From assembly GCA_913057685.1 (NCBI GenBank), contig CAJXOA010000002.1:1-64000 (forward strand): 64,000 nucleotides of DNA. The letters are read 5' to 3'. The DNA is from an uncultured Trueperaceae bacterium (GTDB lineage Bacteria; Deinococcota; Deinococci; Deinococcales; Trueperaceae). The notes under the pieces are model-generated. The model saw only the letters and a program-made list of their open reading frames with translations. It did no database searches and was not told the DNA's origin. Shown here piece after piece: positions 1 through 64,000 of the stretch (its first letter is position 1; every line of letters begins with the position of its first letter). A program made the translations under genes and the position numbers.

Positions 1-978
1 GACCGACCGTCCGCGCCCGCCGGCGCGGCGGCGGACACTCAGGCGGAGACCCATGCGGACACCCATGCGGACACCCAGGTGGACGCGGTTGCGGACGCGG
101 TGGCGGACGCGTCGGCGGACGCCCCGACGACGGCGGAGGGATCGGGGGCGTACGTCGACCGCGCGGCGCTCGAGGCGGCGTGGGCGCAGGTGCCGCGCGA
201 CGCGACCCGGCCCGGGGCGGCCTGGCGTCGGGCGTTCGCGTTGGCGTCGGCGTGGCCCGACGCCCCGGCGTTCGTCGACGCCGTCGACCTGCCGCGCGCC
301 GTCGGTCGGCTCGAGCGGGGGGAGCTGGACGGAGGGGACGAACGCGAGGAGGGCGCCGAGCGCGGCGCTGCACGGGACGATGCGGCGACGTCCGCCGATG
401 CGGTGGAGTCGCCCGACGCGACGTCGTCGCCCTCCGGCGTGGCGACGGGATCGGTTGCGGCGTCGTCGGAGGCCGTGTTGTCGGAGGCCGTGTCGGTGGA
501 GGGGATGTCGGTGGAGGGGGCGTCGGTGGAGGGGACGGATGCGGAGGGGGCGGAGGCGAAGGGAGCGTCGGGCGGGGTGGTGCCGCACGACCCTGCGGCC
601 GGCGTCGAGGATGCCGACGTGTCGGCCGCGGCGTGGGGCGCGGCGTGGCGGCGGTTGGTGGCGCTCGGCGGGGCGGGGCCCGCCGACCCCGTCGTCCGTT
701 TCGCCACCGACCTCCGTGCGGCCGCGGACGATCCGACCCTGCGCGATGCGGCGTTCGGCGTGCACGTCCACGACGGCGTGACGTGGTTCCGGCGCGAGGG
801 CTTGCGGGGCTGGACGGCGGCGTGGTTGGCGGCGCGCGGCGTGCTGGGCGACCCGCCGGCCGACGCGGCGCGCGTGCGGGCGGCGGTCGAGCGCGCGGAA
901 ACCGCGAGCGGGTACGACTGGGATGCGCTCCTCGCGTGGGCGGAGGCGGTCCGGTCGGGGGACGCACCGTTCACGTGA
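1..978 (+). CDS. alanine-rich hypothetical protein, 5' end outside the window
   Basis: The frame is open from base 1, and the first usable start inside the window is a GTG at 79, so the gene probably begins upstream. I do not recognise the family. Near the start are degenerate Ala-Asp repeats (THAD/ADAVADA type). About residues 120-180 form an acidic low-complexity linker with repeated SVEG/VEGA units. It is flanked by two more ordinary segments, one starting YVDRAALEAAW and a C-terminal one rich in Trp and Arg (residues about 195-299 counted from the GTG). The two flanks have similar composition and may be paired copies of one domain. No membrane segment or catalytic motif is visible. Confidence 0.6.
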   Translation, partial: DRPSAPAGAAADTQAETHADTHADTQVDAVADAVADASADAPTTAEGSGAYVDRAALEAAWAQVPRDATRPGAAWRRAFALASAWPDAPAFVDAVDLPRAVGRLERGELDGGDEREEGAERGAARDDAATSADAVESPDATSSPSGVATGSVAASSEAVLSEAVSVEGMSVEGASVEGTDAEGAEAKGASGGVVPHDPAAGVEDADVSAAAWGAAWRRLVALGGAGPADPVVRFATDLRAAADDPTLRDAAFGVHVHDGVTWFRREGLRGWTAAWLAARGVLGDPPADAARVRAAVERAETASGYDWDALLAWAEAVRSGDAPFT

Positions 979-1011
979 ACGACCCGTCCACGTGACCGCC
1001 CCGTCCACGTG
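971..1011. repeat. three 17-bp tandem repeats, each with a CACGTG palindrome
   Basis: CACGTG occurs at 972-977, 989-994 and 1006-1011, exactly 17 bp apart, inside a unit close to YCACGTGAMCGMCCCGT. The first copy contains the stop codon of the upstream gene. Such phased palindromes can be operator sites. Here they lie between two convergent genes, so a role in termination or simple duplication is equally possible. Confidence 0.6.
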
Positions 1012-1013
1012 AA

Positions 1014-1043
1014 CGCGCGGCGGCCGAAGGCGGCCGCCGCGCG
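1014..1043. terminator. GC-rich hairpin between convergent genes
   Basis: A perfect 13-bp inverted repeat (1014-1026 and 1031-1043) with an AAGG loop lies between the stop of the first gene and the stop of glnA. It has no T-tract. It could act as a bidirectional barrier or a 3' mRNA stabiliser rather than a classical intrinsic terminator. Confidence 0.55.
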
Positions 1044-1064
1044 CGGAGGGTCGTGCCGGGGGGC

Positions 1065-2405
1065 TCAGTACTCGTCGAGGTAGGTTTCGAGCTCCCAGTC
1101 GTGCACTTCGATGCGGTAGTCCTCGTACTCCGCGGTCTTCGCCGCGACGAAGTGGTCGGCGATGTGGTCACCGAGCGCGCCGACCATCGCCTTGTCCTTC
1201 GTGAACGCGGTGACCGCTTCGCGGAGGGTGGGCGGCAGCTCCTTGATCTTGTGCCGGCGCCGCTCGCGGACGCTCATGTCGAAGATGTTGCGCTGGATGG
1301 AGGGCGGCGGCACGAGCTTGCGTTCGATGCCGTCGAGGCCGGCGGCGAGCATCACGGCGAGCGCCAGGTACGGGTTGACGGTCGGGTCCGGCATGCGCAG
1401 TTCGCAGCGGGTGCCGACCCCGCGGCGGGCGGGGATGCGGATCATGGCGCTGCGGTTCGAGGCGGACCAAGCGATGTTCGTCGGCGCCTCGTAGCCGGGG
1501 GTGAGGCGCTTGTAGCTGTTCACGGTCGGGTTGGTGACCGCGACCATGCCGGCGGCGTGGTCGAGGAGGCCGCCGATGAACGACAGCGCCGTGTCGCTGA
1601 GTTGCAGGTCGGCCTTCGGGTCGTAGAAGGCGTTCTTGCCGTTCTTGAACAGCGACAGGTGGGTGTGCATGCCCGAGCCGTTGATGCCCGAGGCGGGCTT
1701 CGGCATGAAGGTCGCGTGGAGGCCGTGGTTGCGGGCGATGCGCTTGACGACGTAGCGGAACGTCGCGATGTTGTCGGCGGTCGTGAGGGCGGGCCCGTAC
1801 TTGAAGTCGATCTCGTGCTGGCCGGGCGCCACCTCGTGGTGGGCGGCCTCGATCTCGAAGCCCATCTCGACGAGCGCGTTCACCATGTCGCGGCGGGCGT
1901 CCTCGCCGCGGTCGACGGGGGCGAGGTCGAAGTACCCGGCGGCGTCGTGCGTGTCGGTCGTCGGGCTTCCGTCGGGGTGCAGCGTGAAGAGGAAGAACTC
2001 CGGTTCGGGGCCGGCGGACAGGTCGTCGAACCCGAGCTTCTTCAGCCGCTCGATCTGCCGCCGGAGGGCGTAGCGGGGGTCGCCCTCGAACGGGGTGTCA
2101 TCGGGGTTGGCGATGTCGCAGATGAGCCGTGCGACCTTCCCGCGGCCGGCGCCCTCGACGAGGTCCGGCATGACGAGGTAGGTGTCGTAGTCGGGCTTGA
2201 GGAGCATGTCCGACTCTTCGATGCGGGTGAAGCCCTCGACCGACGAGCCGTCGAACATCAGTTCCCCGTCGAGCGCCTTCTCGAACTGCGAGGTGGGGAC
2301 CTCGATGTTCTTGTTGTGCCCGAGAATGTCGGTGAACTGCATGCGGAGGAAGGTGACGTTCTCGTCCTTGAGGTTCTTCAGGATCTTCGCGCGGGTCCAT
2401 CCCAT
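1065..2405 (-). CDS. glnA: glutamine synthetase, type I alpha
   Basis: Catalyses ATP-dependent amidation of glutamate to glutamine in the cytoplasm. It has 446 residues, the usual GSI-alpha length. The beta-grasp N-domain contains the [10 protein letters not shown] block. It is followed by the catalytic domain with [10 protein letters not shown], the [10 protein letters not shown] metal/ATP block and the [17 protein letters not shown] segments. Arg61 in GFTRIEESD corresponds to the arginine used for glutamine feedback inhibition in the Bacillus enzyme. The tyrosine adenylylated in GSI-beta enzymes is not seen (NIFDM instead), so control by GlnE is unlikely. An AGGAGG ribosome site lies just before the ATG, and the gene has its own promoter. 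Confidence 0.97.
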
Positions 2406-2467
2406 GGGGGGCCTCCTCGGTGGGGTCGACCGGGCACCGACCGTTCCGGCGCCGAGCCGTTCCGCGA

Positions 2468-2496
2468 ATCATACGTGCGGACCGTCCCATTTGCAA
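2468..2496 (-). promoter_or_regulatory. sigma70-type promoter of glnA
   Basis: On the minus strand TTGCAA (2491-2496) is separated by 17 bp from TATGAT (2468-2473), close to the vegetative consensus. It leaves a leader of about 55 nt before the glnA ATG. Confidence 0.7.
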
Positions 2497-2516
2497 GCGT
2501 CATCGTGCACGAAGAA

Positions 2517-2540
2517 GGGTCCGAACCTTCGTTCGGACCC
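2517..2540 (-). terminator. hairpin downstream of the reductase gene, upstream of the glnA promoter
   Basis: GGGTCCGAAC and GTTCGGACCC form a perfect 10-bp stem with a 4-nt loop. On the minus strand it is followed by TTCTTCG. It lies 55 nt beyond the reductase stop and 20 bp upstream of the glnA -35 box, so it is either the reductase terminator or a palindromic operator for glnA. Confidence 0.6.
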
Positions 2541-2594
2541 TCGATCTGCGCACGGTGTACCGTCCAACGATGTCAAACGGTCGGGTTTGGGTGT

Positions 2595-3974
2595 TCACGC
2601 ATCCAGTCGAGCCCCGTCGGCGGCGTCCAGCATCGCCTCGCGCGACGTGACCTTCACCCGCGGCCGTCCCGCCGCCTCGCCCGCCGCCCGCTCGACGGCG
2701 TCCAGCGCGTGCCAGGCGTCGGCGTCGAACCAGCGCACGCCGCGCGCGTCCAGCAGCGCCGGGATCGCCGCGTCCGACGGGTCGTCGGGCTCGGGCAGGT
2801 GCGGATCGCCCAACAACGCCTCGACGGTGTGCACCGCATCGGGCTTGTTCGTCCCGATCACCCCGCTCGGGCCGCGCCCGATCCACCCGCAGACGTACAC
2901 GCCCGACACCGGCGTGCCGTCCTCGTGCGTCACCTGATCGCCGTCGCTGGGGATCACGCCCCGCTTCGCGTCGAACGGCACGCCCGGCAGGGGGACGCCG
3001 CGATACCCGACCGACCGCAGCACCAGGTCCGCCCCGAGCGTCTCCTCCTCCCCGGTCGCCACCGCCGCCAGGTAGCCGTCGCGGTCCTCGAGGCGGTTGC
3101 GCCCCACGATCATCTGGTGCACGTGCCCGTCGCGCCCCAGGAGGCGCGTCGGGGAGGCCAGGAAGCGCAGCCGTAGGGTGCGCGGCTTGCCGGCGGGCGG
3201 CGTCGCGGCCGCCTCGCGCAGGAACGCCAGGTTCCGCCCCTGCGCGGCGTCCGCCTCCACCGCCCGCTGCGACGCGGGATCGAGGTCGAGGTCGGCCGGG
3301 TCGACCTCCAGATCCGCGTTCGCGAGCGCCCCGAGCTCCCGGAGCTCCTTCGTCGTCCACTTCGCCTGCGCCGGACCGCGGCGCCCCAGCATCGTGACGG
3401 TCTCGATGCGGCTCTCCGCGAGCGCCTCGAGGGCGTGATCGGCGACGTCGGTCCCGCGCAGTTCGTCCACCGACTTCGCCAACACCCGCGCGACGTCCAC
3501 CGCGACGTTCCCGACCCCGACCACGACCGCGTGCCGGCCCGACAGGTCCGGCGCGAGGTCGGCGTACTCGGGGTGGCCGTTGTACCAGGCGACGAACTCC
3601 GTCGCCGACAGGCTCCCCGCCAGGTCCTCCCCCTCGATGCCCAACGACCGGTCGCTCGACGCCCCGACCGACAGCACGACCGCGTGCGCCCGCGCGCGGA
3701 GCTCGTCGACCGTCACGTCCCGGCCGACGTCGACGTTGCCGAAGAACCGCACCCGCGAGTCGCGCAACGTCGCCTCGAACGTCCGCGTGACCGCCTTGAT
3801 CTTCGCGTGGTCCGGCGCGACGCCGTAGCGCACGAGACCGAACGGGGTCGGGAGTCGATCGAACAGGTCGACGCGGACGTCGTCGCGGGCCTTCAACAGC
3901 GCGTCGGCGGCGAAGAACCCCGACGGGCCGGCCCCGACGATCGCCACGGTCAGGGGGGAGGAGGGGGCGCTCAT
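2595..3974 (-). CDS. FprA-like ferredoxin/adrenodoxin NADP+ reductase
   Basis: A 459-residue FAD- and NADP-binding oxidoreductase of the adrenodoxin reductase/FprA type, which moves electrons between NADPH and ferredoxin. The N-terminus carries the FAD dinucleotide motif GAGPSGFFAADAL (residues 13-25), followed by PFGLVRYGVAPDH, a family hallmark. A second motif, GVGNVAVDVARVL, near residue 150 binds NADPH, and YVCGWIGRGPSGVIGTN near the C-terminus closes the FAD site. The length is normal for the family. It is divergent from lysC and apparently monocistronic. The physiological partner cannot be deduced; the nearby Rrf2/cysteine desulfurase and ETF genes only show that Fe-S and flavin redox chemistry is encoded close by. 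Confidence 0.88.
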   Translation of the reverse strand: MSAPSSPLTVAIVGAGPSGFFAADALLKARDDVRVDLFDRLPTPFGLVRYGVAPDHAKIKAVTRTFEATLRDSRVRFFGNVDVGRDVTVDELRARAHAVVLSVGASSDRSLGIEGEDLAGSLSATEFVAWYNGHPEYADLAPDLSGRHAVVVGVGNVAVDVARVLAKSVDELRGTDVADHALEALAESRIETVTMLGRRGPAQAKWTTKELRELGALANADLEVDPADLDLDPASQRAVEADAAQGRNLAFLREAAATPPAGKPRTLRLRFLASPTRLLGRDGHVHQMIVGRNRLEDRDGYLAAVATGEEETLGADLVLRSVGYRGVPLPGVPFDAKRGVIPSDGDQVTHEDGTPVSGVYVCGWIGRGPSGVIGTNKPDAVHTVEALLGDPHLPEPDDPSDAAIPALLDARGVRWFDADAWHALDAVERAAGEAAGRPRVKVTSREAMLDAADGARLDA

Positions 3975-4101
3975 GACCCCCTTCTACCACGTCCAGCACG
4001 CCGCTTTCGGCGTGGCGCCCCACCGTCGCGACCGCGCCGGTCGCGGGGGCGGTCCGCCCGCCGCCGCCGGCCCGCAGCGCGCACGACGGGCGTCGGCGCG
4101 G

Positions 4102-4107
4102 TACCCT
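4102..4107 (+). promoter_or_regulatory. -10 element for leaderless lysC
   Basis: TACCCT ends 8 nt before the ATG and there is no Shine-Dalgarno sequence, the spacing expected when transcription starts at or next to the start codon. No clear -35 box is visible. Confidence 0.5.
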
Positions 4108-4115
4108 CGCGACCC

Positions 4116-5372
4116 ATGACCGCCTCCGCCCCCACCGCCCCACCCCGCGTCTGGAAGTTCGGCGGCACCAGCGTCGGCGACCTCGACCGCATCCGCAAGG
4201 TCGCCGGTCGCATCGAGCGGGAGGTGGAGGCCGGCGGCCGCGTCGTCGTCACGGTGTCGGCGATGGGCCGCACCACCGACCGCCTGGTCGGCATGGCCCG
4301 CGACCTCGCCGACCGCCCCGACAAACGCGAGCTCGACGCCCTCATGGCGACGGGGGAGACCCAGTCGAGCGCCCTGCTCGCCGTCGCCCTCCGCGCGGCG
4401 GGCGTCCCCGCCCGCTCCCGGAGCGGGGCGCAGGCCGGCTTCCGCGTGAGCGACCTGCACGGCGAAGCGCGCATCACCGAGGTCGACCCGTCGCGCGTCC
4501 TCGCCGACCTCGAGGAGGTCCCCGTCGTCGTCGTCGCCGGCTTCCAGGGCGCCACGCCCACCGGGGACGTCGCCACCCTCGGGCGCGGCGGGTCGGACAC
4601 GACCGCCGTCGCCCTCGCCGCCGCGCTCGGCGCGCCGGTCTGCGAGATCTTCACCGACACCGACGGCGTCTACACCACCGACCCGCACCGCATCCCCCGC
4701 GCCGCGCGCCTCGAGACGATCGATTACGACGAGATGCTCGAACTCGCGCAGCTCGGCGCGAAGGTGCTGCACCCGCGCGCCGTCTGGTACGCGCGGACGT
4801 ACGGCGTCGAGGTGCACGTCCGCAGCAGCTTCACGTACGCCCCCGGCACCCGCGTCACGGCGCACCCCCGCGAGGAGGCCCGCATGATCCGCGAGAACCC
4901 CGTCACCGGCGTCGCGCTCGACGCCCACCACGCCCGCATCGACCTGATCGGTCTGCCCGACGCCCCCGGCGTCGCCGGCCGCCTCTTCGGGGCGCTCGGC
5001 GCGGCCGGCGTCGCGGTCGACATGATCATCCAGGGCGTCCCCGGCGAGAACGCCAGCCGCCAACAGATGGCGTTCACCGTCGACGAGGACGTCGTGCCCG
5101 ACGCGTTGGACGCCGTCCAACCGGTCCTCGACGAGCTCGGAGGCCGGGCCGAAGCCAGCGAGGACGTCGTCAAGCTGTCGATCGTCGGCGTCGCGGTCGG
5201 CTCCACGCCCGGCGTCGCGGGCCGCATGTTCGACGCCGTCGCGTCGGTCGGCGCGAACATCATCATGGTCGCCACCAGCGAAGTGCGGGTCTCCGTCGTC
5301 CTCCCCGCCGAGCACGCCGACGCCGCCCTCGAGGCGGTCCACCGCGCCTTCGGCCTCGACGTGGACGCCTGA
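4116..5372 (+). CDS. lysC: aspartate kinase
   Basis: Phosphorylates aspartate, the first step to lysine, threonine, methionine and diaminopimelate. The 418-residue protein opens with the amino acid kinase domain (KFGGTSVG from residue 14, GRGGSDTTAVALA mid-domain, FTDTDGVYTTDP). It ends with tandem ACT domains (IDLIGLPDAPGVAG and IVGVAVGSTPGVAG) for allosteric control. I chose the ATG at 4116 because the conserved KFGGTS begins 13 residues later, although the frame stays open far upstream. An internal AGGAGG and ATG at 4884 predict a separate C-terminal beta subunit of 162 residues. The next gene follows after 2 nt. Confidence 0.95.
   Translation: MTASAPTAPPRVWKFGGTSVGDLDRIRKVAGRIEREVEAGGRVVVTVSAMGRTTDRLVGMARDLADRPDKRELDALMATGETQSSALLAVALRAAGVPARSRSGAQAGFRVSDLHGEARITEVDPSRVLADLEEVPVVVVAGFQGATPTGDVATLGRGGSDTTAVALAAALGAPVCEIFTDTDGVYTTDPHRIPRAARLETIDYDEMLELAQLGAKVLHPRAVWYARTYGVEVHVRSSFTYAPGTRVTAHPREEARMIRENPVTGVALDAHHARIDLIGLPDAPGVAGRLFGALGAAGVAVDMIIQGVPGENASRQQMAFTVDEDVVPDALDAVQPVLDELGGRAEASEDVVKLSIVGVAVGSTPGVAGRMFDAVASVGANIIMVATSEVRVSVVLPAEHADAALEAVHRAFGLDVDA
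4873..4886 (+). promoter_or_regulatory. internal ribosome site and ATG for the aspartokinase beta subunit
   Basis: AGGAGG at 4873-4878 is followed after 5 nt by an in-frame ATG (4884-4886). Translation would give the regulatory ACT-domain half alone, starting MIRENPVTGV. Alpha2beta2 aspartokinases made from such overlapping starts are known in Bacillus, Corynebacterium and Thermus. Confidence 0.7.
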
Positions 5373-5374
5373 GG

Positions 5375-5671
5375 GTGTACGGCGGCGCCCGCGTCGAGCA
5401 GGTGTTCGTCGGGCGCGAGCAGGGACGCTGGACCGTCCGCCTCGTCCTCGAGGACCCCGCCGGCGCCCGCCGACGCGAGACCCTCCCCACCCCCGCCGAA
5501 CGCCCCGAGGAGGCCCTCGACGTCGCCGCCCGCCACCTGGCGCGACGCGCCGACGTCGACGGCTTCGTCCGCCTCCGCGTGCGCCTCGCGCGCGGAGGCG
5601 ACCTCGAGGACCGTCCCGCCTGGGCCGACCGGCTGCGCGCGGCGTACGCGCGGGAGGTCGACGCCGCCTGA
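5375..5671 (+). CDS. small hypothetical protein
   Basis: A 98-residue soluble protein starting at a GTG two bases after the lysC stop, so it is probably translated by coupling with lysC. I do not recognise the family. It begins MYGGARVEQVFVGREQGRW and reads like a small alpha/beta domain: two beta-rich stretches, then an Arg/Ala-rich helix (PEEALDVAARHLARRA), another strand, and a final helix. There is no signal peptide, membrane segment or cysteine. The reading frame and composition match the neighbouring genes, which supports it being real. Confidence 0.6.
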   Translation: MYGGARVEQVFVGREQGRWTVRLVLEDPAGARRRETLPTPAERPEEALDVAARHLARRADVDGFVRLRVRLARGGDLEDRPAWADRLRAAYAREVDAA

Positions 5672-5687
5672 CCCCCGGCCGGTCTGG

Positions 5688-5713
5688 TACCGTCGCGCCA
5701 CACGAAAGGGAGG
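5688..5713 (+). promoter_or_regulatory. etfBA -10 box and ribosome site
   Basis: TACCGT (5688-5693) fits a TANNNT -10 box. GGGAGG (5708-5713) lies 6 nt before the etfB ATG, so this transcript has a short normal leader, unlike the leaderless genes nearby. Confidence 0.5.
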
Positions 5714-5719
5714 CCGACC

Positions 5720-6466
5720 ATGAAGATCGTGACCGTGGTGCGTCGCGTGCCGGACGTCGAAGCGCGCGTGGAGGTCGACGGGGGCGACGTCCGCGTCAGC
5801 GGGGCGGCGTGGAGCCTGGACGGCATGGACGAGTACGGCGTCGAGCAGGCGCTCCGCATGCGCGAAGGGGGCCTCGACGCGGAGGTCGTGGCGCTCGCCG
5901 TCGGCCCGGCCGACACCGAGGAGGTCCTGCGGACCGCCCTCGCGATGGGCGCCGACCGCGCGCGGCTCCTCGTCGCCGACGACGCCGACGTCGGCGACGT
6001 CCTGGCCCGCGCGCGACTGCTCGCGGACGCGATTCGCGAGGAGGGCGCCGACCTGGTGTTGACGGGCGGCAAGCAGGCGGACGCCGACAGCGCCGCCCTC
6101 GGGCCCGCCCTCGCCGAGCACCTCGGGTGGCCCCTCGCCGACTGGACGACTCACCTCGAGCTCGACGGCACGCAGGTCCGCGCGGTGCACGACGGCGACG
6201 CCGGCCCGGAGACCCTCGCCTTCGCCCTGCCCGCCGTCGTCACGACGCAGCAGGGCCTGGCGGAACCGCGCTACCCGACGCTGCCGAACATCATGAAGGC
6301 GAAACGCAAACCGCTCGACGTCGCCGACGCTCCCCCCGCCACGCCGGTCACGAACGTCGTCGGTCGCGCCCCGGAGCGGCGCGAGCGGGCCCGCCGCATG
6401 CTCGACGGGTCGCTGGAGGACCAGGCGCGCGAACTCGCCCGCGTGTTGCGGGAGGGCGCGGCGTGA
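5720..6466 (+). CDS. etfB: electron transfer flavoprotein beta subunit
   Basis: Small subunit of the ETF heterodimer, which accepts electrons from acyl-CoA dehydrogenases and related flavoenzymes. The 248-residue protein starts KIVTVVRRVPD, carries the adenine-nucleotide domain with LDGMDEYGVEQALRM and LTGGKQADADSAALGPALAE, and ends with the ETF-beta signature region around QQGLAEPRYPTLPNIMKAK. An ATG with a GGGAGG ribosome site marks the start. It overlaps etfA by 4 bases (GTGA), as expected for a stoichiometric pair. No dehydrogenase or ETF-quinone oxidoreductase lies beside it. Confidence 0.95.
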   Translation: MKIVTVVRRVPDVEARVEVDGGDVRVSGAAWSLDGMDEYGVEQALRMREGGLDAEVVALAVGPADTEEVLRTALAMGADRARLLVADDADVGDVLARARLLADAIREEGADLVLTGGKQADADSAALGPALAEHLGWPLADWTTHLELDGTQVRAVHDGDAGPETLAFALPAVVTTQQGLAEPRYPTLPNIMKAKRKPLDVADAPPATPVTNVVGRAPERRERARRMLDGSLEDQARELARVLREGAA

Positions 6467-7410
6467 GCGGCCCGGTCCTCGTCCTCGTGGCCGGCGACGC
6501 GGGCGCGCCCAGCCGCGCCGCGTTGCAGGCGATCGGCGCCGCCCGCGGGCTCGCCGAGGCGCTCGGCGTTCCGCTCGAGGGGGTCGCCACGGCGGACGTC
6601 GCGGACGCCGCCCGCCGCTACCTCCCGCACGTGCACCGCGTCGAGGCGCCCCCGCACGCCGCGGGGTGGACCGCCGTCCTCGCCGCCGCGCAGGAGGCGC
6701 GCGCGGCGAGCGCCGTCGTGCTGAGCGCCACGCGGAGCGGCGCGGCGGTCGCGCCGCGCGTCGCGGTGCGGACCGGCGGCGCCCTCCTGGAGGACGTCGT
6801 GACCCTCGCGGCGGACGGCGGCGCCGTCGTCGGCGACCGCCTGGCGCACCTGCAACGCGTCCGCGAGACCGTCCGGGCGACCGCCGCCCCGGCGGTCGTC
6901 ACGACGAAGGTCGGGGCGTTCGCGCCGGCCGACCCGGCGGCGGCGGAGGGCGAGGTCGCCGACCTCCCGCTCCCCGCCGACCCCGCCGCGCCGCACGTCA
7001 CGGTGGAACGGACCGACGCCGTCGCGGGCGACCGCGTCCCCCTCGAGGAGGCGCCGGTCGTCGTGACGGGCGGTCGCGGCCTGGGCGGCGCGGAGGCGTT
7101 CGATGCGTGGGTGGTGCCGCTCGCCGACGCGCTCGGGGGGGCGGTCGGCGCGACGCGCGCCGCGGTCGACGCCGGGTGGCGTCCGTACGACGAACAGATC
7201 GGGCAGACGGGGCGGACGGTCGCCCCCGACGTCTACCTGTCGCTCGGGGTGTCCGGCGCGGTGCAGCACCTGTCGGGCATGAACCGCAGCGGCCTGATCG
7301 TGGCGGTCGACCACGATCCCGACGCGCCGATCTTCGCGCACTGCGACGTGGGCGTCGTCGCCGACGCCCACGCGTTCGCGCCGGCGTTGCTCGCGGCGCT
7401 GAAGGACTGA
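6463..7410 (+). CDS. etfA: electron transfer flavoprotein alpha subunit
   Basis: Large, FAD-carrying subunit of ETF. The 315-residue product starts at a GTG overlapping the etfB stop. The N-terminal half is the variable domain. The C-terminal half has the FAD-binding blocks GGRGLGG (about residue 205) and GQTGRTVAPDVYLSLGVSGA with QHLSGM (about residues 247-275), the ETF-alpha signature. It ends with HCDVGVVADAHAFAPALL. It converges on pgk with a 16-bp gap. Confidence 0.95.
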   Translation: MSGPVLVLVAGDAGAPSRAALQAIGAARGLAEALGVPLEGVATADVADAARRYLPHVHRVEAPPHAAGWTAVLAAAQEARAASAVVLSATRSGAAVAPRVAVRTGGALLEDVVTLAADGGAVVGDRLAHLQRVRETVRATAAPAVVTTKVGAFAPADPAAAEGEVADLPLPADPAAPHVTVERTDAVAGDRVPLEEAPVVVTGGRGLGGAEAFDAWVVPLADALGGAVGATRAAVDAGWRPYDEQIGQTGRTVAPDVYLSLGVSGAVQHLSGMNRSGLIVAVDHDPDAPIFAHCDVGVVADAHAFAPALLAALKD

Positions 7411-7426
7411 CGCCCGGGCGGCCGCC

Positions 7427-8608
7427 TCAGGTCCGGCGGAGCACCTCGACGCCGGGCAGCGGTTCGCCCTCGAGGAACGCCAACGACGCGCCCCCGCCGG
7501 TGCTGACGTGGTCGATGGCGTCCGCCACCCCCACGGCGTTCACCGCGGCGACCGAATCGCCGCCGCCGACGACCGTGAAGGCGTCGAGGTCGGCGACGAC
7601 CTGCGCGATCTCGCGGGTGGCGGTATCGAACGGCGGGACCTCGAACACCCCGAGGGGACCGTTCCAGAACACGGTGCGGCTCCCCGCGAGGGCGTCCCGC
7701 CACGCCCGGATGGCGTCCGGTCCGGCGTCGAGGCCCTTGAGGCCGGCCGGAATCGCGTCGGACGGGTGCACCGACACCTCGGCGTCCGCCTCCAGGGCGG
7801 CGGCGCAGCGCGAGTCGTCGGGGAGGTACAGGGTCGTGCCCTGCGCCGCGGCGCGCTCCAGCAGGTCACGCGCGACGTCGTAGCGGTCGGGCTCGACCAG
7901 GCTGTCGCCGACCGCGCCGCCGCGCGCGGCGAGGAAGGTGTACGCCATCGCGCCGCCCACGAACAACCGATCGATGCGCGGCAGCAGGCGTTCGATGACG
8001 CCGATCTTGTCGCTGACCTTGGCGCCGCCCAGGATCACCGAGAACGGCGTGTCCGGCGCGTCCGTCAGGCGGCTCAGGACCGACAGTTCGCGTTCCATGA
8101 GGCGCCCGACCGCGCCGGGCAGGAGCTCCGCGACGCCGTGCGTCGAGGCGTGCGCGCGGTGCGCCGCCCCGAAGGCGTCGTCGACGTACACGCTGGCGTA
8201 CTCCGCGAAGATCCGCGCGAGGCCGGGGTCGTTCCCCTTCTCGCGGTCGTCGAAGCGGGTGTTCTCCAGCAGCGTCACCGAACCGTCGGGCGCGTCGGCG
8301 ACGAAGGCGCGTTGCGCGTCGCTGCCGGGCCCGTCGGTCGGTTGGTAGCGCACGTCCCGCCCGAGGCGCGCGGCGAGCGCGTCGGCGACGGGCGCCAGCC
8401 GGGCGTCGTCGCTGGGGCCCTTGGGGCGCCCCAAGTGGCTGGCGAGCACCAGCGTCGCGCCGGCGTCCAGCAGCTCCCGGAGGGTCGGGAGGGCCGCGTC
8501 GATGCGGGTGGCGTCGGCGACGGCGCCGTCGCGGAGCGGGACGTTGAAGTCGACGCGGACGAAGACGCGGGCGCCGCGGACGTCGAGGTCGTCGAGGGTC
8601 GGGATCAT
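7427..8608 (-). CDS. pgk: phosphoglycerate kinase
   Basis: Transfers phosphate from 1,3-bisphosphoglycerate to ADP in glycolysis. The 393-residue protein shows [11 protein letters not shown] near the N-terminus, the substrate-site block [13 protein letters not shown], the hinge segment, [16 protein letters not shown], and the C-terminal nucleotide motif [16 protein letters not shown] with [14 protein letters not shown] place the start at the ATG (8608), preceded by GGAGGT at proper spacing. An upstream TTG/GTG would add ten residues without homologous character. It lies downstream of gap on the same strand, separated by a strong hairpin. Confidence 0.96.
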
Positions 8609-8624
8609 CGCTACCTCCGAATCG

Positions 8625-8658
8625 CGCGTCGCTCGCACCTGGAGGCGCGAGCGACGCG
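8625..8658 (-). other. intercistronic hairpin between gap and pgk
   Basis: A perfect 12-bp inverted repeat (8625-8636 and 8647-8658) with a 10-nt loop separates gap from pgk. With no T-tract it is more likely an mRNA-processing or stability element, or a partial attenuator, than a full terminator. Confidence 0.55.
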
Positions 8659-8686
8659 ATGCCGTGCGTGGGGGAGAGGCGTGGCC

Positions 8687-13510
<4,824 letters not shown>

Positions 13511-13514
13511 CTGC

Positions 13515-13543
13515 ACGCTAGCAGCCGGTCGGAGACCCGTCAA
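13515..13543 (-). promoter_or_regulatory. ileS T-box transcript promoter
   Basis: On the minus strand TTGACG (13543-13538), 17 bp, TAGCGT (13520-13515). A second -10-like TATACG (13510-13505) is badly spaced for this -35. Divergent from, and interleaved with, the rho promoter. Confidence 0.45.
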
Positions 13544-13741
13544 CACGCCGCTGCGCCCACCCACAACCGAGCGAACGCCGTGCGTGCCGAACCGTGCACG
13601 CCCCTCGCCGGACGGGGTCGGTCGCCGCACGTCCGGCCGTCCTCCGGGGCTTCGCCCCCGCCCGACCCACGCCACCGAGACGCCGAACCCGAGCGTCCGT
13701 GCACCATCCCTCGCGCGATCCCCGCGCCCCAGGAGCCCACC

Positions 13742-15460
13742 ATGAGTCCACGCACCAAGAAGACCGACCCCGACCCCGACACGTCGGCCGACCCGCAGGA
13801 CGCCACGCCCGACACGTCGGGCGACGAGGCCGGCGAGGCGCCGAAGAAGAAACGCAGCCCGCGGGCGTCCACCGCGAAGAGCAAGGCGAAGACGAAGGCG
13901 AAGGCGAACGAGGACGCGTCCGCGGACGCCGGCGACGACGCCGGTCCCGACGCCGAAACGACGCCCGACGCCGACGCGAACCCCAAGCGGGGCGGCCGCA
14001 CGAAGAAGGCCGCCGACGACGGCGACGCGAACGACGCGGACGCGGCCGACGCCGGCGCGAGCGACGGGAACGCGGCGGACGCGGGGGAGCGCGACGGGTC
14101 CACCGACGGCGACGCGAACGAGGGGAACGAGGCGCGCGGGAACGAGAAGCGCGGCAAGCGCCGCGGGCGCCGCTCCCGCGGCGGGGGTGGCGGGGGCGGC
14201 AACGCACCGAAGGTGACGTTCCGCGACCTGCAGGCGAAGATCCTCCCCGAACTGCACCTGATGGCGAAGGAGGCCGGCCTCGAGGCGTACCGCGACATGG
14301 AGAAGGACGCGCTCGTCCTCGCGGTCCTCGAACGCTACGCGGAGAACGAGGGCCTGAAGCTGGTGCAGGGGTACCTGGAGATCTCCAGCGACGGCTACGG
14401 CTTCCTGCAGGCCTCGATGCTGCAGACCGGCAGCCGCAAGGTGATCGTCTCGGCGGGGCTCATCAAGCAGTTCAAGCTGCGGACCGGCGACTGGGTGCTC
14501 GGCAAGGCCCGCGCGCCGCGCAACAACGAACGCTACGGCAGCCTCGTCCGCGTCGAAGCGGTCAACGGCGTCGATCCGTTCCAGGCGTCGAAACGCCCGC
14601 GCTTCGACGACCTCGTCCCCACCTTCCCCGAGCAGCGCATCGCCCTCGAGACGACGCCCGACGCCCTGTCGTCGCGCGTCATCGACCTGCTCGCCCCGAT
14701 CGGGCGGGGGCAACGCGGGTTGATCGTCGCGCCCCCCAAGGCGGGGAAGACGACGCTCCTCAAGGCGATCGCGCACAGCGTCGCGGTCAACGAACCGGAC
14801 GTCACCCTGATCGTGCTGCTGGTCGACGAGCGCCCCGAGGAGGTCACCGACTTCCGCGAGTCGGTCGAGGGCGTCGAGGTGGTCGCCTCGACGTTCGACG
14901 AGCCGCCCGCGAACCACATTCGCGTCGCGGAGTTCGTGCACGAGCGCGCCCGGCGGATCGTCGAGGACGGCGGGCACGTCATGGTCCTGCTCGACTCGAT
15001 CACCCGCCTCGCGCGCGCCAACAACCTCGTCACCCCCCCGACCGGGCGGACCCTGTCCGGGGGTCTCGACAGCAGCGCCCTCCATTGGCCGAAGCGGTTC
15101 CTCGGTGCGGCGCGCAACATCCGCGGGGGCGGCAGCCTGTCGATCCTCGCGACGGCGCTCGTCGAGACCGGGTCGCGGATGGACGACGTGATCTTCGAGG
15201 AGTTCAAGGGCACCGGCAACATGGAGCTGCACCTCTCGCGCCGCCTCGAGGAACGCCGGATCTTCCCGGCGATCGACATCCTCAAGTCCGGGACGCGCCG
15301 CGAGGACCTGCTGCTCGACGAGGCGGTCCTCGCCAAGATGTGGCTGCTGCGCAAGGTCATCAGCGACATGGATCCCGCCGAGGCGATGGAGATGCTGCTG
15401 TCGCGCCTGTCGCGGACCGACACGAACGAGGCGTTCCTCGCGACCCTCGGGCAGGGCTGA
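13742..15460 (+). CDS. rho: transcription termination factor Rho with N-terminal low-complexity extension
   Basis: Hexameric RNA helicase that ends transcription at C-rich, unstructured RNA. Of 572 residues, about 155 at the N-terminus are an acidic/Lys-rich, Ala-Asp-Gly repeat region ending in a basic RRGRRSRGG and polyglycine stretch. The Rho N-domain follows (VTFRDLQAKILPEL), then the cold-shock RNA domain (LEISSDGYGFL), Walker A in PPKAGKTTLLKAI and Walker B in VMVLLDSITRLARANN, and the Q- and R-loop region. The ATG has an AGGAG ribosome site. Extended N-termini occur in Rho of high-GC bacteria and can bind RNA or phase-separate. Confidence 0.96.
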   Translation: MSPRTKKTDPDPDTSADPQDATPDTSGDEAGEAPKKKRSPRASTAKSKAKTKAKANEDASADAGDDAGPDAETTPDADANPKRGGRTKKAADDGDANDADAADAGASDGNAADAGERDGSTDGDANEGNEARGNEKRGKRRGRRSRGGGGGGGNAPKVTFRDLQAKILPELHLMAKEAGLEAYRDMEKDALVLAVLERYAENEGLKLVQGYLEISSDGYGFLQASMLQTGSRKVIVSAGLIKQFKLRTGDWVLGKARAPRNNERYGSLVRVEAVNGVDPFQASKRPRFDDLVPTFPEQRIALETTPDALSSRVIDLLAPIGRGQRGLIVAPPKAGKTTLLKAIAHSVAVNEPDVTLIVLLVDERPEEVTDFRESVEGVEVVASTFDEPPANHIRVAEFVHERARRIVEDGGHVMVLLDSITRLARANNLVTPPTGRTLSGGLDSSALHWPKRFLGAARNIRGGGSLSILATALVETGSRMDDVIFEEFKGTGNMELHLSRRLEERRIFPAIDILKSGTRREDLLLDEAVLAKMWLLRKVISDMDPAEAMEMLLSRLSRTDTNEAFLATLGQG

Positions 15461-15558
15461 ACGCCGCCCGACCCGCGCGCGCCCCGCGCCCCCATCCCGC
15501 TCGCCCGTCCCGCGTGCCCATGGCGATCCTGCGTGCCCTCGGGGACGTTCGTCACGGT

Positions 15559-15587
15559 TTGAAGGTGGGCCCGTCGCGGGGTACGCT
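15559..15587 (+). promoter_or_regulatory. promoter for leaderless Rrf2 gene
   Basis: TTGAAG (15559-15564), 17 bp, TACGCT (15582-15587), then only 6 nt to the ATG. This is a well-formed leaderless promoter. Confidence 0.65.
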
Positions 15588-15593
15588 ACGCCC

Positions 15594-16043
15594 ATGTGGG
15601 TTTCGACGAAGGCCCAGTACGGCATGCGCGCCCTGATCGAGATCGGGCTCGGCGGGGAGCGCCCCACCAGCCTCAAGCGCGTCGCGGAGCGCGAGGGGCT
15701 CTCGCACCAGTACCTGGAACAGATCTTCGCGGTGTTGCGGCGTGCAGGGCTCGTCGAAAGCGTCCGTGGGGCGCACGGCGGCTACCGCCTCGCGCGCCGG
15801 CCCGACGCGATCACCGCCCTCGAAGTCGTCGAACGCCTCGAGGGGTCCGTCGCCCCCGTCAGTTGCGTCGAGGACGAGGACTCCTGCAGCCGCACCGGCG
15901 CCTGCGGCACCGAACCGCTGTGGCGTGACGTGGACGCCGCCGTCCGCCGGGTGTTGGGCGGCACGACCCTCGCCGACCTGATGGCGGACCGTCCCCTGAT
16001 CACGCTCGAGCCGCCGCCCGAAGCGGTGAGCCTCGGCGCCTGA
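15594..16043 (+). CDS. Rrf2-family transcriptional regulator with three cysteines
   Basis: A 149-residue winged-helix repressor of the Rrf2 family (IscR/CymR group). The N-terminus MWVSTKAQYGMRALIEI and the helix SLKRVAEREGLSHQYLEQI form the DNA-binding part, with GLVESVRGAHGGYRLAR as the wing. Residues about 94-107 contain Cys-x6-Cys-x5-Cys, close to the [2Fe-2S] ligand set of IscR (Cys-x5-Cys-x5-Cys). Its overlap with a cysteine desulfurase gene supports an Fe-S or cysteine sensing role and probable autoregulation of the pair. Whether it senses a cluster or O-acetylserine is not decided by sequence. Confidence 0.9.
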   Translation: MWVSTKAQYGMRALIEIGLGGERPTSLKRVAEREGLSHQYLEQIFAVLRRAGLVESVRGAHGGYRLARRPDAITALEVVERLEGSVAPVSCVEDEDSCSRTGACGTEPLWRDVDAAVRRVLGGTTLADLMADRPLITLEPPPEAVSLGA

Positions 16044-17203
16044 CGCCCCTGTCCCGCCTGTACCTCGATCACGCCGCCACGACGCCCCTCGCGACCGAGG
16101 TGCGCGAGGCGATGCTGCCGTGGCTGGACGCCGTCCCCGCCAACCCCAGTAGCGTCCACCGCAGCGGCCAGCGCGCCCGCGCGGCGGTGGAGACCGCCCG
16201 CGAGCGCCTCGCCGCCGCCCTCGGGGCGGCGCCGGGCGAGATCGTCTTCACGTCCGGCGCGACCGAAGCGGACGCCCTGGCGCTCCAGGGGACCCTCGAC
16301 GCGCGCGACGACGACCGGCGCGGCGCGATGCTGATCTCCGCCGTCGAGCACGACGCGGTGCGCCGCGCTGCGATGCGCGAAGCGGACCGCGGACGCCCGC
16401 TCGTGTGGCTCCCCCCCGGCCCGCACGGGGCGCCCACCCCCGACCTCCTCGCGGCGCACCTCGACGCCCTCGAGACGCCCGCCGCGCTGGTGGCGGTGAT
16501 GCACACGAACAACGAGACGGGAGCGGTCGCCGACGTGCCCGCCCTCGCCGACCTCGCGCACGCGCACGGCGCGGCGTTCCTGGTCGACGCCGTGCAGGCG
16601 TTCGGCGTCGCGCCGCTCGACGTCGGCGCGCTCGGTGCCGACCTCGTGGCGGTGTCCGCCCACAAGATCGGCGGCCCGCAGGGGGTCGGCGCCCTGTGGG
16701 TGCGCGACGCCCACCCGCTGACGCCGCAGGCGGTCGGGGGGGCGCAGGAACGGGGGCGGCGGGCCGGTACGTCGCCCGTCGCGAACCTCGTGGGGTTCGG
16801 CGTCGCGGCGGAGGCCGCCGCGCGCGACGTGCCGTCGCGCGCCGCGCGGTACGCCGCGCTCCGCGACCGGCTGGAGGCCGCGGTGACGGCGGTGCCGGGC
16901 GTCGCGGTGAACGGCGCTGCGCCGCGCGGCCCGAAGCACCTGAACGTCCGCGTTGGCGGCGTCGACGGCGACGCGCTGCGCATCGCCCTCGACGCGGAGG
17001 GCGTGGAGGTCAGCGCCGGGTCGGCGTGCAGCGCCGGCAGCCTCGAACCCAGCCACGTGCTGATCGCGATGGGGGTCGACGCCGACGCGGCGCGCTCCAG
17101 CCTCCGCTTCAGCGTGGGGGAGGGGCTGGACGACGCGGCGGTCGACGCCGCCGGCGCCCGCTTCGCGGCGGTGGTGCGGCGCCTGCGCGACGCAGCGTTC
17201 TGA
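16040..17203 (+). CDS. cysteine desulfurase (NifS/IscS family), apparent CTG start
   Basis: PLP enzyme that takes sulfur from cysteine for Fe-S clusters or tRNA thiolation. The conserved N-terminal block LYLDHAATTP is followed by NPSSVHRSGQRAR, the PLP lysine in SAHKIGGPQGVGALWVR, and the catalytic cysteine in GSACSAGSLEPSHV. The first ATG in frame (16100) would remove YLDHAATTP. The only starts that keep it are CTG codons, the best being 16040, which overlaps the Rrf2 stop as CTGA. The protein would have 387 residues. CTG at 16049 or 16058 is possible. Translation is probably coupled to the regulator. Confidence 0.88.
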   Translation: MTPLSRLYLDHAATTPLATEVREAMLPWLDAVPANPSSVHRSGQRARAAVETARERLAAALGAAPGEIVFTSGATEADALALQGTLDARDDDRRGAMLISAVEHDAVRRAAMREADRGRPLVWLPPGPHGAPTPDLLAAHLDALETPAALVAVMHTNNETGAVADVPALADLAHAHGAAFLVDAVQAFGVAPLDVGALGADLVAVSAHKIGGPQGVGALWVRDAHPLTPQAVGGAQERGRRAGTSPVANLVGFGVAAEAAARDVPSRAARYAALRDRLEAAVTAVPGVAVNGAAPRGPKHLNVRVGGVDGDALRIALDAEGVEVSAGSACSAGSLEPSHVLIAMGVDADAARSSLRFSVGEGLDDAAVDAAGARFAAVVRRLRDAAF

Positions 17204-17223
17204 GGCGGGGGTCGAGAACGGCG

Positions 17224-18465
17224 TCAGGCGGTCTTGCGGCGTTCGGCGCGCGCCAACAGGCGGGCCGGGTCGTCGACGTCCTCCGCCTCGACGTGCAGCG
17301 CATCGACGTCCGACCCGGGGATCTCGTACATCGCCTCCGACAGGGTGCGCTCCAGGACGCTGCGCAGCGCGCGGGCGCCGGTCCCCCGGTCGAGGGCGCG
17401 TTCGGCGATCGCGCGGAGGGCGGCGTCGTCGAACGTCAGCGTCACGCCGCTCAACGCGAACAGCGCCTGGTACTGCCCCACGAGCGCCCCCTCGGGGCGG
17501 GTGAGGACGTCGACGAGGGCGTCGACGCTCAGGGGCGTCAGGCGGACGGTGACCGGCAGCCGACCGATGAGTTCGGGGATGAGGCCGAACCGCACCAGGT
17601 CCTCGGGCACGACCTCCGCATCGCGGACGTGCGCCTCGTTGGGCGGGTCGAAGCCGACGCGGCTGACGTCGACGCGGGCGCGGACGATGTCCTCGAGGCC
17701 CTCGAAGGCGCCGCCCGCCAGGAACAGGATGTTGCTCGTGTCGACCGGCACCAACTCCTGGTGCGGGTGTTTCCGGCCGCCCTGCGGGGGGACGTGCGCG
17801 ACGGTGCCCTCGATCAGCTTCAGGAGCGCCTGCTGTACGCCCTCCCCGGAGACGTCGCGGGTGATGCTGGTGCCCTCCGACTTGCGGCCGACCTTGTCGA
17901 TCTCGTCGATGTAGACGATGCCGCGCTCGGCGGCGGCGACGTCGTACTCCGCGACCTGCAGGAGCCGCAGCACGACGTTCTCGACGTCGTCGCCGACGTA
18001 CCCCGCTTCGGTGAGGGTGGTGGCGTCGGCGATCGCGAAGGGCACCTGCAGCTTGTCGGCCAACGTCTGCGCCAGCAGCGTCTTGCCGGTGCCGGAGGGG
18101 CCGACCATCAGGATGTTCGACTTGCGCAGGTCCGCGTCGGGGTGGTGCAGGCGCAGGTAGTGGTTGTGCACCGCGACGGACAGCGTGCGTTTGGCGTCCT
18201 CCTGCTCGACGACCCAGCGGTCGAGGTGCGCCTTGAGGTCGCGCGGGGTGGGGGTCGGCAGCGGCGCCGGCGCGGCGGCGGGCGGCGGGGACGTCGGCGC
18301 GCCGGCGGGCTCGCCGAGGGTTTCGGTGCCGGCGAGGATCGCGTCGATCCGCCCGACGCACTCGTCGCAGATGTGGCTGTGGCCGTCCTCGGCGGCGACG
18401 AGGCGGGCGACCTCGCCGTGACCGCGTCCACAGAAGCCGCAGCGGGGGTGGGCGTCGTCGCTCAC
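17224..18465 (-). CDS. clpX: ATP-dependent Clp protease ATP-binding subunit ClpX
   Basis: AAA+ unfoldase that feeds tagged proteins to ClpP. The 413-residue protein has a four-cysteine zinc domain (CGFCGRG and CDEC within the first 40 residues), a Pro/Ala-rich linker, Walker A GPSGTGKT, Walker [11 protein letters not shown], a VGF loop where ClpP-binding IGF normally sits, and ELIGRLPV before the sensor-2 domain ([12 protein letters not shown]). The start is a GTG one base after the clpP stop, so expression is coupled. It converges on the cysteine desulfurase gene. Confidence 0.97.
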
Positions 18466-18466
18466 G

Positions 18467-19084
18467 TCAGGTCGCGTCCTCGCCGTCGAAGCGCGTCCCG
18501 TCGGCCGGCTCGACCAGGCGGTCGATGAGGCCGTAGGCGCGCGCCGCTTCGGGCGACATGAAGTTGTCGCGCTCCATGTCGGCCCGCAACTTCTCGCGGG
18601 TGTGGCCGGTGTGCCGCTCGTAGATCTCCTCCATGATGCCGCGGATCTCGGCGTACTCCTGCGCCTGCACCTCGAGGTCGGGGAGGCTGGCGCGAGGGAA
18701 GCCGGCGCTCCCGGCGTGGATCATGATGCGGCTGTGCGGCAGCGCCACGCGGTGGCCGGGCTCGCCGGCGGCGAGGATGACCGACGCCATCGACATCGCG
18801 ACGCCCACGCAGTTCGTGTGCACGGGGGCGGAGATGTACTGCATGACGTCGTAGATCGCCAGGCCGGCGTACACCTCCCCGCCGGGGCTGTTGATGAAGA
18901 CGTTGATGGGTTGGTCCGAGGATTGCGATTCGAGGAGCAGCATCTGCGCGACGACGACGTTCGCGACCTCGGCGTCGATGGGGGAGCCGAGGAAGATGAT
19001 CCGCTCCTTGAGTAGCCGGCTGTAGACGTCGTAGGTGCGTTCCCCACGACCGGTCTGTTCGATGACGTACGGCACGAGCGGCAT
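18467..19084 (-). CDS. clpP: ATP-dependent Clp protease proteolytic subunit
   Basis: Serine peptidase that forms the tetradecameric barrel with ClpX. The 205-residue protein includes [27 protein letters not shown], the catalytic Ser in [14 protein letters not shown] (where many ClpPs have AASMGAFLL), the His in SRIMIHAG and the Asp in GLIDRLV. The handle region reads [15 protein letters not shown], slightly different from the usual GGAQGQA. The ATG lacks a ribosome site and lies 6 nt after TAACGT, so the mRNA is probably leaderless. Confidence 0.96.
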
Positions 19085-19090
19085 GCCGCA

Positions 19091-19096
19091 ACGTTA
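19091..19096 (-). promoter_or_regulatory. -10 element for leaderless clpP
   Basis: TAACGT on the minus strand, 6 nt before the clpP ATG, with no Shine-Dalgarno between. The 38-bp gap to tig leaves room for a separate transcription unit. Confidence 0.5.
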
Positions 19097-19134
19097 CCAG
19101 AGGCCGCCGCCGCCCTCCGCCGCGCCCGATGCGC

Positions 19135-20514
19135 TCAGCCGGCGTCGTCGTTCGCGTCGTCGTTCGCAGCGTCGTTCGCGTCGCCCTCGCCGGCGTCGCC
19201 CTCGTCGGCGTCGCCGTCGGACGCCGCCTGCGCGTCCGCCCCCTCCGCGGGCGCCTCCCCGACGATCTCCGCGACGGTCGCGCGGAGCGCCTTGTCGCGA
19301 CGCAAGAGGAAGCGGTAGTTGTCGAGGCCTTCGCTGCCGTACTCCTGGCGGACCTGCGCTTCGCTCTTGCCCTCGCGCGACGCCAGGTGCTTCACGGCCT
19401 CGGCGAACTCGGCGTCGTCGACCTCCGCGGGGCGGAGCTCCAGCAGGCGCTCCAGCACCAGGTCGCGTTTGACGGCGCGCTCCGCGCTCTCCTGCAGTTC
19501 ACCCTCGAACTCCTCGCGTTTGCCGTCCGCCTCGAGCTTCGCGAGGTAGGCGTCCATCTCCATGCCCTGCTGCCGCAGGTCGCGGGCGAGGCCGTCGAGG
19601 AGGCTGCCCTTGCGGCGGTTGACGAGGAACTCCGGCAGCTCCACCTCGGTGCCCGCCATCAGCGTCTCGACGAGCTCCTCGCGGCGCGCCTCGTCGAGGC
19701 GTTCCTTCGCCTGCGCCTCGAGGCTGGACCGGATCGCGTCGACGACGCCGTCCCACGTCTCGAACCCGAGCGTCGTCGCGAACGCGTCGTCCGGCTCGGG
19801 GCGTTCCTTCGCCTTGACGTCGGCGACGCGGATGGTGGTCGTCGCGGCGCGCGGTTCCTCCTCGCCCTCGTGGACGTGCGGCTCCTCGAGCTGCAGTTCG
19901 ACGACGTCGTCGATGCTCGCGCCGATCAGTTGCGACGACAGGTGCTCGGAGACGGTCTCGAGGTCGATCGGCATGGCGCTACCCTCGCGCGGTTCGCCGT
20001 CGTCGCCGACCGTTTCGATCATCAGCACGTCGGTCGCCTCCGCGGGGCGGTCGACCGGCACCTGCGTCGCGTGCTCGCGCTGCAGGTTCTCGACGGTCTC
20101 CTGGACCTGCTCCTCGCCGACGGCGTCGCCCTCCGCGGTGAGGGTCAACGTCGCGGGGTCGGGGATGGTGACCTCGGGGTAGAGATCGACGTGCAGTTCG
20201 TACGTGAACGCCTCGCCGCGCGCCGGGGCGTCGCCGTGCGCGTGGGCGTGGATCGCGTCGAGCTCGTGCTCGCGGATGGCCTTCGGGTAGCTGTCCTCCA
20301 CCAACCGTTCGCGCGCTTCCTCGGCGACGGTGTCCGCACCGACGCGGGACTCGATCACCCCGCGGGGCGCCTTCCCGGGCCGGAAGCCCGGCACCCGCAC
20401 CTGGCGGGCGTAGGCGTCGACGACGGCGTCGAACGCGGCGTCGACGGTCGAGGCGTCGACGGTGATTTCGAGGGTGGCGCGGACCGTTCCGGTGTCCTTG
20501 AGGGTCGATTCCAT
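19135..20514 (-). CDS. tig: trigger factor
   Basis: Ribosome-associated chaperone. The 459-residue protein starts MESTLKDTGTVRATLEITV, and the ribosome-docking signature is present as GFRPGKAPRGVIESR. The PPIase-like central domain (about residues 150-240) and the helical C-terminal arms with LARDLRQQGMEMDAYL follow. The last 35-40 residues are an acidic Asp/Ala/Gly/Asn tail (ADEGDAGEGDAND type) not found in most homologues. I chose the ATG at 20514, after AAAGGGA; an upstream frame would add 13 residues. It precedes clpP in the usual tig-clpP-clpX order. Confidence 0.95.
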   Translation of the reverse strand: MESTLKDTGTVRATLEITVDASTVDAAFDAVVDAYARQVRVPGFRPGKAPRGVIESRVGADTVAEEARERLVEDSYPKAIREHELDAIHAHAHGDAPARGEAFTYELHVDLYPEVTIPDPATLTLTAEGDAVGEEQVQETVENLQREHATQVPVDRPAEATDVLMIETVGDDGEPREGSAMPIDLETVSEHLSSQLIGASIDDVVELQLEEPHVHEGEEEPRAATTTIRVADVKAKERPEPDDAFATTLGFETWDGVVDAIRSSLEAQAKERLDEARREELVETLMAGTEVELPEFLVNRRKGSLLDGLARDLRQQGMEMDAYLAKLEADGKREEFEGELQESAERAVKRDLVLERLLELRPAEVDDAEFAEAVKHLASREGKSEAQVRQEYGSEGLDNYRFLLRRDKALRATVAEIVGEAPAEGADAQAASDGDADEGDAGEGDANDAANDDANDDAG

Positions 20515-20587
20515 GGCGAGTCCCTTTCGCGGCCGCGGTGCGGCGGGGGTCAAAACACATCGGCAAGCCGGGGCTTGCCGATGCTCG

Positions 20588-20672
20588 TGGTGCGAGGAGC
20601 GGGGCTCGAACCCGCACGGACTAAGCCACTAGATCCTAAATCTAGCGCGTCTACCAATTCCGCCATCCTCGC
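20588..20672 (-). tRNA. tRNA-Leu (anticodon TAG)
   Basis: The minus strand starts GCGAGGA and ends TCCTCGC-A-CCA, with a 7-bp acceptor stem. The anticodon stem CTAGA/TCTAG encloses loop TTTAGGA, giving TAG. A long variable arm and encoded CCA are present. Length 85 nt. Confidence 0.95.
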
Positions 20673-20739
20673 GCGCGCCGCGCGCCTCCGTGGGCGGAAC
20701 GGCGCCGCTCGGTCGCCCGAGCGGCCCGATCGCGACGTG

Positions 20740-20816
20740 TGGGGTGGGTGATGGGATTTGAACCCACGGCCCCCGGAACCACAATCCGGTGCTCTAACCC
20801 CTGAGCTACACCCACC
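20740..20816 (-). tRNA. tRNA-His (anticodon GTG)
   Basis: Acceptor GTGGGTG/CACCCAC with encoded extra 5' G (G-1) opposite discriminator C73, the histidine identity pair. The anticodon loop TTGTGGT gives GTG. CCA is encoded. Length 77 nt. Confidence 0.95.
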
Positions 20817-20831
20817 GCGCAGGCACCGGGA

Positions 20832-20837
20832 ATTGTA
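20832..20837 (-). promoter_or_regulatory. -10 box of the tRNA-His/tRNA-Leu unit
   Basis: TACAAT on the minus strand, 15 nt upstream of the tRNA-His 5' end. No convincing -35 box is seen. Confidence 0.45.
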
Positions 20838-20875
20838 GCAGACCGGCGTGGGCGCGTGCGCGGCCGGTGGCGACC

Positions 20876-23419
20876 CTAGCGCGCGAGAAGGACCGAGACG
20901 TCCCCGAAGCCACCGCTCCAGAAGTTCGCGGTCACGACGTCGGCACGCCCGTCGTGGTCGAGGTCGGCGACGGCGACGGCGTTCGGGGCCGAGCCGCCCA
21001 CGTCGAACGGCGAGTACGCCGCCGCCGCCTGGAAGCCTCCGGCGCCGTCCCCGAGCAGGATCGAGACGTCGTTCGTGGCGTCGTTGACGGTCACGACGTC
21101 CAGGCGTCCGTCGCGGTTGACGTCGTGGAGGGCGACGTCGAGGGGGCACACTCCGTCGAGGGCGATCGGGGCCTCCGCCGCACCGAAGCCGGTTCCGGGG
21201 GTGTAGCGCACGAGGCGCACGTCGTGGGTCGCGTCGCCACAGTTCGCGATCACGAGGTCGCCGTCGCCGTCGAGGTCGACGTCGCCGTACGCGAACGCAC
21301 CGAGGCCGAGGGGGCCGGTGTTGGTCGCGACGACGTGATCGGTGCGGGACGGCGTCCCCGTGAGGTCCGACCACACGGCGATCACCGCATCGGTGCTCGC
21401 GCCGACCTGGTGCGCGAGCCCCAGGATCTCGAGGTGGCCATCGCCGTCGGCGTCGACGACGATCAGGTCGTTCAGGAAGCCGCCCGGTCCGGGAAGGAGG
21501 GTCTCGGACTGCAGGCCGGCGTCGCTGTTCGAGATCCAGACGACGTTCCCCTCGTCGCGGAGGACGACGGCGACGTCGGGCCAGCCGTTGCGGTCGAGGT
21601 CCCCACCGTCGATCGCGCGGGGGCGCGGCGTGGTGGTGCTGGGGTCGGTCGGCGAGCGCGTGAGGGCGAAGCCGCGCGTCCCGTCGCCCGCGCCCACCGA
21701 GAACGTCACGTCGTGGCTGCGGCCGTTCGTCGTGACGACGTCGGGGACGCCGTCGCCGCTCACGTCCCCGATCCACGAGGCCTGCGAGTCGAGGCCGGCC
21801 GTCCAGGGGGCGTCGCTGGACGACGTGAAGGCGCCGGTCCCGTCTCCGAGCAGCACGTACACGCCGTCGGGGTCGTCGAAGCCCGGTTCCCCGTTGGCGA
21901 GGGCGGATTCGACGGTGACGACGAGGTCGGGGTGACCGTCGCCGTTCATGTCCGCGACGTCGACGTCGGTCGGGTTCCTGCCGGTGACGTACCGGACGGC
22001 GGGGTGGAACCCGACCGCCGGGGCGCTCTGCACGAACAGCCGGATCGGAGGGGTGCGGACGATGCCGTCGCTCCCGGCGGCGAGGCGAAGGTCGTAGGTC
22101 GCTTCGCTCGGCGAGAGGTCGCTCGTCGGGGAGATCGTGATGGGCACCGTGCGGGGCGCGGGCCCGTCCAGCGTGACGTGGGTGGGGCTGAGGGTCGCGT
22201 CGGGCCAGGGCACGCCGGCCTCCGTGAGCGACAGCCCGACCGTGCCGGTGAAGCCGTTGCGGGGGGTGAGGACCAGCGTGGTGCCGACCGGCTCGCCGGG
22301 CTGCGTCCGGAGGAGGTTCGGCGCGACGTCGGCGTCGAAGGTCGGGCCGCCGACCGTCAGCGTCGCGAGCGTCTCCGCGGCGGCGTCGCTGCCGCGCGCC
22401 CGCAGGCGGACGACGTAGGTGCCCTCGGTCGCCGCGTTCGAGGCGGTCAGGGCGAACGGGACGAAGACGCCGGCCTCGTCGTCGATGCGGACGGTGGTGG
22501 GGGAGGGGGCGATGCCGGGCAGGGTCGCGCCGCTGGCCGAGACGACCGAGAGGGTGACGGGGCCCGTGAAGCCGTTGCGGGGGCGAACGTGCAGCGTGGT
22601 GCGCGCGTCACCCGCGGGTGCCGTGGTCAGGGTCGAGGGGTCGATGGCGACGTCGAGCCCGGGGGTGGGTGCGGCGTCGATCGTCACGTCGAGCGGCGTG
22701 CGGACGCGCGCGTCGTCGGCGCGGCCCACGAGGGCGACGGCCTCGCGGCCCGGGGGCGCGTCGGGGGCGATGCGGAGGGTCCACGCCTCCAGGCGCGACG
22801 CGCCGTCGGCCAGCTCGGTCGTGCTGGGGGAGACGGTGGCGTCGCCCCAGGGGCGCCCGTCGGGCGTCTCCAGGCTCCACGCGACGGGGCCGGCGAAGCC
22901 GTTGCGGCTGCGCACGAGCCGGGTCGTGGCGATCGTCGCGCCGGGCTGGACGGTGAAGGTCGTCGCGGCGGGCGTCACGGTGAAGGTGGGCGCAGGTGAC
23001 GTCGCGACGCGCAGCGTGAGCGGCGTGTCGGCGCCTTCGTCGGCGACGGTGGCGCGGACGGTGACCGCGAGGTCGCCGGAAGGCGCGTCGCCCTGCACGA
23101 GCACGTCGATGGGGACGAGGGTGGGGCCGCCCGGCGTGAGGGCCACCGACGTCGGGGACGGCGTCGCGTGGGGGGTGGGGGTGCCGTCCTCGCCGAGGAG
23201 GGTCAGCGTCGCCGTCGCGGCGTCCGGTGGGGCGCCGCGCACGAGCACGGTGACGGAGGCGGTTGCGCCGGCGGTGGCGTCGACCTGGGTCGGGGCGACC
23301 TCGACCCCGAGCGCGGCCTGCGGGATGGGAGGTGCGGCGTCGTCGCTGCACCCGACCGCGAGGAGCGCGACGAGGGCGACGGCGACGGCGAACGGTGCGA
23401 CCACGTGGGAACGACCCAT
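20876..23419 (-). CDS. FG-GAP/VCBS repeat lipoprotein
   Basis: An 847-residue exported lipoprotein of unknown function. The signal peptide ends in lipobox LLAVGC (Cys24). Residues about 30-470 are repeated Ig-like modules, at least three of which carry the motif RNGFxGxV. They are followed by a C-terminal beta-propeller-like half with FG-GAP/VCBS repeats (NGDGHPDLVV, DVSGDGVPDVV, DADGDGHLEIL, DLDGDGDLVIAN, NRDGRLDVVT, DHDGRADVV), whose Asp-rich loops bind calcium in the family. No enzyme motif is visible; adhesion or ligand binding at the cell surface is the likely role. It appears monocistronic. Confidence 0.9.
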   Translation of the reverse strand: MGRSHVVAPFAVAVALVALLAVGCSDDAAPPIPQAALGVEVAPTQVDATAGATASVTVLVRGAPPDAATATLTLLGEDGTPTPHATPSPTSVALTPGGPTLVPIDVLVQGDAPSGDLAVTVRATVADEGADTPLTLRVATSPAPTFTVTPAATTFTVQPGATIATTRLVRSRNGFAGPVAWSLETPDGRPWGDATVSPSTTELADGASRLEAWTLRIAPDAPPGREAVALVGRADDARVRTPLDVTIDAAPTPGLDVAIDPSTLTTAPAGDARTTLHVRPRNGFTGPVTLSVVSASGATLPGIAPSPTTVRIDDEAGVFVPFALTASNAATEGTYVVRLRARGSDAAAETLATLTVGGPTFDADVAPNLLRTQPGEPVGTTLVLTPRNGFTGTVGLSLTEAGVPWPDATLSPTHVTLDGPAPRTVPITISPTSDLSPSEATYDLRLAAGSDGIVRTPPIRLFVQSAPAVGFHPAVRYVTGRNPTDVDVADMNGDGHPDLVVTVESALANGEPGFDDPDGVYVLLGDGTGAFTSSSDAPWTAGLDSQASWIGDVSGDGVPDVVTTNGRSHDVTFSVGAGDGTRGFALTRSPTDPSTTTPRPRAIDGGDLDRNGWPDVAVVLRDEGNVVWISNSDAGLQSETLLPGPGGFLNDLIVVDADGDGHLEILGLAHQVGASTDAVIAVWSDLTGTPSRTDHVVATNTGPLGLGAFAYGDVDLDGDGDLVIANCGDATHDVRLVRYTPGTGFGAAEAPIALDGVCPLDVALHDVNRDGRLDVVTVNDATNDVSILLGDGAGGFQAAAAYSPFDVGGSAPNAVAVADLDHDGRADVVTANFWSGGFGDVSVLLAR

Positions 23420-23502
23420 GGAACCCCCTCGAACAACGAACGTTACCCGAGTCTATTACGTCTTGATACGTCCGTGACGAGGTGAGGGGGTGGATGGGCC
23501 GC

Positions 23503-23814
23503 TCAGCGGTACTTCTCGGCGCGCACCACCCGCACCGGATGGTCGTACGCCACCACCTTGTAGCGCTCCAGGTACGCCGCCTCCAGCCCGTCCAGGACCG
23601 CATCCGCGGTGGCGGCGGCGACGATGCACTCGATCCGTACGAAGCCCCCCTCGACGTCCCCGACGCGCGAACCGAACGGGTCGCCCTCCGCGCGCGACAC
23701 CGTCAGGCCCTCCACCCCCCACGCGCGCAGGTCGGCGAGCAGGCGCTCCTGCAGGACCGCCTCCGCGACGACCGTCACGAGGCGGCGTTGCGCCCGCGGT
23801 TCGGCGCGGCTCAC
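23503..23814 (-). CDS. sbtB: SbtB-like PII-family regulator
   Basis: A 103-residue protein starting at a GTG that overlaps the stop of the SbtA gene (GTGA). It has the ferredoxin-like PII fold pattern: LVTVVAEAVLQERLLADLRAWGVEGLTV, a loop with GDPFGSRVGDVEGGFVRIECIV, then a helix and YKVVAYDHPVRVVRAEKYR. SbtB proteins trimerise, bind adenine nucleotides and gate SbtA. The CGPxGC redox loop of cyanobacterial SbtB is absent. The genomic pairing with SbtA is the main support. Confidence 0.85.
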   Translation of the reverse strand: MSRAEPRAQRRLVTVVAEAVLQERLLADLRAWGVEGLTVSRAEGDPFGSRVGDVEGGFVRIECIVAAATADAVLDGLEAAYLERYKVVAYDHPVRVVRAEKYR

Positions 23815-24800
23815 GACGCCCCCCCACCCCACGCCGCCGCCAAGCGCGCGTACGTGGGGATGCCGACCACCAGGTTGAAGGGGAACGTCACCGCCAACGA
23901 GGCGGTCAGGTAGCGCCCCGGGTTCGCTTCCGGCAGCGCGAGCCGGACCGCTGCGGTCGCCGCGATGTACGACGCGCTCGCCAGCAACGTCGCGAACAGC
24001 GTCGCGCCGCCCGGCGACAGGCCGGCGGCCAACCCCAACGCGACGCCCAACGTCCCGTGCACGAGCGGCGCCCCCAGCCCGTACGCGACGAGGAACGGGC
24101 CCGCCTTCGCGACGTCGTCGAAGCGGCGGGCGGTCACCAGCCCCATCTCCAACAGGAACAACGTCAGGGCCCCCTCGAACGGCGCGACGAAGAACGCCTC
24201 GACGCGGGCCATGCCCGGCTCGCCCGCCGCCGCCCCGATCGCCAGGCCCCCCAAGATCAGCACGATGCTGCGGCCGGTGAACACCTCCCGCAACGTCTCG
24301 CTCCACGGCGTCCCCGACCCCCCACCCGCGCGGGCCTGCGCCCGCCGCGCGATGACGAGCGCCACCAGGATCGCCGGCACCTCGAGGATCGCGAGCAACG
24401 TCGGGAGGAACCCTTCGTACCCGACGCCGGCCCGATCGAGGAACGCCTGCGCCGCGACGAACGTCACGACCGACACCGAGCCGTAGTGCGCCGCGAGCGC
24501 CGCGGCGTCCGCGACGCCCCACCCCCCGACCCGCCGCGCCAGCGCGTACCCCGCGAGCGGGATCGCGACGCCCGCGAACAGGGTGGCGGCCGCGGGCAGG
24601 AGGAGCTCCCCGGGCGGCGTCGTCCGCAACGCCACGCCCCCCTTCAGGCCGATGGCGAACAACAGGTAGATCGACAGCGTCGCGTACGCCGCATCCGGCA
24701 GCCGCAGGTCGCTGCGCACGCGCGTCGCGACGATCCCCAGCGCGAACGCCAGCACCATCGGCGACAGCAGGTTCAGGCGGACGAGCTCCAGCGTCGCCAT
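23811..24800 (-). CDS. sbtA: SbtA-type sodium-dependent bicarbonate transporter
   Basis: A 329-residue integral membrane protein with about ten hydrophobic segments, matching the SbtA family of Na+/HCO3- symporters. Blocks typical of the family include the N-terminal NLLSPMVLAFALG, an inverted repeat with the HYGSVSVVTFVAAQAFL segment, and the cytoplasmic break after RRAQARAGGG. It is shorter than cyanobacterial SbtA (about 370). The ATG follows the TPR gene stop without a gap, and the stop overlaps sbtB. In a non-photosynthetic host it probably supplies bicarbonate for carboxylases. Confidence 0.88.
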   Translation of the reverse strand: MATLELVRLNLLSPMVLAFALGIVATRVRSDLRLPDAAYATLSIYLLFAIGLKGGVALRTTPPGELLLPAAATLFAGVAIPLAGYALARRVGGWGVADAAALAAHYGSVSVVTFVAAQAFLDRAGVGYEGFLPTLLAILEVPAILVALVIARRAQARAGGGSGTPWSETLREVFTGRSIVLILGGLAIGAAAGEPGMARVEAFFVAPFEGALTLFLLEMGLVTARRFDDVAKAGPFLVAYGLGAPLVHGTLGVALGLAAGLSPGGATLFATLLASASYIAATAAVRLALPEANPGRYLTASLAVTFPFNLVVGIPTYARLAAAWGGGAS

Positions 24801-25523
24801 TCAGGGAAGGTCGGCGCGCAGCGCCTCCGCCGCCTCCCGGTCGCGCTGCGCGAGGAACGTCTCCGCCGGCAACGCCGCGGCGGCGTCCAACTGCGCGCGC
24901 GCCCGGTCGTACGCCTCCTCGGCGATCAGGATGCGGGCGAAGGCGACGCGGTGCCCGAGCACGTCGGGTTCCAACTCCACCGCCCGCTCGAACGACGGCA
25001 CGACCTCCCGCGTGCGGCCGCCCGCGACCCACGGCACCTCGGCGTGCCACAGGGCGCTCGCGTGCCACGCCGAGGCGTACGTCGGGTCGAGCTCCAGGGT
25101 GCGGTCCAGCGCCTCGCGCATCCGCCCCGCCAGGTTCAGCGACTGCACCACCCCACGGAACTGCGCCATGCGGCCCAACGCGCGCGACAGTTCGAACGTC
25201 GCCTCCGCGTCGTTCGGGGCCAGCTCGACGGCGCGTTCGGCGTCGGCGACGGCCGCTTCGTACGCCGCTTCGCGCTCGGCGTCGCTCAGCTCCGTCGCGT
25301 GGTCGGCGCGGTACACCCGCGCGCGGGCGCGGCGCGCGAGGAGGGTCGCGTCGTCGGGGGACGCCGCCAGCGCGGCGTCGTACGCCGCGACGGCGTCGGT
25401 GAACCGTCCGGCGTCGACGAACGCCTCGGCGTCGTCCGCCTGCGCGACGGCGAGCGGCGCGAGGGCGAGGAGTAGGGCGGCGAGCGTCCAGGTGCGAAGG
25501 GGGTGGGGACGGGACTGCGGCAT
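24801..25523 (-). CDS. exported TPR-repeat protein
   Basis: A 240-residue protein with a signal peptide (TWTLAALLLALAPLAVAQA, cleavage near residue 28) and tetratricopeptide-like repeats: AGRFTDAVAAYDAALAASPDDATLL, AVADAERAVELAPNDAEATFELSRAL, ALDRTLELDPTYASAWHASALW and SFERAVELEPDVLGHRVAFARI. It probably acts as a periplasmic scaffold. It is first in the TPR-sbtA-sbtB unit, with its stop directly abutting the sbtA ATG. A functional tie to bicarbonate transport is inferred only from the operon. Confidence 0.85.
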   Translation of the reverse strand: MPQSRPHPLRTWTLAALLLALAPLAVAQADDAEAFVDAGRFTDAVAAYDAALAASPDDATLLARRARARVYRADHATELSDAEREAAYEAAVADAERAVELAPNDAEATFELSRALGRMAQFRGVVQSLNLAGRMREALDRTLELDPTYASAWHASALWHAEVPWVAGGRTREVVPSFERAVELEPDVLGHRVAFARILIAEEAYDRARAQLDAAAALPAETFLAQRDREAAEALRADLP

Positions 25524-25617
25524 GACGACCTCCCGGGGACCGCACGGGACCGCCCGACGGGCGTCGGGCGTAGGACTGCGGGGTGCGGTGACGAGGATTG
25601 TACGGGAACGAGGCCGC

Positions 25618-25693
25618 TGGTGCGCCCGGAAGGATTCGAACCCTCGACCGACCGCTTAGAAGGCGGCTGCTCTATCCCCTGAGCTACGGGCGC
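25618..25693 (-). tRNA. tRNA-Arg (anticodon TCT)
   Basis: Acceptor GCGCCCG/CGGGCGC, anticodon stem GCCGC/GCGGT around loop CTTCTAA, giving TCT. T-arm GGTTCGAAT and CCA are encoded. Length 76 nt. Confidence 0.95.
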
Positions 25694-25747
25694 GTGCGGG
25701 CCGGTGCGGCCGGCGGCCGACCGCGCGGGTGCGGCGTGGGGGAGGGG

Positions 25748-25825
<78 letters not shown>

Positions 25826-25883
25826 GCGGCCCTCCCCCTCGGGGCGCGCCGTGCACGGTAGCACGCGCGCGCGTCACGGACGC

Positions 25884-25960
25884 TGGTCGGGGCGGCACGA
25901 TTCGAACGTGCGACCCCCTGCTCCCAAAGCAGGTGCGCTACCAGGCTGCGCCACGCCCCG
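25884..25960 (-). tRNA. tRNA-Pro (anticodon TGG)
   Basis: Acceptor CGGGGCG/CGCCCCG, anticodon stem CCTGC/GCAGG around loop TTTGGGA, giving TGG. CCA is encoded. It is first of the Pro-Gly-Arg cluster on the minus strand. Length 77 nt. Confidence 0.95.
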
Positions 25961-25977
25961 TCGCGCGTCCGCTACGT

Positions 25978-26006
25978 AGTGTTGCGGCCCGCTGCGAACG
26001 TGTCAA
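25978..26006 (-). promoter_or_regulatory. promoter of the tRNA-Pro/Gly/Arg cluster
   Basis: A consensus -35 TTGACA (26006-26001), 17 bp, AACACT (25983-25978) on the minus strand. The predicted start lies about 10 nt before tRNA-Pro. Confidence 0.6.
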
Positions 26007-26021
26007 GCCTACGAACGCATC

Positions 26022-26057
26022 GGGAGGGGACCCACGCCGACGCGTGGACCCCCTCCC
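26022..26057 (-). terminator. long hairpin ending the 26-39 kb operon
   Basis: A 16-bp stem (26022-26037 and 26042-26057) with two adjacent mismatches and a 4-nt loop begins 26 nt after the last stop codon of the operon and before the tRNA promoter. It lacks a strong T-tract. Confidence 0.55.
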
Positions 26058-26083
26058 TTCGTCGCATCTCCCGCCGCCGGGCG

Positions 26084-28714
26084 TCAGCGGTCGCGGAGGG
26101 TGCGCACGTCCATCCAGGTTGGCCGTCCCTCCGCGGCAGGCGGGGACGCGTGGACCGCCGTCACGTCGGGATCGCCGGGCGCGCGGTCGGTCAGGTTCGC
26201 GTACCAGCGGAAGTCGTCGAAGACGTCCCAGCGACGATCGCCCAACTCGACGACGCCGTCCTCCCCGACGACGCGCCATACGTGCTCGCGCGCTCCGTAG
26301 AGGCCCGCCTCCGTCCGTGTGGAGCGCACCACGACGTTCCAGCCTCGCTCGAGGCGCAGGTCGACGTCGAAGCGCACCGGTCGCGCGCGAGATGCGTCGA
26401 AGTCGTCGGGCGCAACGGTGCGCAAGAAGCACGCGTCGTTGCTCCAGCGGACGGTGCGCCCCTCGCCGACGTAGAGCCACGACACCGCGTTGCGGTGGTC
26501 CGCGTCGTCGGTCTCGAGGTGCAGGTCGGCGGCACCGACCCGCAACGGTACGTCCCCAGCGGGATCGTCCACGACCAACGCCAACGTCGCGAAGAAGGCG
26601 ACGCCGTCCTCGACGCCCGTTCGGCCGGTGCACGCCTCGAAGGCGCCGCCGCGCACCCCTTCGGTGTAGAGGCGGGCGGGGGGGAGCACCATGTCGGTGC
26701 GGGACGTCACCGACGTCGCCTCCACCCGGTTGGGGAGATCGACGTCGTACCCGCGGCGCTCGAGAGGGGTCACCACGGGCGTCGGGAGTTCGGCGTCGGA
26801 GCCCTCGACGCGGACCTCGAGGCGCACGTCGTGATCGTGGAGGAGGTTCAGCGGGCAGTCGGCGTCGGGGCCGCACGCGAAGAAGCGCGGACGGACCGTG
26901 TCGCGCGACGAACCGCCGTCCAGACCGCCCTGGCGATCGATCGCCTCGAGCGCGCGCTCGTTCGTCTCCACCCGCCAGTACAGCTCCGAACCGGAGACGT
27001 CGGGGTGCCCCGCGTCGGTCGTCCACAGGACGTCGGTGACCGCTGCGTCGCGGGCCGGGCCGGTCGTCGCGCGCGGCTGCGCGACGTGGAACACCGCGTT
27101 CCAGCCCTCACGAAGGTCGAGGTCGTACGTCGTCGACGCCAACGCGCCCGTCGTATAGGTGCAGTTCTGAGGGGTGTCGGTCGCGACCGTGAAGGCGCGC
27201 GGCAACCACCACCAGACGACCGACACCGGACCGTGCGTCAGGTGCGCGTTCCCGCGGTAGAGCGGGTCCCCTTCGTCGGTATCGCCGTAGACGTCCAGGA
27301 GGGCGGGGAGGTACGTGGGGTCGGCGATCGACGGGGCGATCTCGCGATCGCACACCGCCCTCGGCTCGTGGTCGGGATCGAGCGGGGACGTCGTCATGCC
27401 GTTCGTCGCGAACGTCCGCAACTGCCCAGCGGTCGGGGCCGGGTCGAGCGGCAGGTCGACGGCGAACCCGTACGCGTCGTCGGCCGTGACGGCGACGAGG
27501 TCGCCCACCCCCGCGGGCGGCGCCCCCGTCTCGACGTCGCTGGCCAACGACGGCTGGATGCGCAGGGGGCGCGACCAGGGGGCCTCGACGTCGCCGCCCG
27601 GCGTGCGCGGGAGCGCCAGGTGCCCGCGCATGCCTCCCGCGGTCACGGCGTCCGCCGTCACCTGCGGGACGTCGCCGAGGAACTCGTCGTCGTCGTCGCC
27701 GCGCATCAGCGCGAAGGCGCGACCGACGGGCCCGTCGATACGGGTGACGCGCGTCCGGGTGCGGCCGTCGGCGGCATCCTGGAACGCGAACGCGGCGAGG
27801 TTCCAGCCCGCCTCGAGGGACAGGTCGAAGGTGAGTTCGCTGCCTTCGAACCCGGGCGCCGGGCTGCAGCGTTCCGTCCCGGTCACCTCGACCGGACCGT
27901 CGGCGTAGAGCCACACCACCAACCGGTCGTGGTCGCGTTCGTAAAGGTACACCTCGCCCAACCGCGTCGTCTCGTTGTCGTCGTCGGTGGTGGACGCCTC
28001 GAGGACGAGGTCGTTGGCGCGCACGCGGGGGTCGCTGATCTCGATGTCGCTCAGGTCGCACGATGCCTGTCCGAGGGTGAAGCCCTCGACGACCGTCCCG
28101 ATCCGGAGCAGGTCCGACGCGTCGAGGCGACGGGGCAGCGGAAGGGTGAAGGTGCGGTCGGTGACCGACGTCGTCGCGACGGTTGCGCGCTCGAGGCGCA
28201 CGCCGTCGGCGTCGAGTCGGTCGACCGCGCCGTCCAGCGCCCACGTGCCCTCGGTGCGCAGGGTGCCCTGGGGGTAGCCCGACAACGCACCGCAGGCGGC
28301 CAGGTCGCCGTCGGTGCACGGGGGGACGTACGCCACGTCGAGCGACGCCGCCCCGCCGTACGTCAGGACGACGTCGCGTTCGACGGGGTCCGGGAGGAAC
28401 CGGCCTGCGTCACCCGCATCGACCGTCCGTGCGCGGACGGTGGCGGTCCCGACCGGGAGGCGGAGGGTGGTCTCCGTTCCGTCGAGGGGCGTGACGGTCC
28501 CGTCGGGCGCGACGATGTCGATGGCCGGTGCAACCCCGTCGGGCAGGCCGGTCGTGCGCACCGTGAGCTGCGTGCTCGTCGCGTCGGGCGCCGACGTGCA
28601 GGCGGTGAGGAGCGCTGCGGCGAGGAGGCCGGCCGCTGCGAGGCGGAGGGGGCGTAGGCGCGACGCGCCGCGGTGCGAGTCCGATCGTCCGACGTTCGTT
28701 CGCTCCACGCTCAT
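26084..28714 (-). CDS. large exported lipoprotein, last gene of the coupled operon
   Basis: An 876-residue predicted lipoprotein of unknown function. The N-terminus has Arg residues, a hydrophobic stretch and lipobox LLTAC (Cys about 39). At least three internal modules end in a recurring strand motif with GWN: SLEAGWNLAAFAF, DLREGWNAVFHVA and RLERGWNVVVRST, so the protein looks like repeated beta-sandwich units. Scattered cysteines (for example FFACGPDADC and PPCTDGDLAACG) suggest disulfides outside the cytoplasm. The ATG overlaps the stop of the previous lipoprotein gene (ATGA). I do not recognise the family. Confidence 0.85.
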   Translation of the reverse strand: MSVERTNVGRSDSHRGASRLRPLRLAAAGLLAAALLTACTSAPDATSTQLTVRTTGLPDGVAPAIDIVAPDGTVTPLDGTETTLRLPVGTATVRARTVDAGDAGRFLPDPVERDVVLTYGGAASLDVAYVPPCTDGDLAACGALSGYPQGTLRTEGTWALDGAVDRLDADGVRLERATVATTSVTDRTFTLPLPRRLDASDLLRIGTVVEGFTLGQASCDLSDIEISDPRVRANDLVLEASTTDDDNETTRLGEVYLYERDHDRLVVWLYADGPVEVTGTERCSPAPGFEGSELTFDLSLEAGWNLAAFAFQDAADGRTRTRVTRIDGPVGRAFALMRGDDDDEFLGDVPQVTADAVTAGGMRGHLALPRTPGGDVEAPWSRPLRIQPSLASDVETGAPPAGVGDLVAVTADDAYGFAVDLPLDPAPTAGQLRTFATNGMTTSPLDPDHEPRAVCDREIAPSIADPTYLPALLDVYGDTDEGDPLYRGNAHLTHGPVSVVWWWLPRAFTVATDTPQNCTYTTGALASTTYDLDLREGWNAVFHVAQPRATTGPARDAAVTDVLWTTDAGHPDVSGSELYWRVETNERALEAIDRQGGLDGGSSRDTVRPRFFACGPDADCPLNLLHDHDVRLEVRVEGSDAELPTPVVTPLERRGYDVDLPNRVEATSVTSRTDMVLPPARLYTEGVRGGAFEACTGRTGVEDGVAFFATLALVVDDPAGDVPLRVGAADLHLETDDADHRNAVSWLYVGEGRTVRWSNDACFLRTVAPDDFDASRARPVRFDVDLRLERGWNVVVRSTRTEAGLYGAREHVWRVVGEDGVVELGDRRWDVFDDFRWYANLTDRAPGDPDVTAVHASPPAAEGRPTWMDVRTLRDR

Positions 28715-30420
28715 TCCTCCCACCCCCACAGGTCGTCCAGGACGACGACGCCCGCCTCGGCGGGGAGGGTGCGGACGGGTGCGTCGAGCATGACGTCCTC
28801 GCCGAGGTCGAACGTGCAGCGGAGCGATACGGCGTCGGGCGGAGCGAAGAGGCGGAGGGCGTACCGACCGTCGTCGTTCGCGCGGGTGAGGGCGTACGGA
28901 CCGTCGGTGCACCGGACGTGCACGTCGGTCGTCGGGACGCCGTTGACGTAGGCGTGCCCGAGGACCGTGACGACGTCGAGGGCGACCGGTTCACCGTCCG
29001 ACCCGAACGCGAGGTCCAGGACGGGCGTGACGCCGCCGGCGAAGTCGCAGGTGGCGGGGTGGGCGTAACAGGCGTCGGTGATCACGGGATCGACCTCCAG
29101 AAGGTCCGGCACGGTCGTCGGGTCGGCGACCGCCAGCGGTTTCGCAAGGCGGGTCGTGGCGGCGTACCGCACGACGCCCACCTCGGTCGAGGACACGCGC
29201 GCCACGCCGAGGTCCCCCGCAGCGTGCGCCGCGTCGTCGACGCCCCCCTCCAGGTCCAGCAGGAGGGCGGAGGCGAACGGGTCGTCGGCGAGCGTGGCCA
29301 GGTGGTCGGCCACCCACCCCGGTGCGCCCTCCGCCGGCGCATCGAGGAGGCGATCGGCGACGTCGAAGGTCAGGGCGACGTCGTGGCTCGCGAACGTCCG
29401 ATCCGGTGCGCCGCACGCCAGCAACGCCGGACGGAAGGTGCCCTCGGCGTCGACGAACGGACCGTCGGCCTCGGGAATGGCGGTGAGGGCGGCGGCCTCC
29501 GCGTCGTGCACGGTCATGCCCCCGTCGTGGTCGCTCTTGCGGAGTTCGCCGAGATCGACGACGCGAGGCCACTGACGATCGTCGAACGCCCCGTCGGTCG
29601 TGCGCACCGACGCAGGGGAACCGGACGCCACGCCGGGTGGACGGTAGTCGACGAGGAGGGGGCGCGTCTCGCGCGTCCGCAGGAGACCGTCGGCGTCGGC
29701 CTGCGCGTCACCGACCCCGATCGGTTCGATGCACACGTACGGCGTCTCGGCGGCGACCGTCTCGCTCGCGTGCGCCGCTCGGGCGCGGACGAGGGCGAGC
29801 GGCGGCGCGGCGTCCAACGTCGCGGCGTCGAGCAGCAGATCGAGACGGAACCGACCCGCCTCGTCGACGACGTCGTCGGCGAGAACGACGCCGTCACCGT
29901 CGATCGCCACCAGGTACTCGTCGGTCGTCGACGTCGTGACGCGCTCGAGCGCGCGGCCGGCCGTCAGGTCGTCGCGGACCAGGCGGCCCTGGAGGACGTA
30001 GCGCCCGAGGACGTCGACGTCGATGCGGTAACGCGCGTAGGGGCGAGTCGCGTCGGCGTCCGCGAAGGCGGCGACGACGACGGCGTCCCGCGCCGGAATC
30101 GCGTCGGGGGCCGCGCGGAGGGTGACGTCGAGGGTCGTCGCCCCCGCGCGCGCGACGCCGACCGTCAGGTCGGGGGAGGGCGCTTCGGGTCGAAGGACCG
30201 CGCCGGCGGGGACGGAGGCCACCTCCACGGTCGTGGTGGTTTCGGTGCCCGCCCCCACGCGGAGGGGGGCGTCCGCGACCGCTTCGGCGGGCGGTGGGCC
30301 GCCGCACCCGGCGAGCGCCACGAGGGCCAGCGCCGACGCGAGGGCGACGGCGACGCGAGGGCGGAGGCGGCGACGGTCGGAGGGGCGGAGGCGTGGGGGA
30401 GACGTCGGTCGTCGCGGCAT
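28711..30420 (-). CDS. exported lipoprotein in the coupled operon
   Basis: A 569-residue predicted lipoprotein of unknown function. The signal peptide VALASALALVALAGCGG ends in lipobox LAGC. The mature part is beta-rich and acidic. It has cysteine-containing segments (VCIEPIG, CYAHPATCDF, VRCTDGPY, LRCTFDL) and a C-terminal domain resembling a carboxypeptidase-regulatory or Ig-like fold (VLGHAYVNGVPTTDVHVRC). Its ATG shares one base with the stop of the methyltransferase gene (TGATG), and it overlaps the next gene by four. The paired lipoproteins probably act together at the cell surface. Confidence 0.84.
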   Translation of the reverse strand: MPRRPTSPPRLRPSDRRRLRPRVAVALASALALVALAGCGGPPPAEAVADAPLRVGAGTETTTTVEVASVPAGAVLRPEAPSPDLTVGVARAGATTLDVTLRAAPDAIPARDAVVVAAFADADATRPYARYRIDVDVLGRYVLQGRLVRDDLTAGRALERVTTSTTDEYLVAIDGDGVVLADDVVDEAGRFRLDLLLDAATLDAAPPLALVRARAAHASETVAAETPYVCIEPIGVGDAQADADGLLRTRETRPLLVDYRPPGVASGSPASVRTTDGAFDDRQWPRVVDLGELRKSDHDGGMTVHDAEAAALTAIPEADGPFVDAEGTFRPALLACGAPDRTFASHDVALTFDVADRLLDAPAEGAPGWVADHLATLADDPFASALLLDLEGGVDDAAHAAGDLGVARVSSTEVGVVRYAATTRLAKPLAVADPTTVPDLLEVDPVITDACYAHPATCDFAGGVTPVLDLAFGSDGEPVALDVVTVLGHAYVNGVPTTDVHVRCTDGPYALTRANDDGRYALRLFAPPDAVSLRCTFDLGEDVMLDAPVRTLPAEAGVVVLDDLWGWEE

Positions 30421-32084
30421 CAGGCGCTCCTGTCGTGGACGGTGGGGGAGGTGTCGTGGTCGGCGGGCGTGGGGCGCTCGGGACGTTGCGCGCGGACCTC
30501 GAGGCAGGTGAGCGGTGGGGCGGCCGCCTCGAGGTGGTGGCGGCGCCCGAACGGCGAGAGCGGGGGGTGGAAGCCCTGGAACAGCCGTAGGTCGGCGTCC
30601 GTGGGGAGGGCGAACATCTTGCGTTGGTAGGCGTCGGTGCGGGTCACGTCGTCGAGGGTCGTGGCGTCCGCCACCGCCAGACCGGCGCGTTCGCACGCCT
30701 CGATCAGCGCGTCCCCGGACGGCGTGCGCATCGCGTACGCCTGGTCGTGCCGAGCGAGGTGTTCGCGTTGGCGGGCGTCGAGGGGGCCCGTCGTGCGGAC
30801 GATCTCCTTCAGGTACAGCGACCCGCCGGGGCGGAGGACGCGGGCGACCTCGTCCGCGACGCGGGGCAGGTCGAAGGCGTACGCGAGCGCTTCGAAGGCG
30901 TACGCGCCATCGAAGGCGTCGTCCTCGAAGGGGAGGGCGTGGAAGTCGCCCTCGACGATCTCGATGCGGTCGGTGAGGTCGGCGTCGCGGACGTACGCCC
31001 GGGCGCGCGCCACCTGCACCGGGGAGACGTTCACGCCGACGATGTGGACGTTCGGGTGGGCGCGCGCGACGTCGATCGCCGGACCGGCGAGGCCGCACCC
31101 GAGGTCCAGCAGGCGGAGCGGTCCCTCGGGAAGCGCCATGCGCGCGAACAGCCCGAGGGTCGAGGGGGTCGCGTCGTACGGGGCGTCTTCGTCCGCACCG
31201 TAGAGCGCCGCCTGGTAGGTGGCTCCGTAGGTCGCTTCGATCACGTCGGTCGTGGCGTCGTAGTACGCGCGGACGCGCCCGACGTGCGTGGAGGCGTCGG
31301 GGGTGGCCATCGCGTCGGTCGCCGGTCGGTACACCGTCACGTCCGGAGCTGCATGCGGTCCGTGGGGGTAGCGGACCTTCGCGAAGTGGATCGGTGCGTC
31401 GTCGAGCCAGGCCGCACGGTCCCCGGCGAACGAGGAGAGCGGTCCAGGGGTCGGGACGTCGATCGCGACGCCGTCGCGCTCGAGGGGGTCGACGCTCAGG
31501 TACAGCGCGTCCCCGACCTCCAGGGCGTCGGCCGCGCGACGCAGCGCGGTCGCGGTGTCGGGCGTCACGAAGCCGACGTCACCGAAGCGCGCCAGGACGT
31601 CGGCGAGGAGCGTGGTCGGGAGGCGGACGGCGATGCGCGGTCGGACGTCGTCGCCGTCGCGTTTGACGACGAGTCCCCAGTCGACGTCGGGCCGCCCGAC
31701 GAGGGGGTGGAGGCCCACCTCGACGACGGGGATGCCGGCCCGCCCGTCGTGCGCGGACAGGAACAACCGCAGGGCGGCGAGGTCGCCGTCGACCAGTTGG
31801 TAGTAGGCGTCGAGCCGCTCCGGACGACCGGGCGTGACCTTCACCCAGCGGCGGGGCTGCACCCGAAAGTGGGCGCGCATGCGGGCGTCCTGCTCCGGCC
31901 AGCCGGGCTCCGGCACGAACGCCGCGAGTGCGCCGACGTCGGCGCGGTCGACGGCGAACAGGTTCACCGAGGCGGCCGCGAAATCGAGGGAATGATTCAC
32001 CTCCGCGCGACCCAGCAGGGCCGGTGGCAGGTCGTGGAGGAACGCCTGCAGGGCGGCCGGGGGGGTCGGGGTCGCGCCCGTCAT
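30420..32084 (-). CDS. two-domain enzyme: prenyltransferase-like N-terminus, SAM methyltransferase C-terminus
   Basis: Residues about 300-500 are a class I SAM methyltransferase: motif I LLDLGCGLAGPAIDVA, then IVGVNVSPVQVARARAYV, GDFHALPFEDDAFDGAY and VARVLRPGGSLYLKE. This is closest in style to sterol C24- and tocopherol methyltransferases. Residues 1-280 are a separate domain. Its strand pattern (VDWGLVVKR, IAVRLP, ALYLSVDPLERDGVAIDV, then IHFAKVRYP, VTVYRP and HVGRVRAYYD) recalls LynF/TruF/PatF peptide prenyltransferases. That similarity is by eye only. AgeMTPT of the aeruginosamide pathway is a known methyltransferase-prenyltransferase fusion. It is 554 residues, with overlaps on both sides. 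Confidence 0.8.
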   Translation of the reverse strand: MTGATPTPPAALQAFLHDLPPALLGRAEVNHSLDFAAASVNLFAVDRADVGALAAFVPEPGWPEQDARMRAHFRVQPRRWVKVTPGRPERLDAYYQLVDGDLAALRLFLSAHDGRAGIPVVEVGLHPLVGRPDVDWGLVVKRDGDDVRPRIAVRLPTTLLADVLARFGDVGFVTPDTATALRRAADALEVGDALYLSVDPLERDGVAIDVPTPGPLSSFAGDRAAWLDDAPIHFAKVRYPHGPHAAPDVTVYRPATDAMATPDASTHVGRVRAYYDATTDVIEATYGATYQAALYGADEDAPYDATPSTLGLFARMALPEGPLRLLDLGCGLAGPAIDVARAHPNVHIVGVNVSPVQVARARAYVRDADLTDRIEIVEGDFHALPFEDDAFDGAYAFEALAYAFDLPRVADEVARVLRPGGSLYLKEIVRTTGPLDARQREHLARHDQAYAMRTPSGDALIEACERAGLAVADATTLDDVTRTDAYQRKMFALPTDADLRLFQGFHPPLSPFGRRHHLEAAAPPLTCLEVRAQRPERPTPADHDTSPTVHDRSA

Positions 32085-33052
32085 GCGCCCGTCCCCAGCG
32101 AAGGAACGCCCGCAGCCTCGCGGGCGGCGGCGCCCACGGCAAGCGCGTCGAGGTCCGCGAGGCGCGGATCGTTCGGCGCGCACGCGCGTAGGGCGTCCGC
32201 CCAACGGCGGACGGCGGGGCGCAGCGGTTCCGCGAGCACCCCGAGCGCTCGTACGGCGCCGATGGCGGCGTCGCGCTCGAGCTGGTCGGGATACGGGACG
32301 CCGCCGCCGGACCCGCTGCAGGGCGGCGCCGCAGCGGCGACGTCGAGGCGCGCCTCGAGGTAGGCCAGCGCCGCGACGCTGCGCACGCGCGCCGCCCACC
32401 CCACCAGCCAGGTGCGGGTGGGTGGGTGCTCGACGGGCGCGCCTGCGAGGGTCGCGAAGCCCGCGGCGCCGTGCGCCTCCGCCGCGCGCCGCGCGAGGGT
32501 CGGGTCGGGGCCCTGGAGCGCATCGAGGTACGCGTCGCGGAGCCCCTCCTCGCCGGGGTGGGGCGCGACGTCGGCGGGGTCGGCGCCGTGCTCGATGCGC
32601 GCGAGCGCCGCGGCGAGGCGCGTGCGGGCGGGCAGGGTCGCGAGGGGAAGGTGGCGCGCGGCGAGCGAGCGCAGGTCGGGGCGGTCGTACCGCGCGAGGG
32701 TCGCCTGCAAAAGCCCGCCGGGATCGCCCCAGCGCGCCAGCATGTCGGTTGCCGCCATCCGAACCTCGGGATCGTCGGTCTCCTCGAACACCAGCCCCAC
32801 GAGGGGGGCGGCGGTCGCGATGTCGAGGGCGTCGAGGGCGGCGAGGACCGCGCGGTCGTACGGCGTCGCGACCGACGGGTCGAACGCGTCGCTCAGGATC
32901 CCGAGGACGGTCTCCGCTTCGCCGCGCGCCAGCGCGACGGCGCCCGGGTCGTGCGTCGCGAGGGCCGCCAACGCCGCCCGGCGCGCGTACGGGTCGGCGT
33001 CGCGCAGGGTCGCGGTGAATGCGGAGGGAGTCGCGACGTGCACGGAGGTCAT
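32081..33052 (-). CDS. HEAT-like repeat protein (second of a pair)
   Basis: A 323-residue soluble alpha-helical protein, probably built of HEAT/PBS-lyase-like repeats. Paired helices include DADPYARRAALAALATHD, DDPEVRMAATDMLARWG, RPDLRSLAARHL and ARRAAEAHGAAGFATL. No catalytic residues or signal peptide are seen. Such proteins serve as scaffolds or adaptors, for instance in phycobilin lyases and modification complexes. It overlaps both neighbours by ATGA and resembles the preceding gene product in architecture but not closely in sequence. Confidence 0.75.
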   Translation of the reverse strand: MTSVHVATPSAFTATLRDADPYARRAALAALATHDPGAVALARGEAETVLGILSDAFDPSVATPYDRAVLAALDALDIATAAPLVGLVFEETDDPEVRMAATDMLARWGDPGGLLQATLARYDRPDLRSLAARHLPLATLPARTRLAAALARIEHGADPADVAPHPGEEGLRDAYLDALQGPDPTLARRAAEAHGAAGFATLAGAPVEHPPTRTWLVGWAARVRSVAALAYLEARLDVAAAAPPCSGSGGGVPYPDQLERDAAIGAVRALGVLAEPLRPAVRRWADALRACAPNDPRLADLDALAVGAAAREAAGVPSLGTGA

Positions 33053-34221
33053 GCCGCGAACCCTCGGGCGAACACCGGCTCGAGGAGGGCGTCGCGGCCG
33101 GCGTCGAGCGCCGCGCGGGCCAGCGCCAGGCGTCCCGCCTCCCCGGATGCATCCCACGCGTCGGGGTGCAGCCACGCGTCGAGGTCGCGACGGCGCGCGA
33201 CGACGTCGCCGGCGGCCGCCCGCACCTGCCACGCGGGGTCGTCGAGCGCCGCTCGCAGTGGGCCGACGTCCGCCCGGTCGGCGGCGCGCGCGACCTCCCG
33301 CCAGCCGGCGACGCGCACCTCGGTGGGGGCGCGGGGGTCGGTAGCGGCAGCCCAGGCGACGTCCCACGCACCGAGCGCGCGGACGGCGAGCGCACGCCGG
33401 CGTCCGTCGCTCGAACCCGTGTGGGGTCGGACGAGGCCGTCGTCGACCCCCAGGGCGGGGAGGCCGACGCGGGCGCAGGCGGCGAGCGCGGCGTGGACGA
33501 CGTCGGGGTCGTCGTCGTGGAGGCCGTCGGTGACGACGTCACGCTGGACGTCCAGGTCGGGCGTGGCGTTCACGTGGTCCAACCACCAGGCACGCGTGTC
33601 GGCGTCGAGGCGGCTCCAGGCGGCGCGCAGCGGGCGCCAGGCGTCGGGGAGGTGCGCCAGCAGCAGGTCGCGGGCGCCCGCCTGGAACGGGCCCTGCAGC
33701 TCGGTGGCGAGTGCTGCGACGTGCGCCGGTTCCCACGTCACGTCGAGGGGGCCGGGCAGGACGCAGCGAATCCGCAGCCGGGCGCGGACGTCGAGGGACG
33801 TATCGTGCGCGATCATGCTGGCGGCCAACCGGACGAGGTCGGGGTTGTCGGCGAACAGGGCGGCTTCCGCGAACGGACGCGCCCGGTCGGGAGCGTGCTC
33901 CGCGAGGTAGGCGAGCGCGATCATCCCCTCCTGCGTCGTGACGGTCAACGAGGCGGAGCGCAGCATCCGTTCGGTGGTGCGGGCGTCGGGCCCCAGCCCC
34001 CCGAGGGCCAGCAGGGCCAGCAGGCGCAGGGGGGCGTGGGCCTGCGTATCGATGCGCGCCAGGAGGACGTCGCGGACGTCGCGACCGTCCTCGCGCAGCG
34101 CGTCCGCCCCCGCCGGGTCCTGCTGGATGGCGTGCAGGACGTTGGCGCGCACCTGGTCGTTGCCGTCGTCGAGCGCCGCTTCGAGGTCCGCGAGGGTTCG
34201 GAGCGTCCGGGCGGCGCTCAC
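33049..34221 (-). CDS. HEAT-like repeat protein (first of a pair)
   Basis: A 390-residue soluble helical-repeat protein, GTG start overlapping the previous stop. Repeats such as LEAALDDGNDQVRANVLHAI, LRLLALLALGGLG, NPDLVRLAASMIAHD, DPDVVHAALAACARVG and DDPAWQVRAAAGDVVARR fit the HEAT pattern (Pro/Asp turn, then paired helices). Aromatic residues cluster mid-protein (AHLPDAWRPLRAAW, ADTRAWWLDHV), which could form a binding face. Function unknown; a scaffold for the neighbouring enzyme or the 400-residue protein is an inference from operon structure. Confidence 0.75.
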   Translation of the reverse strand: MSAARTLRTLADLEAALDDGNDQVRANVLHAIQQDPAGADALREDGRDVRDVLLARIDTQAHAPLRLLALLALGGLGPDARTTERMLRSASLTVTTQEGMIALAYLAEHAPDRARPFAEAALFADNPDLVRLAASMIAHDTSLDVRARLRIRCVLPGPLDVTWEPAHVAALATELQGPFQAGARDLLLAHLPDAWRPLRAAWSRLDADTRAWWLDHVNATPDLDVQRDVVTDGLHDDDPDVVHAALAACARVGLPALGVDDGLVRPHTGSSDGRRRALAVRALGAWDVAWAAATDPRAPTEVRVAGWREVARAADRADVGPLRAALDDPAWQVRAAAGDVVARRRDLDAWLHPDAWDASGEAGRLALARAALDAGRDALLEPVFARGFAA

Positions 34222-35708
34222 GTCGGCACGCCGATCACGAGGGCGCTGCTACCGTCGTCGAGGAGGGCGGTGAAGGCGAGGGTGCCGTCGCGGTCGACGT
34301 GGTGGATGAGCGTCCCCAACGTCAGCATGCTGACCGCGCGCGGGTCGCCGACCAGCGTGTCGTCGGTCGCGAGCAGGGTGCGGACCGAGACCCCGTCGAA
34401 CGCCAGGAGTTCCATCGCCGATTCGCTGCCTGCGACGACGTACGTTTCGCCCTGCGGCCCGAAGACCGGCGGGAGGAACGACTCGAGGACGTGCCCGGAG
34501 GGGCTGACGTCGCCGCTGGCGGCGAAGAGGCGACCGCCGACGTACACGCGTTGCGAGCCGTCCTCGAACTGCGCGACGCTGCCGACCGTGCCGTCCGCCG
34601 CGACGCGCGGTCCGCTCGCGAGGTCCGCGACGCCGATCGCGTCCCGGTCGCTCGACGGGGTCAGGCCGCTGCGGCGGGGGGCGGACAGCACCCGGGCGCT
34701 GCCGGTCCGCGTCGCGGTGCCCGCGAGCAGGAGACTTCCGGCGAACTCCGGGGTGGTGCCGTCGTCGTCGGGGAGGTTGGGGTCGCCGGCCAGCGCCTGC
34801 AGGGCGTACCGTCCGCCCGGTTGCAGGTCGAGGAGACCGAACCCGGAGACGACCCCGTCGACGCTGAGTCGGTCGACGTCGAACGCGGCGGCGGGGAGGA
34901 TCCCGGCGCGCTGGACGAGGCGCGCCGACGCGGCGCCCTTGCGGAGGTCCGCGACGTACCAGACGCCGTCCCCGACGTCCTGGAGGTCGGTGTCGGGGTG
35001 GGCGTACTCCAGTCCGGCGCTGAACAACAGTTCGCGTCCGCGCTTCAGGGCGGGACCGAAACCGCCGAGGATGACGTGCCCCTCGTCGGTCGGGGTGCCG
35101 GCGCGCACGATCGCCTCGGGCGCCCCGCGGGCGTCGAAGCGGTAGATCGCCGACGCGCGCCGGTAGACGAAGCCGTCGTCGGGGAGGCCCGGCAGGTCGC
35201 TGGCGGCGTCGAACTGCGCCTCGTGCACGTCGGCGTGCGCCTCGAGTGCCTCGACGGGGATGGGGTCCTCCCAGCGCAACGTCTCGTGCGCGAGGACGAC
35301 GTGACCGTCCTCGTCGACGTCGTACCCACCGACGGCAGTGGCGCGGCCGCCGTCGAAGGGATCGAGTTCGCGGACGAGGGTCCGTTCCTCACCGACGTGC
35401 GGCACGCCGTCGCGCACGTCGAGGTGGAGGCGGTGCAGCGCCAGCCGGCCCTCCTCGTCGAACGCCGTGTACGCCACCGCCCCACCGCCGATGGCGGCGT
35501 CGTAGCGCAGGTTGGCGATGCGGTGTCCGTCCGGGAGGGCGTCCCCGTCGCGCTTCACGGCGTGGAAGCGGTAGCCGTTCGGGAGTTGGATGGCGCCGCC
35601 CACGTCGCGGTCGGCGGCCGGGGAGGTCTCCACCCCGCAGGCGGCGAGGAGGCTTCCGCCCAGGACGCCGCTGGCGTACTTCAGGAAGGTCCGACGGTCG
35701 GGGCTCAC
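34218..35708 (-). CDS. Tat-type lipoprotein with repeated beta strands
   Basis: A 496-residue exported protein. The N-terminus reads DRRTFLKYASGVLGGSLLAAC: a twin-arginine motif (RRxFLK) followed by a lipobox cysteine, so it should be folded in the cytoplasm and exported by Tat. The mature part is made of recurrent strand-turn units, for example VAYTAFDEEGRLALHRL, GGYDVDEDGHVVLAHE and IVRAGTPTDEGHVILGGFG. They resemble propeller-like repeat families that report an object's state rather than known enzymes. GTG start overlapping the previous stop. No active site recognised. Confidence 0.82.
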   Translation of the reverse strand: MSPDRRTFLKYASGVLGGSLLAACGVETSPAADRDVGGAIQLPNGYRFHAVKRDGDALPDGHRIANLRYDAAIGGGAVAYTAFDEEGRLALHRLHLDVRDGVPHVGEERTLVRELDPFDGGRATAVGGYDVDEDGHVVLAHETLRWEDPIPVEALEAHADVHEAQFDAASDLPGLPDDGFVYRRASAIYRFDARGAPEAIVRAGTPTDEGHVILGGFGPALKRGRELLFSAGLEYAHPDTDLQDVGDGVWYVADLRKGAASARLVQRAGILPAAAFDVDRLSVDGVVSGFGLLDLQPGGRYALQALAGDPNLPDDDGTTPEFAGSLLLAGTATRTGSARVLSAPRRSGLTPSSDRDAIGVADLASGPRVAADGTVGSVAQFEDGSQRVYVGGRLFAASGDVSPSGHVLESFLPPVFGPQGETYVVAGSESAMELLAFDGVSVRTLLATDDTLVGDPRAVSMLTLGTLIHHVDRDGTLAFTALLDDGSSALVIGVPT

Positions 35709-36907
35709 GACGCCACCGTCTCGGGGGCGGCGAAGGTGAAGGTGGGCGCCTCGTCGGGGGTGAGGTCGGCGAGGGGGTCGGTCCTACGGTCGCTCACGCC
35801 GGCGACGGCGTCCCACGCGTTCGTCTTGCCCATGTGCGAGTACAGGTGCGCGTGGTAGCTGCCGGCCCCGAGGCGGAGGTTGTGCGACAGCTTGTCGGCG
35901 CGGAACGTGACGTTGAAGCCGCTACTGAGGACCCACAAGAGGGTCACCTTGCCGAACAGTCCCAACCCGAGCGTGACGTGCATGTCCCACGCGACGCGGA
36001 CGGCGGCCTCGCCGTTCGGGATCGTGCCGAACGGGTTCGACGTCGTGGCGGTGCCGCTCAGGGCTTCCTTGCTGCGGTTGCGGTCGACGGTGAAGAGCTT
36101 CTGCGTCTCGCCGGACTTGCGGTAGCCGAAGTGCGTGACGCGGAACGAGGTCGGGAAGACGATGGAGAACGACGGCCCCAGTTCGACGCTGCTGCCGTAC
36201 TTGGAGGCCGCGTGATTGAACGTGTTGACGTAGGGGATGAAGTTGATGAGGTTCACCCGGACGCTGTACTTCGGTTCGAGGTCGTCATTGGGATCGAACC
36301 GCCCCGCATCGACGATGTTGTAGCTCTCCGTCAAGCCGGGGATGTGCGCACCGACCGTCGCTTTGGGCGGGGTGTCGGGTCGCGGCTTGTACGTCACGAC
36401 CTTGTAGAGGATCGCGATGAGGTCGATCGTCACGTTGTGGTGGAAGTTGAAGACGCGGCCCCAATGGAACCCGGCGCTGCAGCCCCACTTGTGGCAGTGG
36501 ACGTACGGGTGCTTGATGTCGACGCGGACGCCCAGGCGGAAGGTCAGGAACACGCCGTACGTCAGTCCGGCGCTCACCGCGTCGGTCCGCACCCCGAGGT
36601 AGGCGGGGGGTTCCTCGACGTCGAGGGTGAGGGCGTCGTTCTCGATCTTCGGCGTGAAGATCATCAGGCCCGCCCAGGCGGGACCGCACATGCCGGCGGT
36701 GAAGGTGTAGGAGGCCCCCATGTGCGCGCGGAACACCGCGTGCGAGGTGCTGCCGTTCAGGAACGTGCCCGACTTGCTGTAGTTGAAGGCGTTGAAGCCG
36801 GCGTGGGCAGGCGGGAACAGCGGGCGCCCGTGACAGAGGTTGAGTTCGTCGCCTCGGTGCGCGCGGTGGCTGTAGAAGCCGGTGCTGGGGAGGGTTTCGG
36901 TGCCCAT
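35705..36907 (-). CDS. unrecognised 400-residue beta-rich protein, first gene of the coupled series
   Basis: I know no family for this protein. It has no signal peptide or clear transmembrane helix. It is unusually rich in aromatic residues, His, Asn and Lys for this genome (GFNAFNYSKSGTFLNGSTSH, YVHCHKWGCSAGFHWGRVF, WDMHVTLGLGLFGKVTLLW). Alternating hydrophobic strands suggest a beta-barrel, beta-sandwich or self-assembling shell protein. Its four cysteines include a CHKWGC pair. The ATG has AAAGGA 6-7 nt upstream, the only gene of the seven with an independent ribosome site, so it may be made in excess. Candidate structural component or modification substrate. Confidence 0.85.
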   Translation of the reverse strand: MGTETLPSTGFYSHRAHRGDELNLCHGRPLFPPAHAGFNAFNYSKSGTFLNGSTSHAVFRAHMGASYTFTAGMCGPAWAGLMIFTPKIENDALTLDVEEPPAYLGVRTDAVSAGLTYGVFLTFRLGVRVDIKHPYVHCHKWGCSAGFHWGRVFNFHHNVTIDLIAILYKVVTYKPRPDTPPKATVGAHIPGLTESYNIVDAGRFDPNDDLEPKYSVRVNLINFIPYVNTFNHAASKYGSSVELGPSFSIVFPTSFRVTHFGYRKSGETQKLFTVDRNRSKEALSGTATTSNPFGTIPNGEAAVRVAWDMHVTLGLGLFGKVTLLWVLSSGFNVTFRADKLSHNLRLGAGSYHAHLYSHMGKTNAWDAVAGVSDRRTDPLADLTPDEAPTFTFAAPETVAS

Positions 36908-36990
36908 GGAGGTCCTTTCCAAAACGGGTGGGGAACGGGGGACGGGGCGGGGCGAGGAACGGGTGCGGCGGGACGGAATGGGGCGTGGGT
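36908..36990 (-). promoter_or_regulatory. C-rich, G-poor intercistronic RNA, possible rut site
   Basis: The 83 nt between the protease stop and the next ATG read, on the transcript strand, as a C-rich pyrimidine ladder. In the first 66 nt after the stop codon I count about 42 C, 10 G, 9 T and 5 A. Such unstructured C>G RNA is what Rho binds. It could cause Rho-dependent polarity between the protease and the seven-gene series. The AAAGGA ribosome site closes the segment. Confidence 0.4.
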
Positions 36991-39072
36991 TCAGGGCCGG
37001 GCGGATCGCAGTGGGACGGGGGCGTCCGGCGGGTCGCGCACGTCGAGGCAGGCAGGGAGCTGGGGCAGGTGCCACCCCGTGAGGGTGGGGGGAACGGGGT
37101 CGGGCAGGACGACGGGGACCTGCACCGTCCCGTCGGGGGCCGTGCACGCAGGGACGGCTGGAGCGGGGGTGACGCTGAGGGTCCACCGTTCGCCGGGCCG
37201 CCCGTCGCGGTGCGGACTGGCGAGGCGCCAGGCGCCGGTGGCGGTCGCGACCGTTCCCGCCCGCTCGGGGAGGTCGGCCCGGGTCGGGGGTGGCGTCCAC
37301 CGGACCGTCGCCGGCGGCGGGGCGTCGCGACCGGTGGTCAGGTGGACCGTCGCGTGGGCCGTCCCGCGGTCGCTCTCGACGGCCAGCGCGACGGGATGGC
37401 GGCCGGCGCGCCCGTCGGTGCGCAGCCGGTCGGCGTCGATGCCGACGACGAACGTCGTGGCGGCGCCCGCCGGTACGCGCGCGGGACCGAAGCGACGCAC
37501 GGTGACGAACGGCGGTTCGGGGGTGGGGTCGTCGACCGTGAGTGCGTCGGGCCCGACGTTCCAGACGTCGAGGCGGACGGCGGCCGTCGCGGTCGAGCGG
37601 TCGGGGACGTGCACGACCAGCGGGGGCGTGTCGGCCGACGCGTCGGCGACGGCGGCCGCGAATCGGGCGGGGTGAAGGACCGGCGTGGTGCACGTCCCCG
37701 CGTCGGGACGGGTGGGGCGGCAGGGCGCGAAGGTGACGTCGCTCGACGCCCGCAGGGCCGCGTACACGCCGGCCGTGTCGAGGGACGGGTACGTTGCGCG
37801 CGCCCGGGCGATCCACGCCGCGACGTACGGCGTCGCCATCGAGGTGCCGTACAGCGCAGCGTAGGTGGGGATCCCCGCCGCGGTCGCGTGGGGCGCGAGG
37901 ATCCCGCGCTCCGCCGTACCTCCGGGCGCGTAGACGTCCGCGCCCCGCTGGGTGTACGCCGTGGCGCGCCCCACGTCGTCCGTCGCCCCGACCGACACGA
38001 CGGTCGGACAGGCGGCGGGGAGGGCCGGTTCGGCGTGACCGTCGTTGCCGGCGGCCGCGACCACGACCGCGCCGCGCCGGGCGACGGCGGCGAACAGATC
38101 CGCGAGGGGGGCGTCGTCCCCCCGGCAGTCGCCGTCCGCCGCCAGGCTGATCGAGACGACGTCGGCGGGGGCCGGGTTGGGGGGTGCACCGGGAACGTCG
38201 AGCCCGACCGCCCACTGGACCGCCGCCAGCATCGCGGCGAGCGTCGCGGTTCCGTCCTCGTCGAACACGCGAATCGGGAGGAGGCGGGCGGCGGCGTCCA
38301 CGCCGCGCCCCCCGAGGCCGTCGTCGGCGCAGGCGCCGGCGATGCCGGCGACGTGGGTTCCGTGGAACGAGGCGTGCGGCCCCGGGGGTTCGACGGCGCC
38401 CGCGGCGTGACGCACTGCGCCGTCGCGTTCGACGAAGGTCGCGCCAGGAAGGACGCGACCGCACGCGAGGTCGGGGTGGTACGCCCCCGGTCGCGCGGGG
38501 TCGGCGACGAGGCCGGTGTCGATCACCGCCAGCGTGACGTCGGCGGCGCCGGGCAGCGCGCCGTCCAGGCGGCCGGCGTCCCAGCGGGCGTCGGGGTCAC
38601 CGGTCAGGTGCCACTGCTCGGCGAGGCGCGGATCGCCGCCGCTCGCCGTTCGGACCGGACGGTTCGCGACGACGGCGCGCACCGACGGGTCGCGCTCGAG
38701 CGCCGCGACGGTGGCGGGGGCGGCGCTGGCGGGGAGGAGGCGGACGTGGGGCGTGCGGGCGACGCGCGACCCTCGGTCCGTCCAGGCGTCGGAGGCGGAC
38801 GGCGTCAGCCACACCAGGACCCCCGCTCCGGTCGGAGCACCGGTCGCGGGGGTCGCTACGGGGGTGGCGTCGGCGGTGGCGGCGTCGTGGTGGGCGGCCT
38901 CGGCACGAGGGCCTGCGAGGCCCAGCGGAGCGAGGGCCCCTTCGACGGTGGCGGGCGGCGGGGTGGGCGCGCTGCAGGCGGAGGCAACGAGAAGGACGAC
39001 GGCGGCGACGGCGCACGTCGTGGCGCGGCGATACCCGAACTTCGTCGTGACGGGGGCTTCGTGGCGCACCAC
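36991..39072 (-). CDS. subtilisin-like serine protease lipoprotein (peptidase S8)
   Basis: A 693-residue exported protease. The signal peptide AVAAVVLLVASAC ends in a lipobox cysteine. A prodomain-like region (about residues 75-140) is followed by the S8 domain: catalytic Asp in LAVIDTGLV, His in HGTHVAGIAG, oxyanion Asn in AAAGNDG, and Ser in YGTSMATPYVAAW. A 250-residue C-terminal region contains Ig/NEW3-like beta segments and paired cysteines. The GTG start has GGAGG upstream. It precedes the seven-gene coupled series on the same strand and may process its exported products. Confidence 0.92.
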   Translation of the reverse strand: MVRHEAPVTTKFGYRRATTCAVAAVVLLVASACSAPTPPPATVEGALAPLGLAGPRAEAAHHDAATADATPVATPATGAPTGAGVLVWLTPSASDAWTDRGSRVARTPHVRLLPASAAPATVAALERDPSVRAVVANRPVRTASGGDPRLAEQWHLTGDPDARWDAGRLDGALPGAADVTLAVIDTGLVADPARPGAYHPDLACGRVLPGATFVERDGAVRHAAGAVEPPGPHASFHGTHVAGIAGACADDGLGGRGVDAAARLLPIRVFDEDGTATLAAMLAAVQWAVGLDVPGAPPNPAPADVVSISLAADGDCRGDDAPLADLFAAVARRGAVVVAAAGNDGHAEPALPAACPTVVSVGATDDVGRATAYTQRGADVYAPGGTAERGILAPHATAAGIPTYAALYGTSMATPYVAAWIARARATYPSLDTAGVYAALRASSDVTFAPCRPTRPDAGTCTTPVLHPARFAAAVADASADTPPLVVHVPDRSTATAAVRLDVWNVGPDALTVDDPTPEPPFVTVRRFGPARVPAGAATTFVVGIDADRLRTDGRAGRHPVALAVESDRGTAHATVHLTTGRDAPPPATVRWTPPPTRADLPERAGTVATATGAWRLASPHRDGRPGERWTLSVTPAPAVPACTAPDGTVQVPVVLPDPVPPTLTGWHLPQLPACLDVRDPPDAPVPLRSARP

Positions 39073-39108
39073 CTGGCCCTCCGTTTCCTCCGGGTGCCGG
39101 CCCTACGC

Positions 39109-39127
39109 GGGGATGCGGGGCATCCCC
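39109..39127 (-). other. hairpin in the protease mRNA leader
   Basis: GGGGATGC and GCATCCCC form a perfect 8-bp stem with a 3-nt loop, close to the predicted 5' end of the transcript. It may stabilise the mRNA or be recognised by a regulator. Confidence 0.45.
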
Positions 39128-39142
39128 TCCCCCGGATGCCTG

Positions 39143-39174
39143 GTGATACCACGACCGTTTCCAGACCATGTCAA
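39143..39174 (-). promoter_or_regulatory. promoter upstream of the protease and coupled operon
   Basis: A perfect TTGACA (39174-39169) is followed by TGGTAT at 17 bp, or an extended-type TGGTATCAC at 20 bp, on the minus strand. The -10 box is therefore weak or badly spaced, as often seen in activated promoters. It lies between the NUDIX stop and the protease start. Confidence 0.5.
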
Positions 39175-39235
39175 GGCGCCATGGGACGCAACGCAGTCGG
39201 CGCTTGGCGTGGCGGCGGGGGCGACGCCCCCGCGT

Positions 39236-39712
39236 TTACGACGCGGCGGTCTCCCGCAACGCCAGGTCGCACCACGCCCGCATCTCCGCGTCGAGCTCGA
39301 GGCGCGCGAGGGCGTCGGCATCGAACCAACCGAGCGACGGGTCGTCCTCCGCGCGGGGCAGCGCCCCGTCGTACGGCGCGACCGGCCGCGCGAAGTAGAT
39401 CAGGTCCACGTGCTCGTGGCCGGGCGCGATCCCCTCGAGCTGGATGCCGCGCGGCCGCAGGAGCTGCCGAGGGCCGGGCGCGTCGATCGCGCGTTCGCCG
39501 AGCAGCTCGACGTGCACGCCGGTCTCCTCGAGCACCTCGCGGACGGCGGCGTCGTCGGGCAGTTCGTCGAGCTCGACGTGCCCCCCCGGCGGCAACCAAC
39601 GCTGCAGTTTCGCGTGGTGGTGCAGCAGGATGCGGCCCTCCCACACGACGAACGCGGTGGCGCACCAGTCGCGGGTGGGTGGGGCGCCCGCGGGGGCGGG
39701 CGGACGGCTCAC
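39236..39712 (-). CDS. NUDIX hydrolase
   Basis: A 158-residue NUDIX protein. The full Nudix box is present from about residue 52: G-x5-E-x7-R-E-V-L-E-E-T-G, beginning GGHVELDE. Residues before it ([25 protein letters not shown]) fit the family core, and [11 protein letters not shown] and LGWFDADAL lie after. The substrate is not predictable; such enzymes hydrolyse nucleoside diphosphate derivatives. The GTG start overlaps the miaB stop (GTGA). Confidence 0.9.
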
Positions 39713-41043
39713 GAGGCGACGGCCAACGGGATGGCGGTCGCGTCGCGGCCCGCGACGGTGCCGTACAGGGTGTGCGGCGTCGCCTGCGTGACCTCGACGT
39801 CGTGCAGCCCGAGGCGGGTGACCTGGTCCTTGGGGACGAGCACCGTGTGGTTCTGGTCGCTGTGCCCCATCGCGTAGTCCCCCTCGCGCTGGATCTCGCG
39901 GATGAGGACGCGGGCGCGCCGCCCGATCCACCGCCGGTTCGCGTCGAAGGCGTAGCGCTTCTGCAGGTCGATGAGGCGCTGCAGGCGCGCGATCTTCGTC
40001 TCGCGCGGCAGATCCTCGAAGTGCTCGGCGCTGGGCGTGCCGGGCCGCGCGGAGTACGCGAACATGTAGGCGTGCTCGTAGCCGACCTCCTCGAACAGCG
40101 AGAGGGTCGCCTCGAAATCCTCGTCGGTTTCGCCCGGGAAGCCGACGATCACGTCGGTGCTGAGGACGACGTCGTCGACCTTCGCGCGGATCTCGCGGAC
40201 GATGTCGAGGTAGCGCTCGCGGCGGTACTCGCGCGCCATCCGGCGGAGCACCCGGTCGCTGCCCGACTGTACGGGCAGGTGGATGTAGTTCGCGACGTTG
40301 GGTTCCTCCGCGATCGCGTCGATGACGTCGCTACTGAAGTTCATCGGGTGGCTGGTCGTGAACTTCACGCGGGGGATGCCGACCTGCGCGACGCGCCGCA
40401 ACAACTCCGCGAAGCTCGGGAGGTCGTCGTCCTTCAGGCCGTAACTGTTGACGTTCTGCCCCAACAGCACGACCTCCTGGACGCCCGCGTCGCGCATCGC
40501 CTCCGCTTCGGCGAGGATGGCGTCCACGGGGCGGGACACCTCCGGCCCGCGGGTGGTCGGCACGATGCAGTAGGTGCAGTGGTGGTCGCACCCCCGCATG
40601 ATCGTCAGGAACCCGGTCAGGGCGTCGGGTGCGGGGGGGATGAGGGTGTCGAGGTCGGTCTTGAAGCGCAGGCTCTCGTAGCGCTCCCGGCCGGCATCGA
40701 CCGCCTTCAGGGCGTCGTGCACGTCGGTGATGGCGCCGGGCCCGAGGAGGACGTCCACCTCGAACTTCCGCGCGATCTCCTGGCCCTCCTCGAGCTGCGC
40801 GAGGCAGCCCATCATGCCGACCGTCAGGTCGCGGCCGGCGCGCTTCGCCTTGCGGAACTCGCCGAGCAACGACACGACCTTCTCGACCGGTTTGCCGCGC
40901 ACCGCGCAGGTGTTGATCAGGATCAGGTTCGCGTCGTCGGGGTGATCCACCAGGTGGTGCCCGCCCGCGACGAGTTCCGAGCGGATCGTGTGCGTGTCGT
41001 ACTCGTTCATTTGGCAGCCGTAGGTGATGACGTGGGCGCGCAC
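39709..41043 (-). CDS. miaB: tRNA-2-methylthio-N6-dimethylallyladenosine synthase
   Basis: Radical SAM methylthiotransferase acting on tRNA adenosine 37. The 444-residue protein has three N-terminal cluster cysteines ([26 protein letters not shown]), then the radical SAM motif CDHHCTYC in [47 protein letters not shown] and [15 protein letters not shown]-terminal TRAM domain follows ([11 protein letters not shown]...). The GTG start has GGGAGG upstream and a -10 box TATCCT about 50 nt away. No miaA in the window. Confidence 0.95.
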
Positions 41044-41090
41044 GCGTCCCTCCCCTCGTCGCGGGCGCCGCCGCCCGCGTTCGGCCGCCG

Positions 41091-41096
41091 AGGATA
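41091..41096 (-). promoter_or_regulatory. miaB -10 box
   Basis: CTGCTATCCT on the minus strand contains TATCCT. The same decamer core recurs before tRNA-Arg(CCT). Confidence 0.45.
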
Positions 41097-41117
41097 GCAG
41101 ACGGTGCGTCCGCCCGC

Positions 41118-41327
41118 TCAGCCGACGGCCAACAGCCGCGGCAGTCCCCAGGCGACCAGGACCAGCACGAAACTCACGATCCCCCCGAGGAACCCGTACG
41201 CCCAGAGGCGCGGGACCGCCTTCGCGACCGGGGGCGCCGCCGACGCCGCGACCGCCAGGGTGCTCGCGAGGAACAACCAGGCGGCGAACGCGATGAGGCC
41301 CTGCCAGGTGGGATCCGCTTCGTTCAC
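41118..41327 (-). CDS. small two-helix membrane protein
   Basis: A 69-residue protein with two predicted transmembrane helices ([20 protein letters not shown] and [20 protein letters not shown]) joined by a short basic loop. No known family. The GTG start lies 7 nt after TAGGGT without a ribosome site, so it is probably leaderless. It is divergent from the ATL gene, with overlapping promoter DNA of only about 35 bp. Confidence 0.6.
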
Positions 41328-41334
41328 GGCCCCG

Positions 41335-41358
41335 ACCCTACCCCAGGCGCGCTACCCT
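41335..41358. promoter_or_regulatory. back-to-back leaderless -10 boxes
   Basis: TAGGGT on the minus strand (41340-41335) lies 7 nt before the small membrane protein GTG. TACCCT on the plus strand (41353-41358) lies 6 nt before the ATL GTG. Neither has a clear -35 box. Confidence 0.45.
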
Positions 41359-41364
41359 GCCGCC

Positions 41365-41733
41365 GTGTCCCCCGACCCCGTCGACCCGCACGGCGCCGCC
41401 CGCGCCGCCCCCGAGGTGCCCGCCCCGGCGCTCGGGACCTTCCGCGCGGCGGTCGGCACGGTCGTGCGGCGGATCCCGCCCGGGTCGGTCGCCAGCTACG
41501 GCGACGTCGCGGCGTGGGCCGGGCGGCCCGGCGCCGCTCGGCAGGTCGGTGCGGCGTTGCGCGGCCTCGCCGCGGACGACCCCACCTTCCCCTGGCACCG
41601 GGTCGTGAACGCGCGCGGGGAGATCCGGACGTGGGCGCTCGGGGCGGGGGAGCTGCAGGTGGCGCTCCTCCAGCGCGAGGGCGTGACGGTCGAGCGGGGA
41701 CGCGTCGATCTGGCGCGGCACCGCGTCGCCTGA
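41365..41733 (+). CDS. alkyltransferase-like protein (ATL)
   Basis: A 122-residue relative of O6-alkylguanine-DNA alkyltransferase that binds alkylated guanine but cannot repair it. The domain core IPPGSVASYGDVAAWAGRPGAARQVGAALRG contains the DNA-binding helix, and the active-site cysteine of PCHRV is replaced by Trp in FPWHRVVNARGEI. ATL proteins hand lesions to nucleotide excision repair. Length and sequence fit stand-alone ATLs such as those of Thermus. The GTG start is probably leaderless; a later start would cut into the domain. Confidence 0.9.
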   Translation: MSPDPVDPHGAARAAPEVPAPALGTFRAAVGTVVRRIPPGSVASYGDVAAWAGRPGAARQVGAALRGLAADDPTFPWHRVVNARGEIRTWALGAGELQVALLQREGVTVERGRVDLARHRVA

Positions 41734-41755
41734 CGCGGGGGACGCCGCCGGGCGG

Positions 41756-41761
41756 TAGCAT
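41756..41761 (+). promoter_or_regulatory. -10 element for leaderless M20 peptidase gene
   Basis: TAGCAT, then 6 nt, then ATG, with no ribosome site. Confidence 0.5.
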
Positions 41762-41767
41762 GCCGCC

Positions 41768-42928
41768 ATGAGCGCCGACAGCCCGACCGTCGATCTCGCC
41801 CGCCGCCTCGTCCAGGCGCCGAGCCCCTCCACCCGCGAACGTCCCGCCGTGGACGTCCTGATCGCCGCGTTCGAAGCGCACGGGTTCGACCGCGCCTGGA
41901 TCGACGAGGCCGGCAACGCCGTCGGCGTGATCGAGCGGGGCGACGGCCCGACCGTGATGCTCAACGGGCACGTCGATACCGTCCCGCTCGGCGACGAGGC
42001 CGCCTGGCCGCACCCGCCGTTGTCCGGCGACGTCGTCGACGGGCGCCTGTGGGGGCGGGGCGCGTCGGACATGAAGTCCAGCCTCGCCTGCATGACGGTC
42101 GCCGCCGCGCAGGCGGCCGAACGCGGGTTCCGCGGCACGCTGTACGTCACCGGCGTCGTGCAGGAGGAGATCGGGGGGCTCGGCGCGCGGCACCTCGGCG
42201 CGACGATCCCCGTCGACGCCGTCGTGCTGGGGGAACCCAGCAAACTGCAGTTCAAGCTCGGGCACCGCGGCCGCATCGAGGTGGACGTCCACCTCCCCGG
42301 CCGCATCGCGCACGCCGCCAAACCGGAGCTCGGGGAGAACGCGCTCCTGCGCGCCGCGCGCTTCTTGCAGGCCCTCGACGCGGCCCACCTCCCGGCGGGC
42401 GGGCCGCTCGGCGCCTCGACCGCGACGCCCACCTCGCTCGTCAGCCATCCCGAGGGCGGCCGCAACGTCGTGCCCGGCGAGGCGGTCGTGACGATCGACT
42501 ACCGGAACCTGCCCGACGACCCGCCCGAGGACGTCCTGGCGCGCCTGCAGGCGCTCGACCCCGACGCGACCCTCGTCGTCGGGGACGCCGAACGCGCGTC
42601 GGAGTCGGGGGAGGTGCGCACCACCATCCCCGGCGTGAACCCCGCCTACCTGGCGCCCGGCGAGAACGCCTACGTCACGCGCGCGCGGGAGGTGCTGCGC
42701 CGCGAACTGCCGGCGCGCGGCGTCGCGTACGCCGAGGGCACCTGGTGGTTCGCGACCGACGCGCCGCACCTCGCGCAACGCGGCGCGGTCGTCCTCGGGT
42801 TCGGGCCCGGCGAGGAGGAGGTGGCGCACACGACCCGCGAGTCGGTGTCGGTCGAGCACCTCGAGATTGCGACGGAGGTGTACCGCGAGCTCGCCCTCGC
42901 GCTGCTCGCGGGGGAGCCGGGCGCGTGA
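41768..42928 (+). CDS. M20-family metallopeptidase (ArgE/DapE/LysK-like)
   Basis: A 386-residue zinc aminoacylase/peptidase. Metal and catalytic residues are visible: NGHVDTVPLG (His, Asp), GRGASDMKSSLA (bridging Asp), VVQEEIGGLGARH (catalytic Glu-Glu), VLGEPSK (Glu) and a C-terminal HTTRESVSV (His). A dimerisation domain begins HRGRIEVDVHLPGRIAHAAKPELG. Members deacylate amino acids or dipeptides; the substrate is not decided by sequence. LysW-lysine hydrolase (LysK) is one option in this phylum, but no LysW system is nearby. It overlaps the next gene by GTGA. Confidence 0.88.
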   Translation: MSADSPTVDLARRLVQAPSPSTRERPAVDVLIAAFEAHGFDRAWIDEAGNAVGVIERGDGPTVMLNGHVDTVPLGDEAAWPHPPLSGDVVDGRLWGRGASDMKSSLACMTVAAAQAAERGFRGTLYVTGVVQEEIGGLGARHLGATIPVDAVVLGEPSKLQFKLGHRGRIEVDVHLPGRIAHAAKPELGENALLRAARFLQALDAAHLPAGGPLGASTATPTSLVSHPEGGRNVVPGEAVVTIDYRNLPDDPPEDVLARLQALDPDATLVVGDAERASESGEVRTTIPGVNPAYLAPGENAYVTRAREVLRRELPARGVAYAEGTWWFATDAPHLAQRGAVVLGFGPGEEEVAHTTRESVSVEHLEIATEVYRELALALLAGEPGA

Positions 42929-43332
42929 CGCCGGAGGGCCTCAAGGGCGCGGTCGTCACCCTCAACGGCGACCGCTGGACGGTCGTCGACGTCGCGCCGG
43001 CGCAACCGCTCGCGGAGATGGTCGCCGCCCTCCTCGAGGAGGAGGGCATGGTCGCCGTCGTGCGCGGCGCCGACCCGATGGACGACGTCACCAGCCACCT
43101 CGGGGCGCCCGGCGTCGGCACGACCGTCGTCCTGGTCCCCGAGGCGGACGCGGAGCGCGCGCTCGCCCTGATCGCCGACACCGTCACCGACTTCGAGGGC
43201 GAGGAGCTCGCCGCCGCCCTCGCGTCCGGCGAACTGACGCTCGAGGAGCTCGAGGGCGGCGAGGGCGGCGAGGACGACGACGATGCCGAGGGCGACCTGC
43301 CGCCCGGCGGGACGCCCGGCGCGCAGGCCTGA
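42925..43332 (+). CDS. small acidic protein, DUF2007-like
   Basis: A 135-residue protein with a GTG start overlapping the peptidase stop. The region VDVAPAQPLAEMVAALLEEEGMVAVVRG and the later TTVVLVPEADAERALALI follow the pattern of the DUF2007 putative signal-transducing domain (beta-alpha-beta with a V-x-V-P-x-x-D motif). The last 45 residues are acidic low complexity (LEELEGG, EDDDDAEGD). The domain call is moderate; function unknown. Confidence 0.65.
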   Translation: MTPEGLKGAVVTLNGDRWTVVDVAPAQPLAEMVAALLEEEGMVAVVRGADPMDDVTSHLGAPGVGTTVVLVPEADAERALALIADTVTDFEGEELAAALASGELTLEELEGGEGGEDDDDAEGDLPPGGTPGAQA

Positions 43333-43333
43333 C

Positions 43334-44275
43334 TCAGTCGAGCGGCGTCAGGCCCGCCTCGATCTGGGCGCGGCGCGGCTCCAGGAACGGCGGTAGCACC
43401 ACCGTCTCGCCCAGGTGGGCGGGATCCTCGTCGACCGCGAACCCGGGGCCGTCGGTCGCCAACTCGAACAGCAGGCCGTTGCCGTCGCGCACGTACAGGC
43501 TCTCGAACCAGAAGCGGTCCACCGGACCGCTGTTCGGCACCCCGAGCTGCGGGAGCCGGTCGCTCCAGGCGCGGTAGTCCTCGTCGCGCACGCGGAGCGC
43601 GACGTGGTGCACGCCGCCCGCGCCCGGGCGGGCGGCGGGCAGGTCCGGTGCGATCTCCAGGTGCACCTCCGCGTGCGGGCCGCCCTCGCCCATCGCCAGG
43701 ACCCGCACCTCGCGACCGTCCAGCTCGTACGTCCGGTCGTGACGAAGGCCGAACACCTGCACCAGCAGGACCTCGCTCGCGTCGGCGCGGGGGACGGTCG
43801 CGCGGGCGGGCCCCAGCCCGCGGATCTGCATCGCCTCCGGCACGTCCGTCCCGCCCCACGGGACCGGCGGGTCGCCGGCGCCCCCGTCCGCCACCAACGC
43901 CAGGCGTTGCCCCTCGGGATCCTCGAACGCCAGCGTCGTGCGGCCGTCCACGGTCGCCGGCGCCTCGACGGCGACCCCGCGGTCGCGGAGGCGGGCCTCC
44001 CACCAGGCGACGGCGCCGTCGTCCGCGACGCGCAGGTGCGTGCGGGTGACGACGTGCGCGCCCCGTCGTTCGGGCGGGACCGCGAAGTCGAAGAAGGTCA
44101 GGTCGCTTCCGGGGGAGCCGGCGCCGTCGGCGTAGAACAGGTGGTACGCCGACACGTCGTCCTGGTTGACGCTGCGCTTCACCAGCCGCAGGCCGAGCGT
44201 GTCGGTGTAGAAGCGCAGGTTGTCGCGAATCGCGGCGGACACCGCGGTGACGTGGTGGAGACCGTGGGGGATCAT
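43334..44275 (-). CDS. ring-cleaving dioxygenase/glyoxalase-fold protein
   Basis: A 313-residue protein with two vicinal-oxygen-chelate modules: N-terminal IPHGLHHVTAVS...NLRFYTDTLGLRLVKRSVNQDD and C-terminal GGVHHVALRVRDEDY. Candidate metal ligands are His in each HHV block and Glu in GLLFELATD. The NQDD and AYHLFYADGAGSPGSDLTFF blocks match the MhqO/PcpA-like ring-cleaving group. The probable role is detoxification of quinone- or hydroquinone-type aromatics. The start is the ATG at 44275. It converges on the DUF2007-like gene. Confidence 0.85.
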   Translation of the reverse strand: MIPHGLHHVTAVSAAIRDNLRFYTDTLGLRLVKRSVNQDDVSAYHLFYADGAGSPGSDLTFFDFAVPPERRGAHVVTRTHLRVADDGAVAWWEARLRDRGVAVEAPATVDGRTTLAFEDPEGQRLALVADGGAGDPPVPWGGTDVPEAMQIRGLGPARATVPRADASEVLLVQVFGLRHDRTYELDGREVRVLAMGEGGPHAEVHLEIAPDLPAARPGAGGVHHVALRVRDEDYRAWSDRLPQLGVPNSGPVDRFWFESLYVRDGNGLLFELATDGPGFAVDEDPAHLGETVVLPPFLEPRRAQIEAGLTPLD

Positions 44276-44370
44276 GCCCCAAGCCTGCCAGCGCTCCGCG
44301 GTCCGGACCGCAGCGGACGCGACCGTTGCGACCTCCGTACCGCCGTCGCGGCACCCTGCGCCGCGCGGGG

Positions 44371-44976
44371 TCAGCGCCCCTCCGGCGGGAAGGGGCGCGA
44401 GAGGAGGGGGCTGCCCGCGTCCCCGAAGCGCAGCGGCGCGTCCGCCCACGCGCCGGCGTACGCCACGCCGATGCGCGGCCCGACCGCGACGCGTGCGGGC
44501 GGCGTCCCGTCGTGGATGGCGATGCGGCCGGTGGTGGCGTCCCCGCCGGCGTCGCGGCGGTCGACCCCCAGCCAGCGGCCCACCCGGCCGGGCCCGGCGG
44601 TGCGGGCGCGCGCCTCGCGCGCCGTCGCGGCGCGTGGACCGTCGAGCGGCTCGACGGCGCGGATCAACACCGCGTGCGGGTCGCCTACCTCGGCGGTCAC
44701 GAGGTTCAGGAGGTGGTGCAGGCCGTACACCAGGTAGACGTACACGGTGCCGGGCGGGCCGTACATCGGCTCCGTGCGCGCCGTCCGCCCGCGCGCCGCG
44801 TGGCAGGCGGCGTCGCGCTCGCCGACGTACGCTTCGGTCTCCACGATCCGCGCGCGCCGCACCGTCCCGCCCTCCCCGTCGCGGGGCGCGACCGCGACCT
44901 CCGCGCCGAGCAGCCGCCGCGCGACGACGTCGGCGGGGGCGGCGAACGCCTCGCGCGTCCAGCGCGCCCCCGTCAC
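44371..44976 (-). CDS. mpg: DNA-3-methyladenine glycosylase (AAG/MPG family)
   Basis: Removes alkylated or deaminated purines from DNA. The 201-residue protein shows the family blocks VETEAYVGERDAACHAARG (catalytic Glu), RTEPMYGPPGTVYVYLVYG and LIRAVEPLDGP, and ends with PRIGVAYAG...PLRF. The GTG start overlaps the moeA stop (GTGA). It is in an operon with moeA and a NUDIX gene, a mixed housekeeping set. Confidence 0.92.
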   Translation of the reverse strand: MTGARWTREAFAAPADVVARRLLGAEVAVAPRDGEGGTVRRARIVETEAYVGERDAACHAARGRTARTEPMYGPPGTVYVYLVYGLHHLLNLVTAEVGDPHAVLIRAVEPLDGPRAATAREARARTAGPGRVGRWLGVDRRDAGGDATTGRIAIHDGTPPARVAVGPRIGVAYAGAWADAPLRFGDAGSPLLSRPFPPEGR

Positions 44977-46244
44977 GGTCGGCCGAGCGGCCCGTCCAAC
45001 GCGACGACGTCGACCGGGTCGCCCGGCTCGAGGCGGGTGTCGGGCGGCACGAGCGCGAGCGCGTCCGCGTCGTGCAGGCTGCGCACCACCCCGGAGTTCT
45101 GGTTGCCGGTGCGCGTCGCGACCAGGGTCGCGCCCTCGCGGGCGAGGCGGACGCGGAGCAGCGTCGCCTTCGCGCCGGCCGACGCGAGCGCCTCCCCCGC
45201 GACCGCCGGGAGGCGCCGGTCCGCCGGTGGCGGGGCGGTCGCGCCCGCCGCGGCGTCCAGCCACGTCCGCGCCAGCAGCACGAACGTCACCGCCGACGAG
45301 ACCGGGTTGCCGGGCAACGCCAGCCAGGGGAGGTCGCCGACGTACGCGAACGTCGCCGGGCCGCCCGGTTTGAGCATCACCTTGCGGAAGATCGTCCGTC
45401 CCTCGCGCGCCAGGAGGTCCCGCACCCGGTCGTAGCGCCCCATGGAGATCCCCCCGCACGTGATCAGCACGTCGAGCGGGGGGAGGTCGGCGAGGAGCGC
45501 CTCGACGTCGCCCGCTCCGTCGCGGACGCTGGGGAGGACGACCGGCTCCGCGCCGGCGTGGCGCACGAGCGCCGTCAGCGCCGGCCCGTTGGCGTCGTGC
45601 ACGTCGCCCGGCCCGAGCGGCGCGCCGGGGGGGACCAGCTCGTCGCCGCCGGTCACGATCCCGACGCGCAGCGCCGGGACGACCGGCACGTCGGCGCGGC
45701 CCATCGCGGCGGCCACCGCGATCGCGCCGGCGTCGAGGCGCGCGCCGGCGCGGAGGGCGACGTCGCCCGCGCGCAGGCTCTGCCCCCGCCGGCGGATCGG
45801 GGCGGGGGTCGCGGGCACCCGCAGGTGGGCGGTGTCGCCCTCGATCGCGACGTCCTCGATCCGCAGGACGGCGTCCGCACCGTCGGGGACCGCCGCCCCG
45901 GTCTGGATGCGGATCGCTTCGCCCGGCCCGACCCGACCGTCGAACGGCCGGCCGGCGGCGGACTCCCCAATGATGCGGAGGGCGGCGGGCTGGGCCGCGG
46001 TCGCGTCGGTCGTGTCCGCCGCCCGGCAGGCGACGCCGTCGACGGAGCTGTCGTCGACGTTGGGATGGTCGTCCTCCGCGACGAGGTCGCGGGCCAGGAC
46101 CGCCCCGAGCGCCGCGGCGAGCGGCGCGTCGCTGGGGGTGGCGGCCCGCTGCGCGAACGTCGCGCGGCCGTCGGTCGCGAGCCGTTCGAGAGCGACCTCG
46201 AGGGGGACCGGGCCCTCGGTCGCCCCCGCGGCGGCGCCGCTCAA
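44973..46244 (-). CDS. moeA: molybdopterin molybdotransferase, TTG start
   Basis: Inserts molybdenum into adenylated molybdopterin. The 423-residue protein carries DDHPNVDDSSVDGVACR, ESAAGRPFDGRVGPGEAIRIQTGAAVP, GIVTGGDELVPPG, VHDANGPALTALVRHAG, ITCGGISMGRYDRVRD and LPWLALPGNPVSSAVTF, the standard MoeA blocks. The start is a TTG overlapping the NUDIX stop as TTGA; no ATG or GTG gives the conserved N-terminal VPLEVALERL. No other molybdopterin genes are nearby. Confidence 0.93.
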   Translation of the reverse strand: MSGAAAGATEGPVPLEVALERLATDGRATFAQRAATPSDAPLAAALGAVLARDLVAEDDHPNVDDSSVDGVACRAADTTDATAAQPAALRIIGESAAGRPFDGRVGPGEAIRIQTGAAVPDGADAVLRIEDVAIEGDTAHLRVPATPAPIRRRGQSLRAGDVALRAGARLDAGAIAVAAAMGRADVPVVPALRVGIVTGGDELVPPGAPLGPGDVHDANGPALTALVRHAGAEPVVLPSVRDGAGDVEALLADLPPLDVLITCGGISMGRYDRVRDLLAREGRTIFRKVMLKPGGPATFAYVGDLPWLALPGNPVSSAVTFVLLARTWLDAAAGATAPPPADRRLPAVAGEALASAGAKATLLRVRLAREGATLVATRTGNQNSGVVRSLHDADALALVPPDTRLEPGDPVDVVALDGPLGRP

Positions 46245-46838
46245 TCGTCGTCCGGGTCGCGTGGGGCGAGCCCGGGGGCGACGTCGGCGGCGACGTCGGC
46301 GGAGGGCGGGTCGGCGGGGGGTGGGGCGTCGTCGCGACCGCCGGGCGCACCGGGCGGCCCCGCGGGGGGTGCGGCGGCGTCGACGACGTGCAGGCCGCGA
46401 CCGTCCCACCCGGCGTACGCGAAGAAGCGGCCGGGGCGGCGGTCCTTCAGGTAGCGGATGAGGGGCTCCCGGAGCGGGGGGATGGGGATCGTGTCGCGGA
46501 TCGCGTCGGCGGGCACGAAGCGCGCCTCGACGATGAAGCCGTCGGGGTCGCGGGGGTTCAGCAGCCCGTCGTACGCCGCGAGGAACGCGAAACTGATCGC
46601 GCGGTCGTTGCGGCGGCGGTCCTCGACGTGCACGGCGTACGCCATGTGTTCGATGCGCGTGACGTTCAGGCCGGTCTCCTCGTGCACCTCCCGGCGGAGC
46701 GCGTCCACCGTCGATTCGTGGCGTTCGACCACCCCGCCGGGCAGCGTCCAGCGGACGTGCCCCCGTCCCTGCCAGTCGTTGCCGACGAGCAATACCCTCC
46801 CGCGCGCATCGAGAAGGATCGCTGCGGCAACGACGAAC

Positions 46839-46852
<14 letters not shown>
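46241..46852 (-). CDS. NUDIX hydrolase with acidic/Pro-rich tail
   Basis: A 203-residue protein. The Nudix box begins GGVVERHE (about residue 39) and continues G-x5-E-x7-R-E-V-H-E-E-T-G. The core FVVAAAILLDARGRVLLVGN precedes it and FAYAGWDGRGLHVVD follows. The last 45 residues are Pro/Ala/Asp-rich and probably disordered. The GTG start lies inside the prfA 3' end (14-nt overlap), so it is coupled. Substrate unknown. Confidence 0.88.
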
Positions 46853-47942
<1,090 letters not shown>

Positions 47943-47949
47943 TGCCCGC

Positions 47950-47955
47950 AGTCTA
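47950..47955 (-). promoter_or_regulatory. -10 element for leaderless prfA
   Basis: TAGACT on the minus strand, 7 nt before the prfA ATG. Confidence 0.5.
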
Positions 47956-48035
47956 GCGCGCGGCCCCCCGCCGGCCCGACGTCCGGCCCACCGCCCGCCC
48001 GCGCGCAGCGGCGGCGGCACCGAGGCGGCCGACGC

Positions 48036-49259
48036 TCAGCGGGGTTGCAGCCGCCCCGCCACCAACCGCGCCGGGCGCGTCCCCTCCGCCGTCCCGGCCC
48101 ACGGCGTGCGGGGCGACGGCGCGTAACGGCCGGCGGCGAGGTCGGTCGCGGGGAGCGCGAACACGGCGGCGCGCAGGGCGGCGGACGTCTCCGCGCCGGT
48201 GGCGGCGGCGTGCGCCAGGAGCGCCAGCGCATCGTAGGCGCGCGCCCCGTCGGCGCGGCCCGGCGCCGACCCGAGCCGGCCGCCGGCGACGGTGCGGGCG
48301 TCGATCGCCCACGCCCGCGCCGGGTCGCTCGGGGGGAGCGCGGTCCACACGGCGGCGGGGGGCACGGCGAGGCGGACCTCGCCCTCCGGCCCGCCGCCGC
48401 GCGGCAGCCCCCCGGGCGTGCGCAGGACCGCGGCGGGGGCGTACACGGGTCCGTTCCAGCCGCGCGCCCGCAACGCCCGCCAGGCGGCGGCGGCGCCCGC
48501 CGCATCGTCCCACGCGATCACGACGTCGGGGAGGCGGGTCGCGACCCACAACGCCTCCGGCGTGAGGGGCCGCGCGCCGGCGGGGTAGCGCGCGACGCCG
48601 CGCAACGCCAGGTCGCCCGCCGCGAACGTCCCCTCGAGCGCCTGCAGGGCGACGTCGCCGGGGACGCCAGCGGGCGTCATGACGCCGATCGCGCGGGCGC
48701 CCCCTCCGTAGGCGTCGCGCACGAACCCCCGCAAGGCTTCGGCGGGGGCGAGGTCGAGGACGACCTGCCGGCCGGCGGCGGCGCGGACCGCGCCGCCGTA
48801 GGGGGAGACCAGGAGCACGTCGGGGGCGTCGGCGAGGGCGCCGGCGACCGCGGCGGTCGCTGCGTCGGTCTCGCAACACACGACCGCCCAAGCGCCGTCC
48901 GCGACGGCGGTGCGGGCGGCCTGCGCGGCGGTCGTGGGGGCGCCCGCGTACCGCACGGTCCGCACGTCCAGCGCGTCGCGGCGCACGTCCACCCCGACGG
49001 CGGGCGTGTCGGGCCAGGCGGTCGCGACCGTCCCCAGCAGGGTCGCCGCGTCGTCCGGCACCAGCACCGCGACCGGCACGCCGCCGGCGGGTGGGGCGGC
49101 CGCCGCGACGTGCGCGAGGACGACGAGCAGCAGCGCGGCGAGCTGCGTCGCGAGTCGCGCGGCGAGCGGCGCCCCCCGCGGGGGCGTGCGGGACGCGACG
49201 GCGCCCCGCCCGACGGGGCGGGCGGGGCGCGCGGGGGACGGCGGGGGCGGCGGGGTCAG
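48036..49259 (-). CDS. periplasmic binding protein-like (ABC amino-acid type), apparent CTG start
   Basis: A protein of about 407 residues in the type 1 periplasmic-binding fold (leucine/branched-chain group). The pattern is VPVAVLVPDDAATLLGTVATAW, VVCCETDAATAAVAGALADAPDVLLVSP, GVMTPAGVPGD, DVVIAWDDAAGAAAAWRALRARG and GRADGARAYDALALL. A signal peptide with hydrophobic core LATQLAALLLVVLAHVAAAA is in frame. No ATG, GTG or TTG exists between the CBS-gene stop and the signal core. The likely start is a CTG overlapping that stop (CTGA). No transporter genes are adjacent, so it may be a sensor-type protein. Confidence 0.72.
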   Translation of the reverse strand: MTPPPPPSPARPARPVGRGAVASRTPPRGAPLAARLATQLAALLLVVLAHVAAAAPPAGGVPVAVLVPDDAATLLGTVATAWPDTPAVGVDVRRDALDVRTVRYAGAPTTAAQAARTAVADGAWAVVCCETDAATAAVAGALADAPDVLLVSPYGGAVRAAAGRQVVLDLAPAEALRGFVRDAYGGGARAIGVMTPAGVPGDVALQALEGTFAAGDLALRGVARYPAGARPLTPEALWVATRLPDVVIAWDDAAGAAAAWRALRARGWNGPVYAPAAVLRTPGGLPRGGGPEGEVRLAVPPAAVWTALPPSDPARAWAIDARTVAGGRLGSAPGRADGARAYDALALLAHAAATGAETSAALRAAVFALPATDLAAGRYAPSPRTPWAGTAEGTRPARLVAGRLQPR

Positions 49260-49699
49260 CGGGACTCCGAGCGGCTCGCGCCGCGCGCCGCTTCGAGCAT
49301 CTGCACCAGCGCATCGAGCATGTCGGTGGTCGTGACGATCCCGACCAGGCGGCCGTCGTCGACGACGGGGAGCGCCCCGAGCTTCGCTTCGCGCATGCGG
49401 TGCGCGGCGGTCTCCGCCGGCTCGTTCGGGCGGGCGGTCGTCACGTCGGTCGTCATGACGTCCTTCGTTTCGAGGCGGCTCAGCAGGTAGGTGAGTTCCT
49501 GGCGGGAGAGGGCGGTCGCGTCGGACGGCGCCGCCTCGCGCAGGTCGCGGTCGCTGACGATCCCGACCAGGCGGTCGTACGCATCCAGGACCGGCAGGTG
49601 CCGGAAGCCGCCCTCCTGCATGCGCCACTCCGCCTCCAGGACCGGCGTGTCGGGTGCGACGGTGACGGGGTCTCGCTGCATGCACTCGCGAACCAGCAT
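49256..49699 (-). CDS. CBS-domain pair protein
   Basis: A 147-residue soluble protein consisting of two CBS domains: MLVRECMQRDPVTVAPDTPVLEAEWRM...LVGIVSDRDLREA and VMTTDVTTARPNEPAETAAHRM...LVGIVTTTDMLDALV. Such pairs bind adenine nucleotides and regulate partner proteins. The ATG is preceded by AGGAGGT, and a TATCCT -10 box lies about 25 nt upstream. It is coupled to the following binding-protein gene, whose start overlaps its stop. Confidence 0.92.
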   Translation of the reverse strand: MLVRECMQRDPVTVAPDTPVLEAEWRMQEGGFRHLPVLDAYDRLVGIVSDRDLREAAPSDATALSRQELTYLLSRLETKDVMTTDVTTARPNEPAETAAHRMREAKLGALPVVDDGRLVGIVTTTDMLDALVQMLEAARGASRSESR

Positions 49700-49802
49700 G
49701 GTGCACCTCCTCGCCGCAGGATAGACGCCCGGGCGGCGGCGCGCACGGGCGGACGTCCCACGGGCGTCCGCCCGGACGTTCGCGCGCGGGCGGGGGACGG
49801 GG

Positions 49803-49879
49803 TGGTGCGCCCGACAGGATTCGAACCTGTGACCTGCCGCTTAGGAGGCGGCTGCTCTATCCGACTGAGCTACGGGCGC
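49803..49879 (-). tRNA. tRNA-Arg (anticodon CCT)
   Basis: Acceptor GCGCCCG/CGGGCGC, anticodon stem GCCGC/GCGGC around CTCCTAA, giving CCT. CCA is encoded. Length 77 nt. The acceptor stem and much of the body match the tRNA-Arg(TCT) at 25618-25693, suggesting a recent paralogue. Confidence 0.95.
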
Positions 49880-49890
49880 TCGCGCGGAGG

Positions 49891-49896
49891 AGGATA
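49891..49896 (-). promoter_or_regulatory. -10 box of tRNA-Arg(CCT)
   Basis: CTGCTATCCT on the minus strand, 12 nt upstream of the tRNA. Confidence 0.45.
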
Positions 49897-49935
49897 GCAG
49901 GCGGTGGGGCCGGGCGACGCGTTCGGCGTGCCGCC

Positions 49936-50382
49936 TCACGCGCCGCGCGCCCGGCAGGTGGGGCAGAGCCCCTCGAGGATCAGGTGGTCGGTTTCGACGA
50001 CGAACCCGGTGCGTTCCGCGAGGGTGGCGTACAGCGCGTCGGTGACGGCGCCGTCGACCTCCACTTCGGTGCCGCAGGCGCGGCAGCGGAGGTGGTGGTG
50101 CGACGCCGGTCCGCCCAGCGCGTAGCGGTCGCGGCCCTCCGGGTCGCGCACGATGCGGAGCAGGCCGCGGTCGGTCAGGAAGCGCAGGTTGCGGTAGACC
50201 GTCGCCGGGTTCGATGCCGGCGCGCCGTCGGGCCCCGGCGTCGCGACGGCGTCGCACACCTCCTGCGCCGTGAGGCGGTGGTCGGCGGCGCACACGACGT
50301 CCATCACCCGTTCGCGTTGCGGGGTGACGCGGTAGCCGGCCGCGCGGAGGGCCGCCTGGTAGTTCCACGTGTGGTGCGACAC
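49936..50382 (-). CDS. Fur-family transcriptional regulator
   Basis: A 148-residue metal- or peroxide-responsive repressor. The winged-helix domain has RVTPQRERVMDVV and NPATVYRNLRFLTDRGLL. The dimerisation domain has the HHHLRCRACG and CPTC motifs, giving two CxxC pairs for a structural zinc site. These features are common to Fur, PerR and Zur, so the metal cannot be assigned. The start is a GTG. No target gene is obvious next to it; tRNA-Arg lies downstream and a YczE-like gene upstream. Confidence 0.9.
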   Translation of the reverse strand: MSHHTWNYQAALRAAGYRVTPQRERVMDVVCAADHRLTAQEVCDAVATPGPDGAPASNPATVYRNLRFLTDRGLLRIVRDPEGRDRYALGGPASHHHLRCRACGTEVEVDGAVTDALYATLAERTGFVVETDHLILEGLCPTCRARGA

Positions 50383-50401
50383 GCCCCCAGTCCAGCCGCC
50401 C

Positions 50402-51055
50402 TCAGGAGGCCGGACCAGGGGCAGGCGTCCCGTAGGCGGTTTCCAGCGGCCGGGTGGCGCGCAGGCCGGCCTGCATCAGCGGCCCGATCAACGCCGCGAA
50501 CGCGAGCGTCCCGAAGCCGACCGTGCCCCCCAACGCCCAGCCGGACGCCAACACGATCGCTTCGACGCCGGTGCGGGCGCGCCGGACCGACGTCCCGGCC
50601 CGCTCGGCGAGGGCGAGGGCGAACCCGTCGCGCGGGCCCGCCCCGAGGCCGGCGGTGATGTATAGGCCGGTCGCGAGGCCGTTCAGGATCAACCCGGTCA
50701 GGAACCACCCCCAGCCGTCCAGCCCCCCGCCGGGGTCGGGGAACCAGGGTCGAGCGAGGAACAGGTCGACCCACGGGCCGATGAGCGCCATGTTGAGGAT
50801 CGTGCCGACGCCCGGCCGGACGTTCGCCAGCGCGACCGACACCAGCAGCGCCACGAGGCCCGCCCCCACCATCGCCTGCCCGACCGTGAGCGGCGTCCGC
50901 TTCGCGAGGCCTTCGTGGAACACGTCCCAGGGCCCCAACCCCACGCCGGCCGCGAGCATCAACGCGACGCTCGCGCCGAACACCGCAAGACCGACGTTCA
51001 GGTGGAGGAAGCGGACGGCGAAGCGGCGGGCGCCGCCGCGCCCCGTTCGCCTCAC
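50402..51055 (-). CDS. YczE/YitT-like integral membrane protein
   Basis: A 217-residue membrane protein with about five to six hydrophobic helices. The blocks VGLGPWDVFHEGLAKRTPLTVGQA and AGLGAGPRDGFALALAERAG appear twice with similar form (GLGxGPxDxF), which is characteristic of the YczE group. Function is unknown in the family; a transporter role is presumed. The GTG start overlaps the YbaK-like stop (GTGA). Confidence 0.82.
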   Translation of the reverse strand: MRRTGRGGARRFAVRFLHLNVGLAVFGASVALMLAAGVGLGPWDVFHEGLAKRTPLTVGQAMVGAGLVALLVSVALANVRPGVGTILNMALIGPWVDLFLARPWFPDPGGGLDGWGWFLTGLILNGLATGLYITAGLGAGPRDGFALALAERAGTSVRRARTGVEAIVLASGWALGGTVGFGTLAFAALIGPLMQAGLRATRPLETAYGTPAPGPAS

Positions 51056-51573
51056 GCGCCGTCCTGCAGCGTCACGACCGTCGCGTCGGTCACCTCCGCG
51101 AGGCGGGCGGGATCGAGCGGCACGACGGAGCGGGGGGTGCCCGCCGCCGCCCACACGACGTCGTGCGCGAGCAGGCGCGCGTCGAGGTACGTCGGGAGCG
51201 GCACGTGCGATCCGACCGGGGCGACGCCGCCGATCGCGAAGCCGGTCGCCTCCCGCACGCGGGTGGGGTCGGCGAGCCGGACGGGGCGTCCCGTGAGCGC
51301 CGCGAGGCGACCGACGTCCACCTGGACGTCGCCGCCCACCAGCACCAGCAGCAGGTCGTCGCCGGCGTCGAAGACGAGGGACTTCACGATGTGGGCGACG
51401 TCGCAGCCGACCGCGGCGGCGGCGTCGGCGGCGGTGCGGGTCGAGCCGGGCATGGTGCGCACGTCCGCCGCGAGGCCGTGCGCCCGAAGGGCGGCGACGA
51501 CGCGGTCGACGCTGCGCTCGCCGCGGCGGTCGCCGCTGCGCTCGCCGCTGCGGTCGGGGTCGGGGTTCGCCAT
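51052..51573 (-). CDS. YbaK/ProX-type aminoacyl-tRNA deacylase
   Basis: A 173-residue protein of the YbaK/EbsC family, which hydrolyses mischarged aminoacyl-tRNA. The core has GSTRTAADAAAAVGCDVAHIVKSLVFD, LLLVLVGGDVQVDVGRLAAL and ATGFAIGGVAPVGSH, with the catalytic Lys in IVKSL. The first 20 residues contain a GERSGDRRGERS duplication and are probably disordered. It is coupled to the following membrane protein. Confidence 0.9.
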   Translation of the reverse strand: MANPDPDRSGERSGDRRGERSVDRVVAALRAHGLAADVRTMPGSTRTAADAAAAVGCDVAHIVKSLVFDAGDDLLLVLVGGDVQVDVGRLAALTGRPVRLADPTRVREATGFAIGGVAPVGSHVPLPTYLDARLLAHDVVWAAAGTPRSVVPLDPARLAEVTDATVVTLQDGA

Positions 51574-51632
51574 GGCGCGAATCGTACCCCCGCGGGCGCG
51601 GCGGGTGCGACGAACGTCCCGGGGGGTCGCGG

Positions 51633-51638
51633 TATCCT
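51633..51638 (+). promoter_or_regulatory. -10 element before a leaderless small ORF and hemN-like gene
   Basis: TATCCT, then 7 nt, then ATG (51646). No Shine-Dalgarno sequence lies between. Confidence 0.5.
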
Positions 51639-51645
51639 CCTCTCC

Positions 51646-51702
51646 ATGCCCTACGCCGCTCCACGCGTTCGCGCCGCGGCCCCCCGGAGGCGGGCCGCAT
51701 GA
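51646..51702 (+). CDS. 18-codon leader ORF coupled to the radical SAM gene
   Basis: ATG at 51646 opens an 18-codon Ala/Arg/Pro-rich ORF (MPYAAPRVRAAAPRRRAA). Its TGA overlaps the ATG of the radical SAM gene (ATGA at 51699). The ATG lies 7 nt after TATCCT, so it is probably leaderless. It may only serve to deliver ribosomes to the next start; GGAGG inside it is also a ribosome site for the downstream gene. It may alternatively be untranslated leader. Confidence 0.45.
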   Translation: MPYAAPRVRAAAPRRRAA

Positions 51703-53030
51703 TCGCCGAACGCCTCCTCACCACCCGCCTGCGTGGCCTCCGCGACCAACAACTCCGCCTCGAACCGTACCGCCCCGGCGACCTGCCGTCCCCGTCGCAC
51801 CAGGGCGGCTACCTGTTGTACGCGCACGTCCCCTTCTGCCACCGCTTGTGTCCCTACTGCTCCTTCAACCGCTTCCCCTTCCAGGAGGACGCCGCCACCC
51901 GCTACTTCCGCAACCTGCGCGAGGAGATGCGCCGCGTCGCCGACCGCGGCTACAAGTTCGGTTCGATGTACATCGGGGGCGGCACCCCGACGGTGATGCC
52001 GGAGGAGCTCGTCGAGACGATCCGCCTCGCCAAGGAGCTGTTCGACGTCGAGGAGGTCTCCACCGAGACGAACCCGAACCACCTCAACGAGGAGGTCCTC
52101 GGCCAACTCGAGGGGCACGTCGACCGCCTGTCGGTCGGGGTGCAAAGCCTCGACGACGAGCTGTTGCGGCAGATGAAGCGCTTCGATGCGTACGGCTCCG
52201 CGGAGGAGACCCTGAAGGGCCTCGAGTTCGCGGCGGGGCGCCTGACGACCCTGAACGTCGACATGATCTTCAACCTCCCTTCGCTCGCCGACGACGTGCT
52301 GCTGCGCGACATCGAGTCGCTCACCGCGACCGGTGCGGACCAGGTGACGTACTACCCGTTGATGGTGTCGCCCGCGGTCGAGAAGCCGCTGGAGAAGGCG
52401 CTCGGGAAGGTCGATTACGGCCGCGAGGAACGGCAGTACCGCCTGTTGTCGCAGCGGCTGTCCGAGGCGTTCGAGCCGACGTCGGCGTGGGCCTTCTCGC
52501 GCAAGACGTCGCGCATGATCGACGAGTACATCGTCGATCACGACGAGTACGTCGGGATCGGCTCGGGGTCGTTCAGCTACCTCGACGAGGAGCTGTACGC
52601 CAACCCGTTCAGCCTCCGCGCGTACAACGAAGCGGTCGAGAGCGGCCGCCTCAGCGTCGATGCGCACATGCCGCTCACCCGCACCGACCGGCGGCGCTAC
52701 CGCCTGATGATGGACCTGTTCGGTCTGCGCCTCGACAAGCGCGCCTTCCGGGAGCGGACCGGCGTGCCGGTCGAGCGGGCGCTCTGGTCGGAGTACCTGT
52801 TCCTCAAGGCGGCCGGCGCGTTCGCGCGGGACGACGACGAGGTCCTCGAGCTCAGCGAGACCGGTCGCTACCTGTTGGTCGTGATGATGCGCGAGTTCTT
52901 CATCGGCGTCAACGGCATCCGCGATCTGGCGCGCGCCCGTTTGCCGGAGGACGAACGCGCGCTGTTCGAGGAGGGCATGCCGTGCAGCGGCCCCGTGCGG
53001 GTGCCGCAGCCGGCCGCCGGCTTCGACTGA
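51699..53030 (+). CDS. HemN-like radical SAM protein
   Basis: A 443-residue radical SAM enzyme of the coproporphyrinogen III oxidase-like group. The cluster motif CHRLCPYC sits in AHVPFCHRLCPYCSFNRFPF. MYIGGGTPTVMPEEL, STETNPNHL, RLSVGVQSLDDELLRQMKR and DMIFNLPSL are family blocks. The C-terminal HemN-type domain has GIGSGSFSYLDEELYANPF. It could be an oxygen-independent coproporphyrinogen dehydrogenase, a HemW-type heme chaperone, or a HutW/ChuW-type enzyme; sequence alone does not choose. No other haem genes are adjacent. Confidence 0.87.
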   Translation: MIAERLLTTRLRGLRDQQLRLEPYRPGDLPSPSHQGGYLLYAHVPFCHRLCPYCSFNRFPFQEDAATRYFRNLREEMRRVADRGYKFGSMYIGGGTPTVMPEELVETIRLAKELFDVEEVSTETNPNHLNEEVLGQLEGHVDRLSVGVQSLDDELLRQMKRFDAYGSAEETLKGLEFAAGRLTTLNVDMIFNLPSLADDVLLRDIESLTATGADQVTYYPLMVSPAVEKPLEKALGKVDYGREERQYRLLSQRLSEAFEPTSAWAFSRKTSRMIDEYIVDHDEYVGIGSGSFSYLDEELYANPFSLRAYNEAVESGRLSVDAHMPLTRTDRRRYRLMMDLFGLRLDKRAFRERTGVPVERALWSEYLFLKAAGAFARDDDEVLELSETGRYLLVVMMREFFIGVNGIRDLARARLPEDERALFEEGMPCSGPVRVPQPAAGFD

Positions 53031-53056
53031 CGCCCACCCCCGCCGGCGTCGGGCGC

Positions 53057-53074
53057 CGCGCCGCACGCGGCGCG
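53057..53074. terminator. small GC hairpin between convergent genes
   Basis: CGCGCCGC and GCGGCGCG pair across a very short loop between the radical SAM and GH4 stops. No T-tract, so a weak candidate. Confidence 0.3.
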
Positions 53075-53076
53075 CG

Positions 53077-54330
53077 TCAGGGGCCGGCGGCCGCCCGGTC
53101 GCGCAGGAGGGCGTCGGCGCGCGCGAGCGACCCGACGAGCGGGTTGGCGGCCAACGCCCGGGGCCACGCCGCACGATCATCGCTCCAGATCGCGTCCGCG
53201 GCGGCGACCTGGTAGTCGCCCAACATCCGAATGAGGCCGCTGCGGTCGGCGGGGAGGGGCGCCTGCCGTTCGGGCCGCACGACGCCGCCCTCGACGACGC
53301 TGGGGACCTCGACGATGCGGTCGGCGTCCAGGTCGGGCACGACCCGGCCTTCGTTGCGGACGTTGAGGATGAGGCGCGCGCGGGCGCCGGTCGCGAACGC
53401 CTCCAGCACGCGGACCGCGAAGTCGCCGAACACCGACCCGCCCCGCCCCCGCGTCAGGTGGGGCGTGGGCGCGTCGGCCTGCTCGCGGAAGTGCGCGTAG
53501 TCGGCGGGAAGGGCCTCGCGGATGACCGCGGCGCGCGTGCGTTTCGCCGCCCGCGCTTCGGCGAGGGTCGCCTCGGGGTAGTACGTGTACTGCAGGTACG
53601 AGTTGGGGACCTGCCCGAAGCGGCGGGTGAGCTCGAACTGGCGTTTCGTGCGATTCGAGACGTCGTCGCGGGCCGCCACCTGGTCGGCCTCCGCGATCAT
53701 GCGCGCGACGCCGTCGTCGCCCTGGATGCGGACGTGCGAACTCCAGGTGGCGTGGTTCACGCCGTACGCCTCGAGCTCCACCTCGTGCGGCGCGAGGTCG
53801 AGGGCGGCGGCGATGTGCGTTCGGTCGTCGTCCGCCTGGTCGCAGATCGCGACGACGGGGACGTCGGTATGGCGCGTGACCGCTTCGGCGACGATCTGCG
53901 TCGGGTTGGCGTAGTTCACCAGCAGCGCCTCCGGCGCCCAGGTCCGCATCTCCTCGGTGATCGCGCGGATGACGGGCAGCGTGCGGGTCGCGAAGAAGAA
54001 CCCGCCGGGCCCGATCGTTTCCTGCCCGACGACGCCGTGCGCGAGGGGGACGGTTTCGTCGCGCTCCCGCGCGTCGAGGCCGCCCTCGCGGAAGGTCGTC
54101 AGGACGTGCGTCGCGCCGTCGAGGGCGGCGACCCGGTCGGTGCTCGCGCGGACCGACAGGGTCGTGCCCTCCAGCAGGCGGCGCGCGAGGCGCTCGATGA
54201 TCTCGAGTTCGGTCTCCGCGACGTCCATGAGGAACAGCTCCGCGCCGTCGAACGCCGCGGCGCGCTCGGCGAACGCCGCCACCAGGCCGGGGGCGTAGGC
54301 GCTGCCGCCCCCCAAAATCGCGATCTTCAC
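53077..54330 (-). CDS. glycoside hydrolase family 4
   Basis: A 417-residue NAD- and metal-dependent glycosidase. The NAD motif ILGGGSAYAPGLVAAFAE opens the protein, with FLMDVAETELEII after it. The metal-binding Cys and His are in VPVVAICDQADDD and EAYGVNHATWSSHV, and NYANPTQIVAEAVTRH fits the family. GH4 enzymes cleave alpha or beta glycosides by a redox-elimination route, often 6-phospho sugars. The GTG start has AAAGGAG upstream and overlaps the PfkB stop. It is last in the sugar operon. Confidence 0.9.
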   Translation of the reverse strand: MKIAILGGGSAYAPGLVAAFAERAAAFDGAELFLMDVAETELEIIERLARRLLEGTTLSVRASTDRVAALDGATHVLTTFREGGLDARERDETVPLAHGVVGQETIGPGGFFFATRTLPVIRAITEEMRTWAPEALLVNYANPTQIVAEAVTRHTDVPVVAICDQADDDRTHIAAALDLAPHEVELEAYGVNHATWSSHVRIQGDDGVARMIAEADQVAARDDVSNRTKRQFELTRRFGQVPNSYLQYTYYPEATLAEARAAKRTRAAVIREALPADYAHFREQADAPTPHLTRGRGGSVFGDFAVRVLEAFATGARARLILNVRNEGRVVPDLDADRIVEVPSVVEGGVVRPERQAPLPADRSGLIRMLGDYQVAAADAIWSDDRAAWPRALAANPLVGSLARADALLRDRAAAGP

Positions 54331-55316
54331 GGTTCGCTCCTTTCCCGCGTCGCGCGGACGGTCGGGGCGCCGGTCGCGCCCCCGATCCGTCCGACCGCCG
54401 CGGCGCCCGCCGCCGCCCCGGCGTACAGGGCGTCGTCGAGGGGGACGCCGTCGATCCAGGCGTCGAGGAACGCCGCATCGAAGACGTCGCCCGCCCCGGT
54501 CGCGTCGACGACGGGGACGGGGGGGACGGCGGCGTGCGCGACGTCCGCGCGTCCGGGGGCGACGCCCCACGCGCCGGCGGCACCGTCCTTGACGACCGTC
54601 ACGCCGCCCGGGCGGCGGGCGGCGAGCTGCCGGAGGGCGGCGCGGGCGACGTCGCCCCCGTCGTCGTTCGCGTCGGCGTCCCCGTCGTCGTTCTGGTCTT
54701 GGTCCCCGTCGTCGGGGTGGCCCGCCAGGCGCGCCGCTTCGCTGCGGTTGGGGAGGAGCGCGTCGCACCCCTCCACCAACGCCCGGACCTCGGGCGCGTC
54801 GAGGTCGTCGTCGTGCCAACCGGGATCGAACGCGACGCGCGCCCCGACCCCGCGGGCGAGGGCGAGGAGGTCCGGGTAGGCGCGGGCGGGGGCGGTGCCG
54901 GCGACGTGCAGCCACCGCGGCGTCGTCGCCTCCAGCGCCGCGGCGAGGTCGGGGGGGCCGTCCGCCGCGTCGGGTGGGAGGTGCGTGACGAACGCCCGGT
55001 CGCCGTCGCTGGGCAGGACGACCGTCACGGCGGTCGGGCGGGCGTCGCGCCGCAGCAGGTCGGTGGCGACCCCGTCGCGCTCGAGCGCGTCCACGATCAC
55101 CTGGCCGTGCAGGTCGCGGCCCACGTCGTCGAGGAGCGCCACGCGCCGCCCGAGGCGGGCGAGGGCGAGGGCGGTGATGGCGCTCCCGCCGGCGGTCGCG
55201 TGCAGCGCGTCGGCGAAGCGTTCCCGGCCTGCGGTCGGGAGGGCGGGGAGGCCGACGAAGGTCAGGTCGCAGTAGCTGGGCCCGACGACGAGGACGTCCA
55301 GAGGCGCGTCGCTCAC
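54327..55316 (-). CDS. PfkB-family carbohydrate kinase with acidic insert
   Basis: A 329-residue ribokinase-type sugar kinase. GGSAITALALARLGRRVALLDDVGRD is the N-terminal signature, and DATGAGDVFDAAFLDAW the catalytic C-terminal one (Asp base in GAGD). Between LLPNRSEAARLAGH and the ATP site lies an acidic Asp/Asn/Gln/Gly insert of about 20 residues, encoded by a GTCGTC-like repeat and absent from normal PfkB proteins. It probably phosphorylates the sugar released in this pathway. GTGA overlaps on both sides. Confidence 0.9.
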   Translation of the reverse strand: MSDAPLDVLVVGPSYCDLTFVGLPALPTAGRERFADALHATAGGSAITALALARLGRRVALLDDVGRDLHGQVIVDALERDGVATDLLRRDARPTAVTVVLPSDGDRAFVTHLPPDAADGPPDLAAALEATTPRWLHVAGTAPARAYPDLLALARGVGARVAFDPGWHDDDLDAPEVRALVEGCDALLPNRSEAARLAGHPDDGDQDQNDDGDADANDDGGDVARAALRQLAARRPGGVTVVKDGAAGAWGVAPGRADVAHAAVPPVPVVDATGAGDVFDAAFLDAWIDGVPLDDALYAGAAAGAAAVGRIGGATGAPTVRATRERSEP

Positions 55317-56629
55317 GCCGTGCCGCCCCCCTCCGCGCCGAGGGCGCGCAGCGCCGCAGCGCGGTAGGGCGAGGGAACCGGACCGTCGAGGATCGGGTCG
55401 TCGGTCGCCCGCATCCACGCCAGCAGGTCGGCGGCGAGGCGGCGGCGGACGTCGGCGTGGGCGGGGTCGTCCGCCAGGTTCGTGCGTTCGTCCGGATCCG
55501 CCGTCAGGTCGTACAGCTCCAGGGGGGGACGTTCCTCGGCGATCGTGTCGACCACGTGCGGGGTGACGGGACTTCGCAGCACGTCGGCGGGCACGTTGAG
55601 GATGTCGACCTCGAGGTTGGCGACGAGCTTGTAGCGCTCGGTGCGGACCATGCGTTGCGGTTCGTAGGCGGTGTGGAACGTCTTCTCGGCGTACACCGCG
55701 TCGTGCACCGCCTCCGCGTCGCCGCGCAGGAGCGGCCAGAGGCTGCGCCCGTGGAGTTCCGCGGGGAGGGGCAGGCCGAGCCCCTCGAGGAGGGTGGGGA
55801 CCAGGTCGACGTGGCTGGTCAGCGCGTCGACGCTCCGGCCGCCGACCAGCCCGCGGGCGGGCCACCGCATCACGAGCGCCACGCCGACCCCCGGGTCGTA
55901 CATCGAGGCTTTGGCGCGCGGCAACGCCAGGCCGTGGTCGGTGGTGAACACCACCCACGTGTCGCGCGCGTCGGGCCGCGCGTCCACCGCCTCCAGGATG
56001 CGGGCGACGCCGCGGTCGAGGGCGTGGATGGCGCCCTGGACGGCCGCCATCTCCGCGCGCACGTCGGGCACGTCGGGGAGGTAGGGGGGGACGTCCACGC
56101 CGTGCGCGTCGTACGGCGGGTGGACGCCGAACCGCCCGTCGTCGTGCCGGTGCGGTTCGAAGAACCCGACGTTCACGAAGAACGGGCCGTCGGCGTCCTC
56201 GATGCGGGCGGCGGCGTGCGCGGCCACGTCGGGGGCGAGGGCGTGCGAGGCGTCGTGCGTATCGAACCCGAGGGCGCGGACGTTCTCGGGCGTGTCGTGC
56301 GCCACGTGCTGGACCCCGACGTGGTGGGTGGCCCAGCCGGCCGCCTGAAGGTACGACGCCAGGTAGCGGGTGCCGGGGTGCAACGCCCAATCGAAGGGCG
56401 CGTGCGCGAGCCCGAGCATGCCGACGTCGTGCGCGTGCCGGCCGGTGTACAGCGACGCGCGGCTCGGGGAGCACTGCGGGGCGGTGGCGTACGCCCCGTC
56501 GAAGCGCACGCCGTCGGCGGCGAGCGCGTCGATCGCGTCGCTCGGGACGGCGCTGCGGCCGTAACACCCGAGGTGCCGCCCGAGGTCGTGGCAGTCGATC
56601 ATCACCAGGTTCGGTGCGGCGTTGCTCAT
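55313..56629 (-). CDS. Cys-type sulfatase (S1 family)
   Basis: A 438-residue sulfatase. The motif CSPSRASLYTGR provides the cysteine (about residue 53) that a formylglycine-generating enzyme converts to formylglycine. NLVMIDCHDLGRHLGCYG and FTTDHGLALPRAKASMYDPG supply metal and substrate ligands, and YKLVANLE and DLTADPDERTNLADDP are standard C-terminal blocks. There is no signal peptide, so it acts in the cytoplasm on an imported sulfated substrate. The ATG overlaps the permease stop. A candidate activating enzyme is encoded at 63286. Confidence 0.92.
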   Translation of the reverse strand: MSNAAPNLVMIDCHDLGRHLGCYGRSAVPSDAIDALAADGVRFDGAYATAPQCSPSRASLYTGRHAHDVGMLGLAHAPFDWALHPGTRYLASYLQAAGWATHHVGVQHVAHDTPENVRALGFDTHDASHALAPDVAAHAAARIEDADGPFFVNVGFFEPHRHDDGRFGVHPPYDAHGVDVPPYLPDVPDVRAEMAAVQGAIHALDRGVARILEAVDARPDARDTWVVFTTDHGLALPRAKASMYDPGVGVALVMRWPARGLVGGRSVDALTSHVDLVPTLLEGLGLPLPAELHGRSLWPLLRGDAEAVHDAVYAEKTFHTAYEPQRMVRTERYKLVANLEVDILNVPADVLRSPVTPHVVDTIAEERPPLELYDLTADPDERTNLADDPAHADVRRRLAADLLAWMRATDDPILDGPVPSPYRAAALRALGAEGGGTA

Positions 56630-57474
56630 CCCTTCACCGACCCGGCGGTCAGGCCCGCCGCGATCCGCCGCTGGAAGATCAGCACCAGCACCACGAGGGG
56701 GACGGTGACGACGATGGCGGCCGCCATGATCTCCGCGATCGGTTCCTGTTGCTCGACGATGCCGGCGAACTGCGCGACGGCGACCGGCACGGTTTGCGCC
56801 GAGGGGTTCGTGAGGGTGAAGGCGAGGGCGAAGACGTACTCGTTCCAACTCACGATGAACGTCAGCAGGCCGGTCGTCACGAGCGCGGGGACGGTGAGGG
56901 GCAACAGGATCCGCACGAAGATCTGAGCGGTGGTGGCGCCGTCGACGACGGCGGCCTCCTCGATCTCGCGCGGGAGGCCACGGAAGAACGACGTCAGGAC
57001 CCACGCCGCGAACGGCAGCGTGAACAGCGGGTAGGCGTACAGCATCGCCGCCTGCGTCCCGAAGATCCCGAGTTCGCGGACGTTCTCGTACATGCCGCTC
57101 AGGACCGAGATCTGCGGGAACATCGTCATCGCCAGGACCGCGTACAGCATCGCCTGCTTGCCGCGGAAGCGGAGGCGCCCGAGGGCGTAGGCGGCGAACG
57201 ACCCGGCGGCGAGCGCCAACAGGGCGCTGCCGCCCGCGACGAGGACGCTGTTGCCGAGCGACCCCATGAAGCTGGCGCTGGAGAGCACCGCGACGTAGTT
57301 GTCGAGCGACGGCTCGCGGGGGATGAGGCGGGCGGCACCGAACAGTTCGCTTTCGCTCTTGAGCGACGTCGAGATCGCCCACACGAACGGGATGAGGGCG
57401 TACGCCGCGACGAGGAAGACGAGGACGTAGAAGCCGGTGAGGCGCGCGGCGGCGCGGAGGCGACGGACGGTCAT
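56626..57474 (-). CDS. ABC sugar transporter permease (MalG-like)
   Basis: A 282-residue inner-membrane permease with six predicted helices. The cytoplasmic EAA loop is EIEEAAVVDGATTAQIFVRILLPLTVPAL, which couples to the ABC ATPase. NYVAVLSSASFMGSLGNSVLVAGGSALLALAAGSFAAYAL is typical of the MalG/UgpE group. ATGA overlaps with both neighbours. It forms the channel with the preceding permease. No ATPase gene is present in the window. Confidence 0.93.
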   Translation of the reverse strand: MTVRRLRAAARLTGFYVLVFLVAAYALIPFVWAISTSLKSESELFGAARLIPREPSLDNYVAVLSSASFMGSLGNSVLVAGGSALLALAAGSFAAYALGRLRFRGKQAMLYAVLAMTMFPQISVLSGMYENVRELGIFGTQAAMLYAYPLFTLPFAAWVLTSFFRGLPREIEEAAVVDGATTAQIFVRILLPLTVPALVTTGLLTFIVSWNEYVFALAFTLTNPSAQTVPVAVAQFAGIVEQQEPIAEIMAAAIVVTVPLVVLVLIFQRRIAAGLTAGSVKG

Positions 57475-59027
57475 TCGCGGTTCACCCCCAGGACCCGCAC
57501 GTAGAGGACGGCGAAGGCGAAGATCAGCACGAAGATCAGGACGCCGACGGCGGAGGCGTAACCGGCCTGTTGGTTGTTGATCAACACGTCGAAGTTGTAC
57601 GTCGACATGCTCTGTTGCGCGCGCCCGAGGAGGACCTGGAAGAGGTCGAAGACGCGGAGCGCGTCGAGGGTCCGGAAGATCAGCGCCACCCCGATCGCCG
57701 GCCGCAACAGCGGCAGGGTGATCGCGAAGAACTCGCGGAGGCGGCTGGCGCCGTCGACGCGGGCGGATTCGTACAGCTCCTTCGGGATGACCTGCAGGCC
57801 GGCGAGGAGCAGCAGCGCCATGAAGGGCGCGGTCTTCCAGACGTCGATGAGGATGACGCTGGGGAGTTGCAGGGCGGGGTCGGTGAGCCACGCGAGGGGC
57901 GCGTCGATCGCGCCGATCGAGAGGAGCGCCTGGTTGAGCACGCCCGCGCGGGTGTCGTCGAGCATCAACTCCCACAGTCGCGCGGAGACGACCGTGGGGA
58001 TGGCCCAGGGGATCAGCATCACCGCCCGCATGGCGCCCCGCCCCCGGAAGCTGGAGTGGACGGTGAGGGCGATGAACAGCCCCAACAACAGTTCGCCGGA
58101 GACGCTGACGACGGTGAAGACGACCGTCGTCCAGATGCTGCGGATCCACTTCTCGTCGAGGGCGCTGAGCGACAACGCGGTGTCGGCGCGCGTCACGAGC
58201 GGGAGGTTCCACACGTACGCCGTGCGGTAGCCCTCGCGGAGCGCCTCGACGGGCAGGGTGTTCCACCGCACGTCGCCGTCGCGGTCGACGGCGCACGCGC
58301 CGTCGTCGTCGCGACGGCACTCGAGCGGGTCGAGGCGGACGGTGAGCAGCTCGCGGTAGTTCTGCAGCCCCACGAACTCCGGGACGGTGTCGCTCGCGAA
58401 GCGCTTGTCGGTGAGGCTGGTGACGACCGTCGCTTCGAGCGGGCGGGCGGCGACCATGACGAGGATCAGCAAGGCCGGCAGCAGCAGGTTCCACGCCGAA
58501 CGCATCTCGCGGGCGGGCAGCGGTTCGGTGGGGAGGGTCGGGTCGGACGCCAGGCGGGCGAGTAGGAGGCGGGCCACGACCGCGACGCCGGCGAGGGCGA
58601 CGGCGGCCGCCAGGCCGCCCGACGCGGCGACGACGGCGGACGGGCCGTCGGTCGGCCACCAGGGGACGCCCTGCAGCGCGCGGGCGACGGCGAGGCCGAC
58701 GGCGAAGATCGACGCCCAGAGCGCCAGGTCGCGGGCGAGGCGGATGGCGCCGGCGCGCCGCCGGGCGACGCGCACGCCGAGCGCGACGGCGGCCGTGCCG
58801 AGCCCGAGGACGAGGGTGGGGACGAGCAGGCCGAAGCGGTCGAGGATCGCCAGGACCCAGGAGGGCCGTTCCGCGCCGAGGCTGGCGTCGAAGCCGGCGC
58901 GGACGTCGGGATGGCCGGCGATGGAGAGCACGAGAAGGACGATCGCGCCGACGCCCACGAGCGCCAACAGGCCGCCGAGCACGCGGGCGAGACGAAGGGC
59001 GGGGGGCGGAGCGTCGGGCGTCGTCAT
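57471..59027 (-). CDS. ABC sugar transporter permease (MalF-like) with N-terminal membrane extension
   Basis: A 518-residue permease, about 200 residues longer than UgpA-type proteins. The first 200 residues carry four or five extra hydrophobic helices. The MalF-like core follows, with a large periplasmic loop (about residues 205-290, containing a CRRDDDGACAVDRDGD segment), and the EAA loop ELYESARVDGASRLREFFAITLPLLRPAI. The start is the ATG at 59027 with GGAGA upstream. A partial-terminator hairpin lies between it and the binding-protein gene. Confidence 0.92.
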   Translation of the reverse strand: MTTPDAPPPALRLARVLGGLLALVGVGAIVLLVLSIAGHPDVRAGFDASLGAERPSWVLAILDRFGLLVPTLVLGLGTAAVALGVRVARRRAGAIRLARDLALWASIFAVGLAVARALQGVPWWPTDGPSAVVAASGGLAAAVALAGVAVVARLLLARLASDPTLPTEPLPAREMRSAWNLLLPALLILVMVAARPLEATVVTSLTDKRFASDTVPEFVGLQNYRELLTVRLDPLECRRDDDGACAVDRDGDVRWNTLPVEALREGYRTAYVWNLPLVTRADTALSLSALDEKWIRSIWTTVVFTVVSVSGELLLGLFIALTVHSSFRGRGAMRAVMLIPWAIPTVVSARLWELMLDDTRAGVLNQALLSIGAIDAPLAWLTDPALQLPSVILIDVWKTAPFMALLLLAGLQVIPKELYESARVDGASRLREFFAITLPLLRPAIGVALIFRTLDALRVFDLFQVLLGRAQQSMSTYNFDVLINNQQAGYASAVGVLIFVLIFAFAVLYVRVLGVNRE

Positions 59028-59047
59028 GGGGCTCTCCGGAAGCAAAA

Positions 59048-59091
59048 TAAGAAGGGGGGACGCCGGGGGCGGGCGAGGCCCGCCCCCGGCG
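59048..59091 (-). terminator. attenuating hairpin between binding protein and permeases
   Basis: A perfect 14-bp stem (59061-59074 and 59078-59091) with a 3-nt loop is followed on the minus strand by a C-run and TTCTTATTTT. A leaky terminator here would give more binding protein than permease, a common arrangement. Confidence 0.65.
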
Positions 59092-59097
59092 CGAGGA

Positions 59098-60390
59098 TCA
59101 GTTCGCGAGGAGCTCTTCGAGTTCGAACTCGAGCAGCGTCAACGCGGTTTCGGCGTCCTCCTGACCGGTGAGCACCTGGTGCACGGCGGTCGAGTAGAGG
59201 GTGGAGACTTCGTTGTACTTCTCGCCCGTCACGGTCGAGGGGCGCGGCGCGGCGCCCTGGAAGACGGCGTCGAGCCCGTCGAAGAACGGCACCGCTTCGA
59301 TGACGTCCGCGTCGCGGTAGAGGTCGGCGATCGTCGGGTTGATGGCGTTGTTGATCGCGCGGCGCTTCTGCTCCTGGAACGACGCGAAGTGCTTCGCGAA
59401 GGCGGCGGCGGCCTCGGGGTGCTCGCTGTACTGGTTCACCCCGACGCTCCAGCCGCCCATCGTCGCGGCGTAGCTGCCGGAGTCGCCGGCGGGCAGCGCG
59501 ACGACCTCGAAGTTGCCGTCGATCGCTTCGCTCTCGAGGGTGGTGGAGTAGGCGTACGGCCAGTTGCGCATGAAGGCGGCGTTCCCGGCGTGCCAGACGC
59601 CGCGGGCGTCCTCCTCGGCGTAGCCGACGACGCCGGGCGGGGCGATCGTGCCGACCCAGGAGGCGACCTGGTTCAGGACGTCGGCGGTGGGTTCGTTGTT
59701 GACCTCGATCTCCCCGTCGGGGTTCACGATGACGCCGCCGCCGTTGCTGATCTGCCACTCGAGCGCGTTGCAGGTCAGGCCCTCGTAGTTGTTGCCCTGG
59801 AAGACGAAGCCCCAGAAGTCGTCGTTGCCTTCGGCGCGTTCGCCGTCCTGGATCGTGCGGGCCATCGTCTCGAGCTCGTCCCAGGTGGCGGGCGGCCCGT
59901 CGAACCCGTACTTCTCGACGAGGTCGGTGCGGACGTACAGCATGCCCGCGCCGAGGCGGAAGGCGATCGCGACCATCTCGTCGCCCACCATGTTGTTCGT
60001 GATGTAGCCGGGGAAGTGGGCGTCGAGCTCCTCCTGCGAGAAGTACGGCATGAGGTCGAGCAGGTTGTCCTTGAGGATGCCGGGCTGGATGACGTCGACG
60101 CGCATGACGTCGATGTCGCCGCTCTGCGCCTCGAACATCGTCAGGTAGTTCGACAGCAGGTCGGAGGTGCTGGCGGGGCCGTCGATGCGTTCGACGGTGA
60201 TGTTCGGGCAGGCCTCCTCGAAGGCGGCGATCGTCTCGCGTTCGGTGTCGGCGAGGTTGCCGACCGGATCGCCGACGTAGGTGATGGTCGCTTGTTCGTC
60301 GGTGATGCAGTCGATGTCGTGACCGTCGGCGTTCGCGGTGGCGAACGCGGTCATCGCGAAGGTCAGGGCGAGGGTGAGCAGGGTCCGCAT
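59098..60390 (-). CDS. ABC transporter sugar-binding protein, family 1
   Basis: A 430-residue extracellular solute-binding protein. The signal peptide RTLLTLALTFAMTAFATANA is cleaved near residue 20 without a lipobox. ETIAAFEEACPNITVERIDG, YISNN-like substrate segments, WDELETMARTIQD and AAAFAKHFASFQEQ match SBP family 1 (MalE/UgpB type). Two cysteines (DIDC and EEACPN) may form a disulfide. The ATG has GGAGGA upstream. It precedes the permeases and provides specificity for the presumed sulfated sugar. Confidence 0.93.
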   Translation of the reverse strand: MRTLLTLALTFAMTAFATANADGHDIDCITDEQATITYVGDPVGNLADTERETIAAFEEACPNITVERIDGPASTSDLLSNYLTMFEAQSGDIDVMRVDVIQPGILKDNLLDLMPYFSQEELDAHFPGYITNNMVGDEMVAIAFRLGAGMLYVRTDLVEKYGFDGPPATWDELETMARTIQDGERAEGNDDFWGFVFQGNNYEGLTCNALEWQISNGGGVIVNPDGEIEVNNEPTADVLNQVASWVGTIAPPGVVGYAEEDARGVWHAGNAAFMRNWPYAYSTTLESEAIDGNFEVVALPAGDSGSYAATMGGWSVGVNQYSEHPEAAAAFAKHFASFQEQKRRAINNAINPTIADLYRDADVIEAVPFFDGLDAVFQGAAPRPSTVTGEKYNEVSTLYSTAVHQVLTGQEDAETALTLLEFELEELLAN

Positions 60391-60452
60391 GGTTCCTCCA
60401 GGGGGGCCCGCGCGGTGCGCGCGGAGGGGGCGTCGGGGACGGGGCGTCGGTC

Positions 60453-61967
60453 TCACTCCTTTCCGGCGTCGGAGGCCACCCACACGGGGGAACTCCACGC
60501 CCACTGGTCGTTGCGTTGTCGCACCCGGACGCGGTACAGGTCGTGCGTCACGCGCTGGGGGCGGTGGGAGAAGTGCAGGGTGGTGGCGAACTCCGCCTCG
60601 CCGACGGCTCGCCGGAGGCGCACGGCGGGGGAGACGAACCCGCCGACGTGGCGGGTACGTGCGCCGTGGAGGAGGTCGCGCAGCGGCACGGTGAAGCGGG
60701 TGCCGTTCGCGTCGACCTCGAGTTCGGTGGCGGCGTCGCCGTCCAGCTCCAGGCAGACGCCTTCGCCGGCGGGGACGCGGGAGTAGGGGTTGGGCCAGGT
60801 GCGGGTCGTGAAGCGTGCGGCGTTCCCCTCGACCTCGAGGGCGTGCGGGGCGAACGGTTCGCCGTCGCGGGGGGGCACGCTGGGGAACGCCCCGCGGAAG
60901 CGGGGTTCGACGTCGTGGAGGACGCCGTCGCGGACGCGGACCGCGACGTCCCAGGGGGTGGCGTGGTCGCGTTCCCCCCAGCCGACCTCGAGGTGGACCT
61001 TCACCCGCCCGGCGGGGGCGGGGTCGGGGGGGAGCGAAGCGCGGTGGACGACGCGTTCGTCGTGGAGGATCTCGATGGCGTCCAGGCCGTCGCCACCACG
61101 AACCGCGACGGCGACGTCGCGCTCGTCCGCGGGGGTCGCGACGCCGCCCATGGCGACGCCGTTGACGGTGAAGGCCAGGTCGATGCGGTCGCCGGTCGCC
61201 GCCCAGGTGCGGCGCGCCTCGAGGGCGTCCCAGAGGCCGTCGCGGGTGAGGCTCGGCATCCAGGCGCCGAGGCGGCCGTACCCGTACGCGCCGGGCATGG
61301 CGGCGTGGTGGTCGGTGGAGCCGACGAGCCCGAAGCGGTGGCCCGCCATCCATCCGGCGCGGGCGGTGGCGCGCCCGTCGAGCGGCCCCATGGCGTGCAG
61401 GTACGGCACGGAGCCGTCGCAGCTCTCCGCGCTGCCGTGGAACGACATCGTTTCCACGACGGGGGAGCGGGCGGCGTCGAAGGCCTCCCAATCGATGCCG
61501 CGGTGGCCGTGCTCGTAGCCGATGTGGTGCGGGATCAGCAGCGCGTCGCGGTCGAGGGTGGCGACCCGGTCGCGGAGGGTGGGCAGGTCGGGCGCGTCGA
61601 GGATGTCGGCGGCGGCGGCGTCGCGGAAGTACACGCAGTGGTCGCCGTAGCGGCGCGAGTGCCACTCGAAGCTGGGGACGGTCACGAACCGGCCCGGTTC
61701 GTTCGCCGCCTCCTGGAGGGCGACGTGGTCGCTCCAGGCGGCGCGCGCCCGCTCGAAGCCCTCCTCGTGGTAGCGCACGAGGTAGTGCAGGTCGGGATCA
61801 TTGGTGGGGACGTCCGGCCAGGCGCCGTGCACGGTGAGGCTGACGAAGTCGAGTTGCAGCTTCGCGTTGGCGAGCGCCGCGTCGGGCGGTCCGGCGCCGT
61901 AACTGACGTCGGAGTGGTTGTGAAGATCGCCGTAGCGGGCGGTCCAGGCCTCGTAACCGGGGAGCAC
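60453..61967 (-). CDS. PHP-superfamily metal-dependent protein
   Basis: A 504-residue protein, first in the sugar operon. The N-terminal half has PHP-type metal motifs: GDLHNHSDVSYG (His-x-His), PSFEWHSRRYGDH, LLIPHHIGYEH, METSFHG-like VETMSFHGSAES, and LVGSTDHHAAMPGAYG (Asp-His). The C-terminal half (about residues 265-500) is beta-rich with WDVAVRVRDG and LYRVRVRQRNDQWAWSSPVWV. There is no signal peptide. Members of this superfamily are phosphoesterases or other hydrolases; it could act on a sugar ester or acyl group of the substrate. GTG start with GGAGG upstream. Confidence 0.8.
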   Translation of the reverse strand: MLPGYEAWTARYGDLHNHSDVSYGAGPPDAALANAKLQLDFVSLTVHGAWPDVPTNDPDLHYLVRYHEEGFERARAAWSDHVALQEAANEPGRFVTVPSFEWHSRRYGDHCVYFRDAAAADILDAPDLPTLRDRVATLDRDALLIPHHIGYEHGHRGIDWEAFDAARSPVVETMSFHGSAESCDGSVPYLHAMGPLDGRATARAGWMAGHRFGLVGSTDHHAAMPGAYGYGRLGAWMPSLTRDGLWDALEARRTWAATGDRIDLAFTVNGVAMGGVATPADERDVAVAVRGGDGLDAIEILHDERVVHRASLPPDPAPAGRVKVHLEVGWGERDHATPWDVAVRVRDGVLHDVEPRFRGAFPSVPPRDGEPFAPHALEVEGNAARFTTRTWPNPYSRVPAGEGVCLELDGDAATELEVDANGTRFTVPLRDLLHGARTRHVGGFVSPAVRLRRAVGEAEFATTLHFSHRPQRVTHDLYRVRVRQRNDQWAWSSPVWVASDAGKE

Positions 61968-62037
61968 GAAGGGAGCCTCCAGGGGCGGCGGTCCATGCGG
62001 AACGCGAGGGGAGAAACGACGGGTTGCGTGCCCCTTT

Positions 62038-62064
62038 TGTATACTCTTTTCCGAAAGTCGTCAA
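62038..62064. promoter_or_regulatory. divergent promoter/operator region of the sugar locus
   Basis: On the minus strand TTGACG (62064-62059) and TATACA (62043-62038) are 15 bp apart, a suboptimal spacing typical of regulated promoters. On the plus strand TATACT (62040-62045) is a good -10 for the ROK gene. The GTATAC palindrome is shared by both -10 boxes, so one bound repressor could control both directions. Confidence 0.55.
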
Positions 62065-62095
62065 GCGGCGCTGCCGATCGGCGCCACGACCTCGG

Positions 62096-63289
62096 ATGAT
62101 CCGCGACATGAGCCAGCGCAGCGACCTCCTCCGCCACCTCCTCCGCGAACCCCGCACCCTGGCGGAGCTCGTGGAGCTGTCCGGCGCGAGCCTGCCGACG
62201 GTCCGCCGCATCGTCGGCGAGCTCGGGGAGGAGCGCCTCGTGCGGGTCGTCGGTCACGACCCGTCGCGGGGCGGTCGGCCGGCGAAACGCTACGGTCTCG
62301 ACCCCGGCGGCGCGCTCGTCGTCGGCGTGCACCTGGTCCATCCCGGCATGCGCCTCGTCGCCGCGTCCCTCACCGGCGACCGGCTCGACGAGGAGGTCCC
62401 CGACGTCGGTTCCCTCGATCCCGACGACGTGCCCCGGCGCGTCGCCCGCTACGTACGGCGCGTCCGGGAGCGGCACCTAGGCCGGCCGATCCTGGGCGTG
62501 GGGATCGCGACGCCCGGCTTCCTCGACCCCGTCGCGGGCCAGCTCCTCGCGATCCAGCGGGCGCCCGGCTGGACCGACGTGCCGCTCGCCGCGCGCGTCG
62601 AGGCCGCCACCGGCCTGCGGGTCACGCTCCACAACGACATGGACGCCCTCGCCAGCAGCGACGCCGCGGCCGCCGCGGAGTCGGCCGGCCACCTGGTGTA
62701 CGTCGGATTCGGGGAGGGCCTGAAGTTCTCGTTGATGTTCGACGGTGCCGCCTACGCCGGACCGTTCGGGAACGCCGGCCTGGCGCCCGACGCGCTGTTG
62801 GCGCGCCTCGGGCGGGCCGAGGATGCGGCGTTGCTGCGGGTGCCGGGCCTCGTCGCCGCGATCGACGGTCCGGGTGCCGTCGCCGGCGTCCCGCGGAGCG
62901 TCACCCGCGACCGCTTCGAGGCGCTCCTCGCCGCCTACGCCGGCGGCGATCCGACCGTCGCGGGGGTCGTGGAGCGCATGATCGAGGTGCTCGGTGCGGA
63001 GACCGCCGCCGTCGTCCAGCTGCTGCAGCCCACGACCCTGGTGTTCGGGGCGGCGTTGGCGGGGGCGCCCCCGGCGGTGCTCCAGGCGCTCGAACGCACC
63101 GTCCGCGCCTCGCTGCCGCCGTTGCTGGACGACGCCTTGGACGTCCGCCCCGCCCGCCTGGTGGGGCCCGCCAGCACGGCGCTCGGAGCGACGCACGCCT
63201 TCCTCACCCGCCACATCGCCGAGGACGTCCCCACGTCGGGCGCCCCGACGCCGCCGACCCCCTCGGCCCCCCCGGGCGTCCCGTCGTGA
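62096..63289 (+). CDS. ROK-family transcriptional regulator
   Basis: A regulator of up to 397 residues, divergent from the sugar operon and its probable repressor. A winged-helix domain opens it (LLRHLLREPRTLAELVELSGASLPTVRRIVGEL), followed by a ROK sugar-kinase-like domain (GVGIATPGFLDPVAGQLL, HNDMDALASSDAAAAAES, LVYVGFGEGLKFSLMF). The zinc-binding CxCGxxGC motif usual in ROK proteins is missing; the region reads AGPFGNAGLAPDALLARLG. ATG at 62096 or 62108 are both possible, and neither has a clear ribosome site. Its stop overlaps the next gene by GTGA. Confidence 0.88.
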   Translation: MIRDMSQRSDLLRHLLREPRTLAELVELSGASLPTVRRIVGELGEERLVRVVGHDPSRGGRPAKRYGLDPGGALVVGVHLVHPGMRLVAASLTGDRLDEEVPDVGSLDPDDVPRRVARYVRRVRERHLGRPILGVGIATPGFLDPVAGQLLAIQRAPGWTDVPLAARVEAATGLRVTLHNDMDALASSDAAAAAESAGHLVYVGFGEGLKFSLMFDGAAYAGPFGNAGLAPDALLARLGRAEDAALLRVPGLVAAIDGPGAVAGVPRSVTRDRFEALLAAYAGGDPTVAGVVERMIEVLGAETAAVVQLLQPTTLVFGAALAGAPPAVLQALERTVRASLPPLLDDALDVRPARLVGPASTALGATHAFLTRHIAEDVPTSGAPTPPTPSAPPGVPS

Positions 63290-64000
63290 GTCACGGAGCC
63301 GCGAGCGGCTGCGGGTGCGCGCCGTCCGGTGGGGGGGCCGCCGGCCGGGACGGTCGGCCCGACGCCGGGCCGGCGGTCCGCCACCCCGTGCCGCCCGCCG
63401 GCGCGGTGGAGGTCCCCGCCGGCGCGTTCGTGATGGGGACCGACGCGCCGATCTACCCGAGTGATGGCGAGGGCCCCGCCCGCCGGGTGGAGGTGGGGCG
63501 CTTCGCGATCGATGTCGCCCCCGTCCGCCACGCCGCCTTCGCGCGGTTCGTGGCCGCCACCGGGTTCGAAACCGACGCCGAACGCCTCGGGGGGTCGTTC
63601 GTCTTCCACGACCTCGTCGCGGCGGACGACGCGTCGCACGCCACGGTGGTGCCGGGCCTACCCTGGTGGCGGTTCGTGCCCGGCGCCTCGTGGGCGCACC
63701 CGTTCGGGCCGTCGCGCGGCGCGGAGGGCCTCGACGACCACCCGGTCGTGCACGTCTCCTGGCGCGACGCTGCGGCGTACGCGGCGTGGGTCGGGGGGCG
63801 CCTCCCGACCGAAGTCGAGTGGGAGTACGCTGGGCACGGCGGGCGCGGCACCGACCGCGCCGAGCCGTTCCCGTGGGGCCATGATCTCGAGGCGGGCGGC
63901 CGCCACCACGCGAACGTCTGGCAGGGGCCGTTCCCCGAGTGCGACGAGGCGCGCGACGGCTTCCACGGCACCTCACCGGTCGGGGCGTTCCCCGCCAACG
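63286..64000 (+). CDS. formylglycine-generating enzyme (sulfatase-modifying factor), 3' end outside the window
   Basis: The frame opens at a GTG overlapping the ROK stop and runs to the window end. About 238 residues are visible. FGE-sulfatase blocks are clear: VEVPAGAFVMGTD, VGRFAIDVAPVRHAAFARFVAATGFETDAERLGG, WWRFVPGASWAHPFGPSRG, DDHPVVHVSWRDAAAYAAWVGGRLPTEVEWEYA, ANVWQGPFPE and GTSPVGAFP. It oxidises the CSPSR cysteine of sulfatases to formylglycine. The copper-binding cysteines lie in the missing C-terminus. The first 20 residues, with CGCAPSGGG, are an odd extension. Expression with the ROK gene ties it to the divergent sulfatase operon. Confidence 0.92.
   Translation, partial: MSHGAASGCGCAPSGGGAAGRDGRPDAGPAVRHPVPPAGAVEVPAGAFVMGTDAPIYPSDGEGPARRVEVGRFAIDVAPVRHAAFARFVAATGFETDAERLGGSFVFHDLVAADDASHATVVPGLPWWRFVPGASWAHPFGPSRGAEGLDDHPVVHVSWRDAAAYAAWVGGRLPTEVEWEYAGHGGRGTDRAEPFPWGHDLEAGGRHHANVWQGPFPECDEARDGFHGTSPVGAFPAN

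Follow-up and report, generated by a model that had tools for sequence, protein, structure and literature searches.

A conserved operon of translationally coupled genes around an orphan protein family in a Trueperaceae genome

Eight consecutive genes on the minus strand of a Trueperaceae (Deinococcota) genome, seven of them overlapping with their neighbours, raise the question of whether their products work together and, if so, at what. An earlier note made from the DNA alone had proposed a joint system for modification of a protein or peptide followed by its display at the cell surface. The window analysed here is a stretch of 64,000 nucleotides that is part of this 2.29 Mb genome, labelled G000 in the comparisons. 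The literature on Trueperaceae gene clusters held nothing relevant to this locus.

Organization of the operon

The seven overlapping genes extend from position 36907 to 26084 and share 4, 4, 4, 4, 1 and 4 bases with their neighbours, the junctions being GTGA, GTGA, ATGA, ATGA, TGATG and ATGA in the order P1 to P7. Together with an S8 protease gene, found 83 bases before the P1 gene, they form an eight-gene operon with the following features.

39146..39174, minus strand: promoter-like site, TTGACA (39174-39169), 17-base spacer and TGGTAT (39151-39146), a poor -10 sequence
36991..39072, minus strand: S8 (subtilisin-like) protease lipoprotein, 693 aa; Pfam Peptidase_S8, E 1e-32; lipobox ASAC
35705..36907, minus strand: P1, orphan-family protein, 400 aa; profile relatives in G105, G107, G007 and G081
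34218..35708, minus strand: P2, Tat lipoprotein, 496 aa; DRRTFLK motif; lipobox LAAC; weak resemblance to NxxGxxAF repeats
33049..34221, minus strand: P3, HEAT-repeat protein without signal peptide, 390 aa; Pfam HEAT, E 2e-5
32081..33052, minus strand: P4, second, diverged HEAT-like protein, 323 aa; HEAT_2, E 0.009, under the curated cut-off
30420..32084, minus strand: P5, fusion of an ABBA-fold prenyltransferase-like domain and a class I SAM methyltransferase, predicted from AF2, Foldseek and Methyltransf_11
28711..30420, minus strand: P6, lipoprotein without family match, 569 aa; lipobox LAGC
26084..28714, minus strand: P7, lipoprotein with three 95-aa 'GWN' repeats, 876 aa; lipobox LTAC
26017..26066, minus strand: strong hairpin at the operon end (z = -2.8), just ahead of a promoter-like TTGACA and tRNA-Pro

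The seven genes, their coordinates and the six overlaps are exactly those claimed in the earlier note. The protease does precede the set, and its description as secreted is refined by a lipoprotein signal. Such signals are present in four of the eight products (the protease, P2, P6 and P7), which corrects the protein descriptions to three lipoproteins among the seven coupled products plus the protease; the Tat motif is found in one product, P2. The proposed TTGACA promoter upstream of the protease gene has a perfect -35 sequence, but its -10 sequence is poor and the site was not reported by a consensus scan. The closing hairpin is real and strong, matched in stability by only 2 of 200 shuffled sequences; a T run is missing, however, and the consensus scan detected no terminator-like site at this position. 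Hairpins of other sequence are found at the corresponding position of both G105 and G107, and the window hairpin is followed by a tRNA group (Pro-Gly-Arg).

The NUDIX and miaB genes beside the operon also overlap (39709-39742). An ORF at positions 41098-41733 matches only the DNA-binding domain of 6-O-methylguanine DNA methyltransferase and possibly codes an alkyltransferase-like protein.

Conservation within the genus

The congeners compared were G105 and G107, in which the operon is present, G106, in which it is absent, and G104, an 80% complete genome in which neither P1 nor the site of the operon was found. In G105 and G107 the operon has the same gene order and the same place as in the window. 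The G105 contig starts inside the S8 gene, and the G107 operon lies on two contigs, C110 (miaB to mid-P2) and C44 (P2 to the tRNA group). Protein identity to the window ranges from 66 to 91% in G105 and from 43 to 72% in G107.

All 18 junctions (six in each of the window, G105 and G107) feature an overlap, and at several of them GTGA and ATGA are swapped among the three species. Comparison with G105 gave dN/dS values (Nei-Gojobori, ratio of the dN/dS columns) from 0.13 for P2 to 0.36 for P4 and P5. These sequence comparisons indicate that every gene compared is under purifying selection and that the genes are not chance ORFs. As the overlaps occur in three species and dN/dS is 0.13-0.36, selection maintains both the proteins and their coupling.

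The miaB, NUDIX, Sbt, tRNA-Pro-Gly-Arg and TPR genes adjoin in G106, with the operon missing between them. The Sbt transporter gene of this genome (L067, G106:C37, 5615-9755) is found before the tRNA group, and in the window after it. A large FG-GAP-repeat lipoprotein is coded between two tRNA groups of the window (20876-23419) and is present in G105 and G107; it has no match in G106, where TPR is directly followed by tRNA-His.

A core module shared with distant genomes

Profile searches identified P1 in 5 of 111 Deinococcota genomes: G000, G105, G107, G081, a member of the same family but of a different genus, and G007, from another family of the same order and with 55% GC around the module. 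The G007 run (L029, 15419 to 9354) codes a GWN lipoprotein, a Tat lipoprotein, P1 and a HEAT protein, and that of G081 (L042, 9705 to 3428) an S8 lipoprotein, a Tat lipoprotein, P1 and a HEAT protein; the P1 and HEAT genes overlap by ATGA in both genomes. The module proteins of G007 and G081 are 18-33% identical to those of the window. P2 reaches 33% in G007 and 28% in G081, P1 about 20% in G007 (18% in a four-row alignment) and 26% in G081, and the S8 protease that adjoins the core module of G081 33%.

Clear relatives of the P2 profile are limited to the same five genomes. P1, P2 and a HEAT protein are clustered in all five, and they are consequently taken as the core; S8 and P7 are each present in four of the five. 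Full-length P7 was found in only four genomes (G000, G105, G107 and G007) and lies ahead of P2 in G007; single P7 domains are common in the phylum. P4, P5 and P6 were seen in the window genus only, as judged from phylum searches with the P5 N-domain and from the fetched loci for P4 and P6. The lack of P5 in G007 and G081 implies that the core works without the fusion enzyme, and a fixed gene order is not essential since the order of the core differs between lineages.

The earlier note had suggested a neighbourhood search for co-occurrence of the 400-residue P1 with the fusion enzyme and the HEAT pair in other genomes. In G081 and G007 P1 is indeed clustered with the Tat lipoprotein and one HEAT protein, but the fusion enzyme and the second HEAT protein are confined to the window genus. 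The clustering of P1, P2 and HEAT beyond the genus nevertheless provides the conserved neighbourhood that the note had asked for in distant genomes, and supports the idea of a joint, undescribed system.

All relatives found are from Deinococcota, other phyla having been covered only by a low-sensitivity peptide-pattern scan, and viral contigs, plasmids and phages had no P1 relative. Weak hits in G018, G077, G032 and G083 were dropped as their neighbourhoods are unlike the operon, and G074 was dropped as a carrier as it matches no operon protein. Genes for large regulators of BTAD/NB-ARC/TPR (SARP-like) type, a kind often tied to control of secondary metabolites, lie to either side of the G007 module (L029, 6247-9216 and 15725-18712).

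P1 and the other non-enzyme proteins

P1 has no family match in Pfam, NCBIfam, PHROGs, PADLOC or the PDB, and neither a signal peptide nor a clear transmembrane segment was found in it. Its AF2 model, computed from three rows, is unusable (pLDDT 34). The P1 proteins of the window genus carry a His/Cys-rich insert at residues 133-148, with H133, H137, C138, H139, C143 and H148 invariant in three species, that could be a metal site and is absent from the distant members. An internal duplication within P1 was not supported by hhalign, and kinship between P1 and P2 was rejected on comparison of their profiles, which are unrelated.

P2 features the Tat motif and a lipobox in all lineages and has a weak match to TIGR05002 (NxxGxxAF repeats; E 0.064). 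Of the two HEAT-like proteins proposed, P3 scores above the Pfam cut-off and has relatives in G007 and G081, while P4 stays below its cut-off and shows no more than a remote similarity to P3 (hhalign E 0.002, probability 14%). P7 has three repeats of ~95 residues ending in GWN, of which its G007 relative has four copies. No Pfam model covers this repeat, and the repeat scores are not independent because the model was built from those same copies. The GWN-repeat region of P7 (26084-28714) also matches short stand-alone ORFs of about 226-285 aa in other Deinococcota.

The S8 protease and the fusion enzyme

The S8 protease has all motifs of the D/H/S triad (DTG, HGTH and GTSMATP), and its relative at the same place in G107 is 44-46% identical. 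Its best NCBIfam match is mycosin. The resemblance of the S8 domain to PatA/PatG is weak (E 2e-9), the PatA model scoring 37 bits against a cut-off of 421.

P5 consists of a prenyltransferase-like domain (about residues 1-265) followed by a SAM methyltransferase domain (about 266-500). The AF2 model of residues 1-283, built from three sequences (pLDDT 76, pTM 0.77), shows a series of helix-strand-strand-helix units, and the top 24 Foldseek matches in the PDB are all ABBA prenyltransferases, with FgaPT2 as the best (E 9e-4, probability 1.00) and IptA, AtaPT, DMATS1, CdpNPT, AmbP1, CloQ and FamD1 among the others. The predicted fold of the N-domain is thus that of the ABBA aromatic prenyltransferases; a TM of about 0.5 and an identity of 6-15% to these structures establish fold, not subfamily or activity. 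K82, K141, R150, R154, Y195, K236, R238 and Y252 do not vary among three species; these basic and Tyr residues are spread over several predicted strands and would fit the diphosphate-binding residues in the barrel of the ABBA superfamily. The C-domain matches Methyltransf_11 (Pfam, E 3e-19) and resembles sarcosine/dimethylglycine and UbiE-type enzymes. The prenyltransferase/methyltransferase guess made from the letters is therefore borne out by predicted fold and by Pfam. Plasmids and viral contigs gave no match to the N-domain.

Proposed explanation

The gene system around the orphan protein P1 is real, conserved and undescribed, and its eight genes very probably form one functional unit. The best overall explanation, put forward tentatively, is that the genes are transcribed and translated as one unit whose products build an assembly in the cell envelope; the place of P1 in such an assembly, as cargo or partner, is proposed with the same reserve. 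Protein locations were read from signal sequences only, which give four exported lipoproteins, two HEAT proteins of cytoplasmic type and a cytoplasmic P5. P1 would fold in the cytoplasm, where the HEAT protein would act as its partner or chaperone, coupled translation of the two setting a fixed ratio. P2 would exit folded via Tat, possibly carrying P1 out with it, and like P7 and the protease would be anchored in the envelope; the protease might trim or activate the assembly from the outside.

In the window genus P4, P5 and P6 would have been added to the operon. P5 may both prenylate and methylate a single substrate of the assembly, either P1 or a peptide still to be found; that it acts on an operon product is, on balance, doubtful. 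Given that P4, P5 and P6 are found in one genus only, modification would be an add-on rather than the heart of the system. The earlier scheme of modification followed by display is plausible but unproven: its joint system is supported, but the fusion enzyme was added in one lineage and does not belong to the core.

Alternative explanations

The substrate of P5 might instead be a small aromatic compound of indole, tryptophan or quinone type, prenylated and methylated by an enzyme that joined an unrelated envelope operon. This is a rather unlikely reading, although FgaPT2, IptA, CloQ and AmbP1, all matched in Foldseek, act on free small aromatics, the likeness of the methyltransferase domain to sarcosine/dimethylglycine and UbiE-type enzymes agrees with it, and the N-domain is restricted to the window genus. 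In three species, however, the P5 gene is coupled in translation to both of its neighbours, and the operon has no enzyme that makes the scaffold. A RiPP-like cluster is unlikely: P5 would prenylate the N-terminus of a short peptide and methylate its C-terminus, the S8 protease would mature it, and the lipoproteins would serve export or immunity. The operon gaps of three species hold no conserved precursor-sized short ORF, the F-family model TIGR04445 has no match in the whole window genome at E <= 10, and no F-family chain is among the 50 listed Foldseek matches of the P5 N-domain. The protease is moreover an exported lipoprotein closest to mycosin, not PatA, and the core occurs without P5. 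In favour of such a cluster are the same pair of activities known on one polypeptide from linear cyanobactins (AgeMTPT; PMC4663559), the weak PatA/PatG match of the S8 domain and the two BTAD-type regulators that flank the G007 module.

The other two alternatives concern the operon as a whole. Gene overlaps are common in compact bacterial genomes, and the overlap of the neighbouring NUDIX and miaB genes would agree with an operon of independent genes that have no joint function. It is a highly improbable account of P1, P2 and HEAT, which are clustered in three genera and two families and are found only together. The least probable explanation is a module for anti-phage defence or conflict, gained and lost in a patchy manner within a tRNA-side island. 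The patchy distribution, a single site beside the tRNA cluster with and without the operon, and the combination of an orphan protein with HEAT proteins speak for it; yet the only PADLOC matches are to the methyltransferase domain of P5, no nuclease, NTPase or toxin domain was found in the operon, and half of the products are exported lipoproteins.

The cell-envelope assembly remains the preferred explanation. Its fullest form, which is improbable as a whole, would be a new envelope system in which the signal-less P1 has a dedicated HEAT chaperone, is exported with a Tat lipoprotein, is trimmed by an anchored subtilase and, in one genus, is prenylated and methylated by the fusion enzyme. If true, prenylation plus methylation of P1 would be a bacterial counterpart to the CaaX-type prenylation plus methylation of proteins.

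What the locus offers is a well-delimited set of genes, backed by evolutionary evidence and centred on an orphan family, that can be approached by biochemical assay. With an ABBA-type prenyltransferase-methyltransferase fusion in a Deinococcota lipoprotein operon that has no RiPP precursor, the reach of this chemistry would widen to proteins or to a new product class, and the recurring core of P1, Tat lipoprotein and HEAT protein makes the role of P1 accessible to ordinary genetics.

Comparison with known systems

The clusters of the linear cyanobactins aeruginosamide and viridisamide code the bimodular methyltransferase-prenyltransferase AgeMTPT and also have a subtilase gene (PMC4663559). 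P5 resembles AgeMTPT, by fold and profile only, in combining a prenyltransferase and a methyltransferase on one polypeptide, but the operon protease is exported and the phylum is not Cyanobacteria. The prenyltransferase domain of P5 is N-terminal, and the name AgeMTPT suggests the reverse domain order. The operon's single S8 lipoprotein does not correspond to a PatA/PatG-type maturation protease. Owing to the missing TIGR04445 match and precursor ORF, a cyanobactin cluster is ruled out and the operon is not filed as such a pathway.

P2 shares with the Tat-exported lipoproteins of NxxGxxAF type the twin-arginine motif, the lipobox and the weak TIGR05002 match, but this match is far under the cut-off and P2 is always clustered with P1. 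The protease has the full S8 domain and catalytic motifs of the secreted family S8 subtilases, from which it differs in being lipoprotein-anchored and tied to an orphan operon. P5 has in common with the ABBA/DMATS prenyltransferases (FgaPT2, IptA, CdpNPT, AmbP1 and CloQ) the predicted fold of five alpha-beta-beta-alpha units, and differs from them by its 6-15% identity and its methyltransferase fusion. The P1/P2/HEAT core has no known kind for comparison; the only part of the operon that can be placed is P5, an unusual fusion enzyme from a known superfamily.
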